Shown here: positions 1-64,000 of the stretch, piece by piece | Position numbering within the stretch: the first letter of the stretch is position 1 | How the letters are laid out: the number at the start of each line of letters is the position of its first letter | From: a virus | Direction: 5' to 3' (one strand) | IMG/VR virus record: IMGVR_UViG_3300018954_000017 | Span: 40,256 to 104,255 of that record | Length of the DNA: 64,000 bases | Notes under the pieces: model-generated | What the model saw: only the letters and a program-made list of their open reading frames with translations | Database searches by the model: none | What the model was told of the DNA's origin: nothing | Program-made: the position numbers and the translations under genes

Positions 1-44
1 GGCAGAGATCGACGCTGTGCTTTCCGATCTAGACCTTTAAAAGG

Positions 45-974
45 TTACAAACCCTCATACATTCTTATTGACATGAACTTCAAAGGTACGATTCCGCCTG
101 TACGTGCGCGACAGACCACTCGATTAGAGAATGTTACTTCCTGGGGTGGTCTCTGTTCAAAATCGAGCGGAATCTCGTAACGGATCTTGTTTACGTTCTT
201 CTGATACGCGATCATCAGGTCACTACCACCAGTTCCAGCTCCGCTCAACATCTCGCAAGGCAAAATTTCCTTAATACCAGACGGGTTTGCTCGTTGGGTT
301 TCAAGGATGAACTTCAGCAGAGTGTTATCGGTATTCGCTGGAAACACTAGTTCGCTAATGCGGTCGTATTGAGCCTGGGGTATCAGTAGAATCTCAGGTT
401 TTTCAATACTCCGGGTAGCTTGGCGCATTCGGGTCAGGAAGCTAGTAATCTCAAGATACAGTTGATCAGCGGTTTTGTGAATCCATCGCGTACTATTGGT
501 GCCACCGTTGCTATTGCCGTTATTGGGCGCAGTCTCGCGTGTCACGTTGGGAAGATTGAATAATCCAAGTAGACCATTCTCAGCAGCACCCACATAACCC
601 AAACGATCTAAACCTTCCTCAATGACCCGACGAGCAGTAATTGCCAGTTCAGCGGAGATATTGACTCCAGCGTACTGAGCTGCTTCAAGGTCTTCGAGAG
701 TAATTTCGTAACCGTCAACCAGTGTGCGAATGATGCCCATTTTTTTCTGGACATAGTTATTGACCAACGGAACATCTTGAGCGCCATTAGAAAGGATTTT
801 AGCCTCACCGACCGCTGTCATGAGCGTGTAGCTGAATGTCTCTGCTCGGTAGTCAACCTGATTGGTAATCGGAACCAACATGCCATTGGACATCATGAGG
901 TCTGGAAACTCCTCTTTAACGACCAAGTTCATGACATATTCTAATTGGTCACGAAAGAAAATACTGTTAGGCAT
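45..974 (-). CDS. major capsid protein (DUF2184-like)
   Basis: 309 aa, no signal peptide or membrane segment. The sequence resembles the DUF2184/Major_capside group of HK97-fold capsid proteins: an N-terminal FFRDQLEYV helix, a DYRAETFSYT segment and a C-terminal jelly-like strand region ending in KFMSIRMYEGL. It would form the icosahedral shell. It is the last gene of the minus-strand head operon, 17 bp after the decoration protein, behind a scaffold-like gene and a DUF2213 protease, which is the usual head gene order. A short palindrome (ACCTTT/AAAGGT) follows the stop codon. Family assignment is from recognition of sequence pattern and synteny, not from a search. Confidence 0.85.
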   Translation of the reverse strand: MPNSIFFRDQLEYVMNLVVKEEFPDLMMSNGMLVPITNQVDYRAETFSYTLMTAVGEAKILSNGAQDVPLVNNYVQKKMGIIRTLVDGYEITLEDLEAAQYAGVNISAELAITARRVIEEGLDRLGYVGAAENGLLGLFNLPNVTRETAPNNGNSNGGTNSTRWIHKTADQLYLEITSFLTRMRQATRSIEKPEILLIPQAQYDRISELVFPANTDNTLLKFILETQRANPSGIKEILPCEMLSGAGTGGSDLMIAYQKNVNKIRYEIPLDFEQRPPQEVTFSNRVVCRARTGGIVPLKFMSIRMYEGL

Positions 975-990
975 TTGTTATATCAGTTCC

Positions 991-1533
991 TTATAGTTTC
1001 AAGTCGAGAATAGCCAGACCTGCTGCGTTGGTTTTCTCAAACCATTGTGCGTTAGCAAGTGGCAGCGTTTCACCAGCAACAGCAGCACTACGGAAGTTGC
1101 CCAATTGCAAAACACCTGTGCCAGGAGCAAAGCGAACGTGGACAGGCAGGTTGCGGTCTACTGGGGTTTCGCTATAGACGTAAATTTTCCCGACTTTTCT
1201 CGTAGGAATTGAGTACTTGGCAGGATAGTTCGTGGAAAGGTTGTCGGTAGTTTCGTAGAAGTAACTGGGTTCCCCAGTCACCTGTGGTGTACGATAGCGC
1301 AGTACGGCTACACCCAAGATAACATCAGTAGCAGCAGTCGGCAGTTTGACAGTAGGACGACCTGTAGTGTCGGCACCCCCAGCGTATGCGAGAGCCTGAC
1401 CGTATTCGATAGGGACTGTGGAAATAGTTGTGATATCTTCAGTACCATGTTCTACACCAAACAGCATCCCCTTAAGGGCTTTAGCGTGGTAGTAGTTGTA
1501 GTCTGAAGTTACGTATTGACTTGCACCAGCCAT
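991..1533 (-). CDS. capsid decoration/cement-like protein
   Basis: 180 aa, rich in beta-type segments, no cysteines. It sits between the scaffold-like gene and the major capsid gene, where DUF2190-type or gp24-type cement proteins are normally encoded. The stretch with VILGVAVLRYRT and the closing glycine/alanine-rich tail fit a small beta-barrel that binds the outside of the shell. A good ribosome site (GGAGAC) precedes the ATG. Assignment rests on position and size; sequence identity to a named family was not established. Confidence 0.65.
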   Translation of the reverse strand: MAGASQYVTSDYNYYHAKALKGMLFGVEHGTEDITTISTVPIEYGQALAYAGGADTTGRPTVKLPTAATDVILGVAVLRYRTPQVTGEPSYFYETTDNLSTNYPAKYSIPTRKVGKIYVYSETPVDRNLPVHVRFAPGTGVLQLGNFRSAAVAGETLPLANAQWFEKTNAAGLAILDLKL

Positions 1534-1545
1534 TAATTGTCTCCT

Positions 1546-2349
1546 TTATTTGTTTGAGTAGGCGGAAGGCAGCTTGCGCTCTTTTCTCGCCTTCATGGTG
1601 GGCGAGTCTTCTTTGGGTGTGAAAGAACCCTTCTTGTCTCCAGCATCCAACGTCAAACCTCGATTCTGTTCGATAGCAGCAGCAAGCTGTTGTGAACCTT
1701 CGTCAGCTTTAGTGGGCGCGGGAGCATCGGCTACAGTTGGCTTGAGAGCAAGATACAGGTGTTCAACAAACATGTCGCGTTCGTCACCAGAGCTGTCAAT
1801 GCGAGCCTTAGCTTCTGCGGGTAGCGTTGCAATGGTCTTGAGATACTGAGCCTTGTAGTCAAGGGGGCTTAGACCGAAATCTGGCTCAAATGCTGAGTCA
1901 ACTTTCTTGAGGGCGGGAGTCACTTCAGATACAACAGACAGAAACTCTTTGCAGTAAGACTTTACTTCATCTGAGTCCATCTTTGGCTTACCTTTGCCTT
2001 TCTTCGGTTTGCCATCTTCACCCATTTCTTCTTCAATATCTTCGTCCGGCTTCTTGCTGTGGGCGTTTTTCAGCTCGGCATCTTTTGCATCCAATTTAGT
2101 CTGTAGCGCGACAATGTCAGCATCAGCCTGAACTTTAGCGGCATTAGCAGTACTTAGGGAGGCTTGAGCTTCTGAGAGTTGAGAATCCAGGGTGGTACGT
2201 GCAGTTTCTGCGGCATCCAATCGGGTTTTGTAATCTGAGAGTTCAATGGCTAGAGAGTCGTATTTGCTCAACTGTGTTTCGATAGCACTTCCGAGTGCTG
2301 CATCGTCTAATTGAAATACGCTGTTGCCAAGTTTAATGGCTTGTGGCAT
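1546..2349 (-). CDS. scaffold-like coiled-coil protein
   Basis: 267 aa. Residues about 25-95 form a long heptad-rich helix (repeated LDAAETARTTLDSQLSE-type segments), followed by a highly charged EDIEEEMGEDGKPKKGKGK linker and a C-terminal helical part. Composition (many A, D, E, K, Q, hardly any aromatic residues) and location between the protease and the capsid genes match an internal scaffold that guides procapsid assembly and is removed by the DUF2213 protease. Some DUF2213 proteins carry a similar C-terminal extension, so this may be a split version of a protease-scaffold fusion. Confidence 0.6.
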   Translation of the reverse strand: MPQAIKLGNSVFQLDDAALGSAIETQLSKYDSLAIELSDYKTRLDAAETARTTLDSQLSEAQASLSTANAAKVQADADIVALQTKLDAKDAELKNAHSKKPDEDIEEEMGEDGKPKKGKGKPKMDSDEVKSYCKEFLSVVSEVTPALKKVDSAFEPDFGLSPLDYKAQYLKTIATLPAEAKARIDSSGDERDMFVEHLYLALKPTVADAPAPTKADEGSQQLAAAIEQNRGLTLDAGDKKGSFTPKEDSPTMKARKERKLPSAYSNK

Positions 2350-2504
2350 AGTTTATGCAAGCATGAGTGAATGAGTGATTAAGTGTTGCGAAGCAACCTT
2401 TCGTATGGGTTCTTCGATTTAAAGCTCGAAGATACGGTACATTTATGAGTGGACTATTCTAGGCTACGGAATTCTACAGCAAACTAATGTGGTATTTGTA
2501 CGCA

Positions 2505-2708
2505 TTAGTCTACAATTGCTGCTGAGTAGTTTGATTTCAAGCGTTCAGTTACGGACTTCAAAAACTCTACGTTATTCAAATCTGGCTCATTCCACTGAAG
2601 ACTAGCCAATAGTTGTCCAATTTCTTCTGCTCCCTCTAGCTGCACATGATCGTCAATAGCTTCTGCTGTTCCTATTGATCCGCCGTCTTTATAAATCTCA
2701 ATCTTCAT
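2505..2708 (-). CDS. small protein coupled to the kinase gene
   Basis: 67 aa, acidic, no recognised domain. Its ATG overlaps the TGA of the kinase-like gene (ATGA), so the two are probably translationally coupled and made in fixed ratio. That arrangement could suit a chaperone, an inhibitor or an immunity partner of the kinase; this is inference from position only. Confidence 0.6.
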   Translation of the reverse strand: MKIEIYKDGGSIGTAEAIDDHVQLEGAEEIGQLLASLQWNEPDLNNVEFLKSVTERLKSNYSAAIVD

Positions 2709-3691
2709 AGTCTGAATAATTCTCCATAAGTAGTTTTACCGGGAACATAGGTTTTCTCGATGTGGTTAAGTCTGCGACGTACAATGGGATCGTTACCGGA
2801 TGCTTCAATAATTTTGTCTTTATTGTCGAGCATGTTTTTGACTGGTTTTTCTGATATGATCCGCTCTTTAGTTTCTTTACGAGCAAACAACATGTCGTCT
2901 ATATGAAAGCCAATATCTAAATCATCATTACGACGTAAGAAATTATTTTTACGTTGTCGGTCTTTGATTTTTTTGGGGTCGCCAAGAGCTATGTAGAATG
3001 TGTTGACGGGATTGTATTTAAGCGGGTCAGAACTTTTTTGTCCTGTTGTGAAGTACCGATTTCCAAAGCTCAACTCATTATCAATTAATTTCACTTGTCC
3101 GCTTTGGGTTACGAATGTATTCCCCATGTGTCGATCGCTTTGATCTATCACATAGTCATATAACAACGCTTTTTCGGCTGTCTCTTTGTCATAGAACAAT
3201 TTGCGTTCTTTCTGCTCCCTACTGACTTCTTTTCCTAAATATGGTGACACAGCGTATGTTTCCCCATTAATTTTGTATTGTTTGATGGGAACAACGTTAT
3301 CACCAAGACCCATTGCTTCGCCAATTTTGTACGCCTTCTCTTCTGCTCGAAATTCCGAAGCCTTCATCCCCCCTTTGACAAAGTATTTTTTGCCATCAAT
3401 TTCAATGGTACCAATGTTGGCTCCATTTTTGCTCTTTAGACCAAGATTAGTGATTTGAGCATTAGAAACTTTAGTCTCATCAGGTAAACTATTGTTAACT
3501 TTAGAGTCACTAGTTGCTTTACTACTACCTCCTCCCCCAGAACTCCAGCGACCTGTACGATCGCGAGGCTGACGAGGGTTGTAATCTAAATGAAGATCAG
3601 GGTGGTTTAATAAAAATGAGGCACAATTGAGAAGATTAAAACCGTCCACATTAGACCCCCAAAAGAATACTGGCAGCTTGTATGAAATCAA
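2705..3691 (-). CDS. virion-cargo-like PI3/4-kinase-fold protein
   Basis: 328 aa. Residues 38-49 read NPRQPRDRTGRW, a motif shared with two other head-module proteins, then a Gly/Ser linker. From about residue 95 the protein looks like a PI3/PI4-kinase-like fold: KYFVKGG with a candidate ATP-binding lysine (102-106), catalytic loop DRHMGN (D186, H188, N191) and metal-binding IDNE (D204). It could phosphorylate a host protein or lipid; the substrate is unknown. It overlaps the end of the DUF2213 protease by 41 bp and is ATGA-coupled to a 67-aa protein. Lying among capsid genes, it may be packaged and injected. The kinase motif is visible; packaging is inference. Confidence 0.7.
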   Translation of the reverse strand: MISYKLPVFFWGSNVDGFNLLNCASFLLNHPDLHLDYNPRQPRDRTGRWSSGGGGSSKATSDSKVNNSLPDETKVSNAQITNLGLKSKNGANIGTIEIDGKKYFVKGGMKASEFRAEEKAYKIGEAMGLGDNVVPIKQYKINGETYAVSPYLGKEVSREQKERKLFYDKETAEKALLYDYVIDQSDRHMGNTFVTQSGQVKLIDNELSFGNRYFTTGQKSSDPLKYNPVNTFYIALGDPKKIKDRQRKNNFLRRNDDLDIGFHIDDMLFARKETKERIISEKPVKNMLDNKDKIIEASGNDPIVRRRLNHIEKTYVPGKTTYGELFRL

Positions 3692-4313
3692 ACAGCGGTT
3701 TGGGTGGGACTAAAGCTAGATCTTGTACTTCAATAGTTGATTGCTGTTCCGCAAACTCTTCGTCACTATCGAATCTAACTCTTGCATTCCGACCCGCTCG
3801 TGCAAAGTCAACAATTGCCAAGTGATTGTACCTAATGTTACGCTGTCGCTTATCGTAAGTGAGCTGCTCACCTTCATCATTAGTCCAGGTGCCCGACTCA
3901 TCTGTTACGTCGCAATCGTAGCCACAGGATAACTCTCGCATACCTTTAGCTATTACAGCGTCGATACCGTCCTTCTTTTGAAGGTTGAGTTTGACACGAA
4001 TGTACGGGTTGACCAATGCATCAATATCATCCCCTACAACTCCAACTCCGTATTGATTAAAATTGCCAGGAGTCACCCGCACTGGAGGGTGTTTGACAGT
4101 AAGCGGAACTCCAGCCAGTGTGTGGAGTGAGTCTTCGTTCAGCACATCTTCTGGGTGCCGAAGTTCACGAATGATTTTACCAGAGGTGCGATCGCGATAC
4201 TCGAAGACGCCGACTCTAGTAGCAATACCATCGAGCCGAAGGTGACCTTGGTGAGCTTTAAAGGGCTTATGTAGCGATTGAATAATTGTGCCGTTGTCAA
4301 ATCTAAATGTCAT
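3651..4313 (-). CDS. DUF2213 prohead protease-like protein
   Basis: 220 aa. Typical DUF2213 segments are visible: HPEDVLNEDSLHTLAGVPLT followed by VKHPP (H75), MRELSCGY (S129) and RYNHLAIVDFARAG (H164). These proteins act as capsid maturation proteases that process scaffold and capsid during assembly. A Ser/His pair (S129, H75 or H164) could form the active site, but this is inferred. The last residues, FDFIQAASILLGV, resemble peptides near the N termini of the two neighbouring cargo proteins (see findings). It follows the 63-aa gene closely and overlaps the downstream kinase gene. Confidence 0.75.
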   Translation of the reverse strand: MTFRFDNGTIIQSLHKPFKAHQGHLRLDGIATRVGVFEYRDRTSGKIIRELRHPEDVLNEDSLHTLAGVPLTVKHPPVRVTPGNFNQYGVGVVGDDIDALVNPYIRVKLNLQKKDGIDAVIAKGMRELSCGYDCDVTDESGTWTNDEGEQLTYDKRQRNIRYNHLAIVDFARAGRNARVRFDSDEEFAEQQSTIEVQDLALVPPKPLFDFIQAASILLGV

Positions 4314-4316
4314 TGA

Positions 4317-4508
4317 TTATACAGTGCCTAATAGTAAACGAGATGCAAATGCTAGAGTTGGTTGAGGGAAACTTAAAGTACGTCGTTCGATTTCATCTTC
4401 TGAAAGATCTGAAGCGTATAAATCAAGAATCTTATTTACATCGTCAAAACTGATATTCTTTTCAGCACACATTTTTTTTACGATTTCTGTACTTGTCAGT
4501 TTGCTCAT
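4317..4508 (-). CDS. small protein, paralogue of the 10.5-kb small protein
   Basis: 63 aa. Its ATG overlaps the TGA of the upstream 275-aa gene. Over 32 positions it aligns without gaps with the 64-aa protein at 10484: both have [DE]LYxS, ExEI, R, then [FY]PxP and L[IL]L near the end. No known domain is recognised. Two copies, one in the head operon and one at the head of the tail operon, suggest a shared structural or assembly role such as a small chaperone. Confidence 0.6.
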   Translation of the reverse strand: MSKLTSTEIVKKMCAEKNISFDDVNKILDLYASDLSEDEIERRTLSFPQPTLAFASRLLLGTV

Positions 4509-5332
4509 GTTTTCTTTTGTTTTCTATAGTTTTCTGCGGTTTGCCTGTACTCACTTGCAGCTTCTTCGGCTTCTTCTTCGGTGATACGTAAATCGAATTC
4601 TTCTTCTCTAACCCTTTTCATGTCAGGTTCAAGCTTTCCGTTTTTCACGACTGCATATTGATACCCCCCAGCCTCCCCACCAGAAGGTCTGCTGAATTTT
4701 GCTATTCTTTCGTAAGCGTATGCTCTGACTGCACCATATTCATCGCTGTCATCGGTATATGCAGAGGTTTGATACTGTTCTCCATCTTCTCTACGGGAAG
4801 CATCATATTGAAGTATCTTGGCAATTTTGATGGAGATACGATTACTTTCTTCTGAACTGATCTTGTCATCTTTGTCAAAACTGTCGTTAATGCTAAAATC
4901 AACAACTTTAGATTTGCCGTCACCTACGGGTAATATACTGACATCTAGTTTGTTGTTCTCTTTTGTAGTGTGACTGTATGCAAAACCACCACGACCCAGA
5001 TCTGTTTCTTCAACATCTTTTAATTTGGGCTTAGATTCCTCTAGTTTGACTTTGTTTGCTTCCTCTTCAAGTTTTCGGGCGTGTGCTCGACCAATTGCAC
5101 TATTAGGATCAAATAGCTGCTCAGATCCATTGCGGTTCTCGGCACCACTTTCAACCCACCTGCCGTCCCCACCTCGACTTTGGTTTGGATTGTACCCAGA
5201 TCTCCGAGCACTTGATGAAGAGGGCGATGCACTAGATCCACCACTCTCTCCAGACGATCTACTTCGTGTGGTGTCAGTTTTAAATTGATCAAATAGTATT
5301 GATGCGCTAGTCAATAAATCATTCATGTACAT
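4505..5332 (-). CDS. cargo-like protein with NPxQ...GRW motif
   Basis: 275 aa. It has a serine-rich linker (about 24-44), then NPNQSRGGDGRW at about 47-58, and a C-terminal region with DLGRGGFAYSHTT and an ARREDGEQ-like patch before an acidic helical tail. The C-terminal domain was not recognised. The motif links it with the kinase-like protein and with the portal polyprotein, and the N-terminal MNDLLTSASILFDQF resembles the end of the DUF2213 protease. It is coupled (ATGA) to the 63-aa protein. A packaged effector is a reasonable guess, not shown. Confidence 0.55.
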   Translation of the reverse strand: MYMNDLLTSASILFDQFKTDTTRSRSSGESGGSSASPSSSSARRSGYNPNQSRGGDGRWVESGAENRNGSEQLFDPNSAIGRAHARKLEEEANKVKLEESKPKLKDVEETDLGRGGFAYSHTTKENNKLDVSILPVGDGKSKVVDFSINDSFDKDDKISSEESNRISIKIAKILQYDASRREDGEQYQTSAYTDDSDEYGAVRAYAYERIAKFSRPSGGEAGGYQYAVVKNGKLEPDMKRVREEEFDLRITEEEAEEAASEYRQTAENYRKQKKT

Positions 5333-5410
5333 ATCTGACTGTTAATGCTAAACTAGCAACAGAAAGTACTTTTGATTTACGTAAAACACCATAGTTTACT
5401 AGAGTTACAT

Positions 5411-5677
5411 ATGTTCGTAGATATAATTGACAATGTGATAACAACAACATTGGGTGAGCAAGTCGAGGAAGTGTCTATGGGATTGCTGTTAAATGTGAAC
5501 GGGCAGGAGCAAGGCATTCCTGTTCGGGAACTAACTGACATTTACCTAGACAACGAAGATATAAGTCAAGCGACTAAGTTGTATGTTACTTACCAAGATC
5601 AGGAATACGAATTCAAAGTACCTGAACAGGATACGGCTGACTGGCAGTATTTAGAACATTTAATCGAATTAGAATAG
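5411..5677 (+). CDS. small hypothetical protein on the opposite strand
   Basis: 88 aa from the ATG at 5411; an upstream TTG (5372) would give 101 aa. Acidic, mostly beta-type sequence (GLLLNVNGQEQGIPVRE, LYVTYQDQEYEFKVPEQD). It lies head-to-tail against the portal gene, with adjoining stop codons, and is divergent from the 275-aa gene. TTGATT at 5372 with TTTACT 17 bp downstream could be its promoter. No family recognised. Being alone on the plus strand in a minus-strand operon, it may be a separately expressed moron-type gene. Confidence 0.45.
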   Translation: MFVDIIDNVITTTLGEQVEEVSMGLLLNVNGQEQGIPVRELTDIYLDNEDISQATKLYVTYQDQEYEFKVPEQDTADWQYLEHLIELE

Positions 5678-8600
5678 TTATTCTAGAGTTTTCCTTAAGT
5701 CCTTCAGATAATCTGAATACTTTGTAGCTTTCCCATGTGCTTGTTCCCAGAGTTCTTTAGCTTTCTCTGGACTCAAATTACCGTCACGTATACGTCTATT
5801 GATTTCATTTGCAGCAACAAAACTATAGCGGCGATAGTATTCTCTCCAAAAGGTTGGTCTAAAAGTTTGATTAAACCAATCACGTCCACCATCGCCATCT
5901 TTAGGAATACCAAAACGTTTCATGTCACCTGTGTCAGGATGAATACCTTTCGGATGGTTTGCTCCATATAACGGAGAAGGTGCGGCATGAACTCCTTCTG
6001 CTAAAATAACTAATCGTCTGTCGGCTTTATTCTCTAGACTGATTGCGTAACCATTAATTTTGTTCGCGGGATCTGGTTGCAATAGATTCCTCATGCCATC
6101 TTTAGCCTGCTGTAGTGTCATTGCTCCAGACTTTAACCCATCATTAATCTCATCAAATCTGGCTTTGCTCCATTGGTGAACATGATGGATCTGCATTTTG
6201 CCATAGTCTCCGGGTCTATTGCCGGATCTGACTAAATCTTTATCTACTTTTCCGTGGAATGTCGGTTTCCAGTCGGGCACGGTTGGTTGATTGCTTTTGT
6301 CTTCAACTAAACTCATTGTTGTAACAAGTCCACCAAACACTTGTTCATTTGTCATTTCTCGAAGTTTAGGGTAGTAGCTAGGAACTCCATCAACTCGTTC
6401 TCCCAGAATCTCTATACCATTCTTATGTTGATTTAGAGTCAGCTCTTTCCCTTCATGCTCAATTCTGTATTCAAAGTTTTTATTAGTCTTAAATTTAAAA
6501 CTTGCTTCAAACTTTTTGTCTTCTGAATTTTGCCAAATTTCTACTTTACCGTCAACGCTGATTTCAAAGCTGTCACTCTTGACAACCTTTCGCAACGTTG
6601 GTAATCGTTTGCGTTTAATAGCGTTTTCAACTGTAGCTTCGGCTTTCTTTTGTATCTTTTGGTTTACAGCCGGATCTATGACAGGATCAATAGGTTTGGG
6701 TGGTTCCGGTGGTAACTGCAATTCTGGTTTCGGAGGTTCCACAACAGGTTTCCCTGGTTGGCGTTTGCTCCCTTTAGCAAGCTTATATTTATAGATTTTT
6801 TCGAGTTTAGCTTGAGCAGTCTTTTCAGGATAAGGATCTGAGTTTGTTTGGTCTAGCTCCTGTTGTGCCCTTTTGCGACTGATCCCAACATCGCGCCAAC
6901 GTCCAAACCTGTCTCGTGGTTGAAGTGGATTAAATTTACTTTTGCTTTTAGCAGTAGGTGTAGAAGCGACCGTACTTGAGCTGGACTCTGGTGCGGTTTC
7001 TAGTTTTTTTTTACCAATGCGGTCTTGACGAAATTCTACCTCATCCCGACGATATCGGTAATGTCGCAACTCTTCCGGGGTTAAGTCATTCACCAACCCC
7101 ATGAACTCTGGGGGCATATGTTGCAAATACAGATCAATTGCAGCTTTTGCATCGTCGCAACCCAAGATTATTTTTGTTTCATCTAGCATCTTGCGTTCAA
7201 GCGGGTCATCGGCATTCGCTTTAAGTTGGTAGATTTCAAATATCTTTCCAACTGGCTTTTCCCCATTGCATAGAGCTTGATGGAATTCTGGGGTGGCATA
7301 GAAATCTAGAGGCTCATTATCATGACCTGTATGCTTCTGAATATAGCCATAGACCCCCTGCATTCTTCGGTTATGACGGACATCTCCTGGCAAGTATTCA
7401 ATAGCTAGCGTTCGATCGCCCCAACGTAACTTCTGCTTGGCAGCAGCATCTCTGCGTTCATAAGAGTCAGTCCTTCGATTCTCCGCCATTCGATCGCGAT
7501 CACTTTCTTGAGCCAACATTTCGGCATTGTTGCCGCCATCGCCGCCTGTGTCTGCTATAGCTGCTTGCCCCATTTTGGTTCCGACATCAACGCCTGTTTG
7601 AGCTGCACCAGACTTCGCACCCATGTTCTCGCCAGTTGGAGCGGCTGTCGGTTTGCCTGCAAGTACGGGCAATAAGAATTCTGGGTCATCTTTCTTACTC
7701 CACAGAGTTTTATCAATTGCGGGATCAAGTACAGTTTCCATTGAGTAATCTGGGGAACCAAAGCGGTTCTTGCGTATCTCAAGGGGATGAAGTACTCCAA
7801 TCATTCGATAGACTTGATCTGTGCGAGCTTGAGTTTGCCTGAGTTTTGCTTCAGTTTCAAGGTCAAGCCTTAGTGACGAACGAGTGCTTAAGCGCCAACC
7901 TTCCGGGATTTTACCTTTAGTTATCCCTTTCTTACTAATTAGACACAGCCGAGCAAGAACTTTAGTTGGTTTAAGCCAATTATGGCGCTGAAAGCTTTCC
8001 AGGGCGTCAGCGTAGTCATATTTCTCTGATTGACCACTAGTGTTACCTTGGCTGCCTTCGCCCCAAAGTTTTGTATGGGGAATACCAGACTCTGCTGTCA
8101 GTAGCGCCTTTAGTCGGTCAACAATGTCCCCTACGCCCCCATAATTACGTTGAACAAATCCGGCGTCTTCAGTTTCCGCATCCATAGCCAAACCTTTGTT
8201 GTAGCTCATGCCCATTTGGATAGCCAAGAAGCGACGAATAATTTGATCGGATTGTCCTTTGAGAATTAAGTCAGCAAGACCTTTGAGTTTGTAGGTGAAT
8301 ACGCTGTAGTCTTGAATCATCCCAGAGCTAGCCATGACACCCTGCATATAGCTGCCAAAAGCTACCAAAATAGATTGAAGTACGCTAAGGTCTTCCCCGT
8401 GGTTCTCATGTAGCATCCAGCCATATAGCTTGCGTCCCGAAAATTTGAGAACGCGAGACTTGTGAATTCGCATTTGGTTCAAGGGAATCTTTTGTTCATC
8501 CTTGAGCCGTTTGTTAAGCTCCCACAAGCCAATAAGGTCGTAGTATTCCGGTTCCACTAAAGAGTAACCACCCAGCTCTGTGCCCCATACGGATGGTCGC

Positions 8601-9046
8601 AACTCATACGAAGAAAGAACTTTTAGCTCTACGATCTCTTCCAGATTCTCTTCGTCTAATGGCTCATCTGCTTTACGTCCATCATTAGCGAAGATGACAA
8701 TGTATGCGTTCCGATGCAAGCGAGCGAGCACTGAAGCTTCCACCAGTTTTTCGTGGAGACTCAATTTGTCTTCCAAATAGTTGGTAATTTCTTGAGGGGC
8801 TGTGGTATCTTTGCCGAGATTGAGAGAGTACCATTCAACCGGAGAATCTTCGGGTAGTAGCGCTACTATTTTTTGAACAAGCCCGGAAGTCTTGAAGAGG
8901 GCGGAACACTCTTCCCTGCTAATGTTGGCAGCTTGTAAGTTGACTTCAAAGTTCAGGCTTTTATCTCGAAGAGTCCCCGCGCCTGTACTCATGTTGTACA
9001 AGCCAGCATATGCGTCCAGTAGCGCCCCGTCTTCTCTATAACTCAT
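5678..9046 (-). CDS. portal - pyrophosphatase-like - HNH toxin polyprotein
   Basis: 1122 aa. Residues 1 to about 470 are a DUF1073-type portal protein (for example SGIPHTKLWGEGSQGNTSG, conserved in that family), the head vertex ring for DNA entry. About 537-672 resembles the phage InPase-like domain (LAIEYLPGDVR, YGYIQKHTGHDNEPLDFY, HMPPEF). NPLQPRDRFGRW follows at 706-717, then a proline-rich linker. The C-terminal part carries IHHVHQW (953-959), a distal NLLQPDP segment and a histidine-rich GVHAAP/GANHPKG region, as in HNH-fold nuclease toxins. Portals are normally 400-700 aa, so this is a fusion. The three-part reading is well supported by motifs; nuclease activity and delivery into the host are inferred. 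Confidence 0.75.
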   Translation of the reverse strand: MSYREDGALLDAYAGLYNMSTGAGTLRDKSLNFEVNLQAANISREECSALFKTSGLVQKIVALLPEDSPVEWYSLNLGKDTTAPQEITNYLEDKLSLHEKLVEASVLARLHRNAYIVIFANDGRKADEPLDEENLEEIVELKVLSSYELRPSVWGTELGGYSLVEPEYYDLIGLWELNKRLKDEQKIPLNQMRIHKSRVLKFSGRKLYGWMLHENHGEDLSVLQSILVAFGSYMQGVMASSGMIQDYSVFTYKLKGLADLILKGQSDQIIRRFLAIQMGMSYNKGLAMDAETEDAGFVQRNYGGVGDIVDRLKALLTAESGIPHTKLWGEGSQGNTSGQSEKYDYADALESFQRHNWLKPTKVLARLCLISKKGITKGKIPEGWRLSTRSSLRLDLETEAKLRQTQARTDQVYRMIGVLHPLEIRKNRFGSPDYSMETVLDPAIDKTLWSKKDDPEFLLPVLAGKPTAAPTGENMGAKSGAAQTGVDVGTKMGQAAIADTGGDGGNNAEMLAQESDRDRMAENRRTDSYERRDAAAKQKLRWGDRTLAIEYLPGDVRHNRRMQGVYGYIQKHTGHDNEPLDFYATPEFHQALCNGEKPVGKIFEIYQLKANADDPLERKMLDETKIILGCDDAKAAIDLYLQHMPPEFMGLVNDLTPEELRHYRYRRDEVEFRQDRIGKKKLETAPESSSSTVASTPTAKSKSKFNPLQPRDRFGRWRDVGISRKRAQQELDQTNSDPYPEKTAQAKLEKIYKYKLAKGSKRQPGKPVVEPPKPELQLPPEPPKPIDPVIDPAVNQKIQKKAEATVENAIKRKRLPTLRKVVKSDSFEISVDGKVEIWQNSEDKKFEASFKFKTNKNFEYRIEHEGKELTLNQHKNGIEILGERVDGVPSYYPKLREMTNEQVFGGLVTTMSLVEDKSNQPTVPDWKPTFHGKVDKDLVRSGNRPGDYGKMQIHHVHQWSKARFDEINDGLKSGAMTLQQAKDGMRNLLQPDPANKINGYAISLENKADRRLVILAEGVHAAPSPLYGANHPKGIHPDTGDMKRFGIPKDGDGGRDWFNQTFRPTFWREYYRRYSFVAANEINRRIRDGNLSPEKAKELWEQAHGKATKYSDYLKDLRKTLE

Positions 9047-9064
9047 ACTGCTTTAGCGGTTGTT

Positions 9065-9541
9065 TCATATGACAAATGCTGACATAGCTAATGCTCCACC
9101 GCCGCCTTTGCAGCCACAGAGTTCGTTAAGCGCTTCAATTGCTGTGAATCCTGGAGGGACAATGAGCGGGGTGCTAAGGTCGAGGCCAAGTTGAAGATTT
9201 AGATATGTTTCGATTGGTTTTGCTTGTCCCGTAAACGTGATCCCTTGTTCAGCTTTTGATAGTGCCTGAATTTCTAGATTTGTTTGTAACCGTCTAGCTG
9301 CCACGTAGTAAGTTCTGTAGGTTATTCCAGCAGCGAAAGCCGCTAACTCATCCTCAGAATACAACGGATTTGCCACCGAACTCATCAGACTTGTTGCTTC
9401 AAAAGCCGCCTTGGCTGTCAAGTTAATGCCAGCAGAAACTTGCAACAGATCGCTAATGAACTCTACATCTGTTTCTTCGGGTGCATCTGCTAGTACTTGG
9501 ACTTTGGCTATAGCTTGAGCTAGTGTGAGCGGTTGTGGCAT
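9065..9541 (-). CDS. head-tail connector-like hypothetical protein
   Basis: 158 aa from the ATG at 9541; a GTG three codons upstream is also possible. Helical N-terminal half with AGITYRTYYVAARRLQT, and a C-terminal CGCKGGGG patch. It is the first gene of the minus-strand head operon, upstream of the portal gene, where connector or adaptor proteins occur. No family assigned. Confidence 0.5.
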   Translation of the reverse strand: MPQPLTLAQAIAKVQVLADAPEETDVEFISDLLQVSAGINLTAKAAFEATSLMSSVANPLYSEDELAAFAAGITYRTYYVAARRLQTNLEIQALSKAEQGITFTGQAKPIETYLNLQLGLDLSTPLIVPPGFTAIEALNELCGCKGGGGALAMSAFVI

Positions 9542-9622
9542 TGGCAACACAAGTATATTCTTACACTCATACTACGGAGACTTGAGTGTTAAAGTGTGTG
9601 CGTTCACCCACACTAGATCACT

Positions 9623-10042
9623 ATGGCTTCTTTTACATACGTTAGCAATCGTAAAACTATTGAAAAGCAGTTGGATGCCGCATTTGATTCAACTATTGAG
9701 TACTACTTCAAAGCACTGAGGGCAGTCATCAATATTAGTCGTGGCTGGTCAGGATTTCAAAAGAACCCTTTTCGCTCGATCGTGGATACTGGAGAATTCC
9801 GTGACTCCCAAGGCAAAGAGAAGCTGGGTCGAATGGCATGGAATATTTTTTGGCTAGCGGAATACTCGATCTTTATACGCTATGGCGGCACAACCCCGCA
9901 GAACGTCTCCTTCCCTGGTCGCAACTTCGAGGAGATCGCCCTCCAGGAAGTCGATTTAACCGAATTCTTCATCAAAGCATTTCAAGCCAAAGGTAATCTG
10001 AATGTTTCCGGTGTTGTCTTGATGAGCGGTCAGGAGCTATAG
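9623..10042 (+). CDS. HK97 gp10-like neck/tail completion protein
   Basis: 139 aa. The segments RSIVDTGEFRDSQ and SIFIRYGGT...VSFPGRNFEEIALQ follow the layout of HK97 gp10-like proteins (a DTG-x-LRDS strand, then Y-x-x-x-x-x-PGR-x-F and a terminal helix). Such proteins join head and tail. It starts the plus-strand tail module, divergent from the head operon. The 82-bp gap to the 9541 gene contains an AGTGTG/CACACT inverted repeat (9593-9614), a possible shared regulatory site. Confidence 0.6.
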   Translation: MASFTYVSNRKTIEKQLDAAFDSTIEYYFKALRAVINISRGWSGFQKNPFRSIVDTGEFRDSQGKEKLGRMAWNIFWLAEYSIFIRYGGTTPQNVSFPGRNFEEIALQEVDLTEFFIKAFQAKGNLNVSGVVLMSGQEL

Positions 10043-10083
10043 CCAACAATAGCTTGCACTAGCAACGTAAGTCCGGTTTCTAG

Positions 10084-10440
10084 TAAAGAGACAAACCCGA
10101 TTCACAGTAAATTGGGAAAGCCAATTTACTTATATACATAGATGATCTATTCATATATAAAATCTAACTATCTCGCGTAAACGCTCGAACACAGATAGCT
10201 GATTGAGTATAAGTAAAGAATCAACGGCGACCTTACTCTTGCTCAATGAATTTGGAGATCTACTTAACGGGCTAGTGATTCCGAACGAAGAAGAGCAGAC
10301 TTGTACCCGTTCCTAGATGATGGATCTGTGAGGTAATAAAGATAAGCCCCAAAAATCGCCTGCAACCCGCCGCAGCACCGCAACCACCTCACACTACCTT
10401 GACCTACCTCAACACCTGCTCCTGCCCCCCTAGCCTTACT
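10084..10440 (+). repeat. structured repeat, copy A (upstream of tail operon)
   Basis: Shares with copies at 50 and 61 kb the block GTAAATtGGGAAAGCCAATT, ACTTATATACATAGA, TCTAACTATCTCG, and a hairpin with arms AACGGG (10266-10271) and CCCGTT (10306-10311), then a C-rich tail. It lacks the GGGCTAACCTC hairpin of copies C and D. The element points toward the plus-strand genes that begin at 10484 and is probably a shared control region. This is the only content seen in 10043-10483 apart from TACAAT (10456-10461), a likely -10 box. Confidence 0.75.
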
Positions 10441-10483
10441 TAAGCCAACGTTTGCTACAATAGTCGTTTTAGGAGCGACGGAC

Positions 10484-10678
10484 ATGAGTCATAACAGTCA
10501 ATTGTCTTTGAAAGAGTTATCTGAATTGAAGGGGGCAAAGTATCAAGATGTGTTGGACTTGCTGGAGTTGTACGATTCCATGTCACCAGAGGAAGAGATA
10601 CTCAACCGAATTGCTACTTACCCCATGCCAGCTAGAGCGCTTGTTGCCGAACTCATATTACCTCAAGTTAGCGAGTAA
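10484..10678 (+). CDS. small protein, paralogue of the 4.3-kb small protein
   Basis: 64 aa, preceded by a clear AGGAG site eight bases upstream. It matches the 63-aa protein at 4317 (minus strand) without gaps over residues [DE]LYxSxxxExEIxxR...[FY]PxPxxA...L[IL]L. The helical amphipathic character suggests a small assembly or adaptor protein. No named family recognised. It is the first gene after repeat copy A. Confidence 0.65.
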   Translation: MSHNSQLSLKELSELKGAKYQDVLDLLELYDSMSPEEEILNRIATYPMPARALVAELILPQVSE

Positions 10679-10740
10679 CCACTTAAGCAGCAAAAGCTTA
10701 TTGAAGCGAGTATAGATATATTCTGTACTCGCTTTTACGT

Positions 10741-11181
10741 ATGTATTTTGCTACGACGAAACAATTTAGAGATTATTTATTTAAACTGCTTCAGCCCTAC
10801 ATTGGCAGCGCAAGATTGGCTGGAGGAGCTGTTGTGCCTGCCATTTTTGTTGGAGAACCTCCTATTGATACTCGCGTGACCGGAATGGAAGTGTCGCTGC
10901 CCAAAGACTCTAGCGGCAACAGTCAAGGGTTAACGGGCGGCATTGCTCCAACCAACAAGTTTGAATTCAGACTCATTCAACATCCAGGCAGTGACTTCTT
11001 AAGCCAAGCTAAAGACACAGTAGTCTCACATATGACTCCGATAGATTACAGGTTCGTTGCGGCTGCTAGGGCACCAGCAGGGCAGAAAGAAGAACAGCTA
11101 ACTTTAGACCAATATGTATTTAGTTTTAGTCGTAGTGCTTTAGTTTTACTGCCATTCAGGCAAGCTTTAACTACTATTTGA
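10741..11181 (+). CDS. tail terminator-like protein
   Basis: 146 aa with alternating beta segments (AGGAVVPAIFVGEPP; KFEFRLIQHPGSDF) and a terminal strand (QYVFSFSRSALVLLPF). Its place between the gp10-like gene and the tail tube gene is that of tail terminator or minor tail proteins. Assignment is by synteny only. Confidence 0.45.
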   Translation: MYFATTKQFRDYLFKLLQPYIGSARLAGGAVVPAIFVGEPPIDTRVTGMEVSLPKDSSGNSQGLTGGIAPTNKFEFRLIQHPGSDFLSQAKDTVVSHMTPIDYRFVAAARAPAGQKEEQLTLDQYVFSFSRSALVLLPFRQALTTI

Positions 11182-11772
11182 AATTTGCTCGTTTCAAACC
11201 CGGACACCTGATCATCAAATCCGGACTGTCCGAGTTTCCACACCAATATGACATAAAGTAAAACTACATGTACGTAGCTGTCCGATTTACTGTCCGATTA
11301 TTAAGAACTCATTGTTGACTGATGCAGCCGCTTCGCTCACTGTCCGATTTCTGAAAACGTGGTGGGTATCTGTCAAATTTGTGTGGATAGCCATCAGCTT
11401 TCAGGTATCGGCTCTCAGTTTTTATAACAACTGATCCCTCATTACTGATAGCTCTATTGCAATCTATTCTCAATAACCCGTTAACTAAGTATAAATACTT
11501 GTCCGAATTTACTGTCCGATTAGGTGTCTGGTTTTTCTAGTACAAATGTTCTAGTGTCCGAATTTGTTATCACGACCGCAAATAATTTCTATACTCATCC
11601 ATCAACTTTAAGCTATTAATAAAAACTACTTCTATGGATTCACAGTATTCTTACGCAAAACAATTATTGGCAAATGTCTACTGTTAAAAAGTACATGTAC
11701 TTGTAAAACCATGAGCTACGAACCATGAGTTTTTACAGCAAATATTTGCCCCTCCTATAGAAAGTTTTAAAA
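11182..11772. repeat. 591-bp gap with seven TGTCCGA direct repeats
   Basis: The heptamer TGTCCGA occurs at 11227, 11279, 11291, 11341, 11500, 11513 and 11555, always in the same orientation and mostly followed by A/TTT. Two pairs are spaced 12-13 bp apart, about one helical turn. No ORF with coding character was found in the gap. The array could be a set of operator sites in front of the tail tube gene, or a remnant of a transposon end with multiple transposase sites; no opposing end was seen. Confidence 0.6.
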
Positions 11773-12657
11773 ATGGCTCAACAAGCAATTTGTCTTGATC
11801 TACTTGAATCAACTGGAACTCAGCTATTTGCTGGACTCGTACCAGTCGGCAGTTGTGTTCCTACCCCCTACACGGTTTCATTAGGCGCAGCTATTGCAAT
11901 TGGCGACGAGACTGCAACTGTTACAGCTCTTCCTGTCGCCTTACCTCGTGGTAACAGACTGTCTTTTAGTCAACTAGTTACAGTGACTACAAGTGCAGCC
12001 GTGACCCCTGGCGCTACTACTATTGCTGTAACAGCCTTAGGTTCAGCAATTCCTGCAAGCACAACCCTCAAATTTGGCAACATCACAGTTCAAACGACTG
12101 CCGCATCTGCGCTTGGTGCAACTTCTTTGGTGGTCAACCCTGTTCCTGCTGCGATCGCGAGTGGAGCAACCGCTACATATCGTCCTAATCCTGTGACGAT
12201 TGTTTTAGCCGCTGATGCTCCGGCAGCTGCAACAACAATTACCATTGATCCTGCTCCAGCCATTGTTGGTACTGGTTTGACCGCTGTAACGTATGCTCTA
12301 CTAGAGCTGTTGGGTGGTGAGTCTGCTCCCTTCCAAGGTTCAACAGAGCTAAACCAGGTTACCCTGTTAAACTCTGGTGGTTGGATGTCCAAGTCTGCAT
12401 CTCAATCGCAGTACAACTTCAGCTGGACTGGTTACATTCCGGAAAATTCAACCGCTGCTGCTGGCTATCGTCTGCTAAAGAATGCTTGGTTCAACAAGCG
12501 TTATCTTTACGTTGAGCGATACATGGCAAACGGCGAAATGACGGGTGGAACGGTTATTATCACTGCCTTCTCTGACCAAGTTCAAGGTGCAGGGTATGTT
12601 CAATACCAGTGTACCTTTGAAGGTCATGAAGCGCCTGTGTACACGTTTGCTGGCTAA
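11773..12657 (+). CDS. major tail tube protein with inserted repeats
   Basis: 294 aa. The region about 28-180 contains four related units of roughly 35 residues (GATTIAVTALGSAIPASTTL, GATSLVVNPVPAAIASGAT and similar), an Ala/Thr-rich repeat often found in phage structural proteins. The C-terminal half (SGGWMSKSASQSQYNFSW to the end) looks like a tail tube barrel. It lies upstream of the tail chaperone and tape measure genes, the standard place for the tube protein. The repeats may decorate the outside of the tail. Confidence 0.7.
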   Translation: MAQQAICLDLLESTGTQLFAGLVPVGSCVPTPYTVSLGAAIAIGDETATVTALPVALPRGNRLSFSQLVTVTTSAAVTPGATTIAVTALGSAIPASTTLKFGNITVQTTAASALGATSLVVNPVPAAIASGATATYRPNPVTIVLAADAPAAATTITIDPAPAIVGTGLTAVTYALLELLGGESAPFQGSTELNQVTLLNSGGWMSKSASQSQYNFSWTGYIPENSTAAAGYRLLKNAWFNKRYLYVERYMANGEMTGGTVIITAFSDQVQGAGYVQYQCTFEGHEAPVYTFAG

Positions 12658-12665
12658 AGAAACTC

Positions 12666-12953
12666 ATGAAGTTGCTAAAGGGCACTAGAGTTACTGATAC
12701 ACAATCTCAAACAGCTCCAAAACATTTAGGGAGTGTTGATAGATTGATTTTGGTCAACTGTAGTGTCCGGGGCAACGAATTGACGGCTGGTTATTTTTAT
12801 TGCGACAGAGGACTACAGGCTGGCAATTACAAACTTCAGTCAGACAATGGTCGCACATTCGTAGTCAAGTTGCCCGATCAAGCTGTTAATTTGCCAGGGA
12901 TCGGGCAGCAATTCAATTATCCATTTGAGATTTTAGAGGAGATCATTTCATGA
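12666..12953 (+). CDS. small tail-module protein
   Basis: 95 aa, mainly beta-type, no family recognised. It is 8 bp after the tail tube gene, and its TGA overlaps the ATG of the tail chaperone gene (ATGA), so it belongs to the same operon. Possibly a minor tail component. Confidence 0.6.
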   Translation: MKLLKGTRVTDTQSQTAPKHLGSVDRLILVNCSVRGNELTAGYFYCDRGLQAGNYKLQSDNGRTFVVKLPDQAVNLPGIGQQFNYPFEILEEIIS

Positions 12954-13639
12954 AGAGATTACCATTTGTCGTAAAACCTAAAACTTCGTTTGAAATTGTA
13001 GGTAACGAAGATGTAGGTCAAATTAAGTTATTAAAAGTTAAGGGTCGTCTTGCAGCAGAACGTGTTGAGTTGGATGAAGAAGAATTCCGTCAGACGCGCC
13101 TACAGTTGGATATTCTTAAGCTTGCTCGTGACATTGCTAATGCAGAAGGAATGAGCGTAGAAGACGGGTTCAGTCTACTACAAAGCTTCAATTTAAGTGA
13201 TCCTGTTCTTTCCAAATACCTTGATCCTGTTTCTGATTTACTAGAGCGGCAATTAGCGCTAATGAAAGCACAAGACCAAGCGGTCACATCTGTTATTAGG
13301 CATCGCATTGTGCATGTGGATGATGAGGGTAACGATTTGTTGGACGAAAAAGGGAAGCATGTTATTGGGATGGATGAATGGGATATTCCAGACACTCAGA
13401 CACTAACAGATCCTTTAATCAACGCAATTTACGCTTTTTATATTAAAGAGTTGAATGGCGGGAAAGACAGTGAAGATGATGATGAACTAGAGGAAAAAAA
13501 AGCTACAACGAGCAAATCGAAGAACTTGAAAAAATCCAACTTACAGACTGGGGAGACATCTATTGGCGAATCCAGTCCTATAGAATCAGAGACGAGAGAT
13601 TTAACTCCGACAACTTTGGAAGACAACCCGACTGGTTAA
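12950..13639 (+). CDS. tail assembly chaperone, short form (gpG-like)
   Basis: 229 aa. N-terminal beta/helical domain (SFEIVGNEDVGQIKLLKVKG) and a low-complexity acidic/lysine/serine tail after residue 170. It lies between the tail tube gene and the tape measure gene as lambda G does. The zero-frame tail beyond the slippery site looks like filler, whereas the -1 frame continues with folded-protein sequence, which supports a programmed frameshift (next entry). Confidence 0.75.
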   Translation: MKRLPFVVKPKTSFEIVGNEDVGQIKLLKVKGRLAAERVELDEEEFRQTRLQLDILKLARDIANAEGMSVEDGFSLLQSFNLSDPVLSKYLDPVSDLLERQLALMKAQDQAVTSVIRHRIVHVDDEGNDLLDEKGKHVIGMDEWDIPDTQTLTDPLINAIYAFYIKELNGGKDSEDDDELEEKKATTSKSKNLKKSNLQTGETSIGESSPIESETRDLTPTTLEDNPTG

Positions 13640-13953
13640 TCTTTCAAGCAATTGAATCATTTGAGCGGGAGAAAAGAGATATAGCAAATGCCAATAGCTT
13701 TACTACCGCTGTATTCGCTTCTGGAGTGTTCAACGGTTTTGCGGGAAGGGATGCAGAAAAATGTGAATTCATTGACTTATTGCCATTCTCTGCCGACATT
13801 AAAGATAACAAAGGTGATCGTAAACTTAATGAACCGACAAAGGAAACAGCCAAGGTCTTCCTAGAGCTAATGGAAAAGCAGCTATTGCCACCGCAAGTAG
13901 TAGCTCAAGCGTTCAAAGCTAAAATTATCGAACGATTACAAGCAATAGTGTAA
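12950..13953 (+). CDS. tail assembly chaperone, -1 frameshift product (gpGT-like)
   Basis: Frame-0 reading passes through GAG GAA AAA AAA GCT. The heptamer A AAA AAA (13495-13501) inside a run of eight A is a classical -1 slippery site. After slipping, translation continues from 13501 as SYNEQIEELEKIQLTDWG, runs without stop for 150 codons (including DWLIFQAIESFEREKRDIAN and ELMEKQLLPPQVVAQAF) and ends at TAA 13951-13953, giving about 334 aa. The only ATG-like start in that frame is a GTG at 13726, far inside the conserved-looking sequence. The product would chaperone the tape measure protein during tail assembly. Confidence 0.8.
13495..13501 (+). other. slippery heptamer for -1 frameshift
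   Basis: A AAA AAA in frame with the gpG-like gene, followed by G at 13502. Located 184 codons into the gene and upstream of the tape measure gene, as in lambda-like tail chaperones. Confidence 0.75.
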
Positions 13954-13957
13954 ACCC

Positions 13958-14149
13958 ATGATTCTACATGAACAAGATCCAATGCTTTCTGCTCTTATTG
14001 AGGGTATTGTAACTGGTATTTTAGCCACAATCCGAGAATTAAAGCTTGGGAATGAAAAGGAGATTGTTACTCAGGTATTAAAAAATCAACAAGAGTTGAG
14101 CCTGTCTGATATTGAGTATTGGGTTAATTGGTTCGGATTAAAAGATTAA
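13958..14149 (+). CDS. small protein before the tape measure gene
   Basis: 63 aa, helical, no family recognised. It starts 4 bp after the frameshift product and ends 1 bp before the tape measure ATG, so it is probably cotranslated with them. Possibly an additional tail chaperone subunit. Confidence 0.6.
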   Translation: MILHEQDPMLSALIEGIVTGILATIRELKLGNEKEIVTQVLKNQQELSLSDIEYWVNWFGLKD

Positions 14150-14150
14150 T

Positions 14151-17100
14151 ATGGCTTTAGGTGGATCTGCATTAGGTACTTTAACTTTATATATCAAGGC
14201 AGATACTTCTAGCCTTGATCAAAGTTTGTCGTCTCTTGAAAGGAGAATAGCTGGATTTGCTGGTCGCGCCAGTAAACTGGGTGCAACTGGATTACAGTTG
14301 CACCCAACTGTAGACGACAGCGAACTAACAAGCCTTAACGAACACCTTAGCATAAAGCAAAAACACTTTAGTCAAGTTGGAAGTTATTTTGCTGCCAATC
14401 CTCTAACACCAAAAGTAAATCTCAAGGATTTACAAAAATTATCTGTTGAATACGACAATATTGAGGCGAAAGCTAAAAAAAATCAAACTCGCGTTAATAT
14501 GTCTGCTTCTATGGGCAATGCCAACAATGCCGTACAGCAGATTAGGACACCAGGTAGAGCTGCTAATGTTATTAACGTTGAAATAAAGAATGCAAGTATT
14601 GTTAGTTTGTCTAACTCAATTGCATTAGCAATACGGAAAAGTAACAAAGAGACGGCAAAAGAAATAGCCAAAGCGCAACGTCCCAATGCCCTTCAACGTG
14701 TTATAGGTTTTGGTGGAGATATTCTTAAATCCACTGTACAAGGTGTGGCTTCTGGTGTGTCTTCTCGTGCAGCAAAAGGTATTCTTGGGGGTGTCGAGAA
14801 AAAAGCTGGCATTAGTATTGCTGATGCAGCAGAAAACGCCACATTTAAACTGCTAACCACAGTAGAAGATGTTTATAATTTTATATTTAAACGAAGAGTC
14901 TATAATCAACGCAAAGCCGATGAGATTGTAGCAAAATTAAAGACAGAAGAGACAGAAGCCGAAGCTGCCAAAGCTCCTCAAAAAGCAGCAAAAGGAACTG
15001 CTGTAACTTCAGAAGACGCAACAAAGCGTAAAGAAGTTAGAAAGAGACGAATACATAGCAAAAGAGCAAACGATGCCACTCAACTTTTTGAAGAAATAGA
15101 CTTAAACGAAGACATAGCAAAATCAGAAGAAGGCATAAGTGAAGCAAAAGAATACCTTCAGCGTATTATTGCGTTAAAAAAACGGTTTTCTTCTGACCTG
15201 GATCAAGTCCCTAAAGATCTAAGTGAGCAGGCAGAAAAATATTTAAAGGCTATAGAAGAATACGAAAATTATTTGTCTGAAATTGCTGGAATTAAAAAAA
15301 AGCAACAACCATCAAATATTAAGCAGACAAATAATAAAGAAGTTCTAAACAAACTTCGTAATCGTCAAAAACAACCTGTTTCAAATCAACCCAAACCCGC
15401 TCAAAGTCAAAGAGAACAAAAGAGAGCGTCACAACAGCAAAATTACTTCAATAATCGTATCGATGATGCTGATAAATTTTTTAATCAGATAGATCAAGTA
15501 TTATCGGTATCAAAAAAAGAACCTATAGCAAAAACTGCGACTATAGGTTTGTTGACTCAAGTAAAATTACTGAAGAAGCGATTTGAAGATAGTTTAAACA
15601 ATATCCCCGAAGAGTTTCAAGAGAAAACAAAAGAATACCTAAGCTTGCTAATAGAAACAGAGGCAGAGCTTAAGAACACATTAAACACTCAAAATTCCCA
15701 AAATGTTATCAGTAAATTAAATCAGCCACAAAATATTGAGAACAAAGCATCTCAATCTCAACAGCCACTACGAAGCTTTAAGATTGATCAAGAGTCTGGT
15801 ATATTAGATCAATCACAACAACCTCGTACCGGATCTGACAATTTACAGGAAAACTATAAGCGCATAGTTGCCGCGTCAGCCAAGGTTAGTGGACTCAAGT
15901 TAGACACATCTAGAATCCCCAATCTGAAAGTAGATAACAAGGCGTTAACTAAAATTACAGTTGACTACAAGAAACTACTTGCAGTTAACCCTACCGAAAA
16001 GCTTTTAGAAGCTATCGAAAAAGAAGATGCAGTAACACTTAAAGAACTTATTTCTCGAAATAAAGAGTATGGAGAAGCAGTTAAAATTACAACGGGTAGA
16101 GCTTCTTATACTCCCCGAAGTAATACGATTACAATAACTTCTGCCCTAGAAGAACTTTTTTCACTTAGCTCTGAACAATTAGAGAAATTTGCTGAAAAAT
16201 ATCCTGAGTCTATTCAAAAATACACTGAAGATTTGATTCATGAAATAAAGCACTCATTCCAGTTTGATTTTGGAAAAATATCTTATGGGGATTTGGCAAC
16301 AGGTAAGATTAAATCTCCTACCATGACTAAGTTTGAAAACACAAATAAGTATGCACAAAAATATGGAGAAGCCTCTGCTGCTGCTCCTTATTACAAGCAA
16401 GTAGCAAAACAAATGCCTCCGGGGTACTTAAAAGTAATTCGTGACACAGAAGCTGATGCCGCAAATTTTGAGTCAAGGTGGTCTGACGTACTCAATAGTT
16501 TTTTTAAGGCTGCAAATACCTCTTTAAACAAAATAGAAGAAGTAAGTAACGATGTAGGTGACGCTGCGAAATCGACAGGTGAAGAGGGGTTGCAGTCTTT
16601 CAGATTAGATGTACCTTTATCAAGTGGTAGGACAACAACCGGAGATGATGATGTTGACAGATTGTTAAACGAAATCCATTCCCTCAGAGAGGGCATCAAC
16701 TCCCCCAGTCCAAGTGGTGGTGCAGGAGGAGGGTCGTCTCAATCGATGGATGATTTTATTAACGAAATTAATGAATTGCGTGAAAGTATCCGCAGTCTTC
16801 CTGATCTAGATGTAGATATTGATACTTCTAATCTTACTCTTTTGGAGCGCATCCTGTTAAACATAAGAGAAGATATGGAGTATGTCAACAATGGAGGCAC
16901 GTTAAAGGGGCAATATATTAGAGGATCGGCGCGGGATTTGGGAATTAAAATGACTGCTGGTCAAGCAGAAAAAATTGCAAAAGATGGAGGAGACTCTAAC
17001 AAATTAATTGACGACATAGACCGAGGTCTTAACATTACAGGAGATGCATTAAAGGGGAACTGGGGAAATGTATTTGTCAGTTTGATAGACGAAATAGATG

Positions 17101-20100
17101 CTTTCACAGATACTGCCCTCGACAAATTTGCCGATTTTGTAGAAAAGATTCCGGGTGGAGAAGCTTTTGCTAAACTTATTCGAGGATCTAAGCAGCTCAA
17201 AAGTGTGGCAGTCAGCATCTTTGGACTCCAAATGGCTTTTGATGCTCTTTCACAAACTAAACAATGGCTAGATAGTTTTGATGAAGTTTTTGTAGACGCA
17301 GCCGTTGAATGGGAAAAATTTGAAAAGATAATTGGTTTCTCTAGCAAAACGTTCAATCAAGCGCAAACCAATATTAAATTTGTAAGAGACGAAGCAGTTA
17401 GGTTGCGTACAGACTTAAAGCAATCTATGCAAGGCTTCAGTCAGCTTTCGGCAGCATCTATCGATACAGGCATGGAAGGAGAAGGGACTAAGCAGTTATT
17501 CTCCGCAGTAAACCAAGCTAGCTCAACTTACGGGTTAGACGCCGAAGGTCAGAGTCGAGTCTACTCAGCTTTAGGTCAGGTAATCTCAAAAAATACTGTA
17601 TCAAGCGAAGAACTAAAGCAACAACTTGGAGAAATTTTACCAGGATCTTTCCAAATTGCGGCACGAGCGGCTGGGAAAACAACACAAGAATTTCAGTCTT
17701 TATTAGAGACTGGGCAGATTCTAGCCGAAGATTTCCTACCCAAATTTGCCCAACAATTGTCAGCAGAAACCGCTGTGGGTGTAGCGGGTGCTGCCCAAAG
17801 TGCTCAAGGTGCCACTAGCAGATTATCTACAGCAATGACTGAGTTGCAAGTCTCAATCGGAAGATTTGGGATGGATGAACGCAACATGTTTCTCAATGTT
17901 TATGCTTCTGGGCTAGAACTTTTGCAAAAAAACGCAACTCTCGTTAGCTACACGTTAACATCAATTTTGACGGGTGCGGTTATTACTTTCCTTGAAGCCT
18001 TAAAGAAGATGTCAGGGAGACTGATGTCAGCGGCGGCTGGATTTTTAGCTACAAGACTGGGGATAACTTCATTGGCAGTTGCTCTAAAAAAACTTGGAGA
18101 AACAGGAGCTAATGCTTTCAAAAGTTTCTTGATTTGGACGGCAATAGGCGATATCTTTCAAATGTTAAAATCTGGGTTTTCCGACTCATCAGGAAAATCA
18201 AGAGATTTTGCAAACACTACAACAAATTCATTTAAAGAAGTTCAGAAATCTGTAGCTGAAGCTAGAGGAGAATTAGATAAATATTATGCATCTCAGGGCA
18301 AAAAAAACCCAGATGCCCCGAACCAAAAGAAACGTGGACAAGACAGCATCATTGACGAAGCTCCTATATTGAGTTGGGTTCTACCTAAAGAAATTGAGAA
18401 AGACGACAATATCTTCAACCAATTCAGATTTAAAGCACGACAAACTGTTGCTAGTGCAATGGATGGTTTAGGAACTTTGACAAATCCAGGTGCTGCGTTT
18501 GAATCTGTCCGAAAAGGCGATCGCACGTTAATGCCTACTTATGCTAACAAAAAGTTCCAAGATCAAAAGAGAAGTACAACAGAAATATTAGGGAACAGCG
18601 CTAACACAATTAAAGCTACGGATTCAGCTTTAAATGACAATGAACTTAAAAAGGTAAAAGAGTACGACGAAAAATTACGTCAAATTCAAATTAAACGTCG
18701 AGGATTAGTCCAAATTAATCCTGGTGACAAACAAGGACTGTCCGTTTTAAAACGTGAAGAAGAGTTAGTACTCAAAGATCGCCAAAAGGCATACAAACCA
18801 CTAGCAGCTACGCAAGCTTCTAACCAGCAAGTGATTCAAGCTTTAGAGTCAGAAGTTGAAGTATATAAAGAAAAAATAGCTCAAGCAGAATCTGATTTTG
18901 GAAATGCAACAAAAAACAAAGATAAATTAGATATACAAGCTCGATTAGATTACTACAAAAATACTTTGCCACAGTTGGAAGGCGCATTAAAGAAAACACA
19001 AGATGCACAAGACGCCTTTTCTAAATCTATTGGAGAGTCTGTTGACAAATTCGCATTACTACAGAAACAACTGCAAAATGTTGCCGATAGATTTGCAGAT
19101 GTAAGCGATCGCATTCAAATGATTGGTAACAGTGCTAAGACGGACTTGTCACAAGCTGTCATCAATGGAGAGATGACACCAGGACAAGCAGAAGCTGGCA
19201 AACAAGCAATTGACAGAGACATTTTAGAAGAACAGTTAAAACGAAAGAAAGGGTCTATCAACGAGTATAAAGGTTTACTTTTTGGTGCAGATGCTCAGGC
19301 AATTCTCGAGTCGCGAGGAATCAAAGATATTCAAGATGTCGGGCAAGCTCAACTTGGTACTTTGGCGAGCAAGGCTAAAGACGGCACTCCTGAAAAAGAA
19401 GTGTTCACTCGGCTTCAGGATATGAAGAAAATGGAACTTGAAGCATCAGATCTTCAAGTTCAACTTTCCGCAGTGCAAGAACAAGCCGCACAGCAAATAC
19501 GCGAGTCCAACAAACAAATTGCCGATTACTTCCGCGACGTTTCCCGCCAAGCAGCAGAATTAGGTTTGAGTACAAAAGAAGCTCAAGCTCAGATTGCAAT
19601 GCAACAGCAAAAAAACAAGCTTAAGTCAGCACTACAAGGTTTTCAAGACAACTTCTTTAGTTCGTTTGTTGATTCGCTCATTGAGGGGATGGATTCTCTC
19701 AACGAGCCAATAATGGCAAGCATTGAACGGGAACGAGAAGTCACTGCTGCCAACAACTCAAAACAAGACAGAGATCGTCAAACAGCTGACATATACAAAT
19801 CACTTCCACTGCAAACTGAAGGAATTAAACTTGATTTTTCGGCTATTGACTCAGCTCCGGTCAAACAACTCGAAGACAGCTTAAAGAAATCAGCAGAAGC
19901 CAGCAAAAACGTCACTACAGCATCTAAAGCAACGGGAGTAGCGATTAGAGATTCTTCAAAAGAAGCAAGCGGCTTAGGTGACAAGGTTGAAGATGTTGCT
20001 AGTGGGATCAATAATATTGAGACTGCGACTGGAAGTGTGACAACAGCATTACAAGATAATGTTACGGCAGCACAAAATGTTGACTCTCAGCTACAGCTCA

Positions 20101-23100
20101 ATAGAGATACAGTAGATAGCAATCGCATGGCTGTAGAAGAGGTCAATGCCGCTGTAGTAACTCAATCCGGTAACATCTATGATGCTGCAATAGCAACTGA
20201 GCAATCCACGCAGACTACCAATATTCTACAGCAAGCATGGAATGGCGTATCCAACTGGGTGGTGAGTGTAGCCAGTCAGACTTGGGATTGGTTTAAAGGA
20301 ATTGCTCAGAACATCCCCTTCCTGACTCAAATAGGAGACATGATTGGCGGGTGGAGCAAAAATCTCCAAGATCTGATTGCCAAAACTTGGGAGTGGATCA
20401 AAGGATTAGGAGACAATATTCCATTTTTGCAACAAATTGGAAGTACTGTTGGCGGTTGGGGAAACGCTGTGGGTGGTGCAGTTCAAGGTGCCGCACAACA
20501 AGGTGGAAACTTGTGGAACCAAGGAGTTGGAGCAGCAAGAGGATTACTTGGTATGGGTGAAGGAGTTGGAAAAGTTGGTAAATTTAATATTGTAGAGAGT
20601 GTTGGTGGGTCTGTTCAAACTGTTAAGAGTTATAAAGACCTTGAAAAACATCATCCTTCATCGGGAAGAGAGTATGGTCGTAATTACGAGACTGTTGACG
20701 GCAAACTGGAGGAAGTTCGTTACACACAAGATAAACGAACATTAATCAAGAAAGATTTTGTTCTAGAAAAGGGTGGTAGTGCAAATGTAGATATCCCTGC
20801 TTTTGCTGCTGGCTATATTAAGCGCCTCAATGATGCGGTAAACACAGTGCAAATATATGCTGACAAAGAAATGACTAAATTGGTTGGTCAATCTTTGCAC
20901 ATGAGCAGTGTTCCTGTCAAAACAGGAGATTATGTACGTTATGGTCAATCAATAGGCAAACAATCTGATACTGGATCACCCGGTTCTGTTCACGCACACA
21001 TTGAAATGGAATTAGATCGTTTCAAGCAATACGTAGCAGATTTAAGTGACGGCACTTTTGAAGGCACCAAAGGAAAAGTACAAGAGCATGCGCTTGGTGA
21101 CGGTCACAATCACTTTGGCGAAGAAGATCTTAAAAAAGCCAATCAAGGTGCCGCCGGAGCAATGGGCGGGTCTGCTCAAAAAATGCTTGCATCTATGGGT
21201 GGTGGCAACCAAAGTCTATCAATGGGTATTGGTCGAGCACCAAGAGGTGGCAGTGTCGCATCAGCAGAACGTGTGCAGTCAGATAAGTCTGGAGCAATGG
21301 CACTCGTTGCAACAGCTAAACGATTGGGACTGAAGCCAGAAGAATTTACAGCGTTAATGAGCTGGGAATCTGGCGGCACCTTAAACCCTAATGTTATTGG
21401 AGGTGACGGAAATCAATATAAAGGTCTAATTCAATTTAGTCCAGACAACCAAGCGAAATATGGAACTTCAAAGCAACAATCTATAGCACAACAAATCCCT
21501 TCAATCGAACAATATTTAAAAGATCGAGGATTTAAGCCTGGACAACACGACATCCGTCATGCGTATTCCGCTGTATTGGCTGGAAATGCGTCAGAAAGAT
21601 ATTGGGGCAGTAGTGACAGCAATGGAACTAATGTTCGGAATGCTGCGCCAAAATTTCAAAAAGGCGATCATTATAACCGAGCAATACAATTCCTTCGTGA
21701 TAGTGGAGTAGACGCAAATTCAGTCAATGCAAGTTTTGGAAATCAACCCAGTAGTATGGAATCACCTGCAATAACTACTCCTACTCCTACTCCAATGATT
21801 GCACCTGTGCCTTTCGCTTCTTTAAGAGGCGCTAGCTACAGCGGCACTAGCGTGGATGTTGGCAAGTTGAATGCTGCTCAATCTGAAAGCGAAAAGATTC
21901 GCAAGCAGCAAGAGCAACAAGCGATCGCCAAAGAAAGAGCTAGAGTTGAGCAAGCTGGCGTAGAAGGGAAGCAGCGACAAAAACAGAGACTTGAGCAACT
22001 ACGGCAAAGCATTCGTGATACTGAAGGGGATCGCATTCAATCTACTCGTCAATTCAGAGACTTGGGATTAGATATTGGCATTCAAACACCAGACAAGGAA
22101 TCCCAAAGAAAAATCACGGGAGTAGGCGACACATATGATGATTTAGAACGAGACTTGACCGAAAAGATTCGGAAAACTACTGCTGGTCGGGATCAAGCAA
22201 AAGCGACTCTAGGCAAATTGTCGTCCCCAGATTATGTCCCTCAACCAGGACAAGATGTTGCTAAAGATGTTGAAGCCACAAAGGCTGCGATTGCTCAAGC
22301 AGAGAAATATTTGGGTGATTTAACCAAAATTCAAGGTGACCTCAAAACACAACCGCCTCGCCGCGCTGCGCGGCCAGAAGAGCAGGCTGCTCGCGAGAAG
22401 AAACTGAGACAACAACAAGAGAAATTTGCGACTGAAGAAATTAGCATATCTGTTCTAGAAGCCGAAGCTCAAAGACTCAACGATTTGAAAGGTCGTGGGG
22501 TTCGGGATCAAGGTGTAGAAAATCTGCCAAAGCTTGAGGCGACTATAACTGCACGGAAGGAAGAACTTCAGTTACAACAGAAACTTACAGAAATTGACGA
22601 GAATGCGCGGAAAAATGGCACAGATAAAGCTGTAGTAGATGAACAGAAGAAGGGGTTAAACGAAAGACTAACAATTGTTAAGAAAACGATTGATGAAAAT
22701 CGCAAATACGCTGAGACGATTGCTGGACGTGAAAACGATAAACGAAGCCGTGAGCAAAACACTGAGTTAGCTCGTGGAGAATTGGCAGTTTTGAAACAGC
22801 GACTGGAAGCAGCTCAAGCTATTGGTCAAATAAACCCATTGGCACCAGAAGCTTTAGGCATTCCTGAGATGGAAAAAACTATTGCTCTCAAAGAAGCAGA
22901 ACTCACTCTCAGCGAACAAATAGCAGGCATTGAAGACAAACGCTTCAGTAAAGAGCTAACGGATGCCGCTGCCGACAAACGTATTGCCGATCTAAAGACT
23001 GAGAACGGACAGTTAGTTGACAATATCAACAAACGTGCTGAACGTGCAACCAAAGAGCAAGAGTTCGCTCGTCGTCGTGCTGCTTTGGAAAACAAGAATC

Positions 23101-24842
23101 AAGATATTGAAGTCGGAGGTTCAGTCACCGAAGCTCTTGCCAAGAATATAGAGTACGGGCGCTCCAAAGGCAGTCCAATAGCAATGCGTTTTGATATTCA
23201 AAAAGCGCAAGTTGAAGCTAGTCTTGAGAGAAGTCTTCTAGATATGGACGAGCTAGAAGCTAGTGGTAAAAGGTCTAAAGAAGCGGTAGATGCCCTAAGA
23301 GCGGCATACAAACAGTTAGCGGAAGTTAGCTTAGACAATCTTAAGGTCGAGCAACAGCGAGCGACTGAAGACCAAATCATGGAAATTGCAGGTCGCGTAA
23401 ACAGCTCTCGCAATGGCGTATTGACTGGTAAAGCTGATTTATTGTCGAGTATGGGGCTAGATACTCAGGCAAAAGAATATAAAAAAGTCGCTGCAATAAA
23501 CGATCAAAAACAATCTTATTCTCAGGAGTCTTTAAATCTTGAGCGTTTCATTGCTCAAATGAATATGTCAAATGAGGGAGCACTTGAACTTAGAGCTAAC
23601 TTGAGTGCTGTCAATGAAATGAAAATGGAGCAAATTCAAGCTGAATTTTCAACAATGAATGAGTTGATGACTGGGGTTCAGAGCACATTTGAGTCAGCTT
23701 TCACATCAATTCTGGACGGCAGTAAAACAATTGGAGAAGCTGCTATGGACTTCCTAAAGGGCATTGGCAGTCAGTTGGCGTCTATGGCATCCAAAATGAT
23801 AACAGACGAACTGTTCGGCAAAATAATGGGCAAAGGAAACAAGAAGGATGCAGAAAAAGAAGCTGGTCTGATTGGCAAAGGTGGCATCTTAGGAAGTTTG
23901 ACGGGTGGAGGTGATAATCCATTGGGTCAATACAATCTAGCGAACCCCATGCCAGTTATGGTAACCAACGCAGGGGCTTTGGGTAGTGCAACTGGAATTT
24001 TAGGTGGCGAAGGTTCTGGAGGGGGATTTTTAGATAGTTTGTTAGGCACTGGTAGCATCTTTGGCGGAGACACCAAAGTCAATCCAATGTCCGTAAGAAT
24101 CGCTTCTGCTGACAATGGCGTCTTTGACTCAATCACTCAAGGGATTGGGGGTTTATTTGGCGGCGGTGGCAGTGGTGGAGGACTAGGAACTATCGTTAGC
24201 TCTATCTTCTCTGGTATCGGAGGGGGCGGCGGCTCTGCTGGTGGAGGCGGTGGTGGCTTTGGACTCAGCGGATTGCTAGATATCGGTATGAATATCTTCG
24301 GCGGACTATTCAACGCTGGGGGCACAGTGGGAGACAAAGCTCACATACAGGCTTATGCTCGCGGTGGCAGCGTTAGAGGCTGTGGTTGTCGTGCTTGTAC
24401 TTTTGCCAAAGGTGGCTCATTATCCCAGGGTGGATTAGAAGAGAGTGTCGAAAATGCTATGAGACGCGAGCGATCGATGTCGGGACGTGAACCAGTATTG
24501 CTAGTTGCTAATAAGGGAGAATTTATAATCCCGGCACCTGTTGCCAGTCGCTTGAACAACAGAGAAAAAGCCTATCTTCTTGGCAAATCTATGGCACCTT
24601 CAAACTCTGTAGCTAACTATAGTCGCGGTGGCATGATTGGCGCAAATGTCGGAAATTCTATTGCGAATAATGTTACCAATAACATGAATAAATCAACGAG
24701 CTATAGGGGTGGCGACATCACTTATAATGAAGCGGGTGGTGGCATAAACGAATCTGAAGCACGACGTTTGGATGCAGCAATTACAGCCAAAACGATGGAA
24801 ATACTCCAACAGCAAAAAAGACCTAGAGGTTTGTTGTATTAA
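14151..24842 (+). CDS. giant tape measure protein with three enzyme-like domains
   Basis: 3563 aa. The region about 1060-1207 (SEELKQQLGEILPGSFQIAA) is the tape-measure N-terminal domain. Coiled coils dominate the rest. Three enzyme-like domains are embedded: a zincin-type HEIKH (697-701); an M23-like beta domain with SLH (H2250) and VHAH (H2281, H2283); and an SLT-like transglycosylase with SWESGG (E2406). Hydrophobic stretches near 1250-1340 could cross the host membrane. The C terminus is Gly-rich with a CGCRAC cluster near 3410. The protein sets tail length and probably enters the cell envelope at infection, where the muralytic domains would cut peptidoglycan. The M23 metal site looks incomplete. 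Confidence 0.85.
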   Translation: MALGGSALGTLTLYIKADTSSLDQSLSSLERRIAGFAGRASKLGATGLQLHPTVDDSELTSLNEHLSIKQKHFSQVGSYFAANPLTPKVNLKDLQKLSVEYDNIEAKAKKNQTRVNMSASMGNANNAVQQIRTPGRAANVINVEIKNASIVSLSNSIALAIRKSNKETAKEIAKAQRPNALQRVIGFGGDILKSTVQGVASGVSSRAAKGILGGVEKKAGISIADAAENATFKLLTTVEDVYNFIFKRRVYNQRKADEIVAKLKTEETEAEAAKAPQKAAKGTAVTSEDATKRKEVRKRRIHSKRANDATQLFEEIDLNEDIAKSEEGISEAKEYLQRIIALKKRFSSDLDQVPKDLSEQAEKYLKAIEEYENYLSEIAGIKKKQQPSNIKQTNNKEVLNKLRNRQKQPVSNQPKPAQSQREQKRASQQQNYFNNRIDDADKFFNQIDQVLSVSKKEPIAKTATIGLLTQVKLLKKRFEDSLNNIPEEFQEKTKEYLSLLIETEAELKNTLNTQNSQNVISKLNQPQNIENKASQSQQPLRSFKIDQESGILDQSQQPRTGSDNLQENYKRIVAASAKVSGLKLDTSRIPNLKVDNKALTKITVDYKKLLAVNPTEKLLEAIEKEDAVTLKELISRNKEYGEAVKITTGRASYTPRSNTITITSALEELFSLSSEQLEKFAEKYPESIQKYTEDLIHEIKHSFQFDFGKISYGDLATGKIKSPTMTKFENTNKYAQKYGEASAAAPYYKQVAKQMPPGYLKVIRDTEADAANFESRWSDVLNSFFKAANTSLNKIEEVSNDVGDAAKSTGEEGLQSFRLDVPLSSGRTTTGDDDVDRLLNEIHSLREGINSPSPSGGAGGGSSQSMDDFINEINELRESIRSLPDLDVDIDTSNLTLLERILLNIREDMEYVNNGGTLKGQYIRGSARDLGIKMTAGQAEKIAKDGGDSNKLIDDIDRGLNITGDALKGNWGNVFVSLIDEIDAFTDTALDKFADFVEKIPGGEAFAKLIRGSKQLKSVAVSIFGLQMAFDALSQTKQWLDSFDEVFVDAAVEWEKFEKIIGFSSKTFNQAQTNIKFVRDEAVRLRTDLKQSMQGFSQLSAASIDTGMEGEGTKQLFSAVNQASSTYGLDAEGQSRVYSALGQVISKNTVSSEELKQQLGEILPGSFQIAARAAGKTTQEFQSLLETGQILAEDFLPKFAQQLSAETAVGVAGAAQSAQGATSRLSTAMTELQVSIGRFGMDERNMFLNVYASGLELLQKNATLVSYTLTSILTGAVITFLEALKKMSGRLMSAAAGFLATRLGITSLAVALKKLGETGANAFKSFLIWTAIGDIFQMLKSGFSDSSGKSRDFANTTTNSFKEVQKSVAEARGELDKYYASQGKKNPDAPNQKKRGQDSIIDEAPILSWVLPKEIEKDDNIFNQFRFKARQTVASAMDGLGTLTNPGAAFESVRKGDRTLMPTYANKKFQDQKRSTTEILGNSANTIKATDSALNDNELKKVKEYDEKLRQIQIKRRGLVQINPGDKQGLSVLKREEELVLKDRQKAYKPLAATQASNQQVIQALESEVEVYKEKIAQAESDFGNATKNKDKLDIQARLDYYKNTLPQLEGALKKTQDAQDAFSKSIGESVDKFALLQKQLQNVADRFADVSDRIQMIGNSAKTDLSQAVINGEMTPGQAEAGKQAIDRDILEEQLKRKKGSINEYKGLLFGADAQAILESRGIKDIQDVGQAQLGTLASKAKDGTPEKEVFTRLQDMKKMELEASDLQVQLSAVQEQAAQQIRESNKQIADYFRDVSRQAAELGLSTKEAQAQIAMQQQKNKLKSALQGFQDNFFSSFVDSLIEGMDSLNEPIMASIEREREVTAANNSKQDRDRQTADIYKSLPLQTEGIKLDFSAIDSAPVKQLEDSLKKSAEASKNVTTASKATGVAIRDSSKEASGLGDKVEDVASGINNIETATGSVTTALQDNVTAAQNVDSQLQLNRDTVDSNRMAVEEVNAAVVTQSGNIYDAAIATEQSTQTTNILQQAWNGVSNWVVSVASQTWDWFKGIAQNIPFLTQIGDMIGGWSKNLQDLIAKTWEWIKGLGDNIPFLQQIGSTVGGWGNAVGGAVQGAAQQGGNLWNQGVGAARGLLGMGEGVGKVGKFNIVESVGGSVQTVKSYKDLEKHHPSSGREYGRNYETVDGKLEEVRYTQDKRTLIKKDFVLEKGGSANVDIPAFAAGYIKRLNDAVNTVQIYADKEMTKLVGQSLHMSSVPVKTGDYVRYGQSIGKQSDTGSPGSVHAHIEMELDRFKQYVADLSDGTFEGTKGKVQEHALGDGHNHFGEEDLKKANQGAAGAMGGSAQKMLASMGGGNQSLSMGIGRAPRGGSVASAERVQSDKSGAMALVATAKRLGLKPEEFTALMSWESGGTLNPNVIGGDGNQYKGLIQFSPDNQAKYGTSKQQSIAQQIPSIEQYLKDRGFKPGQHDIRHAYSAVLAGNASERYWGSSDSNGTNVRNAAPKFQKGDHYNRAIQFLRDSGVDANSVNASFGNQPSSMESPAITTPTPTPMIAPVPFASLRGASYSGTSVDVGKLNAAQSESEKIRKQQEQQAIAKERARVEQAGVEGKQRQKQRLEQLRQSIRDTEGDRIQSTRQFRDLGLDIGIQTPDKESQRKITGVGDTYDDLERDLTEKIRKTTAGRDQAKATLGKLSSPDYVPQPGQDVAKDVEATKAAIAQAEKYLGDLTKIQGDLKTQPPRRAARPEEQAAREKKLRQQQEKFATEEISISVLEAEAQRLNDLKGRGVRDQGVENLPKLEATITARKEELQLQQKLTEIDENARKNGTDKAVVDEQKKGLNERLTIVKKTIDENRKYAETIAGRENDKRSREQNTELARGELAVLKQRLEAAQAIGQINPLAPEALGIPEMEKTIALKEAELTLSEQIAGIEDKRFSKELTDAAADKRIADLKTENGQLVDNINKRAERATKEQEFARRRAALENKNQDIEVGGSVTEALAKNIEYGRSKGSPIAMRFDIQKAQVEASLERSLLDMDELEASGKRSKEAVDALRAAYKQLAEVSLDNLKVEQQRATEDQIMEIAGRVNSSRNGVLTGKADLLSSMGLDTQAKEYKKVAAINDQKQSYSQESLNLERFIAQMNMSNEGALELRANLSAVNEMKMEQIQAEFSTMNELMTGVQSTFESAFTSILDGSKTIGEAAMDFLKGIGSQLASMASKMITDELFGKIMGKGNKKDAEKEAGLIGKGGILGSLTGGGDNPLGQYNLANPMPVMVTNAGALGSATGILGGEGSGGGFLDSLLGTGSIFGGDTKVNPMSVRIASADNGVFDSITQGIGGLFGGGGSGGGLGTIVSSIFSGIGGGGGSAGGGGGGFGLSGLLDIGMNIFGGLFNAGGTVGDKAHIQAYARGGSVRGCGCRACTFAKGGSLSQGGLEESVENAMRRERSMSGREPVLLVANKGEFIIPAPVASRLNNREKAYLLGKSMAPSNSVANYSRGGMIGANVGNSIANNVTNNMNKSTSYRGGDITYNEAGGGINESEARRLDAAITAKTMEILQQQKRPRGLLY

Positions 24843-25599
24843 CCAATTTGTTTCTAAAACGATAAGGAGCAATTCCTAGTTCTCTCCGTTTTTTACTTAC
24901 TGTAGTTCCCGAACAACCAATCATCTTACCGATATTGTCATCTGGATGTTTACCTAAAAGTTCTAAATCTGATTGAGTCCAATTAAAAAGCCTGAACGTG
25001 CCACCAAAACCAATTATTCCCAGTGCATTCCTTTTCCGAGTGATGACTGCCTCACAGTGTTTGATGATCTTAGATAGTTTAGCATCTGACATGGTTCCAA
25101 GCATTGCAAGTTCTTCGTTAGTCCATTTTTCTTCTACATATTTAGGCAATTTTAATTGTTTTTTGAACCTGTTCGCAGTTTGACCACTACACCCCATTTT
25201 AGTAGCCATCTCTACAGTAGACATTCTATAGGAGACGAAAACAGATTCGCGTTTAAACTTCGTACAATCTTCAAATTTTTCGACCATTTTAGGTCGTTTA
25301 TATGACGGGATATTTAACTGTCTACGTTTTTTGTACACGGCATACTCCGAAACTCCCAGTTGTTTTGCGACTTGTATGTCTGGAACAGTGCCGAGCATCT
25401 TCAGTGTTTCCGATTTAGCTTCCCATATTGAATCATATTCTGATAACACGTTCATTGCTACCAGCTTCTTAAATAGCTCATGCTCGTCACAATTCAAAAG
25501 GTCTGACAAATAACTGTAAAGTTCTGGATTTATGTGCGATCTGGAGCGACTGTTACATGGATCAATCAAAAGTCTTTTCCTGGTTTTCCGTACAAACAT
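24823..25599 (-). CDS. HTH-repeat DNA-binding protein of homing cassette
   Basis: 258 aa from the ATG at 25599, which has GGAAG seven bases upstream; the open frame extends to 25653. It contains at least three helix-turn-helix-like repeats: LGTVPDIQVAKQLGVSEYAV, LGTMSDAKLSKII and LGKHPDDNIGKMIGCSGTTV, each ending in KKRR or RKRN. The start overlaps the end of the GIY-YIG gene, in a different frame. It may be the DNA-recognition half of a split homing endonuclease. The stop lies inside the convergent tape measure gene's last codons. Confidence 0.65.
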   Translation of the reverse strand: MFVRKTRKRLLIDPCNSRSRSHINPELYSYLSDLLNCDEHELFKKLVAMNVLSEYDSIWEAKSETLKMLGTVPDIQVAKQLGVSEYAVYKKRRQLNIPSYKRPKMVEKFEDCTKFKRESVFVSYRMSTVEMATKMGCSGQTANRFKKQLKLPKYVEEKWTNEELAMLGTMSDAKLSKIIKHCEAVITRKRNALGIIGFGGTFRLFNWTQSDLELLGKHPDDNIGKMIGCSGTTVSKKRRELGIAPYRFRNKLVNTTNL

Positions 25600-26053
25600 C
25601 AATGATCTTCCAGACAATCTTGCAATCAGACAATCTTGCAATGTAAGTGTCAAGCATATGACCTAGAAGTGGTTGATATACCTTCAACCAGTTTTTATCT
25701 AACCCCATAAGATCAGAACCTGTAGATGGTTTAATCATGTTATATAAGGTTATCCCGGCATTTCGGTATTGATTTATTAAGATGTCTTCGGTTTGTGCAA
25801 TCAAAACAGGATCGTCTGTCTTAGTACATGCTACTGCTTCTATTGCAGTTTTTAGTCCCATTGACTTCAATTGAGCCATATACGCACCTTTGTTAGTCAA
25901 ACGAGATCTCGCGTCTTTTTCGTGACCTCGAAGTCGAGTGTTAAGACTTCTTGTTGTTCTCCCAACGTAAAATATTTCTTTTTGGAAATCCTCTTCGCCC
26001 AAATGATTGACAAAGGAATGCAAAGTGTACAAAATATAAAAATAGGTTTTCAT
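25562..26053 (-). CDS. GIY-YIG endonuclease
   Basis: 163 aa. YFYILYT and IFYVGRT give the two GIY-YIG strands, RLRGHE provides the conserved Arg, and AQTEDILINQYR the metal-binding Glu. This is a nuclease domain of homing-endonuclease type with little DNA-binding sequence of its own; the overlapping HTH-repeat gene downstream may supply that. GAGG precedes the ATG. The cassette interrupts the tail operon between tape measure and tail tip genes and is on the opposite strand, typical for a mobile insertion. Confidence 0.8.
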   Translation of the reverse strand: MKTYFYILYTLHSFVNHLGEEDFQKEIFYVGRTTRSLNTRLRGHEKDARSRLTNKGAYMAQLKSMGLKTAIEAVACTKTDDPVLIAQTEDILINQYRNAGITLYNMIKPSTGSDLMGLDKNWLKVYQPLLGHMLDTYIARLSDCKIVWKIIDVCTENQEKTFD

Positions 26054-26165
26054 TGAACAATCCTCAATGGAAATCGTTAGCAGCTCTGGAAGTCTCTAGC
26101 TTCTGGAGCTTTTCCCTTTATATCCTTTATCTTTCCCGTTGTCAAGATGTGATAAATCGCTGGAA

Positions 26166-26426
26166 CTACCTGTCCATAACATCCCAACTCAATCCTATTT
26201 GTTTTAGCTTTGAGTTCGCCCAATTTTGAGCTATCTCAATGTTTTCAAATGTGTCGTCTGTTGGTAGTAATTTGCTTTCCTCTAAACAACTTGCCACCAG
26301 TCTCCAGGCGTGATAATTGTTTCCGTCCTCTGGAATAGACAGTAGAATTGTATTCGCCACTGCTTTCCCCAATGCAATGTTGTCTTCAGCCAAAGAGTCA
26401 GGGTTTGTCATTTTCTTTGATCCCAT
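26166..26426 (-). CDS. hypothetical protein
   Basis: 86 aa; an internal ATG at 26411 (81 aa, MTNPDSLAED) is equally possible. Helical, no motif recognised. It overlaps the end of the preceding 100-aa gene by up to 29 bp and is likely cotranslated with it. Confidence 0.5.
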   Translation of the reverse strand: MGSKKMTNPDSLAEDNIALGKAVANTILLSIPEDGNNYHAWRLVASCLEESKLLPTDDTFENIEIAQNWANSKLKQIGLSWDVMDR

Positions 26427-26700
26427 AACGTTTGATTAAATATGCAGTATCTTTTTGTGATACGACCAAACCCTTCTTGGCTTTTCTCGCGGCATAAACT
26501 AGCGCTGCTGTTTCCAATACGTTCGCATCTACAACACTATTTCCAGAGGGTTGATAGTCTTCAACTAGACCAGCCCAACACATATTTTTATAATGCTGCG
26601 TCCATTCAGCTAATGTATGCGGAGCGTTGCTGTTGAAATTTGCTTTGATAAGATTTTGCTGTTCTTGCAAAATACCGCTGCCATAAATTTGTGCTTTCAT
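26398..26700 (-). CDS. hypothetical protein
   Basis: 100 aa, no family recognised. The Trp-rich middle (EWTQHYKNMCWAGLVEDY) and a basic C-terminal part (ARKAKKGLVVSQKD) are visible. It is the first gene of the minus-strand group that also holds the 86-aa gene and the GIY-YIG/HTH cassette. Confidence 0.5.
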   Translation of the reverse strand: MKAQIYGSGILQEQQNLIKANFNSNAPHTLAEWTQHYKNMCWAGLVEDYQPSGNSVVDANVLETAALVYAARKAKKGLVVSQKDTAYLIKRYGIKENDKP

Positions 26701-26782
26701 CGATTTACCAAATTTTACTTATTTTAACTTAATAGAATCAGTTTTCGCAACCTACAACAAGCCCACACATTCACCCAAGAGT

Positions 26783-26813
26783 CCTCTAGCCACCTCTGGA
26801 GGGCTTTCGTTTG
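26783..26813 (+). terminator. rho-independent terminator
   Basis: Arms CCTCTAG and CTGGAGG (one G-T pair, 6-base loop) followed by GCTTTCGTTT. It would end plus-strand transcription from the tail operon before the 26909 gene. Confidence 0.55.
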
Positions 26814-26850
26814 ACTATAGGTAGCTCGTGATAACATATAGAAAGCAAAA

Positions 26851-26879
26851 GCCGCCCTGGTTTTGCTAATGAGGGCGGC
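26851..26879 (+). promoter_or_regulatory. perfect 8-bp hairpin in the 5' leader of the 26909 gene
   Basis: GCCGCCCT and AGGGCGGC enclose a 13-base loop, 29 bp before the ATG. No T run follows, so it is more likely a leader structure or protein-binding site than a terminator. TTGACT at 26811 is a possible -35 element upstream. Confidence 0.4.
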
Positions 26880-26908
26880 AGTTAACGCAAGTCAAAGGAA
26901 TATTCACA

Positions 26909-28090
26909 ATGAGTAAGTCAAGTTTAGCAAAAAATGCATCATTTCGCACGTACACCAAAGTTTCTGATGAAGATTGGGATTGGTTTGTCACACAGAAACC
27001 ATCCGTACAGCAACTATGGGGTGAGTGCATGAGAGCCGAAAGATTTGGTGAGAAGTTTTACAAGCTCGAAACAAAATTGAGCGAGAACGTTTTCTACGAA
27101 GCGAAAAAGGTACTAGAGGGGCAGCTTTTTGAATTTCAGCCGATTCAGAAGCTCACTAAAAACGGAAGATACAAGAATACGGGGTGGAAAGTTCGCAATT
27201 TACACGGCTCAAACATTCACGAGTACTGGAATACAACCGAATCTCTCGTACCACGAAATTCGGGGGAGGAGATGGACGCAACTCAATTAAATAGTAAAAG
27301 AACTCCTACCACGGAAGTCGGGGTTTCCTACCACGAGAATCAAGGTGTATTACCACGAAATTCGGGGGAGGAGAAGCCTGTCGCCTTTGACACGACTGCG
27401 TTTGAAACTTCACTATTATCTACCTATAATCTTCTATCATCTAATGAATCGGAGCAAGATTCTTCGTCTATATCACGCTCTGGTTGCTCGGAGCTAGCCC
27501 CCTGCACTAAGGTTACGGGGTCTGCTCCGGCTCCCGACGCTAAGTTGACTCGTGAAGAGAATCCGGAGGCAAGCCTTACTGACTTCGATTCATCGAAAAA
27601 GAATCTAGAACACGGGCTAGTTAGTGAACCCGGAAGACGAGAAGATGAAATACCCGTGCAAAAGATGACGGATCAGTGTACTCAATTAAATACGATTTCC
27701 GCCGCGCCAGAATCGCCCCCAAACCTGCCAGACCCTTGGGACGCCCAATCCGACCAGCCACCCGTTGAACCCACCTTGCAGCCCCGTATAGCCCCCGATC
27801 CTGCTGAATGTAGTCGCGTCTATTTATTAGCCAAGCAGAAGCTTTCAAAAGCTGGGCTATTGAGTGGCAATGGCTACAAACGGTTAGCAAGATTTAAAGA
27901 AGAGTTGGAGCGAGGACGACTAGCTAAACTGATTGAAGGAGTGCGGGAGAATATGGGAGAGGATGTGACATTGCCACCTGAAGTGTTTTTGTCAGACTAC
28001 CTTCTGTATGATTCTGATGCATTCGAGGAACCTCAAGTTTGCGTGAGAAATATAGAGGGATTGACCTTAGTACCTTGGTCAAAACTCTAA
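26909..28090 (+). CDS. putative winged-helix DNA-binding/replication-type protein
   Basis: 393 aa. Residues 1-100 are well folded in character and Trp/Tyr-rich (SFRTYTKVSDEDWDWF, ENVFYEAKKVLEGQLFEFQ), resembling N-terminal winged-helix domains of phage replication proteins; this is a weak call. Residues about 110-170 contain short repeats (PRNSGEE twice). Residues about 185-300 are low complexity and their DNA matches the structured repeat seen elsewhere (copy B). The C-terminal 90 residues (VYLLAKQKLSKAGLLSGNGYKRLARF) look like a separate helical domain. Function unknown. Confidence 0.5.
   Translation: MSKSSLAKNASFRTYTKVSDEDWDWFVTQKPSVQQLWGECMRAERFGEKFYKLETKLSENVFYEAKKVLEGQLFEFQPIQKLTKNGRYKNTGWKVRNLHGSNIHEYWNTTESLVPRNSGEEMDATQLNSKRTPTTEVGVSYHENQGVLPRNSGEEKPVAFDTTAFETSLLSTYNLLSSNESEQDSSSISRSGCSELAPCTKVTGSAPAPDAKLTREENPEASLTDFDSSKKNLEHGLVSEPGRREDEIPVQKMTDQCTQLNTISAAPESPPNLPDPWDAQSDQPPVEPTLQPRIAPDPAECSRVYLLAKQKLSKAGLLSGNGYKRLARFKEELERGRLAKLIEGVRENMGEDVTLPPEVFLSDYLLYDSDAFEEPQVCVRNIEGLTLVPWSKL
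27488..27780 (+). repeat. structured repeat, copy B inside a coding sequence
   Basis: Hairpin 1 arms are GAGCTAGCCCC (27491-27501) and GGGGTCTGCTC (27517-27527) around CACTAAGGTTAC. Hairpin 2 arms are CACGGG (27611-27616) and CCCGTG (27653-27658). AATACGATTTCCGCC and a C-rich tail follow. All parts match copies C and D in order, with compensatory changes in hairpin 1. It lies in frame in the 393-aa gene. Confidence 0.7.
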
Positions 28091-28097
28091 TTTCTAC

Positions 28098-28167
28098 AGA
28101 TCGGGAATTCCAATTCACAGTGGGCTTGCCCCGTCGCGCAGCGTCAGTAAATCAAGATTCCCGATCT
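28098..28167. repeat. 11-bp inverted repeat before the tail tip gene
   Basis: AGATCGGGAAT (28098-28108) and ATTCCCGATCT (28157-28167), with TTCACAGTGGG and TCTACAGTGAATCC nearby that resemble the TTTACAGTAAAT iteron of the structured repeats. It sits in the 169-bp gap between two plus-strand genes and is a possible operator. Confidence 0.45.
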
Positions 28168-28259
28168 ACAGTGAATCCGTACTTACCCACGAAGCGTAGC
28201 GTAGTTACCCACACGCTTTTGCCCACAGATCGCGTCAGTATTGCAATAGAACGCAATAG

Positions 28260-31010
28260 TTGGCAAATGTGATTGAGGGACATCAATACGACCCATATTC
28301 GATAGAAGGCTCCGGCATCGTCGGCGGACTGCTGGGCGGCGGCGGCTGCTTTGTCGCTGGTACACTAGTCTGGACTCCGAGTGGACTCAAACCGATTGAA
28401 ACCCTTCAGGTTGGCGACCTCATCGTTGCCTTTAAGCCTGATGGGTCACTTGTCACGTCTGTAGTTGAAGCAACTCATGTCCACGAGCAATACTGCGTCA
28501 ATCACTACACTCTCTGGAATGCTGAGTTTACAGCCACCCCAAATCATCACGTACTGACCGCCAACAACGCCTACAAAGCACTCCAAGACTTCGAGATAAC
28601 CGAATGCCTTGTTGATGCTTTAGGCGAGCTACAGCCGCTTCTGGCGGTTAAAGCTGAACCTGAGTTGACAACGGTTTACAACCTTACTGTTCAACCCTGG
28701 CACAACTACCTTGTGACACCAAAAGGCATCCGCTGTTCAAACGGTGGCGGCGGTAAGTCAGGTGGAGGGAAGGCAGAGAATGATGCCTACAAAAGTAATG
28801 CAACGGCATACATTGTAGAGCTATTGAGTGCTGGAGTTGTCGAAGGAATTGTTGGTGGGCTTCAGGGAATCTATTTTGACCGCACTCCTGTTCAGAATAC
28901 GGATGGATCGCTTAACTTTAAAAACTTTCAATATGATTTTCGTCCTGGCACTCAGAATCAAACGTTTATGCCGGGATATTCTGATGAAATTTCATCAGAG
29001 AAAACGGTAGATCAAGAAGTCAAACAACAATTACCAATTTCCAGAACCGTTGTTAGCTCAGAGATTGATGGCATTCGTGTTCGATTGGCGCTATCGCAAC
29101 AAAAGCAGGAGGACAATGGTGACGTTGTAGGAATGACTTTACAGTATAAGATTTTTGTCAAACAAGGAGGTGGTGCTTTTGAGTTACGGGTGAATGAAAC
29201 TAAATCTGGTAGGTTTTCTTCACTTACTGAATTTGAATATTATCTTCCTGTCAACAATTTCAACAATACAGTTGATCAGTTCACTGTCAGAGTTGAAAAG
29301 GTAACCGCAGATATCGCTGAGGGAGACACTAAGCAGCAACAGACGCTCAAGTGGCAGTCGTATACAGAGGTAATCGAAACAAAACTTAACTATGCGAATT
29401 CGGCTGTTATCGGTGAGCAATTTAATCCAAAAGACTTTTCTTCAATACCTAACCGTCAATATAAGTTAGCTGGCGTCCTTATTCAGATTCCAACTAATGC
29501 AACGGTTAACCCAACAGATCGTGGATTAGACTTTATATCGGATATCTGGGACGGTACGTTCTACACGCCAGCATTAGCTTGTGCCGATCCAGCTTGGATT
29601 GCCTACTACCTAATGACTGATCCCATCAACGGATTGGGGCGTTACATTGATGCTCCCTCGATTGACAAGTGGAGTCTCTATCGGTGCAGTCTTTATAACA
29701 ACCAGATGGTTGGTAATGGACTGGGTGGCACAGAGCGCAGATTCCTTTGTCATACGGTGTTGCAACAGCGAGAGGATGCTTGGAAGGTGTTAGAAGCGGT
29801 CTTCAGCGCTTTCAATTGCAGCCATTATTGGGCAGATGGAACAGTCTATTTTGTTCAAGACCGTCCGTTACTGCCGGGAGAAGAATATAGTTGGCAATTC
29901 ACTCAAGCCGATGTTCAGGGTGGTCAATTCGTCTATAGCTATTCAGCACTACGAACGAGATCTTCAGTTGCAATGGTTACCTGGAACGACCCTAGCGACT
30001 ATTACAATCAAACGATTGAACCTGTAGAAGATGCTAATGCTTTAGCGAAATATGGCTATAAAGAGATAGAGTTTGCCGCATTCGGTTGCATTTCTCGTGG
30101 ACAAGCCATCCGAAAGGGTCGCTATGTACTTTTTAGCAATAATCAAGAAACCCAAACGGTTAGCTTTAGTCCAAGATCTTTTGCAGCTTATGTCAGACCT
30201 GGTGAAATCATCCAAATAGCAGATGCCAAACGAGCCGCTATCAGGTACGGGGGGTTGGTTAAACAGGCAGACTTTAGCAGTATCCTCATAGACTCACCTG
30301 TTGCAATCCTCAGTGATGGATACCGTTTGACCTGTATGATGCCGGATGGAACGTTAAATACTCGTAACATTGTCAATATTTTGGGCACACACACTACCCT
30401 CTTTGTTGATGTAGAGTTTAACGACATTCCTTTACCAGAATCTAACTGGGTTGTTTCTGCTCCAAATGTCCAACCGCAGCTCTTTCGTATCATCAGTAAT
30501 GCAATTGATACTACTGATCCTACAAAACATGTGATAACAGCATCATTGTATATTGCAGACAAATATGACTACATAGAAAATGGATGGGATATTCAGGAAC
30601 AGCCCATACGTCAAACCATTCCAACAGTAGTATCGGCTCCATTGGGTATGAAGTTGACATCTACTACAGTTAACGGCGCACCCACCCTATTTGTTATATG
30701 GCGAAGACCCTTGACCGAAATTGGAGAGATTGATCCGTTTGTAGACTCCTATCAAGTTGAATTATCCCGCGACTTTATTACTTGGGAACAATCCAGAATT
30801 GTGACTAATAATAATACCACTTATCAGAACGTGACACCTGGAGTCTATTACGGACGAGTGCAATCAATAGATATCAGTGGTAGAACATCTGAATTTATTT
30901 ACTCAACAGCATTCACGGTTCAAGTGAATCAAATACCACCAATGCCCATTACAACCGAAACTCAAGACTTTACCAATCCAGGCAATAGTTCAAACGTGTT
31001 CTTTTTCTAA
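28260..31010 (+). CDS. tail tip attachment protein J-like with Hint domain
   Basis: 916 aa from TTG 28260; a GTG three codons later is possible. Residues 30-161 are a Hint (intein-like) domain placed exactly within the glycine-rich N terminus typical of J proteins. After it, SGGGKAENDAYKSNATAYIVELLSAGVVEGIVGGLQG matches the start of lambda gpJ-type proteins, and the rest has J-type barrels (WDGTFYTPALACADPAWIAYYLMTDPINGLGR) and a fibronectin-like domain near 790-890. It forms the tail tip that contacts the host receptor. Last gene but one of the tail module. Confidence 0.85.
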   Translation: MANVIEGHQYDPYSIEGSGIVGGLLGGGGCFVAGTLVWTPSGLKPIETLQVGDLIVAFKPDGSLVTSVVEATHVHEQYCVNHYTLWNAEFTATPNHHVLTANNAYKALQDFEITECLVDALGELQPLLAVKAEPELTTVYNLTVQPWHNYLVTPKGIRCSNGGGGKSGGGKAENDAYKSNATAYIVELLSAGVVEGIVGGLQGIYFDRTPVQNTDGSLNFKNFQYDFRPGTQNQTFMPGYSDEISSEKTVDQEVKQQLPISRTVVSSEIDGIRVRLALSQQKQEDNGDVVGMTLQYKIFVKQGGGAFELRVNETKSGRFSSLTEFEYYLPVNNFNNTVDQFTVRVEKVTADIAEGDTKQQQTLKWQSYTEVIETKLNYANSAVIGEQFNPKDFSSIPNRQYKLAGVLIQIPTNATVNPTDRGLDFISDIWDGTFYTPALACADPAWIAYYLMTDPINGLGRYIDAPSIDKWSLYRCSLYNNQMVGNGLGGTERRFLCHTVLQQREDAWKVLEAVFSAFNCSHYWADGTVYFVQDRPLLPGEEYSWQFTQADVQGGQFVYSYSALRTRSSVAMVTWNDPSDYYNQTIEPVEDANALAKYGYKEIEFAAFGCISRGQAIRKGRYVLFSNNQETQTVSFSPRSFAAYVRPGEIIQIADAKRAAIRYGGLVKQADFSSILIDSPVAILSDGYRLTCMMPDGTLNTRNIVNILGTHTTLFVDVEFNDIPLPESNWVVSAPNVQPQLFRIISNAIDTTDPTKHVITASLYIADKYDYIENGWDIQEQPIRQTIPTVVSAPLGMKLTSTTVNGAPTLFVIWRRPLTEIGEIDPFVDSYQVELSRDFITWEQSRIVTNNNTTYQNVTPGVYYGRVQSIDISGRTSEFIYSTAFTVQVNQIPPMPITTETQDFTNPGNSSNVFFF
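28347..28742 (+). other. Hint/bacterial intein-like domain
   Basis: 132 residues starting CFVAGTLV with PIETLQVGDLI (block A), TATPNHHVL (block B TxxH) and VYNLTVQPWHNYLV (block F), ending CSN. The residue after the terminal Asn is Gly, not Ser/Thr/Cys, so normal splicing chemistry lacks the +1 nucleophile; cleavage or cross-linking is more likely, as known for bacterial intein-like domains. Confidence 0.8.
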
Positions 31011-31021
31011 AAGGTAAAAAT

Positions 31022-31867
31022 ATGACTTACACAAATTATGTTGACGGCGACGGCATCAAAAGAAATCGCAAGGTTCGTAACACAGGAACAACCACAGATC
31101 CTTATGAGAGTTATGTAGTTGATGCAGATCTTGCTAATGCAATGGGTACATCAGCTTCAGCACCTGCAACGACTACTACTGGAACTTGGTCACTCATTAG
31201 TTTGATCAAAGGACTTTGGACAGCATTCGGATTAACCTCACAGGCTTCAGATACCACTGGCACACTAATGCAACGCATCAGAGGTATTGGCGATCGTATG
31301 GGGAGCTTTGGTGATCCGGCGAGCGCTACAGGTTCAATTATGGCTCAGTTGCGGACGATTGCGGAAAGCTATATTCTTCCTCGTGCTTCCAACGCTCAAT
31401 ACTATGCCAGTTTTGTTGGGGGTAATAAGTCTTACAATGGTACTCCGGGTGCTGTTGATGTCGCAGGAACAGGTGGTAACGTTTGTGTTTTTGTCAACCC
31501 TGTTGGCTCAGGAGTTGACTTATATATTCAACGTCTTGTTCTTTCCTCCGACAATGCAGGTCGTTACGAACGCTATCGACAGGCGACTTTAGGAACTCCA
31601 GGTACTCCAGTAGTTAATGTAAACAGAGGCGGCAATGGTTCCATAGGAGTTGGAAAAGTTTATCCTCCAGCACAAATTACTGCTACTGGAGGAAACATAA
31701 GCATGGTTACTTATGTGCCTGCTTCGGCTACAAGTGCTGACGCTGTAGATGGCACCCTGATTCTACGTCCAGGACAAAACTTGTATTGGCGATATCTTCC
31801 CAACGGCAACGTGACTTCTAAATGTGCTGTTGAAGTTGTCTGGTGGGAATTGCCAGCGCAGGCTTAG
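31022..31867 (+). CDS. tail fibre/tip-associated structural protein
   Basis: 281 aa. Helical N-terminal half with a repeated LMQRIRGIGDRMG / IMAQLRTIAE pattern, and a beta-rich C-terminal half (YIQRLVLSSDN, GTLILRPGQNLYWRYLPNG) resembling virion surface proteins. It follows the J-like gene by 11 bp and is the last gene of the tail operon. Its stop overlaps the end of the convergent dnaE gene. A receptor-binding or fibre role is inferred. Confidence 0.55.
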   Translation: MTYTNYVDGDGIKRNRKVRNTGTTTDPYESYVVDADLANAMGTSASAPATTTTGTWSLISLIKGLWTAFGLTSQASDTTGTLMQRIRGIGDRMGSFGDPASATGSIMAQLRTIAESYILPRASNAQYYASFVGGNKSYNGTPGAVDVAGTGGNVCVFVNPVGSGVDLYIQRLVLSSDNAGRYERYRQATLGTPGTPVVNVNRGGNGSIGVGKVYPPAQITATGGNISMVTYVPASATSADAVDGTLILRPGQNLYWRYLPNGNVTSKCAVEVVWWELPAQA

Positions 31868-34800
31868 GTGATCACATCATAAAGCATGAATTGTAGCTCG
31901 TCGTCCTCTTTCGGCTCAACCCTAAATCTCCCAACAAACGCCAACTTATTCTCAATTGCCTCTATAACTTGTGGCTTTGCTAATGCTTTGTAGTAAGCAA
32001 CAGCTTCCACAGTCGTGCCACTGTGGTCTTCAAGCACCAATTCGTACCGAGGGTTCCCAGAAGATTTGGCAATCTTGTAAACTTTGTCGATGATGGCACA
32101 AGCTACATCGACAAAGTCTGGCGGTTCAACTCCATCTTCGTTGACAATTGGAAAGCTATCACGCTGAGATAATTCTTCGACGGGGTTGGATGTTATAAAG
32201 AATCCTGTGAATTCCAATTCTTTCCGTAATCTCTCGTCCATTGTAAAATCATCTTCAATTTCAACCAGATAGAAGTTTTTGCGGTTGTATATCTCAGACA
32301 GCTCCTTTTCTTTCCGAACAATGAATTCAACATCTGCCGTCTTCGTTTTATTTAATGGCTCATTTTCGTAGACAAATGTTTCTAAAGCTTGGCGACTGCG
32401 CTCTAGTCCTAACTTGGTGTATCTCTTTTCAATGGATTCGGTTGTTCTCGCCGCTGCATCATCCATTGCTTCATACTTCTTCTTCCAATCCTGCAACAAT
32501 TTAATTGACTCAATCAACTGCTTGCGATTGTCACAGATGCAATCTAAAGCGCCAGAGTAGGCAAGAGCCGACAGAGCTTTTACGTTGATGCGGGTGCGAA
32601 GAAATATGTCAACTAATGATGTAAATTCACCTTCTTGACGAGCATTGAGGATAGCCTGGATTGCTGTATCCCCTAAATCTTTGATCAGTCGCAAGCCAAA
32701 GAAGACTTTGTTTTCAGAGGATGGTGTAAAGTTCTCACCTGATATATTGATGTCTGGTGGCAATACCTCAACACCTGATTTTTTGGCAAGTTTGATAAAC
32801 TGACGTGCCTTCTTGACATCAGTACAACTCAGGAATGCGGCAATATATTCGGCAGGATAATTGGCTTTCAGGTAAGCACACTGGTAAGCAAGATACGAAT
32901 ATCCAACGGAGTGGCTATTTGAGCAACACAGACCAGATGCCAATAGAAAATTGTGTTCCGGATGGTCTACTTCAAGATCGTAACCTTGACGGAATCCCAA
33001 GAAAGAGATTCGTACAGGCTTCCGTAACACCTTACTCCTGTCCAGCCCAAATCCTGAATTACCTTCAGTAATTGTACCAGAGTAAACCCAGCTTTTCCTA
33101 TCTCCCCAGTATGGGAATTGAAGTTCTCCATCGATAAACGAATTAGTCGCCAAGAGCGTTTTATAATTTCCGCATCCAACATTCTGTCTCTCTGTTGTGT
33201 TCTTTCTAACAACTCTGTCCCGTGGATAGGCAAAAAGTGCCAAACTCCATCCACTTCGATGATTGTCTTGCTGTCCCTGTGGATTAGGTCTATCTGTTTC
33301 TTCCTGCCAGAACAGTCTATCCGCGTATTCCGAATAAACCCCATATGTTCCAATCTTGCAATCAACCACACTTCCATTCGAGAAGCATTCTTGGGTGACG
33401 ACTGAGCTTTGATTGTAATTTCCTGAAATTTCTCTGGATTTTCTTCTCTCCATTTTTTCAAAGGGACAGCACGAGCCTGCTGAATTTCCGGACGCGCAGA
33501 TGTTTTCTTCGCTGTTTCCGAATACTTTTGTCTCATTGCTGGTGTGTGGACTAAAGTTTTGCAATTGTTCACTCTCGTCTTTCTGTGTAACTCCTGACAC
33601 TGGGGGCAAGACCGATAATGCAAAGATTTCTCTTTCTGTGTTGGAACTGTGACCCCACACAATGTGGTTCTGGGTTTCGCTCCTGTTTTGCTGGTAGAGA
33701 TGCAATGAATGCATTCTTTGTGGTGAGCAGTCAGTTTCTTTTTGGAGCTTACTGCTACCCCACACCGAGTAACCCATCTTGAGTATTTTCCAGAGCGGAA
33801 GTTGTCCATCTTTAGTTAGCCATTTGTGATCTAAAGTGCAACATTCGACACTGTTGTCGTCAAATGTAACTTGCCACAAGGGAACCATCCCATGATCATG
33901 TAGAGCTACAACAGTTGACTCGGACAAAGAGCCGTCCGGATTCATTGACAGGACACGATCTCCAGGTAGGCAGTCCTTGATAGGCTTGTTACCACCCATT
34001 ATATAGATTTCTGTGTCTTCGTGTACTGTTTTGTTGAAACCGTACTCCCCGAAAGTTTGAACTTTATCAAAAAATTGGTTTAACTTGACCTCATCAAACC
34101 CCCTCGACGTGCCCCCTTCAAGAAAATCTTTTCTCTCTTTAGGCATCTTATCGACTTTCTTTTTGCCCACAACAGAACGCAATTGATCCGCTCTAGTGTC
34201 GTCAAAGCCAGCTAGAACCTGCGAAGACTTCATTACCGACTCTTGATACACCAGCACACCATACGTGTCCTCTAGAGCCTCCTGAAGCTCTGGGAAGTCA
34301 TATTCAACGGGTTCCTTGCCGTGTTTACGTGCAATATATCTTGGAATCATTCCTGAGTCTAACGCGCCAGGTCGATAGAGTGCATTGACGACAGACAGAT
34401 CTTCAACTGTGCTGGGCTGAAGTTGCTTCAGAATCCCTTGCATTCCTTTGCTGCCAAACTGGAAAATGTCCTCAGTTAGACCACGAGAAAAAATTGTATA
34501 AGTTGCTGAATCATCCATCGGCAAATCATCAACATCTACTGTTTCCCCTCTGTTTTGTTTGATATTAGCGACAGCTTCGTCAATAATTGCAAGATTGATT
34601 AATCCCAAAAAATCCATTTTGAGAAAGCCGAACTTAGGCACCATGTTCATATCATACTGAGTCACAACAGTGCCGTCATCCATCACCATCAATGGAATTA
34701 ATTTCTCAATATCACTCCCAGCAATAACAACACCAGCTGCATGTACGCCAACGCTAGCTAAAGCTCCTGAAACTTGAATTGCTATGTCTATCCAGCGCTT

Positions 34801-37245
34801 GAATTCAGTATCCTTTAGATATCTTTCGCGAAACTCTGGTACTGGAGTGTCTTCAGCAATCATCTTAGTCAGCTTAGTTGGGTTGCCTCGACTAACCGGG
34901 ATCATTTTGGCTACCTGGTTAGCATCCGGAATCGAAATGCCTAGCACTTTAGCAACCTTCTTAATTGCAGCCCTAGATTGCAATGTGCCATAGGTACAAA
35001 TTTGAGCAACCCTTTTACTCCCATACTTCTCTGTGACATACCGAATCATCTCAGCTCGACCACCCGGATGAAAATCTGTATCAATATCGGGCATCTCGCG
35101 ACGACCTTTATTCAAGAATCTTGCAAACGAAAGTCCATAATGAATCGGATCAACTCCAGTAATTCTAGTAGCATATGCCGCTAATGACCCAGCAGCAGAA
35201 CCTCTGCCGACTCCAACACGAATGCCTTGCTCATTGGCGTGACGAATATAGTCTGCAACTACGAGGAAGTAGCTAGCGAAACCCATTGAATTGATAACTT
35301 CAAGTTCCTCAGCCAGACGGTCTTTGTAATTCTGTGGTGGCTCTTCACCTTTGAAGCGATCGCGTAAACCTTCTTCGCAAATGTGAGTGAACCAAGACTC
35401 GTAGGTATGTCCTGATGGAACCTCAAACTCTGGTGTTGTTGGGTCACGGAATAGTTCGTACTCGCTGACCGATTCTGCCAATTTCACCGTATTGCCAAGA
35501 GCTGCATCTACAAGCTCATGTGGTAAGTAGTAAAATCTTTCTGCCAACTCACCTGATTTACCGAACGTCAGATCTCGGTCATATCTAAATGAATCTGTCT
35601 CAAGTTGGCTGAGTGTTTTACCGTACTTGATACAATACAGGATTGAATGCACTTCGTAATGGCAATCTTTCAGGTAATGAGAGTCTGCCGTAATGATAAA
35701 CTGACAACCCAACTCCTGTCCCAGACGGACTAGAGCAAAATTTAACTTTTGGTAAATTTCAAGTCCGTCATGATCTTGTAACTCAATGTAGAAATTTTCC
35801 CCAAACGTCTCCTGATACCACTTTAGAATCTCTCTAGCTCTCTCTGGCTCATCATTGACTATCAGTTGTGGCACTAGCGAGCCAATGCAGCCTGAAGTCA
35901 CAATCAAGCCATCTTTGAACTCCTCTAGTTTTTCAAGGGTGATTAGTGGGTATGGTTTACGTCCCCCACCCTGTTTCTTGTTGTGAATTTCACTCCAAGT
36001 GGTCAGCTTGGAAAGGTTGCTGTAACCTTGCAGACTCTTTGCCATTACTATCTGGTGGAAGCGCCCATTGTGCTTGTAATCACCTTGTAATTGATTATTA
36101 GCTTGCTTGGTCTGCAATAGACTGCTCAAGGGGTGTTCTAAGTATGTTTCGTTTCCAGCAATGAACTTAACTCCAAACTTTTTGCAAGCCTCATAGAGGT
36201 CTGCTACCCCCATCATTGTCCCATGATCGGTGACTGCCACTGCTGGCTGACCAGCTTCTAAAGCAGCTTTAACAATCTCTTCTGGGGATGGCAGACCGTC
36301 GCTATAGTTTGAGTGTAGATGCAGATTGACGAATGAATCACTGAGTTTAACGTCCAGAACCTCGGTTGTCTTGTTCGCTTCGCATAATACGGACTCCTTG
36401 TTATGTTGTTCTTTATCAATCTTAACAACTGTAGAATTAGTTGCGTCAGGCTTCATCAACACTTCATAAAACTCTTTGGGTAATCGAAGGTTTGCAGGAA
36501 TTTTTCTATAGCGCAATAGTCCGGCTATTTGGTCAACCGAATAACCCGCTAGTCCACAGCCAATCTTGGTCATCAAAAACTCTTTATCTGGATGAGCCTT
36601 GATATATCCAAACAGTTCCGACAGTTGCTCATCAATGTAAGCCAATGAGACTGGCTGATTAATTGTTAGATCTTTGGTCACGATTGCGTAAGTTTGACCT
36701 TGCAGACCCCTAGCTTGACCGTAGATCGCTCTAAATGCCATAGCTGCTTTAGCCGCACCTTTACCATGACGACCTTCTGTGTTGGAACCGAAGATAAAGA
36801 TTTGGTTTGGTTGGAGGGTGGTAATCTCGTCAGGAGTATACCGAGTCAATTGGTACTCTACCTCTCTCTCTACTCGATATTCTTTTCCCTCAAACTTGAA
36901 GCCCTTAACCAGAAACTGCTCAATCATCCACTCATACGATCTTTCGTAATCCTCGTCACTAACAAGGAATACTACTGGACGATCGTAACGACACTCAGTA
37001 ATGTCTCGCACAAGCTTCACGATGGCAGGTCTGCGCTCCAAGAAATGAGGCTTACAATCTTTCTTGAACTGCTCCCAGTCGCCAGTGCTGACATAAACTG
37101 CTGAAGCTTCCTGTGGCGGGTATAGCTGCGAATACTGTTGAACTCGAAGTCCACCGAATTCCGGGCGGACTGAGAAGAATTGACCTACGGTGCCCCAATT
37201 GTCTGTGTCGGAATATCGAACGATCTTTAACATTGGTGACTCCAT
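31864..37245 (-). CDS. dnaE: DNA polymerase III alpha with macro-like N domain and intein
   Basis: 1793 aa including a 371-aa intein. Residues about 148-262 carry FIFGSNTEGRHGKG...GLQGQTYAIVTKDL...FLMTKIGCGLAGY, a stand-alone phage protein type (A1S_2505-like) here fused to the polymerase. The PHP domain begins near 303 (LHLHSNYSDG). The catalytic PDIDTDF is at 719-725. The intein (1073-1443) interrupts GFNK/SHSVGYSYLAYQ. OB-like C terminus (YELVLEDHSGTTVEAVAYY). It would replicate phage DNA with the phage DnaB. A good GGAGAG site precedes the ATG. Confidence 0.9.
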   Translation of the reverse strand: MESPMLKIVRYSDTDNWGTVGQFFSVRPEFGGLRVQQYSQLYPPQEASAVYVSTGDWEQFKKDCKPHFLERRPAIVKLVRDITECRYDRPVVFLVSDEDYERSYEWMIEQFLVKGFKFEGKEYRVEREVEYQLTRYTPDEITTLQPNQIFIFGSNTEGRHGKGAAKAAMAFRAIYGQARGLQGQTYAIVTKDLTINQPVSLAYIDEQLSELFGYIKAHPDKEFLMTKIGCGLAGYSVDQIAGLLRYRKIPANLRLPKEFYEVLMKPDATNSTVVKIDKEQHNKESVLCEANKTTEVLDVKLSDSFVNLHLHSNYSDGLPSPEEIVKAALEAGQPAVAVTDHGTMMGVADLYEACKKFGVKFIAGNETYLEHPLSSLLQTKQANNQLQGDYKHNGRFHQIVMAKSLQGYSNLSKLTTWSEIHNKKQGGGRKPYPLITLEKLEEFKDGLIVTSGCIGSLVPQLIVNDEPERAREILKWYQETFGENFYIELQDHDGLEIYQKLNFALVRLGQELGCQFIITADSHYLKDCHYEVHSILYCIKYGKTLSQLETDSFRYDRDLTFGKSGELAERFYYLPHELVDAALGNTVKLAESVSEYELFRDPTTPEFEVPSGHTYESWFTHICEEGLRDRFKGEEPPQNYKDRLAEELEVINSMGFASYFLVVADYIRHANEQGIRVGVGRGSAAGSLAAYATRITGVDPIHYGLSFARFLNKGRREMPDIDTDFHPGGRAEMIRYVTEKYGSKRVAQICTYGTLQSRAAIKKVAKVLGISIPDANQVAKMIPVSRGNPTKLTKMIAEDTPVPEFRERYLKDTEFKRWIDIAIQVSGALASVGVHAAGVVIAGSDIEKLIPLMVMDDGTVVTQYDMNMVPKFGFLKMDFLGLINLAIIDEAVANIKQNRGETVDVDDLPMDDSATYTIFSRGLTEDIFQFGSKGMQGILKQLQPSTVEDLSVVNALYRPGALDSGMIPRYIARKHGKEPVEYDFPELQEALEDTYGVLVYQESVMKSSQVLAGFDDTRADQLRSVVGKKKVDKMPKERKDFLEGGTSRGFDEVKLNQFFDKVQTFGEYGFNKTVHEDTEIYIMGGNKPIKDCLPGDRVLSMNPDGSLSESTVVALHDHGMVPLWQVTFDDNSVECCTLDHKWLTKDGQLPLWKILKMGYSVWGSSKLQKETDCSPQRMHSLHLYQQNRSETQNHIVWGHSSNTEREIFALSVLPPVSGVTQKDESEQLQNFSPHTSNETKVFGNSEENICASGNSAGSCCPFEKMERRKSREISGNYNQSSVVTQECFSNGSVVDCKIGTYGVYSEYADRLFWQEETDRPNPQGQQDNHRSGWSLALFAYPRDRVVRKNTTERQNVGCGNYKTLLATNSFIDGELQFPYWGDRKSWVYSGTITEGNSGFGLDRSKVLRKPVRISFLGFRQGYDLEVDHPEHNFLLASGLCCSNSHSVGYSYLAYQCAYLKANYPAEYIAAFLSCTDVKKARQFIKLAKKSGVEVLPPDINISGENFTPSSENKVFFGLRLIKDLGDTAIQAILNARQEGEFTSLVDIFLRTRINVKALSALAYSGALDCICDNRKQLIESIKLLQDWKKKYEAMDDAAARTTESIEKRYTKLGLERSRQALETFVYENEPLNKTKTADVEFIVRKEKELSEIYNRKNFYLVEIEDDFTMDERLRKELEFTGFFITSNPVEELSQRDSFPIVNEDGVEPPDFVDVACAIIDKVYKIAKSSGNPRYELVLEDHSGTTVEAVAYYKALAKPQVIEAIENKLAFVGRFRVEPKEDDELQFMLYDVIT
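32917..34029 (-). mobile_element. DnaE intein with Thr at position 1
   Basis: 371 aa (DnaE residues 1073-1443) between GFNK and SHSVGYS. It starts TVHEDTEIYIMGG, where inteins have C/S-x-x-x-D-T. Block B is CCTLDHKW (TxxH present), block F GYDLEVDHPEHNFLL, end CCSN with +1 Ser. Thr replaces the usual first Cys/Ser, and Ser replaces the penultimate His. The middle part in this frame is polar and low complexity because it overlaps an endonuclease gene in another frame. Whether it splices is open. Confidence 0.8.
32967..33809 (-). CDS. EDxHD/Vsr-like homing endonuclease, out of frame inside the DnaE intein
   Basis: 280 aa in the +1 frame relative to dnaE, fully inside the intein. N-terminal Cys/His zinc-finger-like units (C33, C51, CPQC 68-71), then a linker with the RPEIQQ/WREENPEKF pattern common in phage homing nucleases. 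The nuclease core is MEVWLIARLEHMGF (E146), KQIDLIHRD (D174), IEVDGVWH (D187, H191), RDRMLDAEI (D208/D212). This matches the Vsr-like EDxHD fold. The ATG lies at the block B side of the intein, and its stop falls inside block F. It would cut intein-free dnaE alleles to drive homing. Confidence 0.8.
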   Translation of the reverse strand: MDNFRSGKYSRWVTRCGVAVSSKKKLTAHHKECIHCISTSKTGAKPRTTLCGVTVPTQKEKSLHYRSCPQCQELHRKTRVNNCKTLVHTPAMRQKYSETAKKTSARPEIQQARAVPLKKWREENPEKFQEITIKAQSSPKNASRMEVWLIARLEHMGFIRNTRIDCSGRKKQIDLIHRDSKTIIEVDGVWHFLPIHGTELLERTQQRDRMLDAEIIKRSWRLIRLSMENFNSHTGEIGKAGFTLVQLLKVIQDLGWTGVRCYGSLYESLSWDSVKVTILK

Positions 37246-37360
37246 CTACTCTCTCCATCCATTATACGATAGGTGACTTCGGCAGGCAATAGTCAGCAAA
37301 ATAGCGCAACAGACTAGCTATCGCGCTATAATTAAAGTGTAGTGTGACATATATACTAAC

Positions 37361-38014
37361 ATGAAATACCAACCAGATGCCACGTTTTGCTTTTACACCG
37401 ATGAAACTGGAAATGCGTATGCAACTACTCGTGGCGTTAATCGCCTAGTAGACGAAAACGGACACGATACCAAATTCTACAATTTGAATGGGATCGAACT
37501 AAATGGCTCCATGAGTGCTGAAGTGCCTACAGCAGGCGGGATTCAGCGGGTCGAATTGTGGGGCGTCCGGGACATAAAAAACGTAGTTAAATACTATGCC
37601 AAAAAGGGCAAGCTTAAAGCTGAAGAAACTCTTGACGCATTTTTAGAAGTTAGTGCTACGGTATTCATTCAAGATCGCACAGGATTTAATACTGCCCACG
37701 AAACAGTCAAACCCCTCTTCAATTGGCTAGATCTCCGGGAACGGGCAATCCAAGTCAACCTCCTCATCATGAACACTTGCCCCGAAGCATTTGATGCACT
37801 CAATGTGGCATACTTTGGTATCCCCTGTCGCAAGCACAAAGAAGCTCGCGTCATTCAGCCTGAAGCCGTCTATGAAAACCTTCCAGACTATGTTGATACG
37901 GACGAACTGCAAGAACTGTTGTATTTGCGAGAACAATTTAACCGCACCCGTGGCAAAATGCCCGACCGTGTGACCAAAGCAGTCCAACGTACCGCTAAAG
38001 TTTACTCTCGCTAA
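37361..38014 (+). CDS. hypothetical protein
   Basis: 217 aa, a lone plus-strand gene between dnaE and the adenosyltransferase-like gene, ended by a strong bidirectional terminator. TATAAT at 37336 could be its -10 box. Mixed alpha/beta sequence, no motif recognised; the N-terminal FCFYTDETGNAYAT and C-terminal LREQFNRTRGKMPDRV are the clearest features. Its independent transcription suggests an accessory (moron-type) or host-takeover role. Confidence 0.6.
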   Translation: MKYQPDATFCFYTDETGNAYATTRGVNRLVDENGHDTKFYNLNGIELNGSMSAEVPTAGGIQRVELWGVRDIKNVVKYYAKKGKLKAEETLDAFLEVSATVFIQDRTGFNTAHETVKPLFNWLDLRERAIQVNLLIMNTCPEAFDALNVAYFGIPCRKHKEARVIQPEAVYENLPDYVDTDELQELLYLREQFNRTRGKMPDRVTKAVQRTAKVYSR

Positions 38015-38031
38015 CCAATACCTACTAACGC

Positions 38032-38065
38032 AAAAGCATCTCTAGTTAATTCTAGAGATGCTTTT
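38032..38065. terminator. bidirectional rho-independent terminator
   Basis: Perfect arms AAAAGCATCTCTAG and CTAGAGATGCTTTT around a 6-base loop, with A run on one side and T run on the other. It separates the plus-strand 37361 gene from the minus-strand 38080 gene. Confidence 0.85.
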
Positions 38066-38079
38066 GTTATCACAAGTGA

Positions 38080-38745
38080 TCAACTGATTGCTTTGGCTTG
38101 CCAATAGGCTTCAGGTAGACCACGCATCATGTTTTCGTGACGAGCAGCGGCATCAACAAACTTTGACATCCTGTTGAGTAGCGCGGACATATAAAGGATG
38201 TTTTGACCAAGTTCAACAATATCCTCTGGACGATCTACGAACCAGTCATAGATATTGCGAATTACTCGATCATGATACATCCAGCCAACATATTCAGTCT
38301 CAAGTTTACGAATTAATTCATTGAGGTGATAGAGGCACCAGACCTCATAATTCTTTACACTATGAACAAAATCTGGCGCATTCGGCAGTTCGCTTTTGTA
38401 TGCGATTGTTTTTTCTGCCAATTCATCAATGTAGTCTTGTGAAGGAACATTTTTGGGTGAATCGCCTAGATAATGAGCAAACCCGCTATAGCAAGCCATT
38501 GTCATCTCAATGATCTTTAGCTGCTCGTGTAATCCTTCGGTGACAAAGGTCAATTGTTCAATGTCTAAGATTTTGTTGAGAAACATCCGGGCTTCTTCGG
38601 CACTGTGGTAGACCCGACAGATTGAACCATCTTTACGATCTTCAATCTTAGTCTTGATACGATCTCCCTCGCGCACACTCATGTAGTTGGTGTAGCCGCG
38701 ATCACCAGTACCAGGATGGTATTTTGTATGAAGTCTACTTGTCAT
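38080..38745 (-). CDS. PduO-like cobalamin adenosyltransferase
   Basis: 221 aa. The N terminus TKYHPGTGDRGYTNYMSVREGDRIK resembles the TK-x-GD-x-GxT...G-x-R-x-K start of PduO-type ATP:cob(I)alamin adenosyltransferases, and LYMSALLNRMSKFVDAAARHEN resembles their C-terminal LNRLSDxLFxxARxxN helix. The protein is otherwise helical, as in that family. Its ATG overlaps the TAA of the class II RNR gene, an enzyme that needs adenosylcobalamin, which makes cofactor supply a likely job. Similarity is partial, so the call is tentative. Confidence 0.55.
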   Translation of the reverse strand: MTSRLHTKYHPGTGDRGYTNYMSVREGDRIKTKIEDRKDGSICRVYHSAEEARMFLNKILDIEQLTFVTEGLHEQLKIIEMTMACYSGFAHYLGDSPKNVPSQDYIDELAEKTIAYKSELPNAPDFVHSVKNYEVWCLYHLNELIRKLETEYVGWMYHDRVIRNIYDWFVDRPEDIVELGQNILYMSALLNRMSKFVDAAARHENMMRGLPEAYWQAKAIS

Positions 38746-41700
38746 TACTTAGCCTCCGGCATCATGCATTTATCTGAATCGCATCCGACAACACCCTGAT
38801 CTTTGTTCCACCCCCGATCGTACTTCTCAAGTAGTCCCTGAAAATCTTCCGATTGACGACGGCTCAACACTTGCCGCTGTAGTTTATCGTAGCGTTCTTT
38901 AGAGATTGGCTCGAATGGTAAGCGAGGGTAGGTTTCGTTAGCATCAAATCGAGCGAGTAGGGCACAGCTGATGTAGCCTTCGTCATCCGCAATTGCATTG
39001 TAAATAAGATTGCCAACAGTTTCAATTTCGTGCTCTCGTAACTCAATTGTGGCACTCACGTTATGACCTGCATAATACTTCTGAACTTGCATGTAAAAGG
39101 AAAATTGAGCCTCTGCACTGAACTTACTAATGTCAATCTGATCCGCCCCCGGTAAATTAGCCCAAGATACCTCAACCGGAATCTCCACCAGCCACTCGGT
39201 TACCCGTGGGTCAAACGGGTCATCTAACAATCGCCCTTCGTCATCCTTGCAAGATTGCGAAGGTAGCACAGAATAGCCGTAGTCCATACAAGCGAGCGCT
39301 ACAGGGTCATGAGAAGTGAATGTTATGCGACGGATGTACCGTTGCGCCTTGGGCGGGTGCCAGCCTGCCGAAGCGCCTGTAAGAAGACTTTTGGTATTGT
39401 GAGATTTAATCGCTCCTTGCCAATACCAGGAATCATCATCGTCAACTCCTTCAACAGCAACATCATAGCTATAATCTGGGACACTTTCAAATTCAATTTT
39501 TTCAACTTGATATGGGTTGAATTTGAATTGACGTTTGGGATACGGAATAGGATATTTAGCCGCTTTTACACTCATCTGATTTAATTTTTCAATGGATTCC
39601 CATTCAGAGGTCATACGGCTTAAATTCAAAACCCACATAGAGCAAGTTAATTGAAAGTTTTCGCCTTTAGTCTCGTGATTAATTGAAAAACTTAACCCTA
39701 CTGACTCGCCAATTTGCTGAAGATTACGCAGGAAGTTTTCACTAGCGCTTGTTATTCTAACGCAGCCTCTTTCTTCTATTGCACCATCAGAATCAATCAT
39801 ACCACTAAAAAAAGCCAATATACTATTTCGAGAAGATTGCCTCAAAGCTTTTGGGATACGATCAAGATAAGCACTTTTAACGGACTTACCTAATGAATGA
39901 TATTCCATCCAAGCAAATAGCGGCTGACTAGCAAAGCAGAGTTCAGATCGACCACCACGACTGTCTGGGTGCAATGTGCCTTTCAATCCGAATAAAGACT
40001 CTCCAATCTGACTTAATTTTTGGAGAATATTTTCGTTTCCGCTACAAAAACGAACTCGATGTTTTCCGAGACTCATTGAACCGTCACCATAAAGCATTCC
40101 TAAAAAATAAGCAAGTTCAGGGCTTACGTTTTTAGGAGTGTTTATTTTATTTGCTGAACGACCAAATTTGGATTGTTTTTCCGTGTTAAATGGTTTATCG
40201 GAAAAAGAGAATTCGGTTTCATTTCGGTATGTACCTAATTTAAAATCTAACTGCATTCCTGGAATCATTTCCGAGGCAAACACCCAGTCTCCCTGCACAG
40301 ATAGCCTGTGATTAGGGGTCATTCTTAGGACTCGTCCGTTTGCTAAGGTTATCTTGACAAGTTTTAAAGGTTGGTTGGCTATACCTTGATTAACTTGAAT
40401 TCCGCCACGAACACTAAGTTCTAAACATTTAAATTCTCCGCTTCCAGGATTCATTAATTCATCAGCGTACAAAAGACCCTGATCAAAAATGCGAAGTGCG
40501 TTTTTATCCAGACATCCCGCAGGCTGAACAGTTGTGTAACGATTGGGGCGTTTGAGATTGTGCTTGTTGCAATAGTCGAAGAGTTTGACCCGGACGTATT
40601 CTTTCCAGTAGCTAAGATAACGACGTTCAAGATCGCAATATAAAAGACCTTCGTTAAAATCGTTTTCCTCCGAATAAACCTCATCATCTTCATTTATACC
40701 CAGTAGCTTGGCAATCTTATCAATGCGACCGTAATCATCAGCGGGTATATACCACTTTTCAGGTCTTCCTTCAGCCCACCAACGCAACCAATCGCTACCA
40801 AATGCTTGCACAAAAAAGTCAAACAATCCAGTGAAAGACACACCCACAATTGGGTCAAGTTCGCGACTGATACGATAGCGCTCATCAGGAAACACATGAT
40901 GCAGTAGAGCGGCTACAGACAGTGCTCCAGCTTCAAAGGCTAGCTTTTGTTGGGCGAGGTCGAGGGGATTGATTTGGTTGAGGTGGATTTCTGAAAGGTC
41001 ACAGAGAAAATCTTTTCCGAGAATTTCTCCACAATTGTGAGCCACAAAACCTTCAACCACTCCCCAGTGTTCTAGTGGCTCCGTGAAGTCGTAGACTTTT
41101 GCTGTACCTGCTGGATTCACCGATCGAACTTTTGGTGCATTGTTTGTTAAGTGACATGCTAATTTTTCTGTTTTGTACTGAATAGAAAATCCAATTTCAT
41201 TGAAGAAAGTGCAACGATGCTCGTATTTTTGGATGTTGACATCATAGCTTTCTCGACACTGATATACACCATTTGCAAACTCAATCATTTTGGGTTTGTT
41301 TGTTGTATAGTAAGCGTCAATTCCAAAATCTTCACACAAACTGCCCAGTAACTGTTCGACAAGAACAAAGGAAGTTGTTTTGAAGCTGATTCTGCCACCA
41401 GCAATGACAGATCCATTTGCTGAGTACAAACCGTTTAGGAATGCAGCTTTTTCACTCTTATTCCAGTCAGAATAAGTTCCGGGTAATTTTCTTTCTGGTA
41501 ATTGTACAAAATGAAAATCTAGGCTGTGCAACTGTTCATTAAAACCGTACAGATAAATATGTCGATCTCCTTGCCAATTAAACTCGTAATTGTTGGCTTC
41601 AATTAAACTCAAAATATCTGTGTCATCTTTGCCAATGTTTACGACTACACCTAAACACCCTTTTGTGAATGCCGACTGCGAAAGTTGTCCGTCTCCTTGA

Positions 41701-43217
41701 ATAAATCCCAACACTTTGAATTCAACATTATGTTCCGGATTCTTCAAGTAGGGCACCAATTGCTTTTGCTTGCATTGGCTAGCCATGAACTGTCCTTCCG
41801 TTGTCAAAAATACATGGTCGGCAGTGCAGTAGATTCTCTCCTGAGTTGTTAAATTCAGGTAAACGATTCCCTTTTCACCAGAACACCAAACTTTTGATTG
41901 CGATACATTTCCGAACGCATTTATAATTAGTGGTTCTGTATCTTCGAGTTCCTCAAAAGTTTTGTACCCATCTACAGTCAACAAACGCATATCTCCCCGA
42001 AAACAAGGGTTTAATCCTACTCTAGACATCCGATGCTCTAGCTCTGCATCAGATAACTCTAGACCCTTTTGTTTGGCAAAAGCTTGTAAGTTGGTTTTTG
42101 CAATTTGCGGACTCAACTCATAGGCACGTAGGAAGATAGATTTGTTTCCATTATCCAACAGATCAGCATTAGCCCTCGCCACAGCTTCTCCAGCCCACTG
42201 AATCGCTCCCTCGCCGCTATAGAACTGCTTCCGTACAGCCTCAACGCACTCTTGTAACGATGGCTTGTAATGGTATACACGGGTATGATTGCTCATGCGT
42301 AATGCGTCTCTTTCAGGGTCAATGCGCCAAGTTCCGTCAGCATCTTGCACCCAAAGATTCTCCTTCAGTAGCGGTGCATCTGAGTCAAACTGCCTCATAC
42401 CAGCGTAACGGCGGACATTACCTGCCACAATAGTCAGCGCTGGTTCATCCAATAGCAGGCAGACACCCTCAGCATCCAACTGCCGACCAACGTAGCGATT
42501 GAGTACTGCGGCTACACGTTCGTAGAGGCGGGAGAGTTTGATGGGGTTAGCGACTCCTCCAAACCCTTTGATAGGTGTTCCGTCAGGGCGGACGGATGAT
42601 ATATCAACCGAGATGTTTACATGGTTAGAAGTCTCTCCATAAGTTAGTAAATCTTCAAATGCTAGCTTTAGTACAGTCATCATTGAGTCAACCCACCCTT
42701 GTCGGGAATCTCCAACAACAACTTCAACTTCCAGTCCTATTTCTGTTCCATAGGCTTCAACGTAAGTTTTATCCAACCGCACCGCATGCTGCCCTGGCTC
42801 ACCAATGACCCGCACTTGCAAGCTATTGCGAACTGGAGGAAGCTGAGAGATATAACGGTCTTCTAGGACGGCACCTGTCCCACATCCCATCATGCCAAGA
42901 GACATCATTAGACCGAAGGATTCGAGATCGTTGATGTTTGTAGAGTTGCAGTTGTAAGCAGAGTAGAAGTTTTCAGGATTCTCAATCCACTCAGTTCCAC
43001 CAACCCACATCCAGCGACCAGATGGCAGGGTAATTTTCTGTTCCATCATGTCGGCAACTAAGGCGAATTCATCAGCGTTAAACTTGCCAACTTTTGCAAG
43101 TCCTTGGCTAGTTCTTTCGGTTACGTCGGCATAGTTTTCGCGATTGCCTTCCACACGCCGACTATAGGTACGATAGAAAGTTGGAGCACTTGTTGCTGCT
43201 GGAAATTCTTGGTTCAT
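38745..43217 (-). CDS. nrdJ: class II ribonucleoside-triphosphate reductase with two inteins
   Basis: 1490 aa; about 793 aa after removal of two inteins. Extein sequences such as FYSAYNCNSTNI, MMGCGTGAVLED, RVGLNP/CGEI and QPAG/TKSLLTGASAGWHPPK match adenosylcobalamin-dependent monomeric RTPR of cyanobacteria. The enzyme makes dNTPs from NTPs and works here with ThyA, DHFR and Dut in one operon. Inteins at residues 405-728 and 902-1274 lie at catalytic-loop sites, both with proper C1 and HN/C or HN/T ends. It ends in a Cys-containing tail (VVGCDSDKCMM) likely used as the thiol shuttle. Confidence 0.9.
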   Translation of the reverse strand: MNQEFPAATSAPTFYRTYSRRVEGNRENYADVTERTSQGLAKVGKFNADEFALVADMMEQKITLPSGRWMWVGGTEWIENPENFYSAYNCNSTNINDLESFGLMMSLGMMGCGTGAVLEDRYISQLPPVRNSLQVRVIGEPGQHAVRLDKTYVEAYGTEIGLEVEVVVGDSRQGWVDSMMTVLKLAFEDLLTYGETSNHVNISVDISSVRPDGTPIKGFGGVANPIKLSRLYERVAAVLNRYVGRQLDAEGVCLLLDEPALTIVAGNVRRYAGMRQFDSDAPLLKENLWVQDADGTWRIDPERDALRMSNHTRVYHYKPSLQECVEAVRKQFYSGEGAIQWAGEAVARANADLLDNGNKSIFLRAYELSPQIAKTNLQAFAKQKGLELSDAELEHRMSRVGLNPCFRGDMRLLTVDGYKTFEELEDTEPLIINAFGNVSQSKVWCSGEKGIVYLNLTTQERIYCTADHVFLTTEGQFMASQCKQKQLVPYLKNPEHNVEFKVLGFIQGDGQLSQSAFTKGCLGVVVNIGKDDTDILSLIEANNYEFNWQGDRHIYLYGFNEQLHSLDFHFVQLPERKLPGTYSDWNKSEKAAFLNGLYSANGSVIAGGRISFKTTSFVLVEQLLGSLCEDFGIDAYYTTNKPKMIEFANGVYQCRESYDVNIQKYEHRCTFFNEIGFSIQYKTEKLACHLTNNAPKVRSVNPAGTAKVYDFTEPLEHWGVVEGFVAHNCGEILGKDFLCDLSEIHLNQINPLDLAQQKLAFEAGALSVAALLHHVFPDERYRISRELDPIVGVSFTGLFDFFVQAFGSDWLRWWAEGRPEKWYIPADDYGRIDKIAKLLGINEDDEVYSEENDFNEGLLYCDLERRYLSYWKEYVRVKLFDYCNKHNLKRPNRYTTVQPAGCLDKNALRIFDQGLLYADELMNPGSGEFKCLELSVRGGIQVNQGIANQPLKLVKITLANGRVLRMTPNHRLSVQGDWVFASEMIPGMQLDFKLGTYRNETEFSFSDKPFNTEKQSKFGRSANKINTPKNVSPELAYFLGMLYGDGSMSLGKHRVRFCSGNENILQKLSQIGESLFGLKGTLHPDSRGGRSELCFASQPLFAWMEYHSLGKSVKSAYLDRIPKALRQSSRNSILAFFSGMIDSDGAIEERGCVRITSASENFLRNLQQIGESVGLSFSINHETKGENFQLTCSMWVLNLSRMTSEWESIEKLNQMSVKAAKYPIPYPKRQFKFNPYQVEKIEFESVPDYSYDVAVEGVDDDDSWYWQGAIKSHNTKSLLTGASAGWHPPKAQRYIRRITFTSHDPVALACMDYGYSVLPSQSCKDDEGRLLDDPFDPRVTEWLVEIPVEVSWANLPGADQIDISKFSAEAQFSFYMQVQKYYAGHNVSATIELREHEIETVGNLIYNAIADDEGYISCALLARFDANETYPRLPFEPISKERYDKLQRQVLSRRQSEDFQGLLEKYDRGWNKDQGVVGCDSDKCMMPEAK
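39396..40514 (-). mobile_element. NrdJ intein 2 with LAGLIDADG domain
   Basis: 373 aa. Starts CLDKNALRIFDQGLL after QPAG and ends AIKSHN before TKSLLTG. Contains TPNHRLSV (block B), two LAGLIDADG helices (FLGMLYGDGSMS, FFSGMIDSDGAI). Splicing and nuclease parts look complete. Confidence 0.9.
41034..42005 (-). mobile_element. NrdJ intein 1 with LAGLIDADG domain
   Basis: 324 aa. Starts CFRGDMRLLTVDG after RVGLNP, ends FVAHN before CGEIL. In-frame LAGLIDADG helices are visible (VLGFIQGDGQLSQ and AAFLNGLYSANGSV). All splicing residues appear intact. Confidence 0.9.
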
Positions 43218-43270
43218 TGTTGTAATTGATAAGTGAATTTGTATTAGATTGCTGATGATCGGAAGAGTAA

Positions 43271-43753
43271 TTAGACTTTGTTGTATGTTTCAATACAACA
43301 TTTTGGACTCAATCGTTCTGAAAGAATCAACTTGAACTGAGAATAATCGATATCTGGCAGTAATGCATCTCCCTGAAACTCTCCATCAACTCTAGTCAAC
43401 TCCCATCGTTCGATTCTGTCTATAGCTTGCTGGTAAACTGTGGCTCCCCCAATTATATATAAATCTGGGTCACTAGCGGTCGAATACAAATCTATTGCAG
43501 AGGATAGACTCCTTACAATAACCAGATCGCGAAAGCCGCTAATAGTTAAGGTTTGACTGACAACAATGTTCAATCGATTTGGCAAAGGCTTGCTTCCAAG
43601 AGACTCAAATGTTCTGCGTCCCATTAGAACAATGTTACCAGTCGTCAGTTTTTTGAATCGTTTTAAATCTTCGGGGATATTCCAAGGAAGCCTGCCACGA
43701 TTGCCAATGACCCCGTTGTCTGCAACCGCAGCTATGGCTATTACCTGTCCCAT
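43271..43753 (-). CDS. folA: dihydrofolate reductase
   Basis: 160 aa, full length. IAAVADNGVIGNRGRLPWNIPEDLKRFK carries the substrate-binding loop, VLMGRRTFESLG the NADPH-binding segment, and LYIIGGATVYQQA the GG cofactor motif. It regenerates tetrahydrofolate for thymidylate synthase. Its ATG overlaps the thyA stop codon (TAATG). Confidence 0.93.
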   Translation of the reverse strand: MGQVIAIAAVADNGVIGNRGRLPWNIPEDLKRFKKLTTGNIVLMGRRTFESLGSKPLPNRLNIVVSQTLTISGFRDLVIVRSLSSAIDLYSTASDPDLYIIGGATVYQQAIDRIERWELTRVDGEFQGDALLPDIDYSQFKLILSERLSPKCCIETYNKV

Positions 43754-44556
43754 TAGACTGCTACTGGCGCTGAGATGGCTGGGTGACTTTTGTAACCGAC
43801 TAGTTTTATGTCATCAAAAACAAAATCATCAATATCGCTGACTGTTGGATTCAATTGTAGCTGAGGTAAAGCAAATGATGACCGCAAAAGCTGCTCTTGT
43901 ACTTGTTCCATATGATTACGGTAGAGGTGCACGTCAACACCATAGCCTACTAACTGGTTAACTCCCATACCGCAAACTTGAGCAATCATGTGAGTTAGTA
44001 ATGCGTAACTAGCAATGTTGAATGGAGCACCCAAAAAGATATCCCACGAACGCATTAAAAAGAAACAAGAAAGTTCATTGTTACGGTTAACTCGAAATTG
44101 GAAATAGTTGTGACAAGGAGGCAGGGCGGCTTTTTGAATTTCGGCTGGATTCCAGGCTGATACAATTATGCGACGAGAATTTGGATTGGTTTTTAATTGA
44201 TAGATCGTTTCTGCAATTTGATCGATTCCTTGTCCGTTAAAATTTCGCCATTGTCTGCCATAGACTGCGCCTAGATCGCCATTTTCGTCAGCCCACTCGT
44301 CCCAAATGTAAATTTTGTTTGATTGTAGCCAGTTCACATTTGTATTACCGTCAAGAAACCAGAGTAATTCTCCTACAACACCTTTCCAGTAAACTTTTTT
44401 TGTTGTTAGCAAAGGGAAGCCTTCTTTCAGGTTGAATCTTACTTCTTTGCCAAAACAAGCAATTGTTCCTACACCTGTACGATCGTCTGTTGCTTCTCCT
44501 TCATTTAGAATTTCTTCTATCAATTTGTGGTATTGAGCATCAACTGAGTTCAGCAT
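43753..44556 (-). CDS. thyA: thymidylate synthase
   Basis: 267 aa, usual length. ATDDRTGVGT, the GAVYGRQWR and LPPCHNYFQF (catalytic Cys) motifs, RSWDIFLGAPFNIASYALL, and VDVHLYRNH are all present. It makes dTMP from dUMP. Directly followed by the DHFR gene; Dut upstream supplies dUMP. GAGGG precedes the ATG. Confidence 0.95.
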   Translation of the reverse strand: MLNSVDAQYHKLIEEILNEGEATDDRTGVGTIACFGKEVRFNLKEGFPLLTTKKVYWKGVVGELLWFLDGNTNVNWLQSNKIYIWDEWADENGDLGAVYGRQWRNFNGQGIDQIAETIYQLKTNPNSRRIIVSAWNPAEIQKAALPPCHNYFQFRVNRNNELSCFFLMRSWDIFLGAPFNIASYALLTHMIAQVCGMGVNQLVGYGVDVHLYRNHMEQVQEQLLRSSFALPQLQLNPTVSDIDDFVFDDIKLVGYKSHPAISAPVAV

Positions 44557-44571
44557 TTTAATCCCTCTAAA

Positions 44572-44766
44572 TTACAAACATTGCATTTCTGCTAAATGCT
44601 CCCGATAAGTCTCAAGATGCAATGGTATTCCGCCGCACTTCCCAATGATAGCTTCAGCTTCCTGTAGTGTCAATCGTGTTGCATCTAACTCAGACACTAC
44701 CCATCCCTGTTGGGTGTCGGATTGACGATCTTCTTCAGCAAAAAACAATAGTCTATTTGAGTACAA
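44572..44766 (-). CDS. small hypothetical protein
   Basis: 64 aa with no recognised motif, located 15 bp upstream of thyA in the same operon and 5 bp after the 57-aa gene. Contains CGGIPLHLETYREHL near the end. Function unknown. Confidence 0.45.
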   Translation of the reverse strand: MYSNRLLFFAEEDRQSDTQQGWVVSELDATRLTLQEAEAIIGKCGGIPLHLETYREHLAEMQCL

Positions 44767-44771
44767 CTCAT

Positions 44772-44945
44772 CTATTGATGAAGCTTTACCACGGATGTTT
44801 TAGACAACAACATAGATTCTGTTATTCGAGTTTGTACCCACTTCAACATCACCTTCTCTATATTATCCATCGCAACTTTAGACTGAACTAAAGCCAACTC
44901 TAGTAGCTTTAGCTCTTTGTTAGACTCCTGTTGATCCGAATCCAC
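44772..44945 (-). CDS. small hypothetical protein overlapping dut
   Basis: 57 aa from GTG 44945, which follows GAGG and overlaps the last 26 bp of dut. A longer reading to 45011 would overlap dut by 92 bp and is less likely. Amphipathic helix-rich ([19 protein letters not shown]). No family recognised. Confidence 0.4.
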
Positions 44946-45348
44946 CTGAACCTCGTTGAGTAGTTGATAAATCTTTAACAACTTCAATTTGGGGACGTAA
45001 TACGGGGGCAATTACTAATTGAGCTATCTTCATTCCCTTTTCAACACCAAAGGGCATTTCTCCACGATTCTCCAAGATTACTCCAATCTCCCCTCGGTAA
45101 CCCTCATCAACAGTCCCTGGCGCATTAGTAACGCTAATACCATGCTTCAGTGCCAATCCGCTTCTAGGGCGCACCTGAGCTTCTGTAGCAGGGAGTAATT
45201 GAATACTGATGCCAGTTTTAATCAACTTTCGCCCACCAACAGGAATTACTGCTGACTCGACAGCAAATAAGTCCATTCCAGAATCATCGAGATGTGCATA
45301 TTGCGGAACAATAGCATCATCAGTCAACTTCTGAATCTTTAGTATCAA
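44920..45348 (-). CDS. dut: dUTP diphosphatase
   Basis: 142 aa from TTG 45348 with GGAGAG upstream. All five dUTPase motifs are visible: [44 protein letters not shown] and the C-terminal [10 protein letters not shown]. It hydrolyses dUTP to dUMP, keeping uracil out of DNA and feeding ThyA. Confidence 0.95.
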
Positions 45349-45425
45349 CGGAACTCTCCTCTCATGTAACTAATCCAATCTTACTCACACCACACGCCGC
45401 CCGTCAAGACTCACTTCGTTCGTGT

Positions 45426-45485
45426 AGCTAAACCCGATTAAAATTGTCTCAATTTCTAGAGTAAGTATAAGAGTCGGGTTTAGCT
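45426..45485. terminator. 12-bp inverted repeat at the dnaB stop
   Basis: AGCTAAACCCGA (45426-45437) and TCGGGTTTAGCT (45474-45485) are perfect complements; one arm overlaps the dnaB stop codon. The long, A/T-rich loop and lack of a clear T run make it a possible terminator or RNA processing structure between dnaB and dut. Confidence 0.45.
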
Positions 45486-52971: not shown

Positions 52972-53163
52972 TTAGCATTTGGCTAACTTTTGCAGCAACG
53001 GATAGCCAAGAGCAAACACTTGCTCCATGAACTCCTGTTTGTTTAAGCCGAGCGTCAGTCGCATTTCTTCTATCTCATCCTTTTGATCTTCCGGAAGCCT
53101 GAAAGGGTATTGTGGGCGTTTCGCACGATAGTTCTTGTAGATTTCTGGGTTTCGTTTAGTCAT
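52972..53163 (-). CDS. small RHH-like DNA-binding protein
   Basis: 63 aa. YPFRLPEDQKDEIEEMRLTLGLNKQEFMEQVFALG fits a ribbon-helix-helix pattern: strand, helix, turn, helix. Starts 4 bp after the RNA ligase stop, and ends 8 bp before the -35 box of the Y RNA promoter, which it may regulate. No family assigned beyond the fold pattern. Confidence 0.5.
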   Translation of the reverse strand: MTKRNPEIYKNYRAKRPQYPFRLPEDQKDEIEEMRLTLGLNKQEFMEQVFALGYPLLQKLAKC

Positions 53164-53166
53164 TAC

Positions 53167-54162
53167 CTAATCCTCTTTGAGTAAAAATTTGTTTGAAATT
53201 GCCTTGAATGAGATACGCTCACCGCCATCATCAGTTACAAAAACTACACCTTCGCGTTCTGTAGTGGGCTGTAGCTGGCTTTTGCCTTCTGCATAGGCGA
53301 GGATTTCTTCAATAGTATCCGGCAAGCTGAAGATGCTATTGAGTACCGGAACAAACTTTAGTCCATTCGCCTGAGTCCAGAGTTGAGCTTTAGTTATGTC
53401 TACATATTCTCCTTTGCTAATGTCGTAGATATTGAAGACACACAGTTCTGGTTGCTCCACCTTGTATTTGTTGCCCTGGATGCCCGGAGCGACAATCTCA
53501 CCTTGAATGGCTAAGTTCATTCCTTCCAAAAGTTCTTGTAAGTTATACCGTTTGGCAATCTTCCAATAAATTGAAGACTCGTCTTCATTCAGTTCCCAAT
53601 TGCGGCTACAAACTCCAAATTGGTCGTTGTAATTAAAGGCTGTGAAAGAAGTTCCATCTAATTTCTCAGTTACAGTCCAACTCCTTTGCTGCCATTGCGA
53701 CAACATTGATGAAAGGTTTTGGATGCGTTCTTCATCAGTTTTAGGGATGAACGAAGGAAACGTCCCACTAGCTGATGATGTACCAACAACGGGTAGTGTT
53801 ACTTCATATTTCGTAATTCCTAGATCTTCCGTAACATCTTGCCCAATCTCTAGATTGCTATTGAACGGCAAAGGAAGCACTAGTCCCTGCGATAGTTGCC
53901 CTCGCAACTTAATGGTCTTGATACGGAATCCTTCAGTCCCATCAGCCATCTTGCGATAGCAAGATTTGCGGAGAAACTCATATTCCGGCTTGATGGGCAG
54001 CAATGAGTCAATTTCGCAGTAAACCACAAGATTCCCTACCTGGTATTCATCCTTCTTCACTACAGCTTGCCATCCGTCCACAATAGCTAGCTCTAGTGCG
54101 TCTGCGTTGGGTATCAGGCGGATTTCTGAGATTTGTCGGATTGTTGCTAATTTACGGGTCAT
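53167..54162 (-). CDS. RNA ligase, Rnl5/DRB0094-like
   Basis: 331 aa. An N-terminal OB-like module (about 1-120, RQISEIRLIPNADALELAIVDGWQ...VVYCEIDSLLP) precedes the nucleotidyltransferase domain with motif I EKLDG (K167, the adenylated lysine), SRNWEL, AIQGEIVAPG (motif IV-like) and EGVVFV, SFKAISNKF (motif V). This order is that of Deinococcus-type Rnl5 ligases, which seal nicked RNA in duplexes. Its ATG overlaps the preceding gene (ATGA). Next to Y RNAs and Ro60 it suggests RNA repair, as rtcB does in some Ro operons. Confidence 0.85.
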   Translation of the reverse strand: MTRKLATIRQISEIRLIPNADALELAIVDGWQAVVKKDEYQVGNLVVYCEIDSLLPIKPEYEFLRKSCYRKMADGTEGFRIKTIKLRGQLSQGLVLPLPFNSNLEIGQDVTEDLGITKYEVTLPVVGTSSASGTFPSFIPKTDEERIQNLSSMLSQWQQRSWTVTEKLDGTSFTAFNYNDQFGVCSRNWELNEDESSIYWKIAKRYNLQELLEGMNLAIQGEIVAPGIQGNKYKVEQPELCVFNIYDISKGEYVDITKAQLWTQANGLKFVPVLNSIFSLPDTIEEILAYAEGKSQLQPTTEREGVVFVTDDGGERISFKAISNKFLLKED

Positions 54163-54308
54163 AATCCTCTCTCCTTTTTAAGTGCTTCTTGGATGATCCC
54201 AGCATACGTTAGCGACCAAGTGATTGCAATGGTATTCTCTTGCTCGTCTACAAGCTTGTAGTGTTCGCTTCGACGATCAAAATTTACCACAAAAATATCA
54301 ACTTTCAT
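54159..54308 (-). CDS. 49-aa protein between helicase and RNA ligase
   Basis: 49 aa: starts MKVDIFVVNFDRRSEHYKLV and ends KKERGL. Its ATG overlaps the helicase TGA, and its TGA overlaps the ligase ATG (ATGA at both ends), which strongly supports that it is real and cotranslated. A single beta-beta-alpha-like unit; no family recognised. Confidence 0.7.
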   Translation of the reverse strand: MKVDIFVVNFDRRSEHYKLVDEQENTIAITWSLTYAGIIQEALKKERGL

Positions 54309-57300
54309 GTCTCCCCCTCGTATCCCTCAAAGTACTCCAATTTCAGTCCAGCACACGGTAGCTGCATTAGCTTCTCTAGCTCAACAGGATCACGTTCTAA
54401 CGGTACGAAATACATGGCAGCTTTTGACCGCGTTAGGGCTACGAATGTTGCATATATTTCCTGTTGGAACTGCCAATTTAACATTCCCATTCTGTAGTAT
54501 GGTAACAGATTGATACCCACCACGTAAACTCTCTGAGATTCATCACCTTTTGCCGAGTGAATGCTGCTGTAGATTACGTGTCTCGTCCGGTCTTCCTCTT
54601 CCACCGGGAATACCTCCTCAATCTTCTCTACAAACTCCTTCACTGACTCGGCAGATTGCCCTAGGAACTCGTAACAGTACTCTAGACACCGATAGCGGTC
54701 TTCAGTTGCATCAGCTTGCGTGAGCTGTCCAGCAAGCTTGTAGCGTTCAACGAGGTACTCCTTCTGTTCGAGCAGTTTAGAGTGAAAGTCACCCCACTTA
54801 CAATTCTTACCAATCTGCTTTGCAAACCCGCCCATCTCTTTCGCAATGTCTCGTGCCCGGACAACTCCCTCAACTCCATTGAAAAATTTGGCTTCGAGAA
54901 AAAGTTTGATGAGTGGTGCGACGAACCTGCACAACACTAAATCTCCCGGTTGTACAGATGACTTGACTGTATCAGGATGCATTAGCTCACAGGTGCCGTC
55001 TATGGCATCCTGTCGGGCTTTCATTTGAGGACTGATAAGTGAGGCAAGAGCGACATGACTTTTGGGACAGCGCTGGGATTCTGAGAGTGGGAGAACTTTG
55101 GCGTTGAAGAGTTTAATGATGGTCTCCATTGCTGTAGGTAACGCTGCCATGTACCCTGAGATAGATTGTTTTTCGTCGCCCACAAAAATACAACGGTATC
55201 CGACAAGTTCATACTTTTTGTAGAGCGATATAAAGGCACGGTTAGCATCCTGACAATTATGGGACAAGATGCCGTTGCCGAAAAAGTTGTGGTTATCTTC
55301 TACGTCGATGCAGTAGACCCACTCTTCTTCAGTTTGATTTTTTGTTGAGTCAATATTCCTCCACATTTGCTGCTGCAAGTTTGTGGATAAACTCCAGCTT
55401 CTTTCTTGCAATTGTTGTGATATCGGTAGAGAGTACCGCAGATTGGGCAAGGACGCTTTTGTAAATGTTCTCGTTGCTGTTGGATTCTTAGTATACGACC
55501 ACATTCCCTGCTGCACGTCTTGTACCAAACTTCCCCAGTTTTGATATCGAGACGACTCTGATAGTCTTTGTTGCAGACCGGACATGAATATGTTTTTAGG
55601 GGATTTGTCGCTGAAGCTTTTCTCGCCGCCTTCTGGCAACTGCTGCTGCAATAGTAACGGGAGTAAGCTTGGGTTTTCGTACAGAGATACGTTTCGTGTT
55701 CCGTTCCACAGTGGTTGCAGGGTTTGGTGGTTTGAATTACAGACTGTTTGATCTTTAGTGTTTCCGGAGTGCACCCCGAATTTAGTTTGTAAGAAAGAGA
55801 TGGATGGATATATGGTCTGATTAGTTGAAAAAACGCATCTCGTCCATGCGCTGAAAATGTCAGTATTCCTCCTTTGCTCGTTGGTGTTGCTTGAGAATTG
55901 CAACCCAAAGAAGTTAGGTATTCTGCTGCCAATGCAATTTCTTTCATCGAAAAAGCATAAGTTGAAATCTTTGCTTGACCGCTGAAACTCCCGTCGTCCA
56001 TAAACCATACTGCCAAAGCCAACGGATTTAGTTGACTCAGAACCGCTTCTGTGATTTGTTTTTTCTGACCCGTTGGTTTGAACAGGTGATATATCTCTGT
56101 GAATAGTGGGTGAGAAATTGTCGCAAAACTCCGAACCACTCCACCAAACTCGGTTGGCATTAATGGTGACAGACCTTTGTTCCCAACCCAACGATTCAGA
56201 CTGTCGTGCTTCCACTGAAGATAATCTTGTTGTGCTACTCCATGTCTGAAGGATATCCGGGCATTCCCCATTTTGCCTTTCCACCTGCTGATTCCGAACG
56301 AAGCATCGCCAAGAAGCGACCCAATGATAATCGAACGCTCGGTCGTCGTTAGTTTGTCTGAAGGATTGTAGTTTTTGACCATCGATTTGAAGCAGTGAAT
56401 GTTGTGGTTTTAATTGTCCTGCGTAGATGTATCCCTGCTCTTTCGTGTACACCGGATGATTATCGGTAGCCTGTAGTCCACAAACGTTAACAATAGCTCG
56501 ATTGTGTCGTTGAACTTTATACCATCCAGTAATTTTCTTAACTTCAATTTGTTGGCTAGATGTATTGAAGCTCAAAATGTCTAATGATAGTTTATCTCGA
56601 ACTATTTCGTCAATACGTTTGGTGCGACCGTCTGCAAGACTAACCAATGTGTCGCCCGTGACGCACTCGTCAATCAGCAGATAACTCTTTTCCGCTTTTG
56701 GTGCCTGTGGATACAATTTTAATTTATGTGGCAACCAGACCATATCCGCATAATCGATTACGTGGTCATATGCGCCCATTCGATAGCAGTCTTCCAGCAA
56801 GTCCATTGCAATTTTGACTCCCCACGCAGTTCCAGGTTTACCAAAAGGGAACCTGATCGCAAAGTAATTGACTACCCAATCCATTGAGTCAACATTGTCA
56901 TCGGCTAAGTTCAATCGCGCAAAGTCAAGCAAACTCTTTAGCGACTCTTGCCATCTTTCGAGCAATAGCTCTGCCCTTTCGCTGTCTTCAGGCAACCTTG
57001 GTGGTGCAATTGGGTATCGGCGGCTTTTGTCAGCTATGACTTCTTTGAGACGATTTAGCCCCCATTGAGCTAACTTGTCAGCCTTGTGTTTGTCTACCTC
57101 CGGCATTTCTCCTTTGAACTTTCGGATAAGCAGAGCTTCGCCGCAACCGTGAGCTGTTGAAACATTTACACGTTTTGGTATTCTGGGATCTTGTTCAAAT
57201 GCCAACTTGACAGATTTGTTGAACATCATTACGTTGATTTTTACGTTTGGAGGCAAAAGTCCAACTATTCCTTTTAGAAGAGTACTTTTGCCAGAACCTG

Positions 57301-57475
57301 CGGTAGAAGATACCACTAAATTTTCATCACTTTCCTGCAATTCTTCAAATACTTTTATTTGGTATTCATTCCAAGGAATTGCTGAGATTACCTCTTTACT
57401 CCAACGTCTCGGTGTCCACTCATCCTGCTTAACTATACTCGCAACAGTTTTTTCACGTTTAGCTTTAGCTGCCAT
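54305..57475 (-). CDS. UvrD/Rep-type helicase with intein
   Basis: 1056 aa from ATG 57475 (AGAGG upstream); TTG 57481 is the other option. Walker A VVSSTAGSGKSTLL; Walker B LLIDE|CQD is split by a 470-aa intein at residues 271-740. Downstream are GDEKQSISGYMAA (motif III), CRFVAPLIKLF and SIHSAKGDESQRVYVVG (motif V), ALTRSK (motif VI). An SF1A helicase acting on DNA or R-loops in recombination or repair; being ATGA-coupled to the RNA ligase operon, an RNA-related function is also possible. Confidence 0.85.
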   Translation of the reverse strand: MAAKAKREKTVASIVKQDEWTPRRWSKEVISAIPWNEYQIKVFEELQESDENLVVSSTAGSGKSTLLKGIVGLLPPNVKINVMMFNKSVKLAFEQDPRIPKRVNVSTAHGCGEALLIRKFKGEMPEVDKHKADKLAQWGLNRLKEVIADKSRRYPIAPPRLPEDSERAELLLERWQESLKSLLDFARLNLADDNVDSMDWVVNYFAIRFPFGKPGTAWGVKIAMDLLEDCYRMGAYDHVIDYADMVWLPHKLKLYPQAPKAEKSYLLIDECVTGDTLVSLADGRTKRIDEIVRDKLSLDILSFNTSSQQIEVKKITGWYKVQRHNRAIVNVCGLQATDNHPVYTKEQGYIYAGQLKPQHSLLQIDGQKLQSFRQTNDDRAFDYHWVASWRCFVRNQQVERQNGECPDILQTWSSTTRLSSVEARQSESLGWEQRSVTINANRVWWSGSEFCDNFSPTIHRDISPVQTNGSEKTNHRSGSESTKSVGFGSMVYGRREFQRSSKDFNLCFFDERNCIGSRIPNFFGLQFSSNTNEQRRNTDIFSAWTRCVFSTNQTIYPSISFLQTKFGVHSGNTKDQTVCNSNHQTLQPLWNGTRNVSLYENPSLLPLLLQQQLPEGGEKSFSDKSPKNIFMSGLQQRLSESSRYQNWGSLVQDVQQGMWSYTKNPTATRTFTKASLPNLRYSLPISQQLQERSWSLSTNLQQQMWRNIDSTKNQTEEEWVYCIDVEDNHNFFGNGILSHNCQDANRAFISLYKKYELVGYRCIFVGDEKQSISGYMAALPTAMETIIKLFNAKVLPLSESQRCPKSHVALASLISPQMKARQDAIDGTCELMHPDTVKSSVQPGDLVLCRFVAPLIKLFLEAKFFNGVEGVVRARDIAKEMGGFAKQIGKNCKWGDFHSKLLEQKEYLVERYKLAGQLTQADATEDRYRCLEYCYEFLGQSAESVKEFVEKIEEVFPVEEEDRTRHVIYSSIHSAKGDESQRVYVVGINLLPYYRMGMLNWQFQQEIYATFVALTRSKAAMYFVPLERDPVELEKLMQLPCAGLKLEYFEGYEGET
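55256..56665 (-). mobile_element. helicase intein
   Basis: 470 aa inserted in Walker B. Starts CVTGDTLVSLADG, block B DNHPVYT, block F VYCIDVEDNHNFF, end ILSHN followed by Cys. Splicing residues look complete. The central 300 residues in this frame are Ser/Gln/Asn-rich with no nuclease motif, because the endonuclease is encoded in another frame (next entry). Confidence 0.9.
55300..56382 (-). CDS. LAGLIDADG homing endonuclease, out of frame inside the helicase intein
   Basis: 360 aa in the +1 frame relative to the helicase, fully inside the intein. Two LAGLIDADG-type helices: IIIGSLLGDASFGI (18-31) and LALAVWFMDDGSFSG (121-135, D129/D130). The C-terminal 140 residues hold several CxxC zinc-ribbon units (CNHCG, CPVCN, CPICG and CSSxC/CSRxC pairs), likely for DNA binding. 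A stand-alone enzyme expressed from inside the intein gene that would spread the intein. Confidence 0.85.
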   Translation of the reverse strand: MVKNYNPSDKLTTTERSIIIGSLLGDASFGISRWKGKMGNARISFRHGVAQQDYLQWKHDSLNRWVGNKGLSPLMPTEFGGVVRSFATISHPLFTEIYHLFKPTGQKKQITEAVLSQLNPLALAVWFMDDGSFSGQAKISTYAFSMKEIALAAEYLTSLGCNSQATPTSKGGILTFSAHGRDAFFQLIRPYIHPSLSYKLNSGCTPETLKIKQSVIQTTKPCNHCGTEHETYLCTKTQAYSRYYCSSSCQKAARKASATNPLKTYSCPVCNKDYQSRLDIKTGEVWYKTCSRECGRILRIQQQREHLQKRPCPICGTLYRYHNNCKKEAGVYPQTCSSKCGGILTQQKIKLKKSGSTAST

Positions 57476-57594
57476 GAACAACCTCTTTGGTGGGTATCAA
57501 CTGTATTTATCGTAACTTAATTCAAACTCAGTGTCAAAGTCAACAGAGGTCGCACTAGTTATCTAATACGACTCTTGTTAACTGCGGTATTGAA

Positions 57595-57888
57595 TCAAAT
57601 TTTTCCATAGAACATGAAAAGCAATCCAATGCCAACTCTAGTTAAACGATACAAGCGATCGCCTTCTTTAGTCAGCAAATGTAAGTCAACTAAATGTTCA
57701 AATGGTTTTGTATCTCTGGTAATTGGGATGGCTAAATCAAACGTTCCTCGTTCCTGATATTTCTTTAACAATTGGGCTAACACAATTTCGCATTGCATTT
57801 GCTCACAACCGCTTAAATGTTTAGTATTTAAAAAATCAAGAATTCCAAAAGGTGTAAAATCTGCGGATATTAAATCATTAGGTGTCAT
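57595..57888 (-). CDS. hypothetical protein
   Basis: 97 aa with GGAG before the ATG. The sequence (FEHLVDLHLLTKEGDRLYRLTRVGIGLL) resembles a winged-helix fragment, so a small regulator is possible. Located between the helicase gene and the MazG group; function unknown. Confidence 0.55.
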   Translation of the reverse strand: MTPNDLISADFTPFGILDFLNTKHLSGCEQMQCEIVLAQLLKKYQERGTFDLAIPITRDTKPFEHLVDLHLLTKEGDRLYRLTRVGIGLLFMFYGKI

Positions 57889-57984
57889 TATGCTTTCTCC
57901 AAATTTTGCTTGACTTTAGCTGCCACGGGCACTTTACTCTAATAGCTAACGGCTAACAGTTTTCTAGTAGATGCAGCCGTCAGA

Positions 57985-58079
57985 TCATTTGACAATCTTT
58001 AACCCCAACTCCTTTAACTTTGTAACAACCTGCTCATTGATATGTCAGTCTTGTCAGTTATAGCAAACTCGTAGTTCAC
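57985..58079 (-). pseudogene. possible frameshifted small gene
   Basis: From GTG 58079 the reading NYEFAITDKTD continues sensibly only after a shift, as INEQVVTKLKELGLKIVK before a TGA at 57985. Two fragments in different frames suggest a disrupted gene or a sequencing error. Nothing else was recognised in 57889-58203. Confidence 0.3.
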
Positions 58080-58203
58080 TCAATCACCATACCACAACGG
58101 CTCACAATACACATTCATTCCAGCCATCTTCTGCTTACTGTAACTGCACCTAGCCACCCAACTCCCGCGTCGTCCCTACAATTATTCGTTGATAATTCAA
58201 CTG

Positions 58204-58374
58204 TTAAGTGGAACGCGACTGGAGTTGCTCACCAACCACTTTTACTTTCTCAATCCTAACGAGAGTTCCGTCGAGATTGATGGAGTCCCATTGCGAACGG
58301 TTGCTATCTGTAGTCCGGCGAATAGCGCGGACTTTACCTGACATGATGTAGGAACCGGGACAGGGTGCGGTCAT
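58204..58374 (-). CDS. small protein coupled to MazG
   Basis: 56 aa (starts MTAPCPGSYIMSGKVRAIRR). Its ATG overlaps the TGA of the MazG gene (ATGA). A short basic beta-type protein (NLDGTLVRIEKVKVVGEQ). Unknown function; coupling suggests it is real. Confidence 0.55.
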   Translation of the reverse strand: MTAPCPGSYIMSGKVRAIRRTTDSNRSQWDSINLDGTLVRIEKVKVVGEQLQSRST

Positions 58375-58904
58375 CGGTTATCACCAGAACCCAATAGTGT
58401 GCCATTGCGGCGTAAGCGGTCTTCTAGTTTTTGGAGGTTGATCTGCATGAGTTCTTCGAGATTACTATTGGCACTGAGAGCACAACAGTTAATACTGAAT
58501 AAAATTGTTGAAAGCAGCCAGGTTATGTGTGTTTTGCTACTGGTGCTTTCCGTTTGCAACAAGTGATTTATCGCATGATATAGTTCTTTCGCATCAGTGA
58601 TCACCATAGCAAAAGTTTTTTCTAGTGACCTGCAAGGAGAAAGAGTTATTAGTTTTTCAACGGTTTTCATCTCAATCTCTTTAGCCCCAGCCGCCAACAC
58701 GAGATATCCCAATACATCTCCCAGTTCCAACAGATAACCATTGCGATCGAATCCTTCGCCCCTCAACGCTCGCTTCAGCTTGCCCATGACTTCTCCTGCC
58801 TCTTCAGCCATGCCAATGCAGTTGAACTCGAAGACATCGCCCTCTACTTGAATAGACTGAGTTAGTGAGCGAAGTTTGATCTGGTATTTGTCCAAATCCA
58901 TCAT
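58371..58904 (-). CDS. MazG-like nucleotide pyrophosphohydrolase
   Basis: 177 aa from ATG 58904; the open frame extends to 58967. GMAEEAGEVMGKLKRALRGEG and LLELGDVLGYLVLAA supply the MazG ExxE and D metal-binding helices, and the C terminus RNGTLLGSGDNR is typical of phage MazG. A 70-residue insert of unknown role separates the two parts. MazG hydrolyses NTPs, dNTPs or alarmone; in phages it may prolong host metabolism. Confidence 0.8.
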   Translation of the reverse strand: MMDLDKYQIKLRSLTQSIQVEGDVFEFNCIGMAEEAGEVMGKLKRALRGEGFDRNGYLLELGDVLGYLVLAAGAKEIEMKTVEKLITLSPCRSLEKTFAMVITDAKELYHAINHLLQTESTSSKTHITWLLSTILFSINCCALSANSNLEELMQINLQKLEDRLRRNGTLLGSGDNR

Positions 58905-59017
58905 GATTTTTAATTGGTGGGTATCTACTGTATCTATAGTAGCTGATGTAGACGGTGGTGACAACACGAAGCGTTAGTGAAGTTACTCACCCGCTTCGCT
59001 CAGTGGCAATAGGAACG

Positions 59018-59039
59018 CAAAAGCCCCACTGAAGGGGCT
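59018..59039 (-). terminator. rho-independent terminator
   Basis: On the minus strand AGCCCC-TTCAGT-GGGGCT followed by TTTTG, after the 59062 gene. Confidence 0.75.
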
Positions 59040-59061
59040 AGTTTGCAGGTAGAGACTCAGA

Positions 59062-59775
59062 TTACATCACGGCTTCACAGGCTCTTTGGGCTTGCTCTTG
59101 CCAAGTGCCTTTCCTGAGCATGGAGTACTTCATCTTTGCTTTGGCGACTTTACCCAAGTTAATAATGTCCTCCTGATGATTCAGTCCAACAGTAGGGTCG
59201 AGGTCACCTTCGATCAATGGCTTTAGTCTTGCTTCAGCAGCCGTATCCCCTAGGATGGTCTTAGTAATAAAGTCATGCACCAGATTTCCCGGATGATTTT
59301 TGTGTTTGACAGCGTTGCAGAAAGCAGGGTGAGCCATGATAGTTAGGTAGCGAGCTTCGTCCCAACACGCAGCAAGAATCTCATTCCGTTCATCTTCAGT
59401 CTTAATTGCGCCAAAAGCTGCATCTGCACGACGTTCTAATGCTTCTTGGGCACAAGCTGCTAACAACGCCACAGCTTGCATATTGCCAGCTAATGCTTCT
59501 TTAGTCCAATACGCTATAGCTAAATGAAATGGAACTAAATTTATACGTGCTCGTTCACCTTCAACCTTAGTGGTGTAACCGCTCAAACCCTTGAATGGCA
59601 AAGCTAAATCTGTTGATCCATTAAGGAAGCGTAACACGTTATTTCTGGGTTTATTAACCGCAGAAGCGGTTCCCTCTCGACTCAAACGATAACTGGCGTC
59701 TGGCAACTGAAACACATCGAGTGGGATGTCACCTAACTGGATAACTGCGCGTTGAACTGTTACAATGCTATTCAT
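59062..59775 (-). CDS. phage antirepressor/Bro-N-like protein
   Basis: 237 aa from ATG 59775 (AGGA upstream). VQRAVIQLGDIPLDVFQLPDASYRLSREGTASAV is a Bro-N-like beta-strand start, followed by a helical region (AIAYWTKEALAGNMQAVALLAACAQEALERRADAAFG) common in phage antirepressor-type proteins of cyanobacteria. TATAAT at 59863-59868 lies upstream. Flanked by terminators on both sides, so it is a single-gene unit. Confidence 0.6.
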   Translation of the reverse strand: MNSIVTVQRAVIQLGDIPLDVFQLPDASYRLSREGTASAVNKPRNNVLRFLNGSTDLALPFKGLSGYTTKVEGERARINLVPFHLAIAYWTKEALAGNMQAVALLAACAQEALERRADAAFGAIKTEDERNEILAACWDEARYLTIMAHPAFCNAVKHKNHPGNLVHDFITKTILGDTAAEARLKPLIEGDLDPTVGLNHQEDIINLGKVAKAKMKYSMLRKGTWQEQAQRACEAVM

Positions 59776-59873
59776 GTGAATCCTAATGATTCTAGGGTTT
59801 ACTGCTGGTGGTAGTGAACTTTGGAATGCTCCCACATTCTTAGAGTTCGCCAGCGTTCTCTCCATTATATCGC

Positions 59874-59905
59874 AAAAGCCGCATTAGATAACTAATGCGG
59901 CTTTT
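59874..59905. terminator. bidirectional terminator
   Basis: Perfect arms AAAAGCCGCATTAG and CTAATGCGGCTTTT. It ends the 59923 nuclease gene on the minus strand. Confidence 0.85.
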
Positions 59906-59922
59906 GTTTCATGACAATAAGT

Positions 59923-60939
59923 TTAGCTAACAGACAACAGACTTCTATCAAAATCCAACACTTCACCATCATCAAACCTAGTCTGCAACAGGCGCTCTTG
60001 CAGGCATTCGCCCAACACTCCGGCTTGGTGAGCTTCTCGACAGAATGCTTTCCAATCGAAGGAGCCATCGGTGTAGTATGCATAGAGCATCTTCTTAAAT
60101 TGCAGCCAGAACCAACAGATTGCCCGTTGGTCGAAGTGAAACAAGTCTAACTCATATCTCTTCGGTTCGCCATCGGGTGCAACGTTGTACGCGCAAACGA
60201 GTAAACCTTGATTGAGTCGGTACTTGTTCTCAGTCAATTTATTAAATGCCGCTGAGTAAGCCGACAATTGCAGCGCATATTTGATGAGAGGAAAATAGGG
60301 ACTTGGGGGCTTGTACTTATTCCCCCGTGTATACTCAATCGGATTCTTTTTCTTATTGAAATTCTTCCAATCGAGAACGACCAACGCATAGCTCCGGTTG
60401 CCATCGGTAAATAGTGGTTTGACATTAGTTGGCAACAGCCGACAATCGACCAACTTGTAAGCATCAGCCGTGCCACCGAAACCGATTGAGGGGTCATTCT
60501 CGTCGTGCCACATGATTTTCTTTTCAAGGGCAATAGGTTTGATGTAGGGAAAAAGACACTCGAAGGGTTGGATAAGTTGCTCCTCTTCTTCATCCAACTT
60601 GATCTTCGCCCGTAGCTCAACCAAAGCCTGCTGTTGTTCAGCTCCAGAAAGCCCCTGAAGGCGCGAGTGCTCTTGAATAAGCAAATGGTCATGATAGCAC
60701 TTGAAGTGGTTCTCAAGGGCGTTGTGGGTCTTAGTGCCGTGGGTTGCAGCGGTGTCGCGAATTCTCTCAGACTCTTCTTTTCCGACCCGTCTCTGCCAGC
60801 CAGCCAGGAAGGATTTGTCTTCAAATTTGCTGAGGATAGTTGTGACCGAACTAAACTTTTTGTCACCCCACGCATATTTCCTGCCACCGGGGGCGTTGAT
60901 CTGAATTATCTCTTGGTCATTCCAAACGTCGATTTGCAT
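59923..60939 (-). CDS. PD-(D/E)XK exonuclease
   Basis: 338 aa. After SSVTTILSKF and HGTKTHNALENHF (motif I-type Glu helix), FGGTADAYKL supplies the catalytic Asp, VVLDWKN the ExK-like DxK pair, and KYALQLSAYSAAF the motif IV Gln-x-x-x-Tyr. This is the RecB/Cas4/MGME1 nuclease layout. In phages such enzymes resect DNA ends for recombination. First gene of its minus-strand unit, starting next to repeat copy D. Confidence 0.8.
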   Translation of the reverse strand: MQIDVWNDQEIIQINAPGGRKYAWGDKKFSSVTTILSKFEDKSFLAGWQRRVGKEESERIRDTAATHGTKTHNALENHFKCYHDHLLIQEHSRLQGLSGAEQQQALVELRAKIKLDEEEEQLIQPFECLFPYIKPIALEKKIMWHDENDPSIGFGGTADAYKLVDCRLLPTNVKPLFTDGNRSYALVVLDWKNFNKKKNPIEYTRGNKYKPPSPYFPLIKYALQLSAYSAAFNKLTENKYRLNQGLLVCAYNVAPDGEPKRYELDLFHFDQRAICWFWLQFKKMLYAYYTDGSFDWKAFCREAHQAGVLGECLQERLLQTRFDDGEVLDFDRSLLSVS

Positions 60940-61014
60940 TCAACTGAACCATTTTAATTTGATATATCTATTCTCCCACAGAATTGCGTACTTGTGGGCG
61001 TTGTCAATACTGAT

Positions 61015-61560
61015 TTCTAGTAAATGGGGAAAGTCGATTTACTGTAAATCGGGAAAGCCAATTTACTTATATACATAGAGTACATTACATAAAATAAGAT
61101 CTAACTATCTCGGCTAAAGCCTCGAACACAGCTAGTCGAACAGGTTGAAGAAAGATTTCTCGTAGATTACGCGCTCGGTCGCTTGGGCTTAACCTCTTCA
61201 CTAAGGTTACGAGGTCAGCCCGTCTCCGTCGCTCAATAGACTCGTTCTTGCTCACGCCTACGCAGAAAGATGTAGGTTTTGTTCGCTATCGCTCACAGCA
61301 AAGCTGACCTGACTTACTATCATCGAAAAAAGATCTTGAACACGGGCTAGTCGCTACGAACGAAGATAAGAAATTAAACTTCCCGTGCAGAAGACGATGG
61401 ATCTGTGTAGATCTTTAAATACGATTTCGCCCCGCAATTTTCGCCTTAGAACCGTGCCAACCTCCAAATCACCCAATCCCACCACCTGTCCACTCCACTT
61501 TGCTTCCTGCCCCAGCCAGCCCTCTCTCAGCCAATATACGTCCTAGCCTGCCTATACACT
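61015..61560 (+). repeat. structured repeat, copy D (upstream of the 61.6-kb gene)
   Basis: Order as in copy C but on the plus strand: iterons (61017-61065), ATATACATAGAGTACATTAC, hairpin GGGCTTAACCTC (61185-61196)/GAGGTCAGCCC (61211-61221) around CACTAAGGTTAC, CACGGG (61341-61346)/CCCGTG (61382-61387), AATACGATTTCGCC, then a C-rich tail. It fills the 60940-61647 gap together with the promoter. Confidence 0.8.

Positions 61561-64000: not shown

What the first reader, a model, noticed from the sequence alone, without database searches (positions are those of the whole stretch)
32917..34029. EDxHD homing endonuclease encoded out of frame inside the DnaE intein
The intein frame and a 280-codon nuclease ORF (32967-33809) overlap on the same strand, shifted by +1. 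The intein frame must stay open for dnaE; a random 280-codon frame would be expected to hold about 13 stops (3/64 each), yet has none. The nuclease ORF starts near block B and stops inside block F, so each frame keeps what it needs.
Basis: partly seen in the sequence, partly recalled or inferred. Interest (0 to 1): 0.9.

Follow-up and report, generated by a model that had tools for sequence, protein, structure and literature searches.

The report
Out-of-frame homing nuclease inside DnaE intein
In this environmental phage a DNA-cutting "homing" gene is written in a second reading frame across most of a self-splicing insert in the DNA polymerase gene, and at least 14 related viral inserts do the same, so one stretch of DNA really carries two interlocked messages.

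Summary
On the minus strand a contiguous DnaE intein (32917-34029, 371 codons) stays open while a 280-codon nuclease ORF (32967-33809) runs in its +1 frame from block B into block F. It is neither chance nor an assembly error. IMG/VR holds 14 further distinct inteins with the same nuclease family nested out of frame, always +1: eleven in dnaE, three in other genes. Two more have a decayed nuclease but an intact intein frame. Across 15 intact copies the intein frame has no stops, whereas synonymous shuffles of the nuclease predict about 8-21, and homologous nucleases in split-intein ("fractured") dnaE genes carry 27-57 in that frame. All three stop codons would start at the nuclease's third codon position with T, and T there is always synonymously replaceable by C. 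T is absent from 1530 stop-making positions but makes up 28% of the others. Ribosome-binding sites precede most nuclease starts, though not the window's. Intein and nuclease trees agree; the dnaE tree disagrees and includes intein-free relatives, which fits mobility. The same window holds a second case, a LAGLIDADG_2 nuclease nested +1 in a UvrD-helicase intein. Cleavage, splicing and translation are inferred.

The parts
31864..37245 (-). DnaE-like DNA polymerase III alpha ORF with intein, 1793 aa (PHP, DNA_pol3_alpha, finger, HHH_6)
32917..34029 (-). Contiguous intein, 371 codons, inserted GEYGFNK|T...CCSN|SHSVGY
   Evidence: splice junctions and blocks read; Hint part resembles cyanobacterial DnaE inteins (7qil, E 6.5e-8)
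33808..34029 (-). N-terminal splicing domain of the intein (block A to block B), Thr1; overlaps the nuclease start in block B
32967..33809 (-). Nuclease ORF, 280 aa, +1 frame of the intein; stop inside block F
33560..33767 (-). Two Cys/His zinc-finger-like motifs of the nuclease (CGVAVSSKKKLTAHHKECIHC; CGVTVPTQKEKSLHYRSCPQC), probable DNA-binding part
   Evidence: sequence; invariant C16, H29, C33 in nine nested copies; the family profile resembles C2H2 fingers
33135..33384 (-). Catalytic core of the nuclease: E146, D174, E185-x-D187-G-x-x-H191-F, D208, R224
   Evidence: all invariant or over 90% conserved in 18 relatives
32917..33000 (-). C-terminal splicing domain (blocks F and G: GYDLEVDHPEHNFLLASGLCCSN)
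55303..56382 (-). Second, independent case: LAGLIDADG_2 endonuclease nested +1 inside the intein of a UvrD-like helicase ORF (54305-57481)
   Evidence: PF03161 E 6e-30; PF14890 47.2 over cut-off 35.8; 0 host-frame stops against 23 expected

Best explanation
This is a mobile intein whose homing endonuclease is a separate gene nested out of frame. The intein frame is translated with dnaE and, by inference, splices itself out; the part between blocks B and F (about 280 codons) has no recognisable domain and serves as an open linker. The same DNA read in +1 encodes a zinc-finger plus EDxHD/Vsr-like nuclease, most likely translated by internal initiation on the dnaE mRNA. By inference the nuclease cuts intein-free dnaE alleles at the FNK/SH site and repair copies the whole intein in. 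Host-frame stops would all start with a T at a nuclease third codon position, so purifying selection keeps the polymerase frame open by replacing T with synonymous C/A/G. Shown: both frames, their conservation, stop avoidance, Shine-Dalgarno sites in relatives, empty sites, tree discordance. Inferred: splicing, translation, cleavage, homing.
For: Nested relatives in +1: L030, L031, L032, L038, L039, L040, L047, L056, L065, L128, L130, L132, L136, L138. Zero host-frame stops in all 15 against 27-57 in fractured homologues; no synonymous shuffle of any copy reaches zero. T at risky third positions 0/1530 against 884/3159 at safe ones; fractured controls 33% against 36%. NNT and NNC are synonymous in every box, so +1 has no unavoidable stop. 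Shine-Dalgarno of at least 4 nt at 7 of the first 8 nested starts against 21% background, at least 6 nt at 3 of 8 against 1.7%. Nested copies form one clade in the nuclease tree (99/96, L047 apart) and in the splicing-domain tree (100/98). DnaE tree patchy: L056 with intein is sister to L058 with an empty site (100/98), while its nuclease groups with L030. L143 and L165 keep the intein frame with a decayed nuclease.
Against: The window's own nuclease start (ATG 33809) has no Shine-Dalgarno match, so its expression is the weakest step. No structure could be predicted. No relative was found in cultured phages, plasmids or GTDB genomes, so nothing is known experimentally. Residue 1 is Thr, less usual than Cys or Ser.
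Confidence: 0.87

Rival explanations
1. Chance long ORF in the +1 frame of an intein; only the intein frame is coding.
For: +1 ORFs over 200 codons occur: 60237-60887 in this window has no homologue; open in 3-5 of 3000 shuffles when the intein protein is fixed.
Against: The +1 protein belongs to a conserved family with invariant catalytic and zinc-binding residues, and family members in fractured genes are ordinary stand-alone ORFs.
Confidence: 0.01
2. Assembly or sequencing frameshifts: the nuclease is really in frame with the intein, as in canonical inteins.
For: For the UvrD intein of the same window, a gut-phage homologue at the same site (L202) carries its LAGLIDADG_2 domain in frame.
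Against: Two compensating errors would leave about 15-20 stops in the intein frame; there are none. Fifteen distinct inteins from different metagenomes show the same frame.
Confidence: 0.01
3. The nuclease is made by a programmed +1 frameshift as a DnaE-intein-nuclease fusion, not by internal initiation.
For: The relation is always +1 and the window's start codon has no Shine-Dalgarno site.
Against: Most relatives have a start codon with a ribosome-binding site at the 5' end of the nuclease frame; in fractured relatives the nuclease has its own start. No slippery site was searched for.
Confidence: 0.08
4. A decaying remnant: the nuclease was once useful, but in this copy it is silent and only the intein frame is maintained.
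For: No Shine-Dalgarno at the window's start; decayed copies exist in relatives (L143, L165).
Against: All conserved catalytic and zinc residues are intact and the frame is open over 280 codons.
Confidence: 0.1

Closest known systems
ShiLan domain and other 'hidden HNH' insertions in phage methylases (Arsenault, Gosselin, Gogarten 2025, PMC11855218)
   Same: An endonuclease gene encoded out of frame inside an insertion that stays open in the host frame, with patchy homing-like spread.
   Different: There the endonuclease is HNH in the third frame, the insertion has no splicing domain and is predicted to stay in the protein, and no ribosome-binding site was detected. Here a real intein, EDxHD/Vsr-like or LAGLIDADG nucleases, always +1, mostly with ribosome-binding sites.
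Fractured genes: split inteins with a free-standing EDxHD endonuclease between the halves (Dassa et al. 2009; known to me, paper not held)
   Same: Same nuclease family at the same DnaE site in L033-L036, L041-L046, L135, L137, L139-L142, L161.
   Different: There dnaE is broken into two ORFs and the alternative frame has 27-57 stops; here dnaE is one ORF and the alternative frame has none.
Canonical inteins with an in-frame LAGLIDADG or HNH domain
   Same: Endonuclease between splicing blocks B and F, homing cycle with decay.
   Different: The endonuclease is a separate reading frame, not a domain of the intein polypeptide.
Group I intron-encoded homing endonuclease ORFs (e.g. I-Bth0305I, EDxHD; reviewed in PMC3943268)
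   Same: Separate endonuclease ORF within a self-splicing element; similar nuclease type.
   Different: No RNA intron: no Rfam match across the gene, and the segment stays open in the host frame.
Actinobacteriophage intein survey (Gosselin et al. 2025 bioRxiv 10.1101/2025.01.02.630785)
   Same: Its title announces 'non-canonical architecture', possibly including overlapping frames.
   Different: Could not be read here; any overlap with this finding is unknown.

Membership tests
Intein (Hint/HINT fold) | N-terminal nucleophile (Cys/Ser/Thr), block B T..H, terminal Asn, +1 nucleophile, exteins that join precisely | tested here: met
   Thr1, block B CTLDH, C-terminal SN, Ser+1; joined exteins GEYGFNK-SHSVGY match intein-free relatives
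Intein (Hint/HINT fold) | Recognisable splicing-domain sequence | tested here: met
   7qil DnaE intein E 6.5e-8 with the two ends joined; PF14890 passes cut-off in nested relatives L132 and L138, though not in the window's own intein
Intein (Hint/HINT fold) | Protein splicing | not testable with these tools
   needs expression
EDxHD homing endonucleases (I-Bth0305I type) | Vsr-like/PD-(D/E)xK catalytic residues | tested here: met
   E146, D174, E185-x-D187, H191, D208 conserved; phrog_559 and phrog_9084, weak Vsr/DUF559/AbaSI matches in the family
EDxHD homing endonucleases (I-Bth0305I type) | Sequence or fold match to a solved member | tested here: inconclusive
   no I-Bth0305I match in the PDB sequence searches; structure prediction switched off
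EDxHD homing endonucleases (I-Bth0305I type) | Site-specific cleavage of the element-free allele | not testable with these tools
   needs biochemistry; empty sites exist
Fractured-gene split intein | Host gene broken into two ORFs around the endonuclease | tested here: not met
   single 1793-codon ORF in the window
ShiLan-type hidden endonuclease insertion | No splicing domain | tested here: not met
   intein blocks present

The most novel reading that the evidence does not exclude
'Entangled inteins' are a general, convergently evolved class: endonucleases of at least three types settle in the +1 frame because every host stop can then be removed at no protein cost. The overlap links the selfish gene to an essential gene, so frameshifting mutations in the nuclease are selected against. 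A single stop in the host frame would convert such an element into a split intein, making it one source of natural split inteins.
Probability: 0.3. Interest if true: 0.88.

Novelty: new variant of a known kind. Interest (0 to 1): 0.8.

Why it matters
Inteins are known with the endonuclease as an in-frame domain, or split with a free-standing nuclease. A third arrangement, in which a whole nuclease gene is written over the intein in another frame and kept so across very diverged viruses (nuclease identity to the window roughly 33-47% within the main dnaE set), is a natural case of two interlocked genes of about 300 codons. It gives a clean rule (T avoidance at one third-codon position) for finding others by computer, shows that annotation pipelines can miss such genes, and makes the origin of split inteins testable because nested and split forms are sister groups at the same DnaE site.

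Tried and rejected
Nuclease ORF alone against phages, plasmids, viral contigs, Pfam, NCBIfam and PDB sequences: no confident match; PHROGs and an alignment of weak hits gave the way in. GTDB genome contigs: no relative. A group I/II intron instead of an intein: no Rfam match. AlphaFold: switched off. Classical dN/dS in both frames: not meaningful, because four-fold sites in the dnaE exteins are already near saturation; stop avoidance and homologue controls were used instead. Four-fold sites in the overlap look more conserved than in exteins (e.g. L030/L031 0.49 against 0.31), but the counts are small and I do not lean on them. Overlapping pair 59923-60939/60237-60887: no homologue, treated as chance. 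In-frame homologue of the UvrD intein nuclease: found (L202), so the second case has both forms. The 2025 preprint on actinobacteriophage inteins and the 1998 'Non-canonical inteins' paper were not available, so priority cannot be excluded.

Full report
OBSERVATION. The window is the last 64 kb of a 104,255-bp IMG/VR virus record. On the minus strand, ORF 31864-37245 encodes a 1793-aa DnaE-type polymerase (PHP, DNA_pol3_alpha, finger, HHH_6). Its exteins are interrupted after GEYGFNK by 371 codons ending SGLCCSN and continue SHSVGYSYLAYQ. With its two ends joined, the insert resembles the cyanobacterial DnaE intein 7qil (E 6.5e-8). ORF 32967-33809 (280 codons) lies on the same strand in the +1 frame, from block B to inside block F.

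IS IT MORE THAN CHANCE? With the intein protein fixed and synonymous codons shuffled, about 4-6 stops are expected in the nuclease frame and 3-5 of 3000 shuffles are open. With the nuclease protein fixed, 15-19 stops are expected in the intein frame and 0 of 3000 shuffles are open. An overlapping 217-codon ORF elsewhere in the window, with no homologue, reaches 24/3000 on the first test, so length alone is only modest evidence.

WHAT THE SECOND FRAME ENCODES. The 280-aa product matches phrog_559 (E 4e-7, residues 43-226), phrog_9529 and phrog_9084 'homing endonuclease'. An alignment built from weak phage hits found relatives in IMG/VR. In 18 aligned members D174, E185, D187, G188, H191, F192, D208 and R224 are invariant and E146 over 90% conserved. 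The N-terminal part has Cys/His fingers (C16, H29 and C33 invariant in nine nested copies); the family profile resembles C2H2 fingers and, weakly, AbaSI; single members match Vsr and DUF559 weakly. I call it EDxHD/Vsr-like; strict membership in the I-Bth0305I family was not shown.

THE ARRANGEMENT IS CONSERVED. In L030, L031, L032, L038, L039, L040, L047, L056, L065, L128 and L130 the same nuclease lies +1 inside a contiguous intein at the same DnaE site. In L132, L136 and L138 it lies +1 inside a related intein in other, unidentified host genes. In L047 the nuclease sits near the intein's N-terminus, before block B. Duplicate contigs were merged (L129=L065, L131=L056, L134=L130, L133=L132). 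In L143 and L165 the intein is shortened (217 and 235 codons), the nuclease is partly deleted or stopped, and the intein frame is intact, as expected when a homing nuclease decays but the host gene must stay whole.

NATURAL CONTROL. A sister set of nucleases (L033-L036, L041-L046 and others) sits at the same DnaE site but between the halves of a broken gene: DnaE-N ends with an N-intein, and a separate ORF beginning with a C-intein follows directly (L034, L042-L046) or about 11 kb away (L008/L035, found as L029). These nucleases carry 27-57 stops in the frame that is stop-free in all nested copies.

WHY +1. If the nuclease is +1 of the host, each host codon starts at a nuclease third position, so TAA, TAG and TGA all need a T there. 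NNT and NNC are synonymous in every codon box, so no dipeptide forces a stop; in the +2 relation Met followed by an A-starting codon does. Accordingly T is absent from all 1530 risky third positions of the 15 nested nucleases but makes up 884 of 3159 (28%) safe ones; fractured controls show 33% and 36%. The rule is not universal: the published ShiLan HNH case lies in the third frame.

EXPRESSION. Of the first eight nested copies seven have at least four Shine-Dalgarno bases before a start near the 5' end of the nuclease frame (L031 TAAGGAG-5-ATG, L030 AGGAG-6-ATG, L038 GGAGGT-8-ATG, L047 AAGGAG-7-GTG); background for out-of-frame starts in the same dnaE genes is 21%, and 1.7% for six or more against three of eight. 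Starts were partly chosen by eye, so these figures are somewhat flattering. The window's ATG at 33809 has no such site: internal initiation is supported for the family and only inferred for this copy.

MOBILITY. Nested nucleases (except the long-branched L047) form one clade (99/96) and fractured ones another (93/85) in the nuclease tree; the splicing-domain tree gives the same split (100/98) and similar subgroups, so intein and nuclease travel together. The dnaE extein tree disagrees: carriers are scattered among intein-free genes with at least five forced changes. L056 (with intein) is sister to L058 (empty, 100/98), colinear at 68-75% DNA identity with the intein precisely absent, while L056's nuclease groups with L030 (97/89). 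This fits homing; cutting was not tested.

INDEPENDENT CASES. L079 (also L080, L081) has a LAGLIDADG_3 nuclease (31.6 over cut-off 22.5; phrog_4645 E 8e-45) nested +1, with GGAGG-5-ATG, in a different intein at the same DnaE site; many of its phage relatives are annotated as endonucleases, some intron-encoded. In the window itself a UvrD-like helicase (54305-57481) has an intein in its DE|CQD motif with a LAGLIDADG_2 nuclease (55303-56382) nested +1: 0 host-frame stops against 23 expected. A gut-phage homologue at the same site, L202, has it in frame, so both forms exist for that intein.

COMPARISON. The closest published case I could read is the out-of-frame HNH of ShiLan-type methylase insertions, which lack any splicing domain (PMC11855218). 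Inteins are stated to carry their endonuclease at one conserved site (PMC6801210); the nested nucleases keep that site, except L047. EDxHD enzymes are described as phage-derived, elongated, with long targets (PMC3943268). I found no paper describing an endonuclease out of frame within a true intein, but one relevant preprint and one 1998 paper were unavailable. Hence 'new variant of a known kind'.

OPEN POINTS. Splicing, translation and cleavage are untested. How the first nested copy arose is unclear, since a fresh insertion would bring roughly ten to twenty host-frame stops; passage through a split state, or insertion of a T-poor gene (L047's GC-rich genome expects only 8.5), are possibilities. 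The reverse step, one host-frame stop turning a nested copy into a split intein, is simple, but the tree does not show direction.

Noticed in passing
window 54305-57481 (-) and 55303-56382 (-): UvrD-like helicase with an intein (PF14890) and a LAGLIDADG_2 endonuclease nested out of frame (+1) inside it: a second, independent case in the same genome. A gut-phage homologue (L202) has the nuclease in frame.
   Followed up: partly
L079 (and L080, L081) 3801-5000: LAGLIDADG_3 endonuclease nested +1 in a different intein at the same DnaE site, with GGAGG-5-ATG; a third endonuclease type in this arrangement.
   Followed up: partly
L132, L136, L138: The nested-nuclease intein also occurs in host genes other than dnaE, with no PHROG or Pfam match outside the intein.
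   Followed up: partly
L047 5907-7133: Nuclease nested near the N-terminus of the intein, before block B, an unusual position for an endonuclease in an intein.
   Followed up: no
L143 and L165: Relatives with shortened inteins in which the nuclease frame is decayed but the intein frame is intact.
   Followed up: partly
window 38745-43217 (-): B12-type ribonucleotide reductase ORF with Intein_splicing (aa 440-728) and an in-frame LAGLIDADG_3 domain (aa 1133-1186): probably two inteins, the latter canonical.
   Followed up: no
window 28260-31010 (+): Tail-tip J-like protein whose N-terminus resembles a Hint domain (CFVAGTLVWTPSG...CSN|G), just below Pfam cut-offs.
   Followed up: no
window 31864-37245 (-), aa 135-265: DnaE carries an N-terminal extension matching phrog_2072 (unknown function; looks macro-domain-like by eye) before the PHP domain.
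   Followed up: no
window 60237-60887 (-): 217-codon +1 ORF inside 59923-60939 without homologues: probably chance, a useful caution about judging by ORF length alone.
   Followed up: yes
L033 and L032: Some of these dnaE genes carry further inteins at other sites (e.g. ..VHN|SAAG..), so one polymerase gene can hold two or three.
   Followed up: no
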